Of a stretch of 64,000 nt of DNA, positions 1 to 64,000 are shown one piece after another; positions within the stretch are counted from its first letter, which is position 1, and every line of letters begins with the position of its first letter. Below the pieces are notes generated by a model. It searched no databases. It saw nothing but the letters and a program-made list of their open reading frames with translations, and was not told where the DNA came from. The translations under genes were made by a program, and so were the position numbers. The stretch comes from Corella eumyota. Lineage: Eukaryota; Chordata; Ascidiacea; Phlebobranchia; Corellidae. The stretch lies in NCBI GenBank assembly GCA_963082875.1, contig OY720098.1, positions 1,426,001-1,490,000 on the forward strand, given 5' to 3'.

Positions 1-3000
1 GAAGTGTATAAAGTTTAAGATTACAAATTTCGTGCGAAATATATTTTACTCAATACTGCGATCTAACGGAACAAAAATTTGACAAACTAATTTAAACAAA
101 TGCTAAAATAGTTACTATTTTTTTAGTAAATAAATAAAAAATAAAAATGTGAACTATTAAATAAAAAACATAACTTAACATGAGTAATTTAAAAATAGTA
201 AAACCCATGAATAAATTAATATTACATAAAAACAATATTAAAAAGTTTTTACTAAAGTTGAATTGCCACTTTGAGGCAGGAAAGAGCAAATGTAATTTTT
301 GTAATTATGTAATCAATAAAAAATGTCCCAGAAAGTTATATCGAATGCATACTTGTTAAAACAATAAAATAAAATTATTTTTACATAAAAGTTTTTTAAA
401 AGTTGCATAAAAAATGTTGATTAAAAAGTGTATTTATTTTATTCTAATTTTATAAAATTATTGATTATCTAAACTGTTTAAGGATTGTTGTTTTAACAAT
501 TAAAAGGCATTGTTTCAGAGCGCGCCCTTTATTCGACACAATGAACGCTTCCTTGTTGCAGTCACGTCCACCTTTGGTTTGAGGTTGACCCGTCGACCGG
601 CGGCCGTTTTTCATTTTTTAGCGAAGCCTGCGACTCGTCTAGACTCGTCACGTGACCTATGTTTAAGTCACTTACGAATTCACCTCGAACTGTTTCGCCG
701 AATTTGCTCCTTTTTCTCTCGCCTCTCTCGAATCGCACCGGGTTCTCTCTCACTTTCTTTCATGAGCATGCACAAGCGTTTCCATCAAATTCCTAATTTT
801 TTAGATCAATTTAAAATTTAATTCTTAAAATTTGTAATAATCAAAATAAAAATTTATTTAAAATAAATTAACATTTTAAAGATTTTTTGTTTTAATTTAT
901 ATAATATAAGTTATACCTTTATGTTAAACATGACATTTTATTATTTTAATTTGTTTTTTAATAATTTTTTTTATAAATTTATTTAATTTTTGAATCGAAC
1001 ATCCTAAGTACAAACCTACGTGTCGACCTGCGTTATTTTCAACCTTTTTCTTTTATTAAAATCGCCTTTTTCTTTTATTCATGTAAACTTGTCTCTCGTT
1101 TTGTTAAATTGCGCAATATGACAATCTTATATTTTATTTGATTGCTCATATTGAGATATTAAAATATGTAGGCCAAGAGCGAATTACAGGTTAATACCCT
1201 GGGTTGTATTGTTAGGTTATTAGGTTTTAAACCCTTTTTACATTTAATGCCCATAACAAAACAAAATCTTTTAAAAAAACACATCAGCTGATTTTTAACA
1301 TAAAGAAAAATAATTTTTAAATCCATTACCCCAACATTTTATAAAGTTATATTTATTTTGGATATTAAAGTTTTAAAAAAAAGTATTTAAAAAACTTTAA
1401 TAATTTATAGAATTTTAATATTTTTAAAAACAACTATTTTATATTATTTGTAATATTAAATTTATTTAAAATATACGTTCTTACTAAAAAATTTTAGAAA
1501 TCATTAAACTTATCACGATCTATAAAATATATTCTATAAAAAAACTAGTTTAAATAAAATAAAAATTAAAAAACGTTTATAAAACATAAACATTTTTTGG
1601 CGTGATTTGAAATGAAATATAATATTTAAATATTTTAAAAGCATGAAATGCCATAAAAATAGCTTACACAGAAATCACATTAAAAGTTTAGCTTGTTTGT
1701 TATATAGAATACCATCAGCACAAAATGTGTTGTTTTAGTCCTGAAAAGGCAGCAAATATAAACGATTCTAGCTCGTTGTTCTAAGGCCCAACCGCAGACA
1801 CACGCTTAATATGCCAGCAGCCTCTACCTAACATTAAAATGTTCGAGGTGCGCTCAGCTACTCGCTAAGGCCTTATTCTTTATTTAAGCCTTGTTTGTTG
1901 AAAGAGAAAAACGTAGGCCCGGCTTAGATTCTTTCTTATGTCTGTGCTAGGCAAGGCCGCTGTTCAATGAATGGTTCTCTTTTAAGGTTTTTTCTCAATT
2001 TACGTGACGTTCGGCAAGAGAACAGCAGACATTAAGAGGTGGACTTGTATAAGGGTCAGGTCGAGATGTTATTAAACAAGTAGTTACCGGTCAAATGTGT
2101 ATATTTAAATTACACGGGAACCAATTAGTGTTAAGATATGTATCTAAACATAGCTAAGGTTATATGCCAGTATATTTAGTATACTAACTAGGTCAACGGT
2201 TAAATAAGTTATATAACGTGGCACGCTTTACCGGTGTATGCAAACGTGCATGCAATATTAGTTATTGCCTATATATTAGTTCTTTAAAACCTGGTGCAAA
2301 TACCTTTCGTAGAGTAAGTGAAGTTTGGCTACGGATTGGAAAAGAGTTGCTTTCGATTGGTGACGTCATTGCTTCATAATGTCACAATGTATTTTGGGAA
2401 CTATAACGTAATTGTAATCAACTTGAAATTTGATATTTTAGCACTTTTCTACCGCCCCGTTTTTATTCTAAACTTGTATTTGATATTCATTCAGTTTCTG
2501 GTTTATTATTCTGGTGTAAGGGGTGGTTCAGTCGTTTTGAAGGGAGGGGGTTTTACATGTTTAAGACTAGACAAAAAACGTGTTGGAATTCAGAATCGAT
2601 TTTTAATTTTTTTTGTCTATCAATGTCAAGTGTTAAATGTTTAAAAGTTGCGTTGAATTAAACAATTTATTTTAGGCAAGACATTACGTAAGATAGTTTT
2701 AGGCTTTTAAACGTTTTTGTAACAAACGCCATTTTTGTTCGAAAAATTTGAATATATATAAATTTAAATTTTTATATATGAATAAAAAAAAAAAATTAGA
2801 CATTTTATTACAAAAAACTTGTATATATATTTAAAACTGTCTTTTTTTATTTAAAATTGTGTTACTAAAGGCCACTAATACAAATATTATTATCTTTTTT
2901 AATTTTTAGAGGAAAAATCTATTTTATTTTAATGTCTGGAAAAAAGAAATTTCACTTAAACCAGATAAAGTTTAAGTTAAAAATACCTGAGATCTATTTC

Positions 3001-5990
3001 CTGCACAAGGTAAGGTATGTGTCCATGTAAACATGATTTTTAATGTTAAAAATAGGATGTATTTGTAAGCTAAAATAAAGACAGAATTATTATCTATGAA
3101 TTGGGTTGTAAAATTAAACTACAGTTATGGGGTTTTGATAAAATTTGGCAAAACTAAAAATAATATTTTTATCATAAAAATATCCTTAAAATTAGTTGAG
3201 CAAAATATCATTCCCTAAAAATCAAATAATAAATTCTATAACTTATGTTATAAACATTTTTATAATAGAATACATTACTTAAATGTACTTTTTTATATAT
3301 ATCTAAAGTTTTATATTTTTGTTTAAATATATATTATTATTGATAGAATTTATAAAAAAATTGTAACTTTAAACTTTAATTTTATATAAAAAGCAATTTT
3401 TGTATAGATTTTAGGCAATTATTACACAAACAAATTTAATATTTACTTTAGATTAACTTTAGAAATTGATGAAATTTGTATTTGTTTTAATTCTTTTGTT
3501 TAAATATTTCTTTAATGATGCAGCAAGTTTTTAGCCTTAAGTGCATTGTCATTATTGTTTGTGACGTCACTTATTCGATTGTTACGTCAGGTTTGATTGC
3601 ACGCTTAGCTGATCATACATGGCACCGTAATATTGGTTTATTATGACGTGATTATAGGTTTTGTGTGGTCATGAAACTTGTGAAAGCAATTTTAGTTTGG
3701 GTTGGAATATTTTTTCTTGAAAATTTTAGTTGTTGTTTTAGGTTGTATATAATATTTTTAGTTTTTTTTAAGGTTTATTTATTTATAAATGGAAAAATAC
3801 GTTAAAAATTAATTAAATGCCATCCAATTCACGAATAAATTGTCACAATTAATAGTTTAAAAAAAAACATTTTAAAAAGATAGTCCTAAAATTAATAAAA
3901 TTTTTGTAATTTATATTTTTAAAATATTAAAACTTAAAAATTTAAAAACTAAAAATTTTAAAACTGAGTTATTTTAGTAGTTGATGCATTTATTATTAGC
4001 ATTTTTAAATTGTTTTTCCAATTTAATTTGACTTCACATTGAAATTTAAAACAGACATTGCTATTTGGAAATTCCCAAATAAAAAAAAAAAAAACAGAAA
4101 AAATGTCAAATTGTTATTCTTGTTTGGTTGTTGTTGATTTTCTCTTTGTTAAAAAACGTTTTTTTGGTTTCTAAATTCAAGAAAATTTGCAAAAAGTAAT
4201 TTAACTATAATGGGTTTAAAAATAAATTAAAGATATTCTCTTAAACATTTTTTAATAACGTTTTTGCGAATATTTTGATATTAAATAATGCATAAAAAGG
4301 CCTTAAAGTGTTTTTTATTTTTTTGTAATTTTTCACCCAAAAATTCTGTTTAACAACAAACAAACGGCAGATGTAACTCACAATCGTCTTTCTTTGAACT
4401 TCAGACAATCCCTCTGTGACGTAGGTTTAGCACACGTCACCATTGTCTAACGATTTAGCTTGATTGATGTCACTAAAACCTCTTATGGGTTAAAAAATCG
4501 TGGCGTTCCAATTTTCGGTTAGGTCCGGCTCGGTCTTATGTTGAAATCGCGCGGTTTCGCGTTTCTAACCCTTTACCAACCGTAACACACAATCACACGA
4601 CCAACGCGAGTCTAAATAGACGTGTATCGTCGCTGAAGAGTTACCATAAAGAGAGAGCTTAGAGTGAATGTGGTTTTTGAGCATAAGCAGACGCAAGCTA
4701 CCTAGTCTATGCCTCGATGTCAAGTACTTTAAACTGTTCAACAGACAGCCAGGAATTCGAATTCTAGTTTTTATACCCAGACAAAATTCTCCCTTTATGA
4801 CTCAATACTCGGTAATCTGTTATTTTATCTTCCTATACAAGCGCCTAGAATCGTTAAATAAACATATATGGAAAAAAGAAAGTCCAAAAACACATTTTTA
4901 AGTAAATTTGACCTTAATTATAAATAACATTTGACCTTCTACTATAGGTTACAATATTTTTTATTCATTTTGACAATTTAAAATTTAAATAAAACTTAAT
5001 TTTTTTACAAAACTTCATCAAAATAATATTTTTATATTATTATTTTTGCAATGACGTCACTAGTCACGTGACCACGGAACGTAATTACCAAACAAAACAC
5101 GAAAACTTTGAATACATCAACAAAACTTATCTGAAAAATTACAAATTCAAATTTTTAAATTTGTGTATTGATTTAAAGTTTAGTGTTTTTAAAAACACGG
5201 TTTTGTGTTGTAGCGGCTCCACCCATTATGACGAGATAATGTGGTATTGTTTGGTATTTGTGACGCAGTTGGAATTCGTCTTAGTTTATATATATACGTC
5301 ACAAAAAGTTTTAACCAATAACGTTCTTAGTAGACATTACTTAAATATATATATTTAACTAAGCTATAGTGACGCTAATAAAATATATTTTGACGTCATA
5401 CGTGGTGGAGTTTTATAAGTTAAACAAAAATCAAACTAAGAAAAAAAAAAAATTTTAAGTAAAAAATTTTGTTTTTTAAATTAAATAAAGCAGAAATAAA
5501 GACTAGGAGAATATTAAAATGGCTAAAACTTGACAACTTTTTGTTTATTGAATATTTTTAATTGTGGTAGTTGTTGGTGTGAAAAGATATAATTAAAAAC
5601 AATTATTAATTTAACTCCTTTTTGTTATTGCTTGGAATTTTTTTGGTGTTTTTTTTAGATGTTGCAAAATAGTTTAATTGTTTTTCAAAACAGTTTTAGC
5701 GTTTTTGTGTAAAATTGAGATAAAATGTATTTTTAAATAGTTATAAATATTTTTTGTTATTGCCTAAAAAAAAGAAAAAAACAAAATAATTTTGTTTTTG
5801 ACGGTTGTCATACTAAATTACTACGAGTAGAAAATTGCGTTTAGTTAAAAAATATAAAAATTAAAACTGTATTTTAAAAATACAAAAAATGTTAGATTTT
5901 AGTTCATTTTTCAAACATGATTAATATTTTTTAAAAGCAAAAAGGTAATATAGGTTATAAGGATGTATAGTATGGCTTAAAATTTTGTTA
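1..5990. other. AT-rich noncoding region upstream of the microRNA cluster
   Basis: I recognise no protein gene in this stretch. Most of it is A/T homopolymer-rich. Several patches are richer in G+C and CpG, at about 510-770, 1720-2340, 4380-4900 and 5050-5300. They contain palindromes such as CACGTG (near 650 and 5065) and TGACGTCA (2361, 3562, 5052, 5391). Open frames in these patches are short and show no family motif. The patches could be promoter or enhancer DNA, or 5' exons of the plus-strand primary transcript carrying the microRNAs downstream, but nothing seen here proves transcription. Confidence 0.5.
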
Positions 5991-6004
5991 TGTTATTTTA
6001 AAGT

Positions 6005-6215
6005 TTTCATCAATTGTGGTTATTTTTAGGTAAATTTGTATTTTTTTAAGAAATTTTATGGTTATTGTTAGGTCAACTTGTGTTTTTTATAAAAAATTTG
6101 TTATGTTTTTTTTTTGATAGTCTACATCAATTAAGGTTATTTTTTAAGTAAAAGTGTTTTTTAAAGTTTTTTTTATGGTTATTGTTAGGTCAACTTGTGT
6201 TTTCTATTTTTAAAG
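6005..6215. repeat. Two-copy tandem repeat, period about 117 bp
   Basis: The phrase CATCAATT-GGTTATTTTT recurs at about 6008 and 6125, and ATGGTTATTGTTAGGTCAAC recurs at about 6058 and 6175. This gives a tandem duplication of roughly 117 bp with small differences. It lies just upstream of the 47-bp minisatellite. No function is suggested. Confidence 0.7.
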
Positions 6216-6442
6216 CTTTTTTTTCTTAAATAAATATATTTGAGTGATTTTTTATCACGTATCGACTAGACTTACTCATATGACCAAAATATTGATTTCG
6301 TCTGTCTGCTGCTTCCGTATGTAAACGCTTTTTAACCCTGGCTCCTGTCCAATATAAACAGAACCATTCTCATTTTTGCTTCTTTTTCTATAATTTTTAA
6401 CATGTGGTTAATTATAGGTGACGTGAATTTTCTGTAGAATTA

Positions 6443-7243
6443 GGTTCAAGGGTGAATATGGGACAAGTATAAGCTATCTGTTAACACTGGGTTTAAGGGT
6501 GAATATGGGATAAATATAAGCTATCTGTTAACACTGGGTCCAAGGGTGAATATGAGACAAATATAAGCTATCTGTTAACACTGGGTCCAAGGGTAAATAT
6601 GGGACAAGTATAAGCTATCTGTTAACACTGGGTCCAAGGGTAAATATGGGACATGTACAAGCTATATGTTAACACTGGGTTCAAGGGTAAATATGGGGCA
6701 TGTATAAGCTATCTGTTAACATAGGGTTTAAGGGTGAATATGGGACATGTATAAGCAATCTGTTAACATAGGGTTTAAGGGTAAATATTGGACATGAATA
6801 AGCTATCTGTTAACACTGGGTTCAAGAGTAAATGTGGGACATGTATAAGCTATCTGTTAACACTGGGTCCAAGGGTGAATATGGGGAATGTATAAGCTAT
6901 CTGTTAACACCGGGTTCAAGGGTGAATATGGGACAAGTATAAGCTATCTGTTAACACTGGGTTCAAGGGTTAATATTGGACATGTATAAGCTATCTGTTA
7001 ACACTGGGTTCAAGGGTAAATATGGGATATGTATAAGCTACCTGTTAACACTGGGTTCAAGGGTGAATATGGGACATGTATAAGCTATCTGTTAACACTG
7101 GGTTCAAAGGTGAATATGGGACATGTACAAGCTATATGTTAACACTGGATTCAATGGTAAATATGGGATATGTATAAGCTATCTGTTAACACTGGGTTCA
7201 AGAGTGAATATGGGACATGTATAAGCTATCTGTCTGTTAATAC
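6443..7243. repeat. 47-bp minisatellite, about 17 units, related to a SINE tail
   Basis: A unit of 47 bp repeats about seventeen times with only scattered point differences. Each unit contains AAGCTATCTGTTAACACTGG followed by GTTCAAGGGTGAATATGGGAC. The same word order (AAGCTATCTGTAAAC, GGGCTCAAGGGCGAATA) occurs in the 80-bp tail unit of the tRNA-derived SINE family at 50.1-50.8 kb. The minisatellite therefore looks like a truncated SINE tail that was amplified in tandem. It lies about 600 bp upstream of the mir-100-like hairpin. Confidence 0.9.
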
Positions 7244-7473
7244 TAAACCCTAATGGGTCAAAATCCTGGTTATAAATGTGAATATGAAACTTTAGGTAAA
7301 AATAATTAGTTATTCCATTGCATTACTTCTGATTAATAAATTTTGCTGCGTTTAAAGTTTTAAATAAAGTACTTAACCATCTAAAAAAAGTATCATAACA
7401 ACGTAAAGTTATTATTCTTATTATTATTGTCACAATTTCCTTAAATTTTAACTTTTTTTTTATTATTTTTCAG

Positions 7474-7554
7474 ATTCGAAGATTTGATTTTGCAATTGTA
7501 GACTCTGGTTCGTATTTTCATGTTCAGCACCCAGTACCCAAAGCTTTTGTTTAA
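7474..7554 (+). other. Possible terminal exon of an unidentified plus-strand transcript
   Basis: A strong acceptor (a T-rich tract ending TTATTTTTCAG) is followed by 26 open codons and TAA. The peptide begins IRRFDFAIVDSG and ends HPVPKAFV. The acceptor quality and mixed composition stand out from the surrounding AT-rich DNA. I found no upstream exon that joins it, and I do not recognise the peptide. It may instead be a noncoding exon of the primary microRNA transcript, since the first hairpin begins about 280 bp downstream. Confidence 0.2.
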
Positions 7555-7594
7555 ACAAAAACTGTAAAAAAAACTCCGTGGTTAATTATCTTAC

Positions 7595-7735
7595 TTTGGT
7601 ATTGATTTAGGGAGAACCCTAGGTAGGTAAGCTGTGTCTGGGGATAACGTTCCTGGGTAAGTAAACTGTGCTTCAAATAACGTAGGTAAGTTGTGCTCAG
7701 GGATGACGTAAGCTGTGCTTGGGTATGACGTCACA
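7595..7735. repeat. Short imperfect tandem repeat, about four units
   Basis: The motif GGTAAGCTGTG(T/C)T-GGGAT(A/G)ACGT recurs about every 30-40 bp, near 7627, 7658, 7683 and 7708. The last unit ends in a TGACGTCA palindrome at 7726-7733. The array is G+C-richer than its flanks and lies directly upstream of the microRNA hairpins, so a regulatory role is possible but not shown. Confidence 0.5.
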
Positions 7736-7832
7736 TTTTTGCCCCCCAAAAAACGTCGGTTATGGTAAAAACATAAAAAAAATTAAAAATTTATTAATTC
7801 ACTTTTTTAAAATCATTCTTTTTGGAGCTATA

Positions 7833-7926
7833 TCGTTAAGCTGCCACTCACTTACTTGTTCTTGTGTTCTTTGAATTAACAAGTCTCAAGCTCGAGTTTA
7901 TGGGTGTCTGACTCGACGAACTTACG
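7833..7926 (+). ncRNA. mir-100/99-like microRNA hairpin with a diverged 5p arm
   Basis: The 3p arm at 7887-7908 starts CAAGCTCGAG and continues TTTATGGGTGTC. This closely resembles the passenger strand of bilaterian mir-99/mir-100, which begins CAAGCTCG and ends in a TATGGGT-type tail. The facing arm at 7845-7866 (CACTCACTTACTTG then TTCTTGTG) pairs with it: CACTCA against TGGGTG, ACUUG against CGAGU, and CUUG against CAAG. The loop is about 20 nt, and the flanking CGTTAAG and CTTACG extend the lower stem. The usual miR-100 guide (AACCCGTAGATCC) is absent from the 5p arm. Position, on the same strand about 250 bp before let-7, matches the ancestral mir-100/let-7/mir-125 order. From memory, a Ciona microRNA called mir-1473 sits next to let-7 and mir-125 and could be this one; I cannot verify that here. 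Confidence 0.75.
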
Positions 7927-8149
7927 TCATACTGCGTCATTTGCTGACGTCAGCAATTAGTTGACAACAAATTCATGCTACTATATTTATTTAAAAATTG
8001 TGTAGTTTCTTAGATTTTTAAACATCATTAATATTTAATAAGTTAACAAATTAATTTAACGTTTTTTTTTAAGTATTTATTGCGCTTTGCTTGTGAAGTG
8101 AAGGGTCTAAGGTTCAAAGCTCGTTAAACCTATTTGGAATCTGTATGAA

Positions 8150-8232
8150 CTATTCACGTATGAGGTAGTAGGTTGTATAGTTTAAACTATCTCGAAGATA
8201 ACTATGCAGCCCTCTAACTTAGCTGTGTTGGT
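8150..8232 (+). ncRNA. let-7: let-7 microRNA precursor
   Basis: Positions 8161-8182 match canonical let-7a at all 22 nucleotides, starting TGAGGTAGTAGG and ending TTGTATAGTT. About 17 nt downstream, the 3p arm at roughly 8200-8223 (AACTATGCAGCCCTCTAAC...) pairs with it through Watson-Crick and G-U pairs. CACG before the mature strand and TGTG after the star strand extend the stem. let-7 is a deeply conserved bilaterian regulator of developmental timing that acts by binding 3' UTRs through seed GAGGUAG. Its partners on the same strand are a mir-100-like hairpin about 250 bp upstream and mir-125 about 590 bp downstream, so the three are probably processed from one polycistronic primary transcript. 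Confidence 0.97.
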
Positions 8233-8528
8233 TTACTATCAACTCGAATTAGTTAGTTTTCTATATTTTTAATAGTTTGGTTATTACGAGTTTGTTAAAA
8301 TGTTTTTAGCGTTTTTATTGGCGTTTTTTTAGCTCATTTTTTTGCAAGATTTTTGCTTTTGGGCGTTTTGTTTTTTATTGTAAAATACTTGGTCACACAA
8401 CAGTGTTGTGCAAGGATTTTTTTTGCTAGTCATTTTTGCTAGAGTTGTAATATTAACCCTGGATCAAACTAACATTAATTTAACCTTATTTATTTTATAG
8501 TGTTAGGTTTTGTATTTTATTAAGAAAA

Positions 8529-8645
8529 GTGTGCTGTTGTGTTTGAGCTATTCGTAAGCGCCGGGCACAAAGACGCAATTTGTGTGGCTTGAACCCGAAA
8601 CTTTTCGGCTGGTAGTTTAATGCCATGACCAGTTTGTTACACTAA
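8529..8645 (-). repeat. tRNA-derived SINE-2 copy between let-7 and mir-125
   Basis: Read on the minus strand, this copy runs from a head containing GGTCATGGCATTAAA through GTTTCGGGTTCAAGCC (a tRNA box-B-like motif) to a tail GCGCTTACGAATAGCTCAAAC. It shares head, box B and tail with the copies near 28.4, 40.0, 44.3 and 50.1 kb. It lies between the let-7 and mir-125 hairpins and so is probably carried inside the primary microRNA transcript in antisense orientation. Confidence 0.75.
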
Positions 8646-8734
8646 TGAACGTTAATTTATTTACTGCGGAATTGAATGTACTTTTTACATTTTAACATCG
8701 CCATCTAACGAGAGAACATATTTAGGAATACTAT

Positions 8735-8815
8735 TCGGTAGGTGATGTCCCTGAGACCCTAAAACGTGAAGAAAAATGCCACGGTTTATGATCTCGGGTT
8801 ATTTACCTTTCGATT
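8735..8815 (+). ncRNA. mir-125: mir-125 microRNA precursor
   Basis: The mature strand at 8748-8769 starts TCCCTGAGACCCTAA, identical to miR-125 over its first 15 nt including the whole seed. It differs from the vertebrate form only at positions 16-18 and ends GTGA like it. The 3p arm at about 8780-8801 (ACGGTTTATGATCTCGGGTT) pairs with it: CCC against GGG, GAGA against UCUC, and AAC-GUG against CAC-GUU. GGTGAT upstream pairs with ATTTACC downstream to extend the stem. miR-125 is the metazoan lin-4 family member normally clustered with let-7, as found here. The 3' changes lie outside the seed and should preserve target choice. Confidence 0.93.
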
Positions 8816-8829
8816 TATCCTCAATTTGG

Positions 8830-9766
8830 GTAAAATGGAATGTTGTTTTTATTGTGTCACATTTTGTGTCGCAAAACTACAAGTTTTGCCGTAAAATTTT
8901 TTTTTTTTTTGTTAAAAATAAGGGTAATATGCATTTTTTTGTGTGTAACTTACCCTAAGAAATGTTAAAATATTTAGTTTGAACTTTACTAATTAGGCTA
9001 CCTCCTATTATTATTATAGTTAATTTTTAAAAGTTTTTTTTCATTTTTATTTCTTTACTTTTATTCATTTTTTGATTTTTATGATCCTTTATTAATATTT
9101 AATACTCTTTTTAATTTTAATAAACATTAAATTTACCTTCAGTATAAAATTATTTATTTTCAATTATATTGGAACAAAATATAATATAACAAAGAATATA
9201 TGTGATAATATAGTGATTTAAAATCTAATGCACACAAAAAATAAGGCGATAATTCAATTAAAATGCGCTTCAACACAAAAGTATTATCACCAATAAAATA
9301 TTTACACAACCAGCCAACTATTGTCGCCATTTTTATTTTAATGGCAATGCAGTAAAATATTTACTTTATATTCAACAAGATATGTTGTGATTAAACAATG
9401 GTATTCTGTTACAGAACAAATATCACGTGATATGTTTACTTTATTGTTCAACTGACAGACTACTAGTTTTGTAAAACAGAAATAAAAATCTAAGATTAAC
9501 TTGATTTTTAAGCCTTTAAAAGAATTAAAATTTGTTCTTTTAAATAGAATTAGGTTAGTAACAAAATATAACACCAATCTTAATAATTAAAACTGCATTT
9601 AATTTACATTTTTCGCTGTATTTTTGATTATCTAGCCGACTGACAAAAAATGTCGCTGTTAAGCCAGTCAGCAAAGTTAGGCTACTCGCAAAATCAATAT
9701 TTACATTTTTATCAGGTGCTGTTGCAAGGTTAAACCAATAAATAAAGTTTAATCTCTGCATACATT
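8830..9766. other. Convergent spacer between the microRNA locus and kinase copy 1
   Basis: This spacer has no gene. The left part is T-rich. From about 9150 it becomes the downstream flank of kinase copy 1, because the same sequence recurs beyond copies 2 and 3 (from about 13190 and 18950). The plus-strand microRNA transcript and the minus-strand kinase transcript must both end in or near it. Confidence 0.6.
9360..9470 (-). promoter_or_regulatory. Conserved 3'-flank block of kinase copy 1 with CACGTG
   Basis: This block (GTGATTAAACAATGG... TATCACGTGATATGTTTA) is repeated downstream of all four kinase copies. CACGTG is at 9424-9429, 338 bp beyond the stop codon. It is either conserved 3' UTR or a downstream regulatory element. 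The function is inferred only from conservation. Confidence 0.45.
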
Positions 9767-12696
9767 TTACATTAACATAAGAAGCGCAGTTAGTGCCTCC
9801 ATATTAGGTGCTGAGCTAATCTTTTTGATTGATTCTTCTAACCCCCTAATAACATCTCGCTTAGTCGCCTCGCTGATATCTTCTGCTGTTTGAAACGAAA
9901 CAATGGCGATCTTTAAACTATTTTCCGCCTCCACAATATTGCCGTTAGACTTCTCTGCATTTGCAAGCATGACATAACACTGGCCAAAAGCTGATAACTT
10001 TGCAGCATTTTCACCGAAAGTATCGATGCGAATTTTAATGGCCTGGGTTAATGCGTTAATGGCTTCATCGTACTCTTTCACGTACACATGGCACCTTCCC
10101 AGATAGAATAGACAGTACGAACTAGCTTGGGCATAAATTCCTGTGGTCCCATGGCTTGCGGTCTTAACGGACATTAGAAGAGCTTGCAGAAGAGGAATCG
10201 CGACGGATTTAATGCCGGGTTCCATATCTTGCTTGTAGAGAATAATAACTAGGTCCTCGATGGTGCTTCCTATGCTGATTAAGCTTCTTAACTTTGTATC
10301 GGGATCTTCAATGTCGAAACAGATTCTGGACGCTGTTCGCAACATATGAAGAGCTGGCCTGTTTTGATGTTTCTGTGTAAGCTTACCAGCTACTTCTACC
10401 AAACTGCACACAACATCTTTGCAAGACTCTGGATTGATTTTAACTTCCTTTAGGTAGTTTACCAAACGATCACATACTTTGGCAGATTTTTTTAAATCGT
10501 TAACTCTAAGAAGCACACAGATCATAACAACATCTGTCCTGACTTTTTGAGCGGGATCTATATGATATGTTAGTATAAGATTTGCAGTGGTGCAGTAGTT
10601 TAGGGACATTATCTCATAATTTTAAGGCCCTACACAAATTACTGGTGTAACAATATGGTTTTTACCTTTCTGTTTGCCAATAACGGGGGCCTGGACAGCA
10701 GTAACTTGATTTAAAGGAATAACTGGGGTTTTTAGAGGTTCAGCTTTTACAGGTTTGTCTGAAAAAACAAAATTTGGGAACATTATTTTATAAATTTGCT
10801 GGCTAACATGTTAAATAGGCACTACTACAGCATTAGAACATGTTATTTACTCTTTTCTTTGTTAGCTTTAGGTGCCGGGACTGCATTAACTACGTATGAC
10901 TGGCTAATTGGGTCTGCATGAGGTTCAGGTTTTACAGGTTCATCTAAGAAAAAAAATATATTGTAAAAATAAATATTTCATAATTATGCTGGCTAACATT
11001 ACAAATAGGCACCACTTGAAAGTTAAATACCGTTCTTATTAGTAGCTATAGGTGCCTGGACAAGAGGGAATTCGTTTGACTGGCTTATAGGGGGTGTTAA
11101 AGGTTCCGCTTTTGGTTGAACTAGGAAAGAATATTAAACATTAATCTGTTATTAGCAACCTACTTAATTCCTCGCCTTTGATTTTTCGTGATAAACAGAA
11201 AAAAAAAATAATAATTTAGGCTTAAAATATAGAAAATATAAACCACTAGCTTCACAATTTTAACTTACTGTCAAAAACGAAGTCCGGTGGATTTAGACGC
11301 GACAAGGGTACACACTGTTTTTTGTCAATCTTCGGATGAATAAGAGCCATTCCCCTAAGAGTGTCAGCTACACTAAGAAGCACATTGGTAAAATCTAGAT
11401 CGTCGATCATCTTGCTAAGCTCATCTCTAACTTGAACCATGTTGGGGCGCTTTGTAGGATTTCCGTCCCAGCATTTCTTCATTTCAATCTCTAAAGCTTC
11501 GATCAATTTCACGTCGCCTAATTTTCGCTTTGTTTTCAAATCTCTTTTAAGGTTATCCACTTCATCCAAATCGGGTCTGGCACCCCGACAAACAGCTCTC
11601 ACAAATGCATCAACATTGGCTACTACATGCATTTGTACGGGATTTTCCCGGGTTAAGACCATGTGTAGAATGATACCATAGCTGTATACATCTTGCTGTG
11701 GATGTAATTTTAGAAAAGGGTTTTTCAAACGCTCTGGAGCCGCATATGGAATTGTAAATTCGCAATCTTCGCTTGAATTTGCGTTTTTTGGTGCCACGCT
11801 GCAAGTAGAGATTTCTGCTCCTCCAAAATCAGCAATTTTACAATGAAGATCTCTGGTCAAAACCACATTATCAGGTTTCATATCTCCATGTGTAAGTTTT
11901 CTGGTACTGTACAAATTATGAAGAAAAGCAAGACCATCAGCAACTTCGAACCCTATTCTTAAACGAAGACAAGGATCAAGATTTGCTTTCTCGTTAAGAA
12001 GAAGGTCTCCCATACTGCCTCCAGGAAGGTATTCCATAATAATCCCCATTGATCTTTTCCATTTTGACCAGCCGAAAATACGAAGAACATTTGCATGGTT
12101 GATCTTGTTTAATGTATCCAATTCTCGTTTAATTCTGTTTCAAGTAGATAAATTGTCCCGTTAAAAAGTTTTTTTATGCTTTAACAACACAGCGTTAGTA
12201 TAATTTAAACTACAACAACAGATTTTTAAACATATTTTTACGTAAAGAATCGGTCTTAAAGCTTCTCCTACTTACTTGTCTTCTGGGTTATCACCACCCA
12301 TAGCAAAGCATTTAATGGCAACTGCACCTAGAGCATTATGGAAAGCAAGTCTAACTGTCCCAAACGATCCACTTCCAAGATTTCCTGTGTCTTCATCAGC
12401 TACGCATTGTAGCTCACTCGGAGGGTAGATTCGTACCTAAAAATGTTCACATTTTAATTTATCAAGGTTAAACTTTATTTAAGGTTGACATAAAATGTTA
12501 GTTATAGCCCTATATAAACATTATAATAAGTGTTGTACTTAAATTATAAATGTTTATAAAAAGGTTCAAAAAACAAAGTTATGATTTTTATATTAAATGA
12601 ATAATATTAAAAGAATTTGTATAAAAATTTTTAACTTACAATATAAAACAAGATTTAATATTTATTTATAAAAGGTTTTACCTGTCTTTCAGTCAT
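9767..12696 (-). CDS. Kinase-linker-TPR protein, copy 1 (non-RD TKL-like kinase)
   Basis: Seven coding exons on the minus strand: 12682-12696, 12276-12436, 11269-12134, 11031-11120, 10851-10943, 10666-10758 and 9767-10557. They join in frame to give about 702 residues. The 15-nt first exon encodes MTERQ. The kinase domain (about 20-320) has glycine loop GSGSFG (26-31), VAIK with Lys47, HGDMKPDN with catalytic Asp143, DFG at 161 and an APE-like AAPERL. The Arg of HRD is replaced by Gly, a non-RD form known in IRAK1 and other innate-immunity-linked TKL kinases. Three mini-exons encode a Pro/Glu-rich linker with VQAP motifs. The last exon encodes about 260 residues of helical repeats with two clear TPR-like units (LGRCHVYVKEYDEAI; GQCYVMLANAEKSNG). 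It should be a catalytically competent cytosolic signalling kinase. The substrate is unknown, and the immune role is inference. Confidence 0.85.
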
Positions 12697-13399
12697 GGCT
12701 TTAACTTAAATTTTTCTTGCTTATTCTATACACTTTTTAATTTTTATATTTATTTTTAGCCTAAAATTGCAGACAACAATTTACCAGTTAAACAGTAAAA
12801 AATAGGCTATAAAATCTAGCTAACAATACTATTTAAATCAACATATTTAGTACTGCCTTTAAATTTCAGATTTTCGCAAATGTGCAAACTGTTTAGCGTG
12901 TTTTTTATTTACCAAGATGTAGTAACTGTTTGCTGAATAAAGAAGTGTCAGACTGTTAATTGTTTGCCAAAACCCTTTTTTGGTTTGCTGTGTAATCAGT
13001 CGATAAATTTAATTTGCATTGAAGTTTAATATCAAAGTCTATAATGTGTTAAAACTTTATTATCAAAATAGTATTTTCACAATAAACTTAAATTTAAAAC
13101 TCTCTAAATACACTTCATTAAATGGAAAAAAAACATTTAAATTTGGTGTTTTTATTTAAAAAAGTTAATTGTTCATTTACAACCACATTAAAACAAAATA
13201 TGTTAGAATGTAATAACAAAGATACATAATAATAATATAATCAGTGATTTGGTTAAAATAAAACTATATATAGTAAGTTATAGTGTTATGTACAGAAAAT
13301 AATAAGGCGATAATTCAATTAAAATGCGCTTCAACACGAAGTGTTATCACAAATAAAATATTTACACAACCAGGCAACTATTGTCGCCATTTCTATTTT

Positions 13400-13530
13400 A
13401 ATGGCAATGCAGTAAAATATTAACTTTATATTCAACAAGATATGTTGTGATTTAACAATGGTATTCTGTTACGGACCAATAATCACGTGACATGTTTACT
13501 GTCATTTAGTTGACGGGTTGCTAGTTTTGT
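13400..13530 (-). promoter_or_regulatory. Conserved 3'-flank block of kinase copy 2 with CACGTG
   Basis: This is the copy-2 version of the block downstream of every kinase gene in the array. AATCACGTGACATGTTTA includes CACGTG at 13484-13489, 323 bp beyond the stop codon. The surrounding sequence is nearly identical to the flanks of copies 1 and 3. Confidence 0.45.
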
Positions 13531-13811
13531 AGAACAGAGATAAAAAAGCAGATTAAATTGATTTTTAAGTCTTTAAAAGAATTGAAGTTTGTTCTTTTAA
13601 ATAAAATAAATTAGAAACAAAATATAACACCAATCTTAATAATTAAAACTGCATTTAATTTACATTTTTCGCTGTATGTTTGATTATCTAGCCGACTGAC
13701 AAAAAATGTCGCTGTTAAGCCAGTCAGCAAAGTTAGGCTACTCGCAAAATCAATATTTACATTTTTATCAGGTGCTGTTGCAAGATTTAATCAATAAAAT
13801 TTACACACCTT

Positions 13812-16800
13812 TTACATTAACATAAGAAGCGCAATTAGTGCTTCCATATTAGGTGCTGAGCTAATCTTTTTGATTGATTCTTCTAACCCCCTAATAACAT
13901 CTCGTTTAGTCTCCTCGCTGATATCTTCTGCTCTTTGAAACGAAACAATGGCGATCTTTAAACTATTTTCCGCCTCCACAATATTGCCGTTAGACTTCTC
14001 TGCATTTGCAAGCATAACATAACACTGACCAAGAGCTGATAACTTTGCAGCATTTTCACCAAAAGCATTGATGCGAATTTTAATGGCCTGACTTAATGCG
14101 TTGATTGCCTCATCGTACTCTTTCACGTACACATGGCACCTTCCCAGATAGAAAAGACAAAACGAAGTAGCCTGAGCAAAAATTCCTGTGCTTTCATAGC
14201 TTGTGGTCTTCATGGCATGTAAAAGAAAATGTAAGACTGGGATTGCAATGGATTTGATGCCGGGTTCCTTATCCTGATTGTAGAGAATGATAATTAGATC
14301 TTCTATGGCGTTTCCTATGCTGTTTAAGCTTCTTAACTTTGTATCGGGATCTTCAATGTCGAAACAGATGCTAGACGCTGTTTGCAACATATGAAGAGCT
14401 GGCCTGTTTTGATGTTTTTGTGTAAGCTTACCAGCAACTTCCACCAAACTGCACACAACATCTTTGCAAGACTCCGGACTGATTTTGGCTTCCTTTAAGT
14501 AGTTCACCAAACGATCACATACTTGAGCAGATTTTTTTAAATCGTTAACTCTAAGAAGCACACAGATCATAACAACATCTGTCCTGACTTTTTGAACGGG
14601 ATCTATATAAAATAATAGTATTAGATTTGCAAAGTAGTGTAATAGTTTGGAAACATTATCTTATGATTTTTAAGAAAACTTTTTACCTTTTTGCTTGCCA
14701 ATAACGGGTGCCCGGACAGCAGTAACTTGATTTGACAGAATAACTGGGGTTTTTTGAGGTTTGGCTTTTACAGGTTGATCTTCTTTGTTAGCTTCAGGTG
14801 CCTTAACTGCAGTAACTTTGTTTGGCTGGATAATTGGGTCTGTAGGAGGTTTAGCTTCTACAGGTTTATCTGAAAGAAAAGAAAATTAGGAACGATATTT
14901 TATAATTTTGCTGAAGATTTTAGGTAGGCACTACTAAAATATACTTATTAAGGTATAAGTTCACCTTTCTGAATGCAAACTACGGATGCCTGGACAGCGA
15001 TAACTTGATTTGACGGGCTTACTGGGTGTGTTGAAAATTGATCTAAAAAGAAAAAAAAAACAATATGGGACATCATTTTAAGAGTATGCAGGCTAACATT
15101 TAAAATATGCACTACTACAACATTAAGATACGTTATTCACCATTTTTATTGCTCGCTTTAGGAGCCTGGACTGCATTAACTTCGTATGACTGGCTAATTG
15201 GGTCTGCATGAGGTTCAGGTTTTACAGGTTCATCTAAGGGAGAAAATAATTTCATGATTTTGCTGGCTAACATTACAAATAGGCACCACTTGAAAGTTAA
15301 ATACCGTTCTCATTAGTAGCTAAAGGTGTCTGGACAAGGGGGAATTCGTTTGACTGGCTCATTTGGGGTGTTGTAGGTTCCGCGTTTGGTTGATCTAAGA
15401 AAGAAAAATTGTTTTAGGGACATTACTTTATAAATTTGCTGGCTAACATTTAAAAAATGCCCTATTGCAGCATTAGAACATGTCATTTACCCTTTTCTTT
15501 GTTAGCTTCAGGTGCCTGAATTGCAGTAACTTTGTTGGACTGGGTAATGGGGTCTGTAGGAGGTTCAGCTTTCATAGGTTTATCTGAAACATTAAAAAAA
15601 ATTAGGGACGTTTTTTATGATTTTGCTGTAGAGTTTAAATAAGCACTACTGAAACCTTTATTAAGGTGAGCGTAATTTACCGTTTTGATTGCAAACTTCG
15701 GGTGCCTTAACAGCAGGAACTTGATTTGATGGGCTTACAGTGTCTGTTGGAGATTCATCTAAAAATATCAAAATAGGGTAATATTTTATAAAATTGCAGG
15801 AAAACATTACAAATAAGCCACACTACAACATTAGAAAAGGTTATTTACCATTTTCACTGCTAGCCACAGGTGCCTGGACATCAGTAACTTCGTTTGACTG
15901 GCTATTTGGGTCTGTATGAAGATCAGCTTTTACAGGTTCATCTTGAAAAAAAAGAAAACTTATTTTAGGGACATTGTTCCGTAATTTTGCTGCAAACATC
16001 ATATAGGCACAACTAAAACCTACTTAATAAAGTAGGAGTTATTTACCTTTCTGATTGCTAACCACAGGTGCCTGGACGGCGGTAACTTGATTTGACGAGC
16101 TTACTGGATCTGTTGTAGGTTGATCTAAAAGAACAAAAAACAAAATAGGATATTATTTTATGAAATTTCAGGATAACATTTTAAATAGGCACTATTACAA
16201 CATCAAAACATGTCATTTACCTTTTTCTTTGTTAGCTTCAGGTGCCTGAACTGCAGTAACTTCGTTGGACTGAATAATTGGGTCTGTAGGAGGTTCAGCT
16301 TCTACAGGTTTATCTGAAAGAAATACAAATTTAGGGACGATATTTTATGATTTTGCTGGAGATTTTAAATTGGCACTACTGAAACCTTTTATTAAGGTAT
16401 GCGTAATTTACCGTTTTGATTGCAAACTTCGGGTTCCTGGACAACAGTAACTGACGGGCTTACAGAGTCTGTTGGAGGTTCGTCTAAAAAGAAAAAAAAA
16501 TAGAATATTTTATGAAATTGCAGGATAACATTACAAATAAGCCACACTACAACATCAGAAAAGGGTATTCACCTTTTTCACTGCTTGCTTCAGGTGCCTG
16601 GACATCAGTAACTTCGTTTGACTGGCTATTCGGGTCTGTATGAAGCTCAGCTTTTACAGGTTCATCTAAGAAAAAGAAATATTGTAATGATGCATATTCA
16701 ATGATTTTGCTGGCTAAAATTTTAAATAGGGACCACATTTAAGTATGAGTTATTTACCTTTCTCATTAGTAGCTAAAGGTGCCTGGACAAGAGGGAACTT

Positions 16801-18461
16801 GTTTAACTGGCTTATAGGGGGTGTTAAAGGTTCCACTTTTGGTTGAACTAGGAAAAAAAAATATTGAAATGCCAATTAAATATTAAACAGTAATATGTTA
16901 ATCACAACCTACTTAATTTCTCACCCTTGATTATTCGTGATAAACAGAAAAAAAAATTAAATAAAAAAATATAAACACATTTTTAACTTACTATCAAAGA
17001 CGAAGTCCGGTGGATTTAGACGCGACAAGGGTACACACTGTTTTTTGTCAATCTTGGGATGAATAAGAGCCATTCCCCTAAGAGTGTCAGCTACACTAAG
17101 AAGTACATTGGTAAAATCTAGATCGTCGATCATCTTGCTTAGCTCATCTCTAACTTCAACCATAGTGGGTCGCTTTGTAGGATTTCCGTCCCAGCATTTC
17201 TTCATTTCAACCTCTAAAGCTTCGATCAATTTCACGTCGCCTAATTTTCGCTCTGTTTTCAAGTCTTCTTTGAGGTTATCTATTTCATCCAAATCGGGTC
17301 TGACGCCTCGATTAACAGCTCTTGTAATAACTTCTGTATTAGCCACCATAGGCATTGGTGCTGGATTTTCCCGGGTTAAGACCATGTGTAGAATGATACC
17401 ATAGCTGTATACATCTTGCCGTGGATGTAATTTCAGAAATGGGTTATCCAATCGCTCTGGTGCCGCATATAAAAGCGTATATTCCAATCCTTTTTTGGAA
17501 TTTACCTTTTTTGGTGCCACGCTGCAAGTAGAGATTTCTGCTCCTCCAAAATCAGCAATTTTACAACGAAGATCCCTAGTCAAAACCACATTATCAGGTT
17601 TCATATCTCCATGTGTAAGTTTTCTGGTACTGTACAAATTATGAAGAAAAGCAAGACCATCAGCAACTTCGAATGACATTCTTACACGAAGACAAGGATC
17701 AAGATTTGCTTTTTTATTAAGAAGAAGGCTTCCCATACTGCCTCCAGGAAGGTACTCCATAATAATTCCCATTGACCTTTTCCATTTTGACCAGCCGAAA
17801 ATACGAAGAACATTTGCATGGTTGATCTTGTTTAATGTATCCAATTCTCGTTTAATTCTGTTTCAAGTAGATCAAGTAAAAAGTTTTTTATGCTTTAACA
17901 ATACAGCGTTAGTATAGTTTAAACTACAACAACAGGTTTTTAAACATATTTTTACGTAAATAATCGGTCTTAAAGCTTCTCCAACTTACTTATCTTCTGG
18001 GTTATCACCACCCATAGCAAAGCACTTAATGGCAACTGCACCTAGAGCATTATGAAAAGCGAGTCTAACTGTCCCAAACGATCCACTTCCAAGATTTCCT
18101 GTGTCTTCATCAACCACACATTGTAGCTCATTCGGAGGGTAGATTCGGACCTAAGAAATTATTTTAAAGTTTATTAAAAGTTTAGAGAATATCAGGGTGT
18201 GTAGTTTGCGCAATGTTAGCATTTTGGCAGAATGTTTAAAATAGTTTTTTAATATTATGGCTATCATATTTTTCCGGATAAAAATTTACGCAATTTTTAA
18301 TTTTTCGAAGTTAAACTAATCTAAAGTTGATATAAAAGATTATTTTTAGCCCTTGATTAACCTGAAAATAGGTGTTATACCTTAATTATAAATGTATATA
18401 AAAAACAGCATTTAAAGATTCAATATTTAATTATAGAAGGTTTTACCTGTCTGTGAGTCAT
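13812..18461 (-). CDS. Kinase-linker-TPR protein, copy 2 (expanded linker)
   Basis: Sixteen coding exons are inferred: 18447-18461 (MTHRQ), 17990-18150, 16992-17857, twelve linker exons between 16847 and 14687, and 13812-14602. All junctions keep frame and give about 988 residues. The kinase part has GSGSFG, VAIK, HGDMKPDN and DFGGAE, as in copy 1. The TPR exon is 791 nt, the same length as in copies 1 and 3. The linker is about 378 residues, against about 30 in copies 3 and 4 and about 92 in copy 1, so the extra length comes entirely from mini-exon multiplication. The upstream flank is nearly identical to that of copy 1, pointing to a recent duplication. The protein should be an active non-RD kinase with an unusually long, flexible, Pro/Glu/Thr-rich tether to its TPR domain. 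The real set of linker exons used in mRNA may vary. Confidence 0.82.
14687..16847 (-). repeat. Twelve-exon linker array, three copies of a four-exon unit (about 720 bp)
   Basis: Linker exons in transcription order: 16758-16847, 16573-16665, 16412-16483, 16221-16313, 16047-16124, 15849-15941, 15681-15758, 15491-15583, 15305-15394, 15141-15233, 14965-15042 and 14687-14869. Each is a multiple of three and flanked by phase-1 introns, so gain, loss or skipping never breaks the frame. By sequence they fall into types a (90 nt), b (93), c (72-78), d (93) and e, in the order a-b-c-d, c'-b-c-d, a-b-c'-(d+e). Exons of the same type lie 708-730 bp apart. The final exon is 183 nt and joins a d module to an e module with no intron between them. 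Confidence 0.85.
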
Positions 18462-19159
18462 GGCTTCAACTTAACTTGAATTTTCTTGGTAATCCTAAAA
18501 ACCTATTATATTTTTATATTAGGTTTTTGCCTAAAATTGCAGACAAAACAATTTAATAGTTACACAGTAAAGTTTAGGCTATAAAATCTAGCTAACAATA
18601 CTATTTAAATAAGCATACTGCCCTTCCATATTTTAGATTTTCGCAAATGTGCAAACTGTTTAGCGTGTTTTTTATTTACCAAGATGTAGTTAACTGTTTG
18701 CTGAATAAAGAAGTGTCAGACTGTTAATTGTTTGCCAAAACCCTTTTTTGGTTTGCTGTGTAATTAGTCGATAACTTTAATTTGCATTGAAGTTTAATAT
18801 CAAAGTCTTTAATGTGTTAAAACTTTATTATCAAAATAGTATTTTCACAATAAACTTAAATTTAAAACTCTCTAAATACACTTTATTAAATAGAAAAAAC
18901 ATTTAAATTTAGTGTTTTTATTTAAAAAAGGTTCATTTACAACCACATTAAAACAAAATATGTTAGAATGTAATAACAAAGATACATAATAATAATATAA
19001 TCAGTGATTTGGTTAAAGTAAAACTATATATAGTAATTTATAGTGTTATGTACAGAGAGAAAAAGGGCGATAATTCAATTAAAATGCGCTTCAACACGAA
19101 GTGTTATCACAAATAAAATATTTACACAACCAGCCAACTATTGTCGCCATTTTTATTTT

Positions 19160-19290
19160 AATGGCAATGCAGTAAAATATCAACTTTATATTCAACAAGA
19201 TAAGTTGTGATTAAACAATTGTATTCTGTTACGGAACAAATATCACGTGATATGTTTACTTTATTGTTCAACTGACAGACTACTAGTTTT
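19160..19290 (-). promoter_or_regulatory. Conserved 3'-flank block of kinase copy 3 with CACGTG
   Basis: This is the copy-3 version of the downstream block. TATCACGTGATATGTTTA includes CACGTG at 19244-19249, 329 bp beyond the stop. It is closer in sequence to copy 1 than to copy 2 over the following 80 bp. Confidence 0.45.
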
Positions 19291-19577
19291 GTAAAACAGA
19301 AATAAAAATCTAAGATTAACTTGATTTTTAAGCCTTTAAAAGAATTAAAATTTGTTCGTTTAGTTTCAATTCGGTTTGTAACACCTTAATATACCAACCT
19401 ACACAATTAAATTGGCTTTTATTTATTTTTTTAGTGTATTTTTGATTATATTTCTAACTGACAAAAATGTCGCCGTTTAGGCAGTCAGCAAAGTTAAAGG
19501 GAACTCGTTATCAGTCAATATTTACATTTATTAAAAGTCAGATGGCAGAATAAACCCATATGGGGTCATGTTTTATT

Positions 19578-22177
19578 TTACAATAACATTAGAAGCGCAA
19601 TTAGTGCTTCCATGTTAGGTGCTGAGTGCAGCTTCTTAATTGACTCTTCTAACCCTTTAATAACATCTCGTTTGGTCTCCGCGCTCATATCCTCTGCCTT
19701 CAAAAACGAAGCAATGGCGGCCCTTAAACTTTTTTCTGCCTCTACGAGATCACCTTTAGCCTTTTCTGCATTTGCAAGCATAACATAGCACTGGCCAAGC
19801 GCTGATAATTTTCCAGCGGCAGCACCAAATGTTTTAGTACGAATGTTAATTGCAGAGCCTAATGCACTTATGGCCTTATCGAACTCTTTCACGTACACAT
19901 GGCACCTTCCTAGATAGTATAAGCACAGCGAAACGGCTTGCGTGTAAATCTGAGTATTGCCATCGCTCGCTGTCTTAATAGACATTAGAAGAGCTTGTAG
20001 AAGCGGAATTGCGACGGATTTGATGCCGGGTTCCATATCTTGCTTGTAAAGAATGATAACTAGGTCTTCGATGGCATTTCCCACACTGTTTAAACTCTTC
20101 AACTTTGTATCAGAATCTGGAATAAGGAGACAGATCTTGGACGCTCTTGCCAGCATATGAAGAGATGACTTGTTTTGCAATCTTCGTGTGAGCTTACCAG
20201 CAGTTTCTACCAAGCAGCAGACAACCTCTTTACACACTTGTGGTTTCAAGGTAGTTCGGTCAATGTAAGCTGTCAAGCGATCACAAACTAATGCACAATC
20301 TGTTAAGTTGTTGGCTTTAAGCAAAATAGAAACCAGAACAACATCTGCCTTAATCTTTTTAACCGGATCTGTATAACGAATTGATAATATGATGAATACC
20401 CAACCATAGAATTTACCTTTAACATAGCGTTACAATACAGTTGACTAGGATAAAACATAGAAATAAGTTACCGGTGTTACTGCTAACAACAGTTGCGTGG
20501 ACAACTGTAGGTTGGTTTGACGGGCTTGCTGGGGATGCTTTGGGTTGGGGCTTCGCAGTTTGATCTATAACATAGAACGTAAGAATTTTTAAACTAAAAT
20601 TCTCAAAATGCAATATTTTTTAAAGAAAAAAATTAGAAGAGATGTTATCGTATTTGTGCATAACTTTAACTTACCGCCAATGACGAATGCGGGTGGACTT
20701 AGACGTGACAAAGGTACACACTGGTTTTTGTCGATCTTTGGTTGAATGATTGCCATTCCTTTAAGAGTGTCAGCCACACTAAGAAGGATTTTCGTAATAT
20801 CCAGATCGTCTATCATCTTGCTTAGCTCATCTCTAACTTGAACCATGGTGGGGCGTTTTGTATGATCCCCGTTCCAGCATTTCTTCATTTCAATCTCTAA
20901 TGCTTCGATTAACTTAGCGTCAGCCAAATTTCTCTTTGTTTTAAGATCCCTTTTTAGGTCGTCAACTTCCTCCAAACCGGGTCTGGCGCCTTCTTGAACA
21001 GCTTTAGAAAAGACCTCAGTATTAGCTACCATATGCATTTGTACGGGATAGTCTCGGGTTAGAATCATATGTAGAATGATACCATAGCTGTACACATCTT
21101 GCTGTGGGTGTAATCTCAGAAATGGGTTTTTTAAACGCTCTGGTGCCGCATATAAAAGGGTATATTCGGAACCCGTGTTGGACCTAAGGTTTCTTGGGGC
21201 TGTGCTGCAAGTAGAAATTTCGGCTCCTCCAAAATCAGCAATTTTACAATGAAGATCTTTTGTTAAAACCACATTATCAGGTTTCATATCTCCATGTGTA
21301 AGCTTTCTGGTACTGTACAAATTATGGAGAAAAGCAAGACCGTCAGCAACTTCGTATGACATTCTAACACGAAGACAAGGATCAAGATTGGCCTCTGGTT
21401 TAAGAAGAAGAGTTCCCATACTGCCTCCAGGAAGGTACTCCATGATAATTCCCATGGAATTCGGCCATTTAGCCCAACCATAAATACGAAGAACATTTGC
21501 ATGGTTGATCTTGTTTAAAGTTTCCAATTCTCTTTTAATTCTGCAGAAAAAGGTAATTTAAGATTTGAATAACAAAGGTTTAATCTTGGCCTTACTCGTA
21601 GAAGCAAAAGCGCATTAAACGCTGATTCAAATAACTCACTTATCCTCTGGGTTGTTGGCTCCTACAGGAAAGCATTTAATGGCAACTGAGCCTAGGACAT
21701 TATGGAAAGCAAGTCGAACTGTCCCGAACGATCCACTTCCGAGATTCCCTGTGTCTTCATCAACTACACATTGTAGCTCACCAGCTGGATATAATCGTAC
21801 CTAAGATATGTTTATTATTTTATTAAACGTTTGGGACAATAACATGAGTTTAAATTTAAAAAAAAAAAAAAAATCTCTTAACATAAGCTTTAAATTAATC
21901 ACATTTTTTTATATAGTTAATATTTCAATTTATTTTTGCTTCTATATTATCACAAACCAAACAAAAACACTTTTTAATATGCCCAACTCAAAGCCTAAGG
22001 TCGGGTTAATAAACGAACAATAAAAGTTCAATAAAGAGGTAATTTAATACTCGGTCGGAAAACAAAAGTATGTACATGTATTAAGCCTACAAACACACTT
22101 AAACTACTAGTTAAGTATTTTTCAAAGTTATATTTTAATTTAAACCATATAAAGTTTTTTACCTGTCGATCTGCCAT
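19578..22177 (-). CDS. Kinase-linker-TPR protein, copy 3
   Basis: Five coding exons: 22163-22177 (MADRQ), 21640-21800, 20675-21540, 20472-20564 and 19578-20368, giving about 641 residues in frame. Exon lengths 15, 161, 866 and 791 match copies 1 and 2 exactly. The kinase keeps GSGSFG, VAIK, HGDMKPDN, DFGGAE and AAPERL. There is a single linker exon of 93 nt (DQTAKPQPKASPASPSNQ...), rich in Pro, Ser and Lys. The TPR-like exon has LGRCHVYVKEFDKAI and GQCYVMLANAEKAKG. Protein divergence from copies 1 and 2 is modest in the kinase and larger in the first half of the TPR exon. This is the short form of the family; a cytosolic signalling kinase is the expected role, with partners unknown. Confidence 0.85.
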
Positions 22178-23165
22178 TTGTACAAGTTGATTTTGTAAAA
22201 AGAAAATCCGTAAATTCGCTTTAAGTAAATTTTTTCATTTGCTTAAAATTGCATTTAAGTAATAAAAACTTAATCATTACATAAAAATTCCCCTGTAAAA
22301 TATATAAAATATTGTTTTAAATCTAACTAAAAATGACTCTCATCTATAAAACCTGTATATTATATAAGAACTTCTGCAAAAGTCGTAATACAGTTTTTAG
22401 TTCCCTTTTCTCTGTTTACCTGAACGGGTGGCTGAATATAGCTCACTAGAATGTGGCGTATGCTTTCTTTATTTGCTGTAGCTCTTTATTATATTTAGTA
22501 TGAGGTTTTCTCTGCCTTTTATTTGCATTCTAGTTCAGGGTAGCGGTAAATATGTTTACACGTTTAATAAAAAATTGGCAATTTTTGTTTTTTAATTTTA
22601 AAATTCACATTTTAGTAAAGATATTAAATAAGTAAAATCTTTAAATTAAAAACTACGTAGTTATAAATACACTGCTGTTCCTAATTACCTTTTATTTACT
22701 AGGTAATACAGACTCAACATATTGTGCTTAAGTAAAACGTAAGTTTTATACTTGTGGTCTCAGATGTGCTTTCCCCCACATCAAAACAAAAGTAAATGTT
22801 TTTTACTCTCTTTGCTTTGGTAGGTTTAGCCTACGCTTTCCTATCTTCTTTATAACATAAACCTATTGGTTGGTATTTAAGTAGGTGACTGGCATTATTC
22901 TTTTGAATAACATCAAAGTATTATTTAACTAATACACAAAAATACATGAAACGATAAAAAAGCCCAAAAATGTGTTTTATTTATTGTGAATATTTTACGC
23001 AACATTACACATCCAATACTTTTTAAAATTTTCTACTTGTATCAGCTATATTTGATTTTTAAAAGCGAATTTTTGCTAACATCTAACTTGCATTTGAATG
23101 GCTACTATCTGACACTTGTTTTAAAGGTAAGTATGTGTACATTTTAGTTAACACTAAGTTAAAGA

Positions 23166-23474
23166 GGACAATACTAAAGTACGGGATGCGGGATAGTGCG
23201 GGGCCGTATATAAACGTTAACGAAAATTCGCGTAATGCGGGACGGAACGGTATTTTTGTACTTTACTGCGGGATAATTGCGGTGTTTGCCTAAAAGGCTA
23301 AGGGATGATGCGGATTAGCTATAAAGGTCGACGAATGATGCAAAATCAACTATAAAGCACAAGGGAAGATTAGGGTAGGGTATAAAAATTCCGCCCTTTC
23401 TGCATTCAGCGATTTTTTGTTAACGTTTATATATGGCCCCGCACTATCCCGCATCCCGTACTTTAGTATTGTCC
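23166..23474. mobile_element. hAT-like MITE, 309 bp, with perfect 8-bp target duplication
   Basis: The element starts GGACAATACTAAAGTACGGG and ends with the inverted form CCCGTACTTTAGTATTGTCC. The inverted repeats run for about 55 bp with one mismatch (CGTATATAA against CATATATAA). GTTAAAGA is duplicated exactly at 23158-23165 and 23475-23482. An 8-bp duplication with such ends is typical of the hAT superfamily. The element has no coding capacity, so it is a nonautonomous MITE. The nearly perfect arms and intact duplication suggest recent insertion, between kinase copies 3 and 4. Its interior is G+C-richer than the host DNA. Confidence 0.93.
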
Positions 23475-23749
23475 GTTAAAGAGTATATACATGCCTCGTA
23501 TTAGCTATTTGTTAACGTTGAATAACTCATTTCAAACAAATGTAAAGAAAGAAGTTGTGTAAACTTATATTTGTTTATTTACAGCATTAAAATTAGCACA
23601 CAATTAAAACCTCATAATAAATATAATATTTAACTTTAAAAATCACCTCTAAAAAAATAACAATAAAAGTAAAAATTAAAAACATTTGTACAAGTCACGA
23701 TTTAATTAAATAATTTAAAGCAAAATCTATTTTATATTAGCCCTAAAGT

Positions 23750-23850
23750 CAGTAACATGATATTTTACAACACGATTGTGATTAAACAATGGGATTTTGT
23801 TTTAAAACAATGATCACGTGATCTGTTTAATTTTAGAATACAACCAGCAG
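23750..23850 (-). promoter_or_regulatory. Conserved 3'-flank block of kinase copy 4 with CACGTG
   Basis: This is the most diverged version of the downstream block. GTGATTAAACAATGGGATTTTG is followed by GATCACGTGATCTGTTTA, with CACGTG at 23815-23820, 301 bp beyond the stop. It persists although most of the surrounding flank has diverged from the other copies. Confidence 0.45.
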
Positions 23851-24120
23851 ACTACTATTAAGTTGTTAGTAAACGGCATGTTGTAATATTTTCGAGTTAT
23901 TAAAATCTGGTTAGTTAGAATTTTGTTGGAAGAATAAATAAAAAAAGAAGCTACACTTAAGTAAAGGTGCTTATGTTTTAAAAACTATATGTTAAGGTTG
24001 TTCTTTAGTTTATAATTAGTAACATTATTCTTAAAACAGGACCCTCAGCAATAGATTTAAAAGTAAGCCATTTTAACTTAGTTTTAAGTTATAAGCTACA
24101 CAAATTTTGTTAGTTAAAGT

Positions 24121-26621
24121 TTATTTTAATAACATAAGAAGTGAAATTAGTGCTTCCACATTAGGTGCTAAGTGAAGCTTTTTAATTGATTCTTCTAACC
24201 CCCTGATAACATCTCGTTTGGTCTCCTCACTTATATCTTCTGCTTTTTGAAACGAAGCAATGGCGGCCCTTAAATTTTTTTCTGTTTTTACAAGATCACC
24301 TTTAGCCTTCTCTGCATTTGCAAGCATAACATAACACTGACCAAGCACTGCCAACTTTGCAGCATTTTCACCGAAAGTCTCTATGCGGATTTTGATCGCT
24401 GAGCTTAAAGCATCAATGGCCTCATCGTACTCCTTCACGTACACATGGCACCTTCCCAGATAGTACAAGGACAGCGAAAGAACTTGGGCATAAATCTGTT
24501 TTTTACCATTGCCTATAGCCTTAATAGTTGTAAGAAGAGCTTGCAGAAGCGGAATCGCAGTAGATTTTATGCCAGGTTCCAACTTTTGTCTGTGGATAAT
24601 GAAAACTAGATCTTGAATGGCATTTCCTATGCTGATTAAGCTTCTTAACTTTGTGTCAGAATCTAAAATAAGCAGACAGATCTTGAACGCCCCCGCCAGC
24701 AATTGAAGGGACGAATTGTTTTGCAATTTTTGTGTGAGCTTACCAGCAGTTTCTACCAAGCAACAGACAACTTCTTTGCAAAGTTTAGTATCAAAAGTAA
24801 CTTCGGTTAAATATTCACTTAGAGCTTCGCACACTGTGGAAGATTCTTCTAGTTTTCCTTCGTTTAACAAAACACGAACCTGGACCACATCTGTTCTAAC
24901 TTTTTGAACTGAATTTGCTGTAAAATATATAAATTATTAAGCAATGAACTTTGGTCAGCACTTGATTTGAATTGCGACGAATGCTTTTATACAAAATGTA
25001 TCTTTAAAACAACCCAATTACGATTAAAAAAAAATGATTTACCTGGAATTTTGCTAATTACGGTTGCAATGGAGTCCTGTGGTGATAAGCTTGCTTTGAA
25101 TGGTGAAGGATTGGGTTTCACAGTTTGATCTAAATAGCAATGGAAAATAAGTTTAATTTAAATATACGAAGGCCTGGCCTATAAGCTATTTTTTGTCCGG
25201 GTTTAAGGGTTTTTAAAAAATCAAAATCAAAAAACTTTTAGCATACCCCTTGTTACGAAGTCGGGTGGTTTTAGACGCGACAGAGAAATACACTGATTAT
25301 TGTCGATCGTTGGTTGAATTAGTGCCATCTCTTTTAGCGTGTCTGCTACACTAAGCAAAACCGCAAATATGTCCATATTGTTCAACATCTTGCTTAGCTG
25401 ATCTCTGACTTGAACCATGGTAGGGCGTTTTTTATGATTCCCATTCCAGCATTTTTTCATTTCAATCTCTAATGCCTCAATCAATTTGACATCTTCAAGT
25501 CGGCCCTTTTTTTTCAGATCTTTTTTTGAGTCATTTACTTTTTTTGTATCAGGCCTTTTACCTTCCCCAACAGCTTTACGAAATATCATAGAGTCCATGT
25601 TAGCGGGAACGGGATCATCTCGGGTTAAAATCATGTGTAAAATGACACCATAACTATAAACGTCTTGTTGTGGGTGCAACATTACAAAGGGATTTTTTAT
25701 ACGCTCAGGAGCAGTATATGGAAGAGTGTGTTCTGCCACATTTGTTGAAACTTTGTTTGTAGAAAACGTGCTACAGGAAGAGATATCTGCTCCTCCAAAA
25801 TCAGCAATTTTACAATGAAGATCGTTAGTTAAAAGCACATTTTCAGGTTTCATATCTCCATGTGTAAGCCTTTTGGTACTGTTCAAATTATGGAGAAAAG
25901 CAAGACCATCAGCAACTTCAAACGACATTCTTACACGAAGACTGAAATCTAGACTTGCATTTTCAAAAAGCAGAAGGCTTTTCAGACTACCTCCGGGAAG
26001 GTACTCCATGATAATTCCCATGGAATTCGGCCATTTAGTCCAACCATAAATACGAAGAACATTAGCATGGTTGATCTTGTTTAAAGTCTCCAATTCTTTT
26101 TTAATTCTGTCAAAAATAGTTTATTTATATTGGATTTGGGATTTAGAAAATGATATATGGGCATTTGCACAATTTTTAACTTAAAACTATAACCCTATAA
26201 AATTAAACCACGTAAAAAATAGGACTATTGTTTTTTTTAACTCAAGTCTTGTTGTTACACACTACCAATAAAACACTAACACAACCCTTCTTCTTACTTT
26301 TTTTCGGCGTTGTTGGCTAGTACAGAAAAGCATTTAATGGCAACTGAGCCTAGGACATTATGAAAAGCGAGTCTAACCATTCCATATGATCCACTTCCAA
26401 GATTTCCTGTGTCTTCATCAACCACACATTGTAACTCATCTGCTGGGTATAGTCTTACCTAAAAATTGTAGCAAATGTTGTTTGGTAAAAACTTATTTAC
26501 ACTTTAGCACATCTTATTTTTATGTATCAAAATGTTAATCTTTCTTATACATATGTTCTGGGTTATTGCGATTTCTTAAATAAAACCTATTAAGTTAGGG
26601 TCTTACCTCTTTAGTTTCCAT
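24121..26621 (-). CDS. Kinase-linker-TPR protein, copy 4 (most diverged)
   Basis: Five coding exons: 26607-26621 (METKE), 26298-26458, 25247-26106, 25043-25129 and 24121-24917, giving about 639 residues in frame. The kinase exon is 860 nt, two codons shorter than in the other copies, and the TPR exon is six nt longer. Motifs are GSGSYG (Tyr in the loop), VAIK, HGDMKPEN and DFGGAD, all compatible with catalysis. The single linker exon encodes DQTVKPNPSPFKAS.... The TPR exon has LGRCHVYVKEYDEAID and the family C-terminus MEALI-LLMLL in slightly altered form. This copy heads the array in the direction of transcription and is the most divergent, so it may be the oldest member or have a distinct role. 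Confidence 0.83.
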
Positions 26622-27481
26622 TGCTGCAGAATTGTTTTAATTTAAAGCTGTTAATAATGTGCTTTAGTTAAATAATTTAAAAAAAATCTGCAAATCCCAA
26701 TTTCGTTAAAAATATCCAAGTTTTAAAAAACATCTTACTAAACAGAATTGCGGGAGGTACGTATCACATCCCCATATTTTTGTTTTGCACTTTTTGACCT
26801 AACTACGTCAAGAATTTATGTCCTTACAGTCAAGTTTTTTGTTTTTGTAATTAATAGCACCTAGCCTTTTCTCCACTTCAGACCCCAGCTATCTTTTGAA
26901 ATCAACATTGTTAAAAACCTTTTGTTGTTGATTTAAAATTAGTTAACGTTGTGCTTGTTTTTAATTCTTTGTCTTAGCAATATGAATGTCAACTGTATGC
27001 CCTTCTCAGATTCCTTGTAATTCTGAATGACCCCCACAAACAGTATATCAAATATATTTTGTGATTAACATACAAGAAATTCTTTATCGATATCAATAAA
27101 TCGAAAAACTGACATAAATACAAATATTCATACAATATTAAACTTTTATTGTGCATTTAATATTATTTTATTTTAATTATCAAATGCCAATATGTTATCT
27201 TTAACAACTACAATCACTACATTACTTAAATTAATTATGGAACAAATTTCATTAAACCAAAATTTAAATAAATATGAAACTAAATATTAATCTGTATTTT
27301 AATATATTAAATTTGTTTGTTTGATTTTCTAAAAATATAGATTTAATTTTAAATTTGTATTAAAAAATAATTTTTATTAATGGTAAAAATAGAATTAGTT
27401 ACATGCTAAAACAATGAAGTAAAAATTCGTTATTTGTACTTATAAATATTGCAATTATTATTTTATTAACATAGCAGAATA
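26622..27481. other. Spacer between kinase copy 4 and OTUD5
   Basis: This is 860 bp of AT-rich DNA that must hold the promoter of kinase copy 4 and the 3' end of OTUD5, since both genes run on the minus strand. I see no repeat, RNA gene or further exon. Confidence 0.5.
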
Positions 27482-30400
27482 CTAGTTGTTTGAAGTATAT
27501 TTACTGCAAGTAGCAGCAGTTGAATCCCTTCCAGGTCTGGTAAGTTCCTCGTAATATTCACGTTGAGATTGAGCCATAATTTGGGCGAGGATTACACTTT
27601 CATCAGCTTCATCAACCCAGTCACTTAAACCTTAATTTAATTGTGAAAAAGTTTAAAAAATTAAGCCAAGCTTGAAGGGTAAAATACAGAAACCCGGAGT
27701 TTTGTAACAGACAACATGTAAAATTATACTTAAACCTAAATTGATTTAGGATTTTAGGTCTTGTTTAAAATTCAAAATCAAGTTATTTTACTGAAAAAAA
27801 AAATTGTTTTCTTATGTTATTTGATCAGCTATATAGGTGAACAATAATTTAATGTAAGAAAATGAGAAGGCTCTTAAAAAGAAATGGTTTAACTCGATAT
27901 ATTTTAATAAAATAAGAAAAGTACCTGTGTTAACAAGTGATTGGTTCGGTTGAATATTAGAAGTTGATTGGCTTGCTTCTGAAACTTTCTTTTCAACTTT
28001 AGCTTCCTAAAATTGTGATAAAAAATGAATTTGATACTACACTTCATAGCATGGTGGGCCAAAGATGATTATTTTATTTAAAGTGATAACTGTTAAACCT
28101 TGCTTGGAAATTAAATTCTTTAGTTGTAAAATTCATGCATTAAAAATAGGTAAATGTTTGTAATTGTACCTGTTGTTGTTGTTGTTGTTGTTGTTTGCAG
28201 TTAGTTGATAGATTTGTTGAAGTAGATTCATTAGAAGAACAAGTTGCTTTCTTTGATGTTGTTTCTTCTGATTGGGACTAAAAAATAAACAATTTTGAAT
28301 ATAAATGTTCAAACTATTTTTATTGATGTAGAGGGTGGGTAGGCTTGTTTTATCAGTAAACACCAGGCTCTAAGGCGAACAATGCCTTATTGGTGCAACG
28401 TGAAACTAAAATCTTTCGGGTTGGTAATCCGATACCATGACCAGTATACTTCACTACCGCACTATCATTTGTTTAATCCAAAGCTTTTATGTAAAAAGCA
28501 AACCTCTAGCACCAACTGGCGGATAAACTGGTGGTAAAAATAATATTAAAAAGGGTCAATTATTGTACAGTTTGAATTTTACCTTTTTCAGTCTAAGATT
28601 AGAAAGTTCTATCATACCAAAAGCTATTGACATTGGAATGGTAATATGATTTTAAAATATACTTAATATTTGACTTAAACAAATTGTATTGCCTTCTTAT
28701 ATAAACCCTTTCAAAAATCTGAAACTTACAGAATGAGCAGAGTTAGCTTGTTGCTGGAGAACATAATCCCTAAAAGACTTCTGAGCAACTTCTCGCAACA
28801 TCTCATCTTCTGTATTCTCCCAATCCGCAGCTTGTAACTTATCCACCAACATTTGTTGTTCCAACAACTCTAACTCTGAAGCTCTTTCAGCTGTTTGTAA
28901 CATCATGCGATCTGCCAACTATATACAGTGATAAATCATAACATTAACTTTCAAAACAGTGTTTATGGTTTCCTAAAATAGCACAAAGTTTTCAGAAAGA
29001 AAAAATAGTATAAAGAATAGTAGTAGCACACTGTTTTATTTTTGCAATATATATACATGTTGTTTTTAATTTACCCAAAAAAATATACAATTTAGCATCA
29101 ATTATATTTATATTTAACTCTTAAGTGTAACAAAAAAAATAAAAATATATTACTGACCCCTGGTCTGAAGGAAGGTAACCCAAGTCCTACACCCACACTT
29201 GCTTTGTAAGGATTGATGACAGCGTTATAATGCGAATTTTGATGGTAACTTACTCTGATTGGGTCGTTGTCAGTTATATGAGATGACTGGAAGGTGTTGA
29301 TGGGTTCTAAATTAAACCAATATTTTGTTTATAAATAGAGTTCCCTATATAATAAAAATAAACGGTTGCCTGTAGTCTGCAGGTAAGTTATTGCAAGCAA
29401 AGTTCATTTAGAGTTGATAAAAATAACTAAATATAATTAATAAAAAAGTATTTATTATTAACATTTTACAACAAAGAAAATTTTGTTATAATGTGTACAA
29501 GAGCAATTATTTTATGTTTTTCCTATTTATTTAAACAAACAGGCATTTATTATTTGTAATTACACTGAAATAATCATAACATTTATGTCATTAAAGCATC
29601 ATATTATGTTTATTCGACTACTTTAATTATAATAATCAGCACTTTTATGATGTGAATATCACAAACAAAAAAATGACAAAATTTAAAAAAATAAAACCCA
29701 CATATAAACATATACCTGTGCTGTACTGATATACTTCAAAACTCCTGTTATACATTTCTGCCATAGCTTGCATTTCTAAATGATTTCCAAATGTACTTGG
29801 AAGTCGTTTTCTCGAGATGTAAGTCACGAAATCTTCAGTAATGTAGTTCGAGAAAAAATCTGAATTCTTCGTCTAAAAATGTACAAAAAATAGTCAAAAT
29901 ATTATTAAAAATAAAATTAACCAAAAACTTATAGACCCATAGATAAGTATTAATAATTTGACATAAAATAAATTTAAAGTAAAGTTAAGTAACAAACCAT
30001 ATAATCCATACAATTTCTTCGAACTTCATCGTGCATATTTTGATCCCCGTAAACTTGTTCAGCTTAAAAACATCAAAAATATTTTACAATTTGTTTTATA
30101 TTTAATCCTATTTATTGGTAGCTTAACATATTTAACTAATGTTTTAAGATTTTTATTAGAAGCTTACAAAAAACAGGCTGTTACACTACCAAATTATGAT
30201 TAATTAAAAACAAATCTTTTGAGCATTAGCAAGTAACTAACATTATAAACCTACCAACAGCTCGAAACAAACAAGCTCCGTCCTCGCCCATTTCTTTAAC
30301 ATGAAAACCTCGAACTTCTTTCAAAGCTTGCGCAAACTTTTGTTCCAACTAACAACAAAAAATGTTTTTGGTAAATTATAAGCCCTCAAGTTAAGTTTTA

Positions 30401-31565
30401 CAAAAAACATTAAAAAATTATTAAAAAAATGTAGCTTTTTAAAGTTTGATTAAATAGAACTAATTTATCTTAACGTTTACCTCTTTAAAGTTGACTCCTT
30501 GATTAAGTTGCCTTAACCGTGACGGATCATGTTCATCATCTGAATTATGTCCTTCCTCGTCAATTCTTGCTCTCTGGCGCCTTCTACTACCTCCTCTACC
30601 ACCAGCAGAGGGAGCTATTGCTTGTGGCGATATGGGCCTCCGCTCGTCAATGTTAGCTCTACGCTGCACCGTGTGGTGAGCTCCAGCGGAACTGTAACTA
30701 CAACTGGCCGAGTTACTTGTAGTTTCAATTGCTGTAGTCCGTGTCGGTTTACCTCTTACATAAGGTTGAGAATGTGGAGATAAACGACCGTGTCTGCGTT
30801 TCACCACAAGAGGTGTAGTTCTCTCGGTGGCTATAGAAATCGTTTCAGAATGTTTCGAAGTTTCTGGAATTTTAGAAACATTTGAATCTTGCGCAGCTGT
30901 TGATTCTAAATCCAACGTGATAACTTTGTTTTCATAATTTGAAGTTGTTACAGGGATTTCAGGTGCAGTTGTTGACGAAGGAACAAAATCCGATTGATGT
31001 CGATTTCTTGAAGTTCTATGTCTTTCTTCGCTTGTGTTTTGATGAGTTGTGGTTCTAATTGGAGCTCGTACTCTTGAGCTATGTGCGTCTGTGCTCTAAT
31101 TTAAAAAATTAAGATATTAAAGTTGAATTTTTAACAGGTATTTACAAACTATGGCTTTTATTGCCAAATCGTTTATTTTTTATATTAATTCTCGATGTAA
31201 AAAGGTCAACTTTACCACCTAAATATAAAGTAACATCAGTTACCCCAACCTAGTCTTAAATTGCCTTCAGCAGTTTGTGATATTATAGATTATTATTGCT
31301 CAATATTTAAACTGCTGGTTAAGTAAAGGCTGGGCAAATGTTCATGATTTATATCGTCCTATACGAGGGCACTACAGCATGAGAGCAGTGGGGTTCAAAT
31401 TTATTCAAATAGTTTTAAACCTAAATTATTACACACTCATTCATAAACTTTAAAATACTTTCAAAAAAAACTAACAGCATGATGTGCTGATGAATGATGT
31501 TCATGATTGGTTTGTTCCTTTGTCGGTTTCTCCTTTCCAGTTTTCTTTTTTGGTAAGATTGTCAT
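27482..31565 (-). CDS. OTUD5: OTU domain deubiquitinase OTUD5 (DUBA)
   Basis: Ten coding exons: 31476-31565, 30481-31095, 30255-30348, 29998-30062, 29716-29872, 29158-29306, 28730-28918, 28170-28277, 27925-28006 and 27482-27630. They give about 565 residues, close to the 571 of human OTUD5. The N-terminal 235 residues are disordered, Ser/Thr- and Arg-rich. GHNSDDEH near residue 215 matches the NSEDEY context around the activating phospho-serine (Ser177) of human OTUD5. The OTU core has [11 protein letters not shown] (Asp258, Cys261), [27 protein letters not shown] and [10 protein letters not shown] (catalytic His366). [11 protein letters not shown] follows, then an EQQML-DK--A-DWE helix, a seven-Gln run and a C-terminal UIM-like [19 protein letters not shown]. 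In vertebrates the enzyme removes ubiquitin chains, restrains type I interferon signalling through TRAF3 and acts in chromatin and developmental control. Confidence 0.95.
28345..28460 (-). repeat. SINE-2 copy in an OTUD5 intron
   Basis: GTAAACACCAGGCTCTAAGG, then GGTGCAACGTGAAACTAAAATC and a head GATACCATGACCAGTATAC, match the tRNA-derived SINE-2 family read on the minus strand. The B-box region is degraded. The copy lies between OTUD5 coding exons 7 and 8 in the same orientation as the gene. Confidence 0.7.
31225..31410 (-). repeat. tRNA-derived SINE-1 copy, minus strand
   Basis: AAGTAACATCAGTTACCCC, AGTCTTAAATTGCCTTCAGCAG and GGGCACTACAGCATGAGAGC are the reverse of segments in the plus-strand SINE-1 at 35.25-35.47 kb, in the same order. 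The tRNA-like head (GAACCCCACTGC on the minus strand) is at the right. The copy sits in the first intron of OTUD5. Confidence 0.75.
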
Positions 31566-34139
31566 TTTTGGCCAAATTTAAAAGGTTTTAACTATTTCTA
31601 TAAATTATAAACAAACACTATCACAATTTAGGCTAAAATCTGGTTAATAACTTTGTATTAACATTCTAAACGATTGTATAGTACCATAAACAATTGAGTA
31701 GCTAGTTGTAACAATTTAAGTCAGTTTTATGAGCTTAATGTTTATGTCAAACTTTTAACTGTTAAACTCATTAAGGAATATAATAGTCGGAACGTAACGT
31801 TGCTTGCCTGGTAACACTAAAATGATGTCACATCCTACCATCTTGTTATAACTTCTTTTAATTTATTGTTAAAATATGTTAATAATAATTAAAACAGGGT
31901 AATAATAATATGCGAAACATTTTTTTAGATTTGTTTTTACAAGAAAAATCTACTTGTCAGTTTTTATGCGATCTAACCAACATAGGTTTAACAAAATTGA
32001 TAAAATTGAACGACTGTTATCGTTAGTTCATTTTATTTAAACTACATTGTATAACAAAATAAAGAATAAATAGTTTTATAATTATAAGTCCATCTTTTAT
32101 TTTTAACTGCCTACTGACCTTTGTCAGTGACGTCATTATATACACAATAAGTCTTTGTGACGGTTGAATGGGTTTTCTGTTTGTTTTCATCGTCACACTT
32201 CGAAAGTTTTTGAGAAAAACAGAATTTTTTTGGGTGACCGTATAAAAATATTTAGTTAATTATTTTTGTCATAAATTGTCAAGTAATATTTAAAATTAAA
32301 TATTAATTTAAGATTAAATATAAATCAACTTATCTACCTATGGTTTTAATAAGAAAAATGCGAAACAAACTAGACAGTTTAGGCTAAGAAAAAATTTTCA
32401 TTTTATGTTTTTACACTAGTTAAGTTATAATAACGATTTTTATAAAATGCTTTATTGTAAAGGGATGCTTAAAAAAGAAAACTGGATTTTTTGTCATCTT
32501 TACTTTAGTCTAACCATTCGAATTACCGGCATTTGCTTGCTACACAAAAAAGCCTGAATTCGTAAGTAGGCCCGTGTTGTTCTGAAAAACTCGCTCCAAA
32601 GCAATTTTCCAGACAACTTTATCTGGCTTAAATGCGTTCAATGATATTCTTATAACGTAGGCTAGCTTTCTCTCTGGGCCAGATGCGCAAAAAGTGTGTA
32701 AAAATAAAACTTCTGCTTTTGGCAATTAAATCAAAAAAGCATCTTTTTCTACCAAGCCAACGTTAAGGCGTTTATGTCTAGCAAAGCGCAGCCTTAGTTA
32801 AGCTAGGTTTGAATTGTTAATTTATTTTCTTTTTATGTAACCTTATTTCTACTTTAAATTAACTGTAACTTGTTTATTTTTTGTTTAAATGTTTTACATA
32901 GTGCAGTGAAAAGACAAAACTAATAAATTGGAATTAAAATAACTTTAATTTTTCAACAATGGCGAATGAAAATCAAATATCTACAATCTTTAACAAGTCA
33001 AATCAAGATGTTGCTGGCAAGAATTTTCTAGAAGCTCATTCCTTAAAGAAAATCAACTTTTATTCAAAGTTCTTCATTCCTTTCACGATTGGAAGATCTA
33101 AAAAAGTAAATAGATTTTATTTTTTAAGTACATTATATAATTAAGCGTTTATTTTACTGTTTAAATGGCCTCTTAAATATAAAGGCAACTGCAAAATACA
33201 TAGGCTTGTGGTTGTGTTAAAGTTGCATAAAAAACGTTAAATAGCGTATCACTTTGGACATAATAACTTTTATATGCAGTACCACTAATTAACTATCTAA
33301 TACTGACTTACTGGTGATGCTAGTTACTTAATATTAAGTAAATGAAACAAAGTTTGTGACCTTAGACTTAGTATAGTGACGTACAAACGTAACTGTTTAA
33401 TAAAAAAACTAGAGTAAGGAAAACTTAATAATTTAAAACGATGCTGTTTCGTAAAATTATGTTTTTAGAAAATTTTATTTAAAAATTTTTAGGATGTGTA
33501 AATTAGTCAGTTTTGGGTATGAAGTCTTAGTATAAGGTGCTCTTTATTAGTTAATATTCTAGGTACTAATTTTTTAATCGGTCTCAAAATTTACTTTTTT
33601 TTAAGACATTTTTAACTGTTATAAATAAGTCAGTTAATATACTTTTGTATGTTGGTGCCTTGTATTAACCATAGATTAGTATAGGTAAAATGGTACAGGA
33701 TATATAAATTTTACACTTGGCCGTTATAAAGGCGTTAATGTAGCTTTTAATGTTTGTGGTTATTGGAACAAATGTGTTTCCAACTAACCAGCTGTATGTA
33801 TACCCTAGGGAGATGTAAAAGTTAAAAACATGGCAGCGTTAGTAGCAAGGACTTCTTAAATATATTATACATAGGTGTAATTAAAACCTCAAATTTTGAT
33901 TTTTTACCCCTAATTATTGTTTTAATTTCTTAAATATTTACTTATGTTAGTGCTAAATTATATTAAACCTGATATATTGACTAAAACAATTGGTTTTATT
34001 GAGTTATAGATGGCTTATACTTAATTGAATTAGTTATTTTTAAAAGGATGTACCTTTAAAGACTTACTCAATGATTAATGCTTATTGGTTCGGCTTGAAA
34101 AGTAAATAATTTAAATAAATCTTACCAACGACTATGCCG
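31566..34139. other. OTUD5-STAC intergenic region
   Basis: This region holds the OTUD5 promoter side and the STAC 3' end. It is AT-rich. A TGACGTCA palindrome is near 32128, and a G+C-richer patch lies at about 32520-32800. Apart from one weak candidate first exon at 32959 on the plus strand, I see no gene. Confidence 0.5.
32959..33107 (+). other. Weak candidate first exon of an unknown plus-strand gene
   Basis: An ATG in context CAACAATGGCG opens about 49 codons of mixed composition (MANENQISTIFNKSNQD...), ending at a plausible donor AAAAAA-GTAAAT. The frame looks less low-complexity than the surrounding DNA. I could not find a second exon before the STAC gene and recognise no domain. It may be a chance frame. 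Confidence 0.2.
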
Positions 34140-37100
34140 TCATACTGGGTTTAAATCTTCTTTACGCACTAGACCCTCTGACGTATAAGATCGCGTGTAA
34201 ATCATTGTGACGTCATCAGTCTGCCATTCGGGTCGAACAAGCACAATCTTAACAAAAAAATATTTTGCTAAAGTAAGGCTGCTCAAGAATATTTTAAATT
34301 GGAAATTTGATTATAATTAGTTAATTGAAGTTGCTTTTTTTAATTAAAATGGTTTAGCGTTTTATAAATCTATCTTGGTATACTGTTTATTGCAAAAATC
34401 AGTTAAAATTTTTTACCTGGTTTCGTTTTAATTGAATTTCTTTATTACTGTAATCCTTTAAAGTTGTGGAACTGACGCAAGAATAAATTTGTTCTGTCGG
34501 TCGTATTCGCATCACGAAATTCGCGGGAAAAAATCCGGTTTTATCGCCGCTAGTGCCCTGTGCATAATATACGAAACTTTTTAACAATTTAATTAAGAGT
34601 CTATTATAAAATTAATGACATTTAATGACAGCGTTATAAATATGCTCTTCAATTTTTTTTTGATTGAGGATAAACGAAATAAATTAAAACTTACCGTCCA
34701 CCAGGTTTCGTTGTGGTCGTTTGTTAATTTGATGACGTCACCCGCTCTAAATTATCACGTGATAAATTTATATTTTAAACCAAAAATCCTATACAAATTG
34801 TAAATGTAATATTTTCAATAAATAGTTCAATTTTTTTGGTAAAGAAATCCTTTTTAAAGACTTTTTTAAAAACAAATATGATTTTAGTTTGTGATTTTCA
34901 TATGTAATACTACTTACTTAAGACTGATGTCGTTACGTTGTTGGGCTTCATATTTATATAATGCAACAAATAATTTTCCATCTTCAGCAAGTTTATCAAA
35001 CTAGAATAAAAATAAATGTTAGAATTATATCAAGATAAAAAAAACTTTTGTTTTATGTTGCTAGGGAACGTATTTTTGTTTATCATTTTATTTCATTTGG
35101 TAGATGATATAAATTAATGTATATATATATATGACTAATTTGTTTTGTGAGAAAAAAAACAATAATTCAAGTTTTATTTATATACTAAGTTAGAGTTGCT
35201 GTTAGTTAAAACATTTCTTTGATTTAACATTTCCTTGTGTAATATTTTTTTCAGTTGCTACACCACACATGAGGTCGTGGGTTCGATCCCAACTGCTCTC
35301 ATGCTGTAGCACCCTTGAGTAAGGCGCTATAAACGGTATAAAATCCTGCTGAGCCAGAACTTAATCAGCAGCATAATTTCAGGGCAATTATAATCTATAA
35401 TATCCAAAACTGCTAAAAGGCAACTCAAGATTGGGTCGAAGTAACTGATGTTACTTTCGAGGATAAAAATATATACAAAAAAAAACTTTTGTTTAAACAC
35501 TAACTTCAGCTTGTTCTGGTTGAATTGTTTCTTTTTTATCAGTTTCTGCAAAAAATTTAAAAATATTCGAATTTTTATCAATTTTCGTAGTTAAATAAAT
35601 AGGTTGTAAAAACAAACTTTAATATTTGCATTTAAATTATAAATAAAATATACAAAACACTTACTTCTTGATTCCAAGTCCACTGTTTCATTTCGTTTTA
35701 AACAACTGGTTGACTTACTAAGTCGATTCGTCTCGGGTACGACATGACTCGACATATGGGTGGGATCGGAGTACTGTTGTGTGAGTGGCGGCCTTTTCGG
35801 GGCTAAATACGGGCTGTTCGATTGGCAACGGTCCGAGGGTTCAGGGGTTGTGTTTGAACTAGTTGATTCTTGTGAATTGGCTCGAATTGGTGACGAGGTG
35901 TTACCTGAGCGTGGTGTTAAAGTTAAATTGTTGAAATCAGTAAAAATTAGGAAATATTATTCCTTGCTAAAACCCTCTAAAAATTTTGTCACATTTTTAA
36001 ACCTAAATTTTTAAATTTAACCCAGAAATTAAAAAAAAATAATAAAAATTAAAAAAAGAGTTACTAAAATCGGTGTGTTGTTCGTGTTTTTGTGGATACT
36101 TAACTTAATTAAATGGATAAAGATTTTTTATTATAAAAATAATTTAATAAAATTTTTTACTTTCTTTTAGCGATCTCAGTAAATTTCCTTCTTTTAAAAC
36201 TTGGTAAACCGAATCAACTTTTGGTTCTAAAAATATTAAGAATTAAATATTTTTTTGGCTTATAAGAAAAAATAGGTTGTAGTTCTTAAATAAAGATATA
36301 TTTTATGTAAATGGCACAATATTGCAAAGTTTAGATTTAAAAAAATTGATATATTAGAAGCTGTAGTTTCTATGGAACTTATAATCTTTAAAAATTTTTC
36401 TTTTAATTAAAAAAAAACAACTGTTATAACTGCACGCCAACAATAAAACTTTCAAACAAAAAAAAGCTTTAAAATGTGTAAAACTCTTTGAATGTTTGTC
36501 TAATAAAAAGTTTCTAAAGAAGTAATTGTTAGTAATTTTCATGCTTTCAAAATGTTAATTAAGACTCTTACTAAGCAAATGGTTTGATGAATTTTTTGAT
36601 CCTAACATAAATTTAAACATTTTTATTTAAATACAATAAAAATTGAACATTTAAATTAGAGTTTTAAACAGAAATGTGAATATAATATAAATTTGTGTGT
36701 TAAACAGTAAGGTTACCCGAATTTAATTCTTTTTTTGGTGAACTTTGCGATAATTGGCGATTAAAACTGAACGATCCCATCTGTAAATTAAAAAAAAGGA
36801 TTTAATTAAACTTCAAAGACCGTCTCAAAATATTTAAATGCTTAGTTAATAGGAACAGTTGTATTGTTGGTATTTAAGTGTGGTATTCTATGGTTTTAAG
36901 TTCTATTTTTGAGGATATTAGCGACTTTAGTTTTAGCGAGAAAGTAACTATAGTTTTTGGTGTTGTTTATCTCCTTTACAGTTTGTATTTAAGTTATTTT
37001 TTTAGTCTGCTGTTTATTTATTTTTTGAAAACTTGTTAGTTTATTATTGTGTTTGGTATTATTGTATTTCTTAATTACGAACGAATAGTTGTTTTATGTT

Positions 37101-40100
37101 CGGGCTAATCTATGTAAATAATTTACTAATAAAAATCTAAGTTTAATATCTTAAAACTTTTTCTGTTGCTTTACAAATTAATAAACTAATAAATAAATAA
37201 AAGACCTTCATTCCAGCTTTCCTCCAAAACGCTCTCGCGCGGATCGAAATCGGTGATAACGGAGTATTAGGCTCCGATTGACTCTTTCCTCCAGCCGGCA
37301 AGGTTTTATATTTCTCCGTTTCAACACTTGCAGTTGGGTAATCATCGAAAACGTCATTCTGTTCGTATGCAGGAGAAACCGACGCGCGATCTTCTAATAT
37401 AATATCAGACACACCCTGTCCTCGTTCTATATTTAACATAGGTATCTCGCTGGCGCTTCTAGTATGTCTGTGTATATATCTCCGTATGCTACCAAACGAT
37501 TTGTCACGTCGAAGCGGTTTTCGAGACCTTTCCGTGACTTTTTCATCTTTAGATTGAACTTCAGATAAATTTTCGGTACTTTTCTCGCTAATTTGAGTGC
37601 TTGAACCGTTCTCACTTGCTGCGTTTTCCTTAGGCACGAGTTCGAGTGGACCAGTTCGTTCAATAACACAATCTTCGTCGTTTTCAATCGACATCACTTT
37701 TTATTTTTTTAAGGTGATTATTACTTTTTACTGAATCTGCTACAAGAGGTTTTAGCAATATTAAACCACTAAAGTTAATTCTTTAGTAACTATACAATGA
37801 CTGATTTATTTAATTTAACTTTTATATCTTCATAATCAGAAGGTTTCATCTATTATAATAAAGCTTTGGGTTTCTTAATAACCATATACTTTTTAGTAGG
37901 TAGTTAATATTTAAACTTTAATTGAAATCTTTACACTTTTTATAGGCAAAAAAAGGTAATGTTAGTTTTGGCTTATATATATATTTAGACTTTAATTTTA
38001 TCTAACTTGTAAATACATCTTACTAAATGCTGTATTACGTTTGTCTGTGAATACAACTTACTAAACTAAACTAACTAACAGCTCTACAACTTTCTAATAA
38101 ATTAAACTTCATCGCCTAACCTTCTATTGCGTATTCAATTGCATTTAAATGTCATGGGAATTGGGTCTTTAATTTAATCTAAGCATCTCACGCTAATTGA
38201 CAGCATTTTATTACCTATATATACGTTTGTTCTACTTTAGATTCGCCCCTACATATAGGTGTTACTGGTTAACAACTTTCTAACTAAATAGAATTGCTTT
38301 TTATTTTAATTTTTACAAAAATGTTGTTGTATTTTTTTAAAGGTAATTTCGTATACTTTGTTTAAAATTCGCTTTAATTAAAACATAGTGTTTGTTTGTA
38401 ACTTGAACAGTATAATGTTGGATTTCGAAACTTGAAATGTTACTACATTAATTTTTTTTGTTGTTTTTGTTTGATATTAAAAATATTAGAACTGGGTATG
38501 ATTATAATAGATTTTTTTAATTTAGGATTGATGTAATTGGTATGTGTTTTAAATTTGTGCGGACATGGGTTTTAACTCCAACTAAGAAAGTGTTTAATTT
38601 AAACAACTTGAAATTACAAACATAACGGCGAATTCTTGTAGCGCTCTTAAGTTGCCAGAAACCAATCTGCATATTGATCGTATGGCAATATAGCTTATAG
38701 TACCCAAACCAGAATATAGTACCCTTTCAATATTGAGGATAAATAAATAACTGCCGAAGCCAACTTAAGACTGGGTTTGAGTAACATATATCGAAATTTA
38801 AATGTAAAGTTGACATTTTTACGTTAAAGAAAAATGTAAACAAATGCTACTCACCGGGCTACCTTGACATTCGTCGATTTGCGGTACACAACCACTATGA
38901 ATATTTCCTTTACATATTTTACATCTTAACCCTTGTCGTTGGTAACCTGAACACAATAACATAATGTTAATACTAATCTCAGTTTGTCGTATTAGGATTT
39001 TTTTATATGCTGCTTGTTATTTAATTAAGTTTGTTTTTAAATATAATTTACAGTTAACAGATTTTATAAAAATGTTTTTATAAACCGTTAAAGTTTAGTT
39101 AAGTTATTTTTGCAAATTATCAAATGCGCCACTCTATATAAAGCTTTAGATAAGGGTTAGTACACAAACATTAAAAAATGTTAGTAATATTAAAGAAATA
39201 TAAAAAATAAATAATTTGTGGGTTATATGCTTTTTGATTCTATAAACATATATGTCTTATTAGGTATAAATTAGCAAACTATTTTAAACTTTTTCACTAG
39301 AAGCTGTGCATATTAACTTATTATTATTCTTTTGTTATTGTAAACAAAATTTAGAAAGGTTAGTTCACATGCAAATATCATGTTATCATGCTTTAGTCAC
39401 CAGAACTATTATTTTGGGTACAGGGTTCTTCTTTTTCATGGCATTCTATAATAAGTTGGCACTTTATAATTTACTTTTTTATTGTATGTAAATTTTTATT
39501 CTTTTATTTATAGTAAACTTATTTAAATATGTAATTTTTTTGTTCCTTATATAGATTTAAAACTTAATATTTGAAAGTTTGTTATTAATTTGCAGCATTC
39601 AATAACTTTTTTTTATAATTATAGCCTGAAAACAAGCCAATGCTTTTATGTTAAATGCGGCACCAATTTTCTTTGGAGTAACCATATTAAAGGTTTATTA
39701 TTTGTTAAATTTACTTGGGTTAAACTTAGGCAAACGAGCCTTAAATATAATCAACTACATTAAAAATATTTTGTTTTATTAAAGTTGGTACTCACCCACT
39801 AATAAACGGTGACAAACGTCACAAAATGTCGCTTTTTTGAATTGATGATTGATAAATAAGTGTCCATTAGATGACGTGACGTCGTTCGTGTTTTGTTTAT
39901 CGTTGTTGTTATGGTGATGACTCTTTGACCTCAAAAATATCTCAGGCATTGGCACTAAAAAAATATAAAATATTAAAATTTTTATGGATTTACATCAGCG
40001 TGTTAAACCGGTCATGGCATAAGACTGTGAGCTGAAATGATTTCAGGTTTAAGCCGCGCAAATGCCATACTGTTCGTCTTTGAGCCCTGCGTTTACTTAT

Positions 40101-40739
40101 AGCTTAAATACACCAAAGGGTTTCGGGTTCAAGCCGCACCAATGCCACACTATTCGCCCTTGAGTAATCTCTAAACAAGCTTTACCTTAAATGCTTTATT
40201 AATGAAGTAAATAGTTTTTAAAAGTTTGTTTATAAACAAAATGTTTTTTACCACTAAATCGTTTTAAAGATTTCGGTCTTCCTTTCTTTTGCTCTTCCGG
40301 GTCTTTACCACCACCTAACGTCTTCCTTCGCTGATCGTGGTCGAAAATAACATCCTAGAATTAAGATTTTTTATTTAAAAATAATTTACTAAATAATTAA
40401 GTTAACTAATTAAGGCAAACTAATATGTTTTAATTTTAATTGTTTATTACAAATAGCAGAAATGCTTTTGATATTTCGTAAAAGTTGTTTGGCATTTTTG
40501 ATTTGATTTTAAAATTAAATAGTTCTAAATTTTAAAATAAATATTCAATAAAAAAATTGAATTTAAAATAAACAAAAACACAATAATAAAAATCTATATA
40601 AATTGAAAAACAAAAATTAATAAAATAATTTACAAATATTATTTTTATTCTAATAATTTACCTCGATTAAGATTTTGGGAATAATAACTTTATTATTCCA
40701 ATCCGTGTTTTTTCTTAATCCGTTAACTGGAGATTCCAT
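34140..40739 (-). CDS. STAC: STAC family protein (C1 domain and two SH3 domains)
   Basis: Thirteen coding exons are inferred: 40662-40739, 40252-40354, 39796-39954, 38863-38946, 37206-37696, 36717-36780, 36161-36226, 35665-35904, 35505-35545, 34918-35000, 34695-34746, 34417-34557 and 34140-34247, giving about 569 residues. A C1 zinc finger (about 88-138) shows GHLF-(x9)-FCDVC, GLRCKICKGNIHSGC and the final Cys. A long Ser-rich linker (about 140-440) follows. SH3-1 (about 450-515) shows VALYKYEAQQRNDISL, GDVIKL, ETWW and TGFFPANFV. A second SH3-like unit, YSCVSS to GLVRKEDLNPV, ends the protein, as in vertebrate STAC. STAC proteins bind L-type calcium channels through their SH3 and linker regions; STAC3 is needed for muscle excitation-contraction coupling. 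The protein is longer than vertebrate STACs. The exon 4 to 5 junction is uncertain: the in-frame donor CAAG-GTAGCC is weaker than a nearby CCG-GTGAGT. Confidence 0.88.
35245..35475 (+). repeat. tRNA-derived SINE-1 copy
   Basis: The head TTGCTACACCACACATGAGG is followed by GTGGGTTCGATCCCAAC, which contains a consensus RNA polymerase III B box (GGTTCGATCCC) at 35280-35290. The body TGTAGCACCCTTGAGTAAGG, the GGCAACTCAAGATTGGG segment and TAACTGATGTTACTTTCGAG are shared with copies near 31.3 and 38.7 kb. The element lies in a STAC intron in antisense orientation. Confidence 0.82.
38625..38800 (+). repeat. Decayed SINE-1 copy
   Basis: TGTAGCGCTCTTAAGTTGCC, ATTGAGGATAAATAAATAACTGC, and AAGCCAACTTAAGACTGGG followed by TGAGTAACAT recall the body and tail of SINE-1. 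The tRNA-like head is missing or unrecognisable. It is in a STAC intron. Confidence 0.55.
40001..40185 (+). repeat. SINE-2 copy with two tail units
   Basis: The head TTAAACCGGTCATGGCATAAG is followed by TTTCAGGTTTAAGCCGC, then a tail ending TAGCTTAAATACACCAAAGGG and a second unit with TTTCGGGTTCAAGCCGCACC. The order (tRNA-like head, B-box-like motif, tail with box B repeated) defines the family. The copy is in a STAC intron. Confidence 0.8.
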
Positions 40740-43034
40740 ATTCTTATATAAGATTGGTGTTGTTTATACAAAGTTAAATGGTTATTATTTTAGTTGATGT
40801 AAAGTATTAATATACTTGGTTAGAATGCTCTAAAAACAATGTTATTAACATTATAAATTTATGGGTTTAAAAAATTGTAATAATTAAGAGTTTTTTTTAT
40901 GTAACAAAACCTATATTTAAAAGAAAATTTTTATTTAAATTAATTGTTTATTCTGTTTGTACTAAACTATCGTTGGTAATTATATTCGTTTTTTACTTAT
41001 TTAAAAAATATAACGCAGCTTAGTGTAAATTCTTAAAATTATCTTAAAATGCTATACCTAAATAACGCTTGCTATATAGACAATATAGGTTATTATTACC
41101 TAAATTGCATAATACACTTGTTAGTAATATCTTGAATCGCTAAATTTCTAGAATAAATATGCGATAATCTAGTCTTTGGTCCTTTAAATATTTTCACCCC
41201 GTTTCACGTAATACTGTTACGTCATATGTCAATATTTATTATCTTAACTAAATATAGAAATCAATCTTCGAACGCAAAAAATAATTATAGTTAATCGATT
41301 TTTTAAGATAAGACAATATATTAAAAATTCTCGCACGGAAATTTATTAGAATGTTAAATCTATTTTTTAAATGGTTGTTAATTAAAAAAATTATTATAAT
41401 TTAAAAAAATATATTTTATGTTTGAAATGATTTTTAGATTTGTTTTTAGTGATTTATTTTTGTCTTTATTTTTATTGAACGTAATTTTACTAATACCCCA
41501 GTGACCGATATATTAACTTGTTTATTGAAGCGAATATATCATATAATTAGAACCAACCAGATTTAATTAAAAATCCATGTTCAAAATATCTTTATCTAAA
41601 ATATTTATTTTTAAACAAAAAAATATTTAATTTTTTTATATTAAGTAAAACACATAAGGAATATATATATTAAATACTAAATGTTATACATATTAATAAC
41701 CTATGCCAATGGCTGCGTGTGACAAAAAATACAAATGGCAAGATACATGGAAAATTATAAAGCATAAAATATGTGTTAAAAAATATAATTTTAAATTAAT
41801 AGTACCTAACATACACATAAATATATACATGTCTTAGCTAACCTTTATGAATATTATGAAAAGTAGAATTAGTCCAAATAATGTAGCTATACCTCATCGA
41901 AAATGCATCGAATTTTAACTGTTTTATGTTTTGCAATTAGCGTAAATAGCTGTTACTTTAATAAATAAATGTAGCTTATTTATAAAATCTCACTGTATTG
42001 GCTATATATATATATATATATATAAACCTAAATATGTACAACTCTTTATATTCCTGTTTTTGTGCAGAAATTGTTTTAGATAATTAAGCCATGTCTTATA
42101 GTTTTGCTTAAAATCTAGACTTAAAAAGTTTTTTTTTTAAATATTTTTTGTCATCTTTTATTAAATCTTTATCTATTATTTATAACAAATCAATATTAAA
42201 CTTATTCTAAAATTGTTAATTTAAAATCTATACTTAAATTAAAGTAAAGTTAAATAAACAAAATTCTTGTATCATAAAATATTAATTAAATATTGATAAA
42301 ATATTTAAAAAAATTGATTACTAAAACTTAAAAACTTAAAACCTTAAATTTGAATAATTATACGATTTATTATATTTTAAGATCCCGTTTCTTAACCTTA
42401 TTAGTTAAATTAATTATTTTACAATAACTAGTCGGTAGCCTGCCCTACGGTCGACATTTTAATTGTTATGATATGGTCGCAACTCTCAACTAATATTTGC
42501 CTGTAATAAATAACCTGCGCACCACAAACAGCAGTTTTATTATTTTTGTAGGCCTATAAATTAAACATTATGTATACATACCGTTCAATAAACTTCATTC
42601 ATATATATATATATATATATATATGCTTAGGTTTTTTATGTTGTTGATAACTTTATATATTTTGCTTAGCCAACTTATTCAAAAAATGGTCTGCCGATAT
42701 TACGAATAAGACTTAACTACAAATTTTCTCCATCTATAAAAACGTAATCAGTTTTCTTCTATATATCTTAATAAGGTTTACTAATTGCCTGTACTGCCCA
42801 CGGGTTGAAAGTATACACCATGAACTCTATATGTTATTGTTTTATTAGTAATCCTTCAACTATATAGCGTCGACAGGCTTACTTACTTCATGGTTTCAAG
42901 GTTACAAGATGTTATTTTGCTAAGTCGTATTATACCTGATTATATAAAAACCTAATTAGCTAAATATTTACAATAATTACATTAGGTTTTAAAAATGTAG
43001 TTTGTAATATTTTTTGTTTAGCTTCTACGTTTTA

Positions 43035-43100
43035 TATTTAGGTTTCATATGCTGTCTATTACGTTTTACAATTAGGTTTTATATGCTGTCCATATCTATA
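43035..43100. repeat. Short tandem duplication, about 32 bp
   Basis: TTTAGGTTTCATATGCTGTC and ATTAGGTTTTATATGCTGTC are adjacent, near-identical units, each preceded by ACGTTTTA-type sequence. A similar two-copy repeat, AAGATAGCAGTATTTAC, occurs near 43800. Confidence 0.6.
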
Positions 43101-44261
43101 CACGTTAATTAAGCATGGTTTGTTGGAACATATAGATAAATAAACTTAACTTCAAGCTGTAATATTCTACATACAGTATAGGTATTACTAAAACACTTAA
43201 TACACTAGCTTTAAGCAAGCATAAAATCCTCTAAAGCCCGCTATATATACAATGCAATAACGGTTAATGTTCCTGTAGTTTATAAAGTAAATAAGATATG
43301 CTTCAGGTAGTTTATTTAATTATTTATACCTCGCTCGAATTGACGTCCTAAACTTATAAAACCCACAACCTTTTTGCTTATCATCAAACAATAATAATAA
43401 CAACTCTTGCTACATATATGTAGTAGAAAAATCAATATTATAAGATTTAAGACTCAGTGTTGTTAAGTATTTATAACATTAGTATGTGGTTTTATATCGT
43501 TAAGCTGTCGACATCGAGCAGTTGACTTTTCAACACAGTTTTAAACTAATAATACAAGCTATCTATAACATACTGTTTGTGCAAGTTTAAATGTAAAAAA
43601 AAAGATTTTTCACAGTATTATTACCATTAAAAATGTTGTTTTATTTCTAGTTAAGTCGATATAACTTCCTTTGTCGTCTTGTTTTTAGCAATAATAAAGA
43701 AATACGAAAATACTATTTATAAAAAAATAGTATGAAATCTAGTATAATTTCTTTTGTATATTAGATTGTTGATTTTTTGTTTAACTTATAATAAGATAGC
43801 AGTATTTACCTAAGATAGCAGTATTTACGGTAATTTTTCGTTATAACCTGCTCTGATTATATAAATTTGTAGTATATACTAGCTTATAACCACTCTATAT
43901 GTTATCTGCATAACTTTAAAGTTAAACGAAGTGGAGTTGTGCAGTTTGTTTTATATAATTTGTTGTTTTTAATCCTTGCTTTCTTGGGTTGATTATAATT
44001 CAGTTTAATATTCGTTCAAGTTGGGTCATAACCTATAACCACAAATTATGAAAAATTTTATTTAAATAAAGTTGATAAACTTTTAATGCAAACAGTCATA
44101 ACTTATTAGATATATTGAAAAAATTGTTAAATTGAACGGTAAAAATTAAAAACAAGCAGTGTGCTATACTTAAATGTATTAAAACACCTAATTAAGAGGA
44201 AAAATTAATGTGTACAACCTCTTACTTAAAATTTACACTAAAAAAAGATTTTATAATTTTG

Positions 44262-44550
44262 GTAGTGTGGTATACTGCTCTAGGCACTTTATTATGAGCC
44301 GAGCCAAAACGTTTCGGGTTTGAGCCGCACCAATGCCACACTATTTGCCTTTGAGTCTGGTGTTTACAGTTAGCTTAAACACACCAAAAGGTTTCGGGTT
44401 CGGGCCGCACCAATGCAACTTTATTCGTTCTTGGGCCCGGTGTTTACGGTTAGCTTAAACACACCAAAAGGTTTCAGGTTTAAACCGCACCAATGACACA
44501 TTATTCGCCCTTACGCCCTGCGTTTACAAATAGCTCAAAAACCCATCTTT
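44262..44550 (+). repeat. SINE-2 copy with three tail units
   Basis: The head AGTGTGGTATACTGCTCTAGGC leads into TTTCGGGTTTGAGCCGCACC. Two further units of about 80 bp follow, each with GCCGCACCAATG, TTATTCG or TATTTGCC, and TAGCTTAAACACACC. Each unit carries its own B-box-like motif. This is a plus-strand relative of the larger array at 50.1 kb. Confidence 0.82.
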
Positions 44551-45454
44551 TCCCAATAAAAATACAATAAACATTTCACCTTAAGGTAATACGAAAAAAT
44601 ACAAAGTTTTTATGTTTTTTATCAAGGGTCAAACAGAGTTACTATTCTATGTATAGCACGCTAGCTATATTAAGCATGGTCTTATATGGGGAAGGGTGTG
44701 AAATGAGGGCGTATATTGTCTTAATATAAACCTTCTTTGATGATGTATTGGCAGTATTTATATAACTAAACTTTATTTTTAACTTATGATCTTATTTAAT
44801 AAGATTTGATGTTTGACCTAGTAATAATAAATCAGTTAGTAAGTGATGTCATAGATGGAAATAAAGTTTAGAGTTTAATTTAAATATAAAAGTTTAAAAT
44901 ATTTTATGTAAAATGCGCAAAATTAATTAGGATTTTTTAAAAATTTTTTTGTCAAATTTGGGATTTATTAATTTGATTAATTTTTTGCCCTTTTTAAATT
45001 GGTTCATACAAATGTGGTTTTTAGTTTGTAAAACTTGTCCGCTTGGTGGAATAAAGAGTAATTTGACTTTGATTTTTTGATGCTTAAAACTAAAATTTTT
45101 GCAAAACTTATAAATTACAAATTTTGTTTATTTATGAAATTAATTAGGTTGTGGTAGTAACAGTTTCTTTGACGTTTCTTTTTATTGTGGTTAACCGGTT
45201 ATTTTCTAAATCTTCGCGTGGTGCTTATAAACTTGTTTTTGTTTCAAATAATGTAAATTTAAAAGGTTATTGCTGTTGCTTCTTAAAGTTGCCAGGTACT
45301 TTGTAGTTTTGCCAGAATCATTTAAAGACGCTTGCTTATGCGTGAAACCGGTTCATGACAAATTTAAAACTTTTTTATGTGCAACCACTTAATCAACAGT
45401 TCCAATTTTAGTGCACTAATAACTTGATCGCTTTGCCCATTTTGAACTCGCATG

Positions 45455-46010
45455 TAAATTGGGTTTTGGGCATTCTTTACTTTAGGGCACTACAACATGG
45501 TAGCAGTTGATGTGTCAATTATTCACTTAGTCCTTAAGTTACAATTTTAGATTAACTCGTTGGCATTGTTTTTTTATTATTATATATCGATTTTGGGCAA
45601 AGGACCTTACTTAAGAGCGTCACAACATGGAAACACAGTTAATGTTTAAATTTTCCTATGCAGTAATTTTTGTTAAAATTTTGGCTTGCATCAAAGCCCC
45701 AAAGTTGCATTTTTAGTGTTATAATTACTAGGTGGCATCCTTTCATTATAAATATATATAAATCGGTTTTGGGCAAAGGACCTTACCTAAGAGGGTCACA
45801 ATTTGGTAGAAGTTAAAGTTTTTTAATGCCAGTTTGTTAAAATATTGGTTTATTATATGTATATATTTTATTGTAATATTACCGTATTGGCTTTATCTAT
45901 TTCTAACCTTTCATTATATGGGCATATGGCCTTACTTAAGAGCGCTACAGTAAGGCAGAACTGAAGTTTATTTTCCTATAATACATCAACATTTTGACTT
46001 GTTGCATTGT
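45455..46010 (-). repeat. Four-unit tandem array related to SINE-1 (period about 120-175 bp)
   Basis: GGGCACTACAACATGGTAGC, GGACCTTACTTAAGAGCGTC, GGACCTTACCTAAGAGGGTC and GGCCTTACTTAAGAGCGCTA recur near 45485, 45605, 45778 and 45930. Each is followed by an AGTT- or AGTTTA-type segment. GGGCACTACA-CATG--AGCAGT is shared with the minus-strand SINE-1 at 31.3 kb, so these look like tandem derivatives of the SINE-1 body. Confidence 0.6.
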
Positions 46011-46404
46011 ATGCCTTTAAACTTGCGTTAAAATCATGGTGGTCAGTTGTGTTTGACCAAGCTTAAACTTTGCCCACTTACAACTAAGACTGCCCCACAC
46101 ACCGGTCACTTAGTGAGGTATCAGATGACCCAACAGCAAGTGCCTTGAGGCTGTTCATTCTGTCACTTTTGATTGGCAGTTCAAAGCCTGTTTAGGGTTT
46201 AAATTGGTCGCCTGTCTCGAGGTAGAGGCTGGGAAATGATGAAGCGACTTATTCGCAGAGCAAACAAATATGTGACACTTTTTTAAATGCATTAACAACA
46301 TAAATAGACCTACCTGACTGTTGAATAAGTTGCTTAATTCTTTCGCAATAATTTTAAATGGTGTGCCCAGTTTTAGGTTGCCCATGGTCTTACTGTATTT
46401 TTGT

Positions 46405-46640
46405 CTTTGGTTTGGTGACTATATGATGATAAGATATAAAAAAAATTAGAAAATATGTTATGTTTTAAATCATAAAATTGATTTATTTTTTTATTTAATG
46501 TCTTTATTGTTTGTCAAGGACAAATTATAATTGTTTTTTTTTTGTCTTTCTGTTGTTATAATAGGCTATATTATTATGCAGTTATAACTATGGCATGTTT
46601 TAGACGACGAAATTAATTTTGTCATTTTTTTAACAAATAT
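46405..46640. mobile_element. Decayed copy of the 54.8-kb inverted-repeat element
   Basis: TTTGGTTTGGTGACTATATGATG, GTTATGTTTTAAATCATAAAATTGATT and ATGGCATGTTTTAGACG...TTTTGTCATTTTTTT resemble segments of the long inverted repeats at 54.8-55.1 kb. The similarity is patchy, which suggests an old copy. It has no coding capacity. Confidence 0.4.
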
Positions 46641-47325
46641 ATTTCGAATAATATTTAATTTAAGTTATTAATTTCACTAAAAATAAATTTATAGTTTTAC
46701 TAAACAGTATATAAATAATTTAGTAAATCAATTTAAAGGTTAACTTTTATTTCTAATATAGTTTCTTGATTTTTTAAATTTAGTAATTTTAACCATTAAA
46801 TGTGATTGGTTTTCTAATTTTGTTAGTTTAACCATTTTTTTTACATTTTAAGAGTAAAAACAGTCATTTTTATTAACTTTTGTTTTATTAACAACATATG
46901 GCTTTAAATAAAATATAATAAGGAACACAAACACAAAGAAAAATCGTCTTTAAAAAAACTCATGCGAAGTCGTCTTTTTTAAGTTAAATTCGTTTTTATA
47001 GAAATCAAAAAATTAAAAAAAATTAAGATATAATTTTTGTTAATAATTTCATTTCAGTACAAATTAAATAAAGATTATAATAATTAATTAATATATAAAA
47101 TTTGCACAAGTTTTTAAGCTTCTTTCAGGAAAAAAACAACATAATTAAATGTAACATAATTTGGCAAAAAATATTGGATTTTGAAAACAATAATTTTTAA
47201 TTTTATTTAATTTAAAACACTGTTTGGCAAAAAAAAACAATTTTTTTCTAATTTTTGTCATAATTTAAATAAGGAATCCAGTTTAAAAATACTAAATACG
47301 TTAAACGAAATAAATAAAAATATTC

Positions 47326-50300
47326 TCACATATCTAACACTTTCTGAGCGTTACTAAGGGCCTGGGACATGTCAACGACCTGAGTCCGGGCGTGGATTTC
47401 AAATTGTGGCGGAAAATTTTGGCTCAATCTCCGGCGTTGTTGGTTCTCGGCCCCGTTGTAGGAAAATCGTTGATGCGACATTTTCGGGGGCGTTTTTTGG
47501 TACTCAGAAGCTAAATCGATTGTATTACTACGACTTAGAGTACGTGAATTAGTATTATTATACCGTAAATTATTATATCTAGACGTATGGGCATGAGTTT
47601 CGTTCGGTATTTGGTAATTCTCGTTAGAATGGTAACTATAATCCGGCCATCTAAAATCTCCACCCAATGACTGAGATTTTCTTACAACATTTTGGTTCGA
47701 GTTATATTTTTGCACGAAAGCAGTATCATGTGACCAATTTTTGTTCATTTGATTTTCCATATTGTGTTTATTTGTCACATTGGGCCTCCAGTTGTAATGA
47801 TAAGAGTCGTAATGACTCGTGGACGCGTAATTTGATTTCCCTGCTACGTAGTTCAGGTTTTCTTCGTAGTTTTGGGACGGAAAAGCATTATTAGAAGCTG
47901 GGTTAAAATTTAAGTTATTCGGTTCTTGATAATTTGCGACGAACGCAGAATTTTTCGACATTTCGTTGTTGTTCATTTTTCCTCGAAATTTTTGCAGCTC
48001 GCCTTTCACGGAGTCGTTGAACCGTAACGAGCTCGGTTGCGAGGTGATGACGTGGTCAATATTTGTGCCGGTCACGCTTGACTCCATTTGCCCGCTTCTA
48101 GACGCGAACATATCGTCCAGGAATGTCTCGGAATTTTTCGTCTCGTCCCCGAGTTGATTCGGTACCGCAAATTCGTCCCCGCGAGGCTGTGAATCACTTC
48201 CGCCTGCTTCCAGCGCGTTAAACTCCGCGGTTTCTTGCACATTTTCCCGACAAATTTTACTGAGACTAGAATTTAAATCAGTGACGTCATCACTATCTAA
48301 TTTTATGTCGGTCTCGGTCTGTTGATTTTCGAGTTTTTCAGAATCCATGACGTCATCATTATTTTCGGGCAAATTTTTTTGTCGATTTTTTTTCTTACTT
48401 TCCGGGTCGCTCGCTCCGCCTTCTTCGTCGTCGCTTTCTTTTATGGCGTCATCGTCTACGTCATCATCGCATGACGTATCAGCGTCCGAGTCTTTGTTTT
48501 TATTGGATTGTTGTTGACGCTTGTGTTTCATTCTGCGGTTTTGAAACCAGACTTTCACCTGCCTGCAAAAAAAATGTAAAATTATATAAAAATAATTGTT
48601 AAAAACTGTTGGGTGTTTAATCAAATTAATTGTTAAATACCTCATTTTTAATATAAACAACATATGTATAATATACTTGTAGTTTTTAGTAAATATTTGT
48701 AAAAAATAAGACCAAAAATTTTATTGAATAACTGTTAGAAATTTTAGATTAAAATTAACGAAAACTAAATTTTTTTCGAAACACCATGACATACGATGCT
48801 TTTTATACACTACAGTTGCGGTTTTTGTGGTGCGTACTTATAAAAGTTTTGGCCAAAATGTTAAAAAAATTTATAAAATAATTGTTTAAGTTTTATATTG
48901 AAAGTAAAAAAAAAAATATTTTTTGTAACGCTTTACAATGGTGTTATTAGATAGCGACCTTTAAGCTTTTTAACGTTAATATTTATAAGAAATTTGTCAA
49001 AATGTTTATGTTAAATAAACCCAATACTACTAGGTTTGATAACCAGTGAAGGCAGTTTGAAAAAAAATTCTTATAAATTCAAAAAATGTTACACTAAGAC
49101 AAAAAAGGTGGTTATTTCTAAACGAAATTTTAAAAGTTAGTTTTATATTAAAGAAGTAATGGCTAGGACAATTAATTTCAATTTTTTAACGACATTCCTT
49201 ATATAGAAAGTCGTTTAAGAAATATTAAAAATAAAAATTGGCGCCAAAACAAACATTTTGTTAATATTTAATTCTCGAAATTTTATTGTTATTAATTAAC
49301 TAAAAACGTGATCGGTTTTGTTGTAAATATAAAAGTTGAAATGATTGATATTTTGATTTGGGAATTGTCGAAAATGATTGATTTGTATTGACATGAGTCA
49401 CCAAAAAAAAATCAAAACATAAAAAAAATTTTTAATTTTATTTGGAAAAATAACTTTTTTAAAAATCTTTAAAAATATATGGCAAATTTAATGGCTCAAA
49501 AAACGTGAAGTTATATTTCAAATGTTTGTTCAATTATAATTTTTAATTATTTAAAAGTGTTAAAATTTATTTAATTCTGACAATTTATAAAAATAAAGAA
49601 AAGTAATAGTAAAAAATGTAAATTACATCTTCCATATACTTTAAAAAAACATCGATAAAAGTTTTAAAATCTTAACTAGAAAATAGCAATTAGTATATTA
49701 TGAATTACAAAAAGGCAAATATTCTTTAGTAACTGGGTAAATAATAGTTTTTTAACAACAAAAACGTTAATTAAACAATACAGTTTTAACTACAACGAAA
49801 AACACAAAAATTGACTCTTTTTACCTTTCCGTTAACTCCAACCCAGTCGCAATCTCGATCCTCCTAGGTCGACATAAATATTTGTTGTAATGGAATTCCT
49901 TTTCTAACTCAAGTAGTTGGGTGTTAGTGTATGCTGTTCTTAATCTTCTGGATGCACCACTAGGACGGTTACCTAAAGTTATAAACAACCAATTTATGTT
50001 CAATTGCGATATATATTTAGTTGTTTTTTTTTTCGTATCACCTTAAGGTGATAGGTTTTTATATTAAATTGGGAAAGAGAGTGCTGTTATGACGTGTTTA
50101 AGCTATCTGTAAACGCCGGGCTGAAGAGCAAAAAATGTGGCATTGGTGCGGCTTTGACTCAAAACCTTTTGGTGTGTTTTAGCTATCAAGAAAAGCTGGG
50201 CTTAAGGGTGAATAGTGTGGCATTGGTGCGGCTCGAACCCAAAACCTTTTGGTGTGTTTAAGCTATCAGTAAACACCAGGCTTAAGGGTGAATAGTGTAG

Positions 50301-53300
50301 CATTGGTGCGAGTCGAACCCGAAACCTTTTGGTGTGTTTAAGCTATCAGTAAACACCAGGCTTAAGGGTGAATAGTGTGGCATTGGTGCGGCTCGAACCC
50401 GAAACCTTTTGGTGTGTTTAAGCTATCTGTAAACACCAGGCTCAAGGGCGAATAGTGTGGCATTGGTGCGACTCGAACCCTAAACCTTTTGGTGTGTTTA
50501 AGCTATCAGTAAACGCCAGGCTTAAGGACGAATAATGTGGCATTGGTGCGGCTCGAACCCTAAACCTTTTGATGTGTTTAAGCTATCTGTAAACGCCGGG
50601 GCCAAGGGCGAAAAATGTGGCATTGGTGCGACTTGAACCCGAAACCTTTTGGGGTGTTTTAGTTATCTGTAAATGTCGGGCTTAGACGGGGGAAATGTGG
50701 CATTGGTGCGGCTCAAACCTAAAACCTTATGGCTTGTAATTTTATGCCATGACCGGTATAACACACTTTGCTGTATAAATAAGAAAAATTAATATATTTT
50801 AATACAGAAAATTATAAAAATTAAATTTGAAAATTTAGGTAAAAATTTTTAAATATTTTTAATCCCGATTTAAAAGTTTTTATTTAAAAATTTAATTTAT
50901 TTTTTTTAATTTTTTCAGTATAAAAATAAGGGTTTTGTTAGTTTAAAAGCAAAGTTTTTGGTAAAATGGGTTTTAACGTGCTCATCATGGTATTTAAAAT
51001 TTGGAAACTTACTAAAAATATCGACACAGAAATAACTGTCAGATGATCGTCAAAATTTAAAAAAATTTTTTGCTTAAACTTTAAATATTTTGGTTAATAA
51101 TAAAAATTGGCAACCGACCTAACTTAACAATTAAGCTAACATTATCTTACCACGTGACCGTGTGCAGCGGTGCGTTAACAGCATCAACACAAACTAACAA
51201 GCGATGTTTTAACAACAAAAATATTTATTGTGGTTAAAGTTAAGTTAAAGTTTTGAAGAAAGATTCTGTTGTAATCCAGTCAAAAATTGTTTTAAATTAT
51301 TTGTAAATTTGTTTTCTTATAAATTGGTGTAATAACTTTTAAAGGACGATTTTGTTGTAAATTGGTCAAAAATTGTTTTTAAAATTTTTGTAAATTCATG
51401 TTTTATAATTTGGTCAATTTTTTTATGGCATAAATTACTTTAAAAGATGTTTTTGGTAAGCTGTTAATAAATTTGTAATAAGGTTTAAAGGACGATTTTG
51501 TTGTAAATTAGTCGAAAAATAGTCCTTTAATTTGGGTAAAATATGTATTTTTTAAATTGGTCAATTTTTCAAAATATTTTTGGTTATTGTTGCCTTAAAG
51601 GCTCAAGTTTTTTAAAACAATTAATAAATTTAAATTTTTGTTGCCGTTTAAGTTAAAATTTTTAAAGTCATCTTTTTATGTTCTGTTTTAAAAGGCTTTT
51701 TATGTTGTTAACCTTCAAGTTCAAGTTTTTTTTAACTTGGTTACGTCAGCTGTTAAAATATTTAAAACAAAAGTTTTTCAATTTAAGGACCTTATTTTTT
51801 ATTATTTTTTTTCATTTTGGTTTTTCGCAAATTGATAACAGTAAATAATAAATAGACATACAATTAATATTACAACAATGCGACGGAAAAAAATGACAAA
51901 ATCAATTTAATGATTTAAAACATGCCAAAAGTAATAATGTTTACATAAAGATTTTAAGTATGTTATGGCATGGTCACCAAACCCAAACTTAATTAAATGT
52001 CTTTGATATAATAATATTTGCGCGTTTTCAAAAAGTTTTGCATTTTGTAAAAGTTTTTGTTATTGATGATTCGGTAAAATTTCAAAGTAAATTCTTTGTA
52101 ATATATTACCAAGTTAGAAATATAAAAATTGAGTAATTATTTATTTAATATAAATATAAAACAATATTATTAATCAAGTATGTAAAAAAATATTAAATCA
52201 TCGTTGAAAATGATTTTATTTTATTCGATCATAATTTCAAATTTTTGGATGTCGTTTTTAATATGATCGAGTAGACGTTTTGACTGTTATGGGACTTGTA
52301 GTGCCACGCGCCACGCGTAAGACTTGTGATTACCACTTAAGTGCACTTACATGACAATGACGTTTCGAGTGTTGTTGTAAATTGTCATTAATTATAATTA
52401 GTTTAATTTCCGTTGTATTTTTTAATTATTTTTGATTTATTTATTTTTTATCTTAAACAATTAAATTTATTTTGATTTATTTTCATAAAATTTAAAATTT
52501 TTTTTAATTTAAAAATATTTTGACATTAATATTTATTATATTGATATTTATCATTTTATTATTAATATTTATTAATGCTTAAAAAAATTTCCAAAATAAT
52601 TAATCTAAAATGTTTTTTTAATTTTAAAGTTTATTATCGTCAAAATTTAAAATTTTTTAATTTTTTGTTTGGGTCAAAATAAACAAATTTTAAACAATTT
52701 TCTAAGCAAAACATTCTTTGTATTGTTGTAATCTGGTTCTTAGGTCAACAGGCTTCTTGTTAATTTGATTTGGGTAATAAAGTTAAGAAGATTATAAAGG
52801 GGATAATCTAGGATCAGTTAACTTAACTGTGACCGTATAAGTTCGACACAAACCTTGATTGACGTTTCCAATTTGTTACAAAAATTCGAGGTTTTAAGGA
52901 AATTGTTTGACTATGAATGTAACTGTTTGGTTAAAATTGGTATTTTTTATTTATATTTTTAAAATTGGTATTTTTTTTGGTTTTTTAAAGTTGGTATTTT
53001 TTTTGCTTTTCTAAAGTTGGTATTTTTTTTGGTTTTCTAAAGTTGGTATTTTTTTTAATTTTCTAAAATTAGTATTTTTTTTGGTTTTCTAAAATTGGTA
53101 TTTTTTTTGGTTTTCTAATATTGGTATTTTTTTTTGGTTTTCTAAAACTGGTATTTTTTTTGGCTTTCTAAAATTGATTTTTTATGCTTTATTAAAAGTA
53201 ACAAAAAAGTCATATACAGCTAATTATTATACATAGATGCGGTTAAAAAATGACAAAATAAAATTTATTATTTTATGTAAATTCGTAAAATTGCTGTTAT

Positions 53301-56300
53301 GGTTTTTGGGTTTAATTTTGTGTTTTATTTTTAAAAGTTTGTTTATAAATTTTATGGTTTCAACGCTTAGCCATTTAGTTTATAATTCTAACCATTGGTT
53401 TAATAAGTGTTGTTTTTCTTTTACTAAAATGATATTTTTGTTTTAATATAGCTGTTGTTTGTTTTGGATCCACGTTACGTTCAATATATAAACTCGCGGT
53501 TTCTAGTTATACTGAATTTTGTGTAATTTAAAGTAAAAAAACTTTGATAAGAAACGAGTGTTTATTAAAGGTGACAGTTATTTTTAATTACTGGTACTTT
53601 ACGGTCCTCTAAAAAATTACGAAAAAAATCGATTTGAGGACCGTAAAAGTAATAACAAGTTTGGCGGGGGCTGTATAAAGGAAAAGGGTAATAAGTTTGT
53701 TAAAGGCCCGTAAACTACAAGTACTCTACAATTACTGCTTATTTTTTTAACTAAATTTCACGCAAAAACTATTTAGTAAAAAATTCAAAATTCATCATTG
53801 CTTAATTGACTTCATGTACAATTTACCAGATGGTAGTGGTAAAATCACGGTTTATCTTGGCATATATTATACCGTTTATGGCCCGATGATTACGTTTATA
53901 AATTATATTTACACTAAATAAAACAAGCGAAAATTTTACAAACCATAATATTGAAACAGTTTTCGATTTTTTTTTGCTGAAATGATAAAACCGACGAAAC
54001 CCGATCCCAGTATCTTATTTGCACAACGCTTCGGGCGAGTGAATCAAATATTCAAGCCATTAGAGCATTTCATGACATGGGTCTGTGTCTCGAAATTTAA
54101 ATTGTTAAATTGGGCGAATTTTAATACGAATATTTTCTATAAATTATGCTAAGTTGTGACTTCTTTATAGCTTAAGTGTATAAACTATTTTAATAAGGAA
54201 TACGTTGGTAAAGTTTGAGTTTTTTCAAACTTATAAAATTATTGTTTTTAACTTAAAAAACAGAAGTAAAAATATATTTTTCTAAACTATAAAAAAATGA
54301 CTATTAAAAAATAAATTCTTTATATTTATATAATTTTTAATAAACAAATAAGCAGCGTTTCTACATGAATAACCTCTCAACAACAGTTAAACAAATATTA
54401 ACGTACTCTGTATATTAGGAATAATTATTTATAAAATACCCGTGCTGAAAATTATTGATTCAACGAGGTATTGAAACAGTGTTTAATATTTGTCCATTGT
54501 AAACAAATGCGATCAGACCCTAAACAAGAGTGCGTGCAGTTAAAGTTAGATGTCAATATTACACAATAATTACAACTTGACTCACAATTTAAACTTGAAT
54601 TTTCAAATCTCTGTATGTGTAGGTGTAAATAATAGAAATTATAATGGCGCCTTACGTTATTATATTATTAATTTTAAATCAAATGGGCTATAGTTATACT
54701 TACAACTTATATTGATACATTTTTATAGCTTTTTTTTAGGTTTTAGCGCATTAATGAAAGTAAATTTTTGGGTTTGGTGACCATGCCATATCATACTTAA
54801 AATTTTTATGTAAACAATAATACCTTTGGCATGTTTTAATCATTAAATTGATTTTGTTATTTTTACCGTCGCATTGTTGTAATATTAATTGTATATCGCA
54901 TTTATTATTTCCTTTTTTCAATGTGCGAAAAAAACAAAATAAAAAAAAATAAAAAATAGTACGATATACAAAAAATATTACATTAATGCGACGGGAAAAA
55001 AATGACAAAATCAATTTAATAATCGAAAACATGCCATAAATATTAATGTTTACATAAAGATTTTAGTATGTTATGGCATTGTCACCAAAATCTAGGTTTA
55101 CTCTGTTTATAATTTTAATATAACTATATTTAAAATGTTATGTCAATTTAAAAACGATATTTTATATCGATTTGATAAACAGAACGTTAGATAATTTTTT
55201 GTTTTATTTTTGAATAGATTGTAGTTAGTAAAAGCAACCAAAATTTTGCTTAAAATTTTTTCGCAATAAAAGTATGTTATAATTCTCCCCAAAAAAACTT
55301 AAAAACAAAAATTTTATGCATTTATTTACATTTTAAACTTATATAACTTAACGTCATTTAAAAACTATTAAAACCCCACAAAAAGGTCGACAACATTAAC
55401 AAATTTAACCTTTAAAAATCTCAATTGTCGCCTCATTAAAATTGTAATTATTTTGATTAAAAAAATCCAAAATAGAATTTGGTTTCGTTTTGTTTGTTTA
55501 TTATTGCAAGAATGACAAAGCGCAAACATTATCACGATTCGAATTGTTTGCCAATATTACGTGACAAATTTTGGAGACATCTACGTTGATACTTCAATGA
55601 ATTTTTCGTAGAAGTCGTTAAATTGATTGATATCACTTCCGAAATACAGGGCTGCCAGATTATTTTTACGCCAGTGTTGCCAACTTATTTGCCAAATGTT
55701 TTGCGGACTTTTTTTAATTCTTACGTTTAAAAAAAACCATGTTAAAAAAAAAATCTTAAACTTTTGAAATACGGTTACTTGAAGTATTGAATCTTTTAGA
55801 TTGCCCAAATATTGATTTAAATAACATTTTTGCATCTATTTTTTGTAATTTTTAAATGAAAAACGAAAAATACTTAGGTTTATATTGAATAATTTCTTAA
55901 TATTATTAGGTCAGTTGTGAAAAAAACAGTAAATTTTGGACAAAATGTTATAATTTTCAAGTCAAATCTTATCCCAATAAGCGCGATATATCAACAACAC
56001 ATTCCATCCCACCAAGAACACCTTCAACACGTAAAATAAATGAATAAATATTAACATACAGATAATAACAGCCGATACCGAGTAAAACAAATGATAATAC
56101 GACACCCTTATCATCTTATATAAGCTTAATTTCAAGTGGAGCTCTTAAACTTATCGGGCAGAATTCGCACCTTGTTAAACCAGCAAAGTTCCCAATACGA
56201 CAGTAGCTAGATTTTATTATTAATTATTAATAGCAGTATAGACAAGTAGGTCAATATGAACCTGTGTTTGCTTATATTTTAACTGTTATAACACCTTTGC

Positions 56301-59300
56301 TATATATATTAAAATAACATTTATTTTTCGTATGTTACCATTTTAAATTGTTTTTATAAGTTTTTTTAGACAATTTTTATTTAATTTATATTTAAATAAA
56401 TCTTAGTTTTTGCAATTTAAAGCAATTTTTTCTTATTTGAGTTTTAATTTTAAAAAACTTAAAAATCAATTTTTTATTTATTTTTTTTTATATTTTCGAA
56501 ACCAAATATCTGTCAACAATACTTTCCATTGTGACGTCATAATTTAGCTAAACAATCGGCCACGCGCCACTCCGTTAAAAAGGGGGTAAATTGGGGTTTT
56601 ACGCTTCGCTGAACAGCGGGGCCCACCCGTGGAGACAACCTTGGGGCACGTAGGCATTATTGGGGTAAGAACATCAAAGTAAAAATAATTATTAGCCCCC
56701 TAAATTAACGTTGTTGGTATTGGAAATAATTATCGAAAATTAACTCGACTTGGAGATAAAATTTAAAAAAAAAAAAATTAAAGGAGTCGAAAAAATTAAA
56801 AAAAAACAACTTTTTTCAAGATCAAATACCTTAATTTTAAATATCATTTTATGGATATTGATAATTGTACTTTAGTATACTTTAAATAGAAGTCTTATAG
56901 GTAAAAGTTGTTTAAAATGAACTCAAAAATCGAGTTAAAAAACTTTGCATTTTTAATCCACATTTTTTTAACGCATGTTATTTTTTTAACAACTTTTTTA
57001 AAATGGCGTCCGCGTATTTTTAAAACTATCATTTTTGGGTAAAAATGGAAGCTATCCGGTTTTTAAATTTTGGATAAAAGTATTTAAAATTAAATTTAAA
57101 GGTTTAAATAATCTTTAATAGTTTTATCAAATGTATAAAGTTTCATTAAGTTTTGATAATTTTGATTAAAAAATTTGGTTTTTTGTATTTGATTTGAAAT
57201 TTGCCAAAGTTAAAATCAATTTTTATTTAAGATATATATATTAGTGTTTTATTATATATTTAGCTAGTGCTATTTTACTTAAAGGCATAATAATTTAAAA
57301 TTAAAAAACAAAATAAAATTTGTAAAAAAATAAATAAATAAAAAATCGCAAAGTAAAAAAAATGACAAAAATTATAAAAATTTTCAACTACCTTAAGTCT
57401 TGTATGAAACCCTTAATAAAAACCAGTTTTATTTTGAAATAAAAGGACAGCTTAGGTGTCAGGTTAGTGTATAAACATACTTGACAGCCAGTTGAAATAA
57501 TGATGGATGGTTGTTCTCAGTTCAAAGAGATAATTCACGACTCTAAATCGCTGTCGGCGAATTCGGGCGACTTTTTATTTTATTTTGGCGAAAATCTTGC
57601 GACTCGATCAATTTATGAATAAAAAATTTGTTTTTTCCAGTAAAATAAATACATAAACTCCTTAAAGGCTACATTTTTAGCGTATTTTGGTTTGATTTAT
57701 TGTTGTAAGAATAATATATTTTCAAAATTTTTAAATTTTTTTGCATTGGTATAGGTTATATTTCTTACTTTTTAAAATACGCTAATTTTTTTTATTTTTT
57801 CTTGTTAAAATTAACCTAAATTTATTGTTTAATTAATTAAAATTTCCGTTTTTAATTGTCGTAAATTTACGTTTAAATATCTGGCGTGAATTAGGCTTTA
57901 AACTAATATTTATTTAGATAATGTGTCGTAAGAATAATTAATCACCACAAGCGTCAAGGTAGAAGGATCAGGTTTTATCATAAATTGTAACGCTTGACAG
58001 TGTGAGAATTTAAACCAAACCAAAAACTTACATTTTTTGACTACCTTTTTTTACCCCAAAAAACACATAAACCCTCATTTAAAAACTTAAATTTTTTTCC
58101 TTATAAAGTTTTTTTTGATAAAATTTTTTTTTGCGAATTTTTTTTTACATACCTGATATTTTTTTGATTTAAATTTAGAAATATAACAAAATTCAGATAT
58201 TTTGTGGTTTTGGGTTTGCGTTTTTGTTATTTACTTTCAACAGTAAGCCATTTACATTTAAAATGAAAATGTTTGTTATCGTATTATAGATGTTTTATCA
58301 AATTTTGCATCTAGTATTTTAGGTTTTGATTTTTAATTACAATAACTAATTTAAAACTTAAAATTGCTAAGTTTTTAGTTATGTATAAGACCAAATAATA
58401 ATCAAATCAAAAATTGGTAAGTATGACTAAACATAACATAACTATGACGACACAAAATTGGGGTTTAATTGATTTATACTGAACCCACCCTATAGTTTTA
58501 GCCCTTTTATTTTTAACAGTAAAAGTATAGAGGGCAATATAAATAAGCTTTTAACGTTCGATCGACGACAGACGTTGTTACGGTTTGTAAAGTTTTAAAA
58601 ACTGGTTTGAAATGTGTGATCGGATACTATGACAGATACCTACTGGACTAGTAGAAGAAATTTAAACTTTTTTGGGTTTTTTAAAATGTTAGTATTGTTT
58701 TGTAGTTGGGTTTAAAAATAATAATTTATGTTTATTAGTATTTAATTTTTTAATGTTGACATAGGTATAAGTTGGTTAATTTTTTGGTTTTATTATTTAA
58801 TTCGGAGTTTTAGTTATAACTTAAACATTATAATAGCTATAACCTTTAAAAGTTTGTTAAATAAATAACACAAATCACCAAGTAGAACTAAATTTTTTTA
58901 AAGTTAACTAAATACGCCCACGCACTATAGCAGAAGGAAAAAATTGCCAAAATTTAATCAAAAAATTATGGTAAAATGATAATTCAATGACCCCAAAAAT
59001 GCTAAACAAGAACTAAAGAAACACTGAAGTGAAAAATATTTAAACTTACGTCTTTCGTTCGTTTTTTTTCCAATTTTCTTCTCTTTCATCCACGGAAAAT
59101 TGGTACAAAAATCCTCTCTGATGTCCTGCTCTTTCTCGCTTTGGTATTGCATATAAGGTTGATTATATTGACTATTAGGAATTGGCTCAGGAAACTGTAG
59201 TCTATTAATATAAGTGGAACTTGGTATGAGTTCATTGACGGTTTCGTTTGGCGGAAAAAAACGCGGCTTAGAATGATCTGTATAGTTCGATACATAACCC

Positions 59301-59785
59301 CTTATATTAGGTTCGTTGTATGGTGATGTACCGTGTATACTTTGGTAGTTGTAGTGTGCGTTTGGGTGTCTATAGCCCTGAAAAAAACCGCTGTTTTCAC
59401 TGTATTGGTGAACTTTATCGATCGAGTTATCGACTAAAAGTTGGTTGTTGACCCCGAGGGAGTTGATCTTCTGCGGCGGAAAATTAAACGCGTTGTTCTG
59501 GCAGATTGTCGGTGAGACGCCCGAGATTGGGGAGTAAGCAACTGCGCGAACAGAGGACGGGCTGCAGTTTGCACTGGGGTGGGAAATATTGCTACCAACC
59601 GATTCTGCTAGAAGGTCTTCTCTTTGCGAAATATGATCGGGGTTTTGCATGGAATTTGGCGGCGAATTTCGTCGATATTTGTGGCGTACCGATTGATTTA
59701 TCCCGGGCTCTGGCGTGAAAATATTGAAACATTCGGCAAAGGTTGGCGCCGAATTTATGAAACCACTTTCCCGATATGCCATCAT
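47326..59785 (-). CDS. Hox2: Hox2 homeobox transcription factor
   Basis: Three coding exons: 59050-59785, 49825-49972 and 47326-48562, giving about 706 residues in frame. The N-terminus [16 protein letters not shown] matches the conserved Hox2 start (ESGFINSQPSLAEC in vertebrates). The hexapeptide FPWMKEKK, the Hox2 form, lies just before the end of exon 1. The homeodomain (about 252-311) has [33 protein letters not shown] and [19 protein letters not shown], with Q50 and N51 of helix 3. Intron 1 (9.1 kb) follows the hexapeptide, as in other Hox genes. Intron 2 (1.26 kb) splits the homeodomain at its Arg43 codon. The C-terminal tail of nearly 400 residues is strongly acidic first ([16 protein letters not shown]), then Asn/Ser/Tyr-rich. 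The protein is much longer than vertebrate Hox2 (about 370). It is a nuclear anterior patterning factor expected to act with Pbx and Meis/Prep partners. Confidence 0.96.
48563..49824 (-). other. Hox2 intron 2, inside the homeobox
   Basis: This intron of 1262 bp has donor ACGGAAAG-GTAAAA and acceptor TTTTTTTTGCAG. It interrupts the Arg43 codon just before [10 protein letters not shown]. It is AT-rich; I see no repeat, RNA or motif of note. Confidence 0.85.
50085..50775 (-). repeat. SINE-2 with about eight tandem 80-bp tail units, in Hox2 intron 1
   Basis: On the minus strand, the head GTTATACCGGTCATGGCATA at the right end is followed by about eight and a half units of 80 bp. Each contains GGTTTCGGGTTCGAGCC (box-B-like), GCACCAATGCCACACTATTC and AGATAGCTTAAACACACC. 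The period is exactly 80 bp in the central units (for example 50260 and 50340). Variation is limited to single changes, so the array expanded fairly recently. Every unit repeats the internal B-box-like motif while the head is present once. Confidence 0.9.
51835..51990. mobile_element. Solo arm of the 54.8-kb inverted-repeat element
   Basis: TATTACAACAATGCGACGG, ATGACAAAATCAATTTAATG, AAAACATGCC, TGTTTACATAAAGATTTTA and ATGGCATGGTCACCAAACCC match one inverted arm of the element at 54.8-55.1 kb at most positions, over about 140 bp. The opposite arm is missing. It lies in Hox2 intron 1. Confidence 0.75.
52930..53185. repeat. 26-bp tandem repeat, about ten units, in Hox2 intron 1
   Basis: Units of TCTAAA(A/G)TTGGTATTTTTTTTGG recur about ten times with small changes. 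On the transcribed strand the array gives A-rich tracts separated by CAACTTTAGA. It has no coding role. Confidence 0.85.
54757..55105. mobile_element. Long-inverted-repeat element (MITE-like), in Hox2 intron 1
   Basis: The left arm (GGGTTTGGTGACCATGCCAT ... TTACCGTCGCATTGTTGTAA) is the inverted copy of the right arm (TTACATTAATGCGACGGG ... TATGGCATTGTCACCAAAATC). Each arm is about 130 bp, and the spacer is about 60 bp. Arm identity is roughly 85-90 percent by eye. There is no open frame of consequence, so it is nonautonomous. I cannot define the target duplication, and the superfamily is therefore open. Related single arms are near 51.9 and 46.5 kb. Confidence 0.8.
56520..56665. promoter_or_regulatory. 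G+C-rich patch in Hox2 intron 1, possible regulatory element
   Basis: In a strongly AT-rich intron this patch holds TGACGTCA (near 56532), GGCCACGCGCC, CGCTTCGCTGAACAGCGG and GGGGCCCACC. A TATATAAG sequence is about 400 bp to the left, near 56116. Composition alone suggests a constrained or unmethylated element; no factor is assigned. Confidence 0.3.
57482..57510 (+). promoter_or_regulatory. Prep/Meis site beside a Hox/Pbx site in Hox2 intron 1
   Basis: TGACAG at 57482-57487 matches the Meis/Prep core. Thirteen bases later TGATGGATGG at 57501-57510 matches the bipartite Hox-Pbx consensus (TGATNNAT), in the exact form used by anterior Hox proteins at the mouse Hoxb1 autoregulatory element. 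In vertebrates such paired sites drive auto- and cross-regulation of anterior Hox genes, including an intronic hindbrain element of Hoxa2. Location in the first intron of Hox2 makes a homologous or convergent autoregulatory module plausible. Binding is inferred from sequence only. Confidence 0.6.
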
Positions 59786-62700
59786 TCTTTGTCGAAGCTT
59801 TAAAACTTTTTTGTGTCAAAACAAATTTAATTTTTAATTTCGTTGTCAAAATTTACCTAAAATTAACATATTTCATATTCTATATACAGAACAAATAGTT
59901 GTAAATATTAATAGGCGAACATTTCTACATATTAAATTATGTTAAATGTTTTAAAGTAATACTATTACATTCTAAATAAACTTAGAAAGTTGGCTAACTT
60001 AAACTTTAAAAAATAAACAGGTTTTATGTATTCTTTAAGTTACAACACTCACTTAACCTTATCCTTATCTTACTTGTTAAAACAATTAGGCCTTTACTGC
60101 CTTATACTCTAAAAAAAAATTTTAAATCAGCGCCATTTTGTATTTCTAAGCTAACTTTTTTTTACCATCTTTTAAGCCTAGCCTTTCTACAAACATTATA
60201 TTCTTGAGTGTAATATCTTATTATTTTGAAATTCTTAATATTAAACAAACACAGAACGTTGTTTACATATTGTGTGTATACTAAACAACGTTACTAGAAA
60301 GCCTGCTGTATTTTCCGGTCAAAAAACAGCCCCTACAACTACTTATTTATATATTATGCTAAGCTACTATAAATATATATATTTGGTATGCTAAATAAGT
60401 CAGAAATTGAGAAAAATATTTGCTTAAATTTAACATATCTTTAATTATAGGCATTAAATGAAGGCTAACTGTTTTATAGATGGCTGTAGTTTTTGCTATG
60501 CGTGCTACTCATACCGCATTTGATATATAAAGTGTCAAAAGTCGCTCGAAAACAAACACAAACTTGAAGTAAATAAAAGAAAACAAACATACAACATTTG
60601 CATAGCTTCTGTGTTACACCATATCGGATAATATTTGTTTTTCAACATTAAGGAGAAATTAATCTTTTTATAAATAGCAATTAAAAGTTTAATACATATA
60701 TGTAAAAGTACTCGATTTTAAGTTTTAAAATATATCTATATATACTGCTTTATGTTTTTTTTAACAAGTTTATTTATTGTAAGGTTTGGCAGTTTTATAT
60801 ATAAATAACATTAATCTTTAGGTAAATATTTAAAGTATATTTTAACTAAAACTTTAATATGTAAATAATACCTAAGTCCTTTTTAACATATTGCTAACAA
60901 AATACTAGCTACTGCTGCATTAGTATGTCTAAAACTGAACATACTTAGTCGAAATATTATAAATATATGTTAAGTTTTTTTACTTTTAACCATAAAAATG
61001 TAAACATTTTGGCTTTATTTTTATTTTTCTGTACTTTTGGGGTTAAAGTATTACACATTTACTAACACTTAATACAAAACTTATTATTACATCATCAATC
61101 AAGTATTGTGACAGATGTAAACTATAATGTCGTGTTGTTATAAGGACTTGAACTCTGGTTTAAAAAGTTAAAAATTAAAGCAAAAAATTAACAAAAGGTC
61201 CAATCAATTTACTACCTCATTTAGTCTGAATAAACCTTGGTGTTTAGGCCAATATATATTTGTGTTTAACTTCTTAAATGGGGGCTAAAATATTGTTTTA
61301 GTTTTAAATTACTGTTAGTTTTTGTTTAGGTTTATTTTGTTTTGGGTAATTTATTAAAACTGTTCAAAAAATTTGTTTTTTAAAACGTGATATATTATTC
61401 TTTTATATATTTTATATTAAGTTGGTTTTAAAATATACAAACTTCTAGTTTGTACAGTTTATTATTAAAATATTTTTTAAGATTACATTTTTATTTTTTT
61501 AAATATGCTTAAATTGTTATTTTTTGTTGTTACAACTAAATTTTACTCTAACTTTTCGCTTAGTTATATATTTTCACGCTAAAATGGCAGAATGCTTATC
61601 TTACCTACTTATAAAGTTTTAAAATAGAGACTTTAAATAATATCCTTTAAACAAAAACTAACTTTAAATTCTAACTTTGTTTTAAGCATTATTAAAACAC
61701 TAATGCAGCATTTTATAAATACTCAAAAAAATGAGGTTTCGGCAAAGTTAAAAATAAACTGATTTCTTATAAACTAGTTGCCAGTTGGAATTACTTACTT
61801 TCAATTTTGCTATATATGGTAGTATATAACATTAATAATGTTATGTAATAATGCTGTATTAGGTATGCAAAGTTAAAGTACTTATTTTCATTCAGAAAAA
61901 AATATAAATGTCTGATTTTTTGCTACTTTTTTACCTAAAAGTCTATTTTTACTAAATTTTAATAAGAACCCATTAACTTTTGCTAAAAAAACGAAACAAA
62001 AATGAAATAATTTCGGAAACGAATCAGCCAAATCAATCATTAAGTCTATAACTTAATACTCATTTAGCGTGTCGAAATCTTAACTCAAATAATTCTCAAT
62101 TTTTATTGCGTTTTCGCGGTATTATGATGTCATAGTCTCAAACTTTAAACCTTACAAAAAATCTACAAAAATCTTAAAAAAATTTTGTCGAAACTTTTTA
62201 AAGGGTAATCAATCAAAAATTGACTTTTATTCGAATAGTTTTGACTAGCAATATTTCTGCAGACTGTTAACGTCGGTTTTTTTCTGAATGCGCTAATGCA
62301 GAACGCCGCTCAAAAACTGCAAACATTTTTTTAAACCATTTTTTTAAAACTTTTTTTCGCTTACACTTAACATACAGTAACTCCATTTTCAAAAAAAAAA
62401 TTGAAAATTTTGAAGCATTATTATGACGAATTCCTATTTAATTGTTTATGTTTATTAGGTTATTGTTTCGTCTTTATTATGTCACGTTATTTAAGCATGC
62501 TGTCTACATTTTATTGCTTTTAAATTTTACGTAATAATTTATTTTTAAAAGTTTAAATTTAAATATTTTGTTTTTTACGTAATATTGTTTACATTATTAA
62601 TATAACTTTAAAAAATAATTTATTTATTGTGTAATTTTTTAAGATGGCCTTTTTGCAAGGATTGTAAGTCTAATAAAAATATTTAAAAATACAATTTTTT

Positions 62701-64000
62701 TACCTTATTTAAATTGCTTTTTGAAAGCTTTTTTTAAAATTAAAATAAATTTTACAAATATTTTTAGTACAATTTTGTATAAACAAAAAACTGTTATAAA
62801 AACCATAAAAATAAACAAAATGTATTTTGGTAAAAACGGAGTTAAAATTAAACTTTAAAAAAATAAACTAAAATTATAAATTGTCCTAAAAATAAATTTA
62901 GTATCGGGTCAAATTAAAGTTGAACTTAGAAATGAACAATTTACCTTTTTAAAAAACACGAAAAAATGTCAAAGTAGTGTCTTTTTTCTTGAAAAGTCAA
63001 ATTTATTTTGACAACATATACATCAAATGAAATGCCCTAGGCTCAAGACATGACAAAAAACACGAAAAAACATCAAAAAATAAATAACTTTAAAAGTTGT
63101 CTTTTTCATGCTTCCATTTAGGAAGATAGGAATCTTTTAAAAGTGAAGTTTTTGCTTGTTTTTGTTGAATTAATATCATTTTAAATCTGTTGGGGGATTT
63201 ATTTTATAAGCTTTACCAAAGTTAAATTATAAAATTTCTTTTGTATTCCTATTTTTTTGCATTTTTTTACATAGTTTGTTAAAAAAAATGATAAAATAAG
63301 CACAAAATATAATTTTTTTTCAATTTGTTTAATTACTTAATATAACTAAACGGTTTTTACAAATTTTAGGCCCCTCAAAATTTTACAAATTTTATCAAAA
63401 ATTTAAAACTATTGAAATTAAAAAAACATTTATTCTGTTTACAAAAACTAATATTTTTAAATATTTATGACGTACCAGTTCATTTATGACGTCACTGTGC
63501 ACCGGTTATAATCAAATAAAAGCTTTTTTTTTATTTAATAAAATCTTCAAAGAGTTTTAGGTGAAAGCGTTAAATTCTAGAATCATGATAAAACGACATT
63601 GATTGATTGATGTCTCATATTGGTCGACTATGACGTAACAATATTGTTTATGTTTATATAATGATTATATCTGAGATTTTTGAAGTAGTAGAGTTAAGAA
63701 AATGAATATTTTTTTTATCAATGACTGACTTATTATTATATTTTTGTTTTCAAAAATGCATTTTTATTTTTTAGCTATTTTATTTTTTTAATTTTGCCTA
63801 AATTTTTTGTTTTTATTTTTTATTTTTTAATTCTTTTTAAAGATAATTTTATATTTTAAATTTTTTTTATTGGGAATATTAAAAAATGTTTCTAAAATAT
63901 TATTTACATATAAATATAGGTTGTTTTAAAATTGTTCTTTTTAAAAGATTAATTTTTTAAATAATTTAAACTAATTACTTTTAAAATAGTTTAGAAAAAC
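59786..64000. other. Hox2 5' flank
   Basis: This is 4.2 kb of AT-rich DNA upstream of the Hox2 start codon. It presumably holds the Hox2 promoter. I see no coding exon, SINE or RNA gene. TGACGTCA recurs near 63486 in a mixed-composition patch at about 63465-63660. Confidence 0.5.

Follow-up and report, generated by a model that had tools for sequence, protein, structure and literature searches.

A 64,000-nt stretch of DNA (hereafter the window) was analysed and found to contain a tandem row of four minus-strand genes, each encoding a RIPK-like kinase, a linker and a TPR domain. The linker of gene 2 is encoded by a nested tandem-exon array, which probably specifies a fast-evolving disordered tether whose length has been altered by in-frame unequal recombination. 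The gene models and their parts are:

9767..12696, minus strand: gene 1, spliced model of 702 aa with three linker exons
11120-11031, 10943-10851 and 10758-10666, minus strand: gene 1 linker exons, a, b/d chimera and e, respectively
13812..18461, minus strand: gene 2, spliced model of 988 aa, open throughout, with a 12-exon linker
16992..18461, minus strand: gene 2 exons 1-3 (18461-18447, 18150-17990, 17857-16992), kinase domain
13812..14602, minus strand: gene 2 last exon, TPR-type all-helical domain
19578..22177, minus strand: gene 3, 641 aa, single linker exon 20564-20472
24121..26621, minus strand: gene 4, 639 aa, single linker exon 25129-25043
12436-11269, 18150-16992, 21800-20675 and 26458-25247, minus strand: kinase exons with HGD in the catalytic loop, genes 1, 2, 3 and 4, respectively

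In the spliced model, exons 1-3 of gene 2, its twelve linker exons and its last exon join into one uninterrupted predicted protein of 988 residues. The linker accounts for 378 of these residues; that of gene 1 has 92 and those of genes 3 and 4 about 30. A first-pass annotation had counted three linker exons in gene 1 and one each in genes 3 and 4, and these numbers were recovered. It had also described twelve exons in gene 2, all of which were re-found on the minus strand at 16847-14687, in an array of 2.2 kb. In transcript order they read a-b-c-d, c'-b-c-d, a-b-c'-(d+e):

16758..16847, minus strand: linker exon 1, type a, 90 nt
16573..16665, minus strand: linker exon 2, type b, 93 nt
16412..16483, minus strand: linker exon 3, type c, 72 nt
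16221..16313, minus strand: linker exon 4, type d, 93 nt
16047..16124, minus strand: linker exon 5, type c', 78 nt, in the slot expected for a
15849..15941, minus strand: linker exon 6, type b, 93 nt
15681..15758, minus strand: linker exon 7, type c, 78 nt
15491..15583, minus strand: linker exon 8, type d, 93 nt
15305..15394, minus strand: linker exon 9, type a, 90 nt
15141..15233, minus strand: linker exon 10, type b, 93 nt, nearest to the b of gene 1
14965..15042, minus strand: linker exon 11, type c', 78 nt
14687..14869, minus strand: linker exon 12, fused d+e, 183 nt

All twelve exons (72-183 nt) have AG/GT borders and an open frame and, as had been claimed, are phase 1-1 and divisible by three. 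Because every linker exon is phase 1-1, the gain or loss of an exon stays in frame. The fused exon 12 has lost the d/e intron plus one codon, and the fusion is in frame. Differences in exon length are multiples of three, and the introns show free length variation and contain in-frame stops. These features bear on the idea that many of the linker exons are mostly skipped relics and that the mature linker is as short as in genes 3 and 4. Constraint is weak, dN/dS being near 1 in several comparisons, so that some exons may be under little selection, and the introns are tiny; however, 12 of 12 exons have kept splice signals, phase and open frame at 10-25% divergence, with indels in multiples of three, and we consider this reading very unlikely.

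Self-comparison of the array confirmed the announced periodicity of about 720 bp, with off-diagonals at 711 bp (76% over 1393) and 1453 bp (79% over 654). The 690-750 bp band held 225 exact 10-mer pairs, whereas 100 dinucleotide shuffles used as control gave 0.3 such pairs on average and never more than 3. Further off-diagonals were seen at 352 bp (69% over 1770), 182 bp (63% over 910) and 1077 bp (69%), and exact 10-mer counts in every one of these bands exceeded all shuffles. Periods of about 180 and 355 bp beside the one of about 720 bp indicate that the repeat is nested, with units of one, two and four exons. Same-type exons are spaced by 724 and 708 bp for b, 725 and 716 bp for c (c' counted as c) and 730 and 714 bp for d, which is the 708-730 bp range proposed earlier; the two a exons lie 1453 bp apart. 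Since the 711 and 1453 bp off-diagonals span exons and introns alike, since same-type introns match and since the phase is symmetric 1-1 throughout, the proposal that a multi-exon block was repeatedly duplicated within one gene, with compatible phases, is supported.

The description of the array as a four-exon unit present three times could be retained only as a loose fit to three blocks. The highest same-type identities are those of b-c-d in blocks 1 and 2, where the exons are 94, 88 and 90% identical and the introns are also alike (i2/i6 91%, i3/i7 89%). The two copies of this recent duplicate are:

16207..16665, minus strand: b-c-d repeat copy 1, introns included, 90.3% identical to copy 2 (K2P 0.104)
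15477..15941, minus strand: b-c-d repeat copy 2, introns included

The remaining slot is occupied by a different, more ancient exon, a in blocks 1 and 3 and c' in block 2. As this fourth slot differs between blocks 1 and 2, the young repeat consists of three exons (b-c-d), not four. Block 3 is older, its a-b part being about twice as diverged. A clean a-b-c-d triplication, after which gene conversion replaced the block 2 copy of a by c', would agree with the regular block spacing of 708-730 bp and with the c' tract having both edges in introns. Such a later conversion predicts c' copies younger than, or as old as, the block 1/block 2 duplicate, yet they are older (K2P 0.21-0.28, over a short tract with wide intervals, against 0.104), which leaves this scenario rather unlikely. 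Tandem repeats are easily misassembled, and an assembly artefact was also considered. The copies differ by at least 10% in DNA, however, the longest exact repeat inside the array measures 40-44 bp and gene 1 has an independent related array, so that an artefact is extremely improbable.

The relative ages of the blocks and genes were estimated from K2P distances. Between blocks 1 and 2, b-c-d differs by 0.104 (CI 0.074-0.137), which matches the value of 0.103 obtained for genes 1 and 2 from introns and 5' flank. Blocks 1 and 3 differ by 0.200 in their a and b units (CI 0.149-0.257; introns alone 0.217), and at least 99.8% of bootstraps placed these distances above that of the gene 1/gene 2 split. 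Divergence is lower for the d units (0.136-0.166). A rate check inside the array gave values resembling those of the flanks, namely 0.107 for the a exon of gene 1 plus intron versus exon 9 plus intron, and 0.133 for e versus e. In the exon tree, exon 10 (b) groups with the b of gene 1 (93/93) and not with exons 2 and 6, and in the tree built with introns exon 9 (a) groups with the a of gene 1 (83/81) while the copies of blocks 1 and 2 fall outside. The block 1/block 3 distance, greater than the gene split, and the pairing of exons 9 and 10 with gene 1 point to at least two block lineages being, most likely, already present before genes 1 and 2 separated. All linker exons of genes 1 and 2 form one clade with respect to genes 3 and 4 (95/95), inside which types a, d and e each receive support as a clade; they thus descend from a single exon of the gene that was ancestral to both. 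These ages could be distorted by gene conversion, which has probably occurred between genes 1 and 2 in places.

The first-pass annotation had reasoned that gene 1 is short and that gene 2 therefore grew. Under this hypothesis, the a-b-e arrangement of gene 1 is ancestral and only gene 2 expanded, through duplications of a four-exon block that postdate the separation of the two genes. The exon numbers (three in gene 1, one in genes 3 and 4) go in this direction, and the b-c-d duplicate and the gene split are of similar age, which makes some growth of gene 2 possible. The inference is nevertheless not supported, in view of the block 1/block 3 distance (0.200 against 0.103), of the pairing of exon 10 with the b of gene 1 without exons 2 and 6, and of the second linker exon of gene 1, which is a b/d mosaic; we regard growth restricted to gene 2 as quite unlikely. 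The a-b-e label of gene 1 is correct for the number of exons, but its "b" matches b at the start and d at the end.

When the gene 1 linker was aligned with a copying model as pieces of the gene 2 array, the start of a was drawn from exon 1, exons 9-10 supplied the remainder of a together with the beginning of b, and the end of b with its intron came from d (exon 8), followed by e. The first 65 nt of the gene 1 "b" exon are 98.5% identical to exon 10, and its 3' part and intron are nearest to exon 8. Among the sites separating exon 10 from exon 8, the first 14 are b-type and the following ones mostly d-type (ordered-switch permutation, p=0.005). On sequence grounds, an exon that starts as b and ends as d would be the mark of an internal deletion. 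Because the divergence of blocks 1 and 3 is older than the gene split and the second linker exon of gene 1 looks like a b/d fusion, the array of gene 1 was most likely longer in the past and has contracted. In the simplest reading, unequal recombination would have removed c' along with the adjoining ends of b and d. The b exon of gene 1 has probably also received a local gene conversion from block 3 (98.5% over 65 nt), which would not account for the older block 1/block 3 distance.

Taken together, these data are best explained by an ancestral linker exon of phase 1-1 and about 90 nt, of which genes 3 and 4 still have a single copy. It was probably duplicated at three scales, in units of one exon with a period of about 180 bp, of two exons with a period of about 355 bp and of roughly four exons with a period of about 720 bp, likely through unequal recombination between similar exon-intron units. 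This growth from one exon would have occurred early, in the ancestor of genes 1 and 2. After the separation, gene 1 would have lost units, generating its b/d fused exon, and gene 2 holds the b-c-d duplicate, about as old as the split. A starting array such as a-b-c-d-a-b-c'-d-e fits the ages. Two exchanges may have followed, an older one that fused the introns downstream of d and upstream of c', and a younger one that added the second b-c-d. The mosaic path changes source in introns i4 and i5, as this two-exchange history predicts; diagnostic sites, which are too few or too mixed, did not give significant switches at i4 and i5 (p 0.25 and 0.80). Since the c' copies predate the b-c-d duplicate, the two-exchange history was preferred to the clean triplication. 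Traces in the array bear out the statement that linker length can change by duplication, or by loss; the exon phases would also permit a change by splicing. The steps of nested exon duplication can be read in order from 2.2 kb, including a likely contraction in the neighbouring gene, and they call for caution in that more copies in one gene need not mean growth in that gene, the ages favouring an older array and a shrunken gene.

RIPK1/RIPK3-type kinases comprise a kinase domain, an unstructured middle and a C-terminal interaction domain, and the domain order of gene 2 is the same. Its kinase domain matched the Pfam kinase family (2e-35), and the top PDB matches were RIPK1 (6e-27) and RIPK2 (1e-24), nearest among solved structures, with BRI1 and LCK close behind. 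The four kinases have HGD in place of HRD in the catalytic loop and retain the VAIK lysine and DFG. Unlike RIPK1/RIPK3, gene 2 lacks a RHIM and its C-terminus is of the TPR type. The last exon alone matched Pfam TPR_2 (7e-7), and the encoded domain, predicted to be all-helical (pLDDT 75), has moderate scores against TPR families as well as TPR structures; no C-terminal death domain was found in this part of gene 2. A literature search for ascidian RIPK-TPR genes returned nothing relevant.

The gene 2 linker is rich in P, V, A, Q, E, S, K, N and T, with aromatics at 4 of 378 positions and 79% disorder-promoting residues, and falls on the disordered side of the Uversky line (0.405 vs 0.437). A Pfam search of the linker gave no match. 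Linker dN/dS was 0.40 for the young b-c-d copies and from 0.65 to above 1 for the others, the single values being imprecise on such short exons; between genes 1 and 2 it was 0.31 for the kinase exons and 0.23 for the TPR exons. High dN/dS in the linker, exon indels in threes and free introns with stops suggest that selection may favour an open, in-frame, disordered spacer over an exact sequence. Judged from composition and domain order, the linker would likely determine how far apart the kinase and the interaction domain lie and how flexibly they are connected. Alternatively, the repeat could be a short binding motif with a recurring V-Q-A-P core, copy number setting valency and not length. 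The core [VAI][VIAL][QKR][ATE][PS] indeed occurs nine times in the linker, with more VQAP-like cores in the a and b exons. Against a binding motif, RHIM ([IV]Q[IVLC]G core), TRAF2 and TRAF6 motifs are absent from the linker, as are Pfam matches, little of the core is left in genes 3 and 4 and dN/dS is near 1 in several comparisons; it appears rather unlikely, and the spacer role is preferred. We also put forward, as a speculative and quite unlikely proposal, that tethers of about 30, 92 and 378 residues form a natural length series still gaining and losing blocks, in which length, through germline copy number or splicing, would tune RIPK-like kinase signalling as a PEVK-like dial in an enzyme. 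Such close paralogues provide a test of the effect of linker length in a kinase.

The closest known cases, multi-exon triplications of the same kind, are those of nebulin and of the titin PEVK region; compared with titin, the array lies in another type of gene, its copies differ in age and its residue composition is not the same. The copies of the nebulin triplicate region are highly similar and encode actin-binding modules, whereas the gene 2 exons are diverged spacer units and its block copies, 76-90% identical, are not near-identical. Both systems have a multi-exon block three times inside one gene, which in nebulin (NEB) consists of eight exons over 10 kb each (PMC9109913). In titin (TTN), a nine-exon block of the PEVK region is present three times and its first two exons a fourth (PMC9142044), and the region underwent expansion and contraction among mammals (PMC6469411). 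The likeness to titin PEVK lies in many small exons for a P/E/V/K-rich spacer, a tandem triplicated multi-exon block with an incomplete extra copy, lineage-specific expansion and contraction and the same exon logic; in titin PEVK, exon use is varied by splicing. In contrast, gene 2 is a kinase-TPR gene and no muscle spring, its block measures 0.7 kb, its copies are older (10-25% diverged) and its P+E+V+K share is 43%. At 42.6% over the whole 378-aa linker (52% with A added), this share misses the default PEVK_Finder ratio of at least 0.54, which is scored per exon (PMC6469411).

Several other elements were observed in the window, whose short introns, AT-rich sequence and Hox2-like homeobox gene would point to an ascidian. 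The 5' flank of genes 1 and 2 also occurs downstream of gene 1, at 9208-9679 (88%), where it matches 19028-19496 and part of 12650-13735; this third copy is a trace of tandem duplication or of another, lost gene copy. Between genes 3 and 4, an element at 23166-23474 with 80-nt inverted repeats, 90% complementary and 149 nt apart, looks MITE-like. Three minisatellites share a core of about 40 bp:

6443-7233: 47-bp unit, 16.8 copies
44304-44539: 80-bp unit, 3 copies
50094-50732: 80-bp unit, 8 copies, inverted

The 80-bp unit contains a segment similar to a tRNA T-arm, and the tRNA scan called none there; Rfam and tRNA scans of the whole window likewise returned none. Finally, homeobox gene exons were observed on the minus strand at 47326-48720 and 58958-59815, 20-30 kb from the kinase array, with the end of the homeodomain visible, and this gene is likely to be Hox2.
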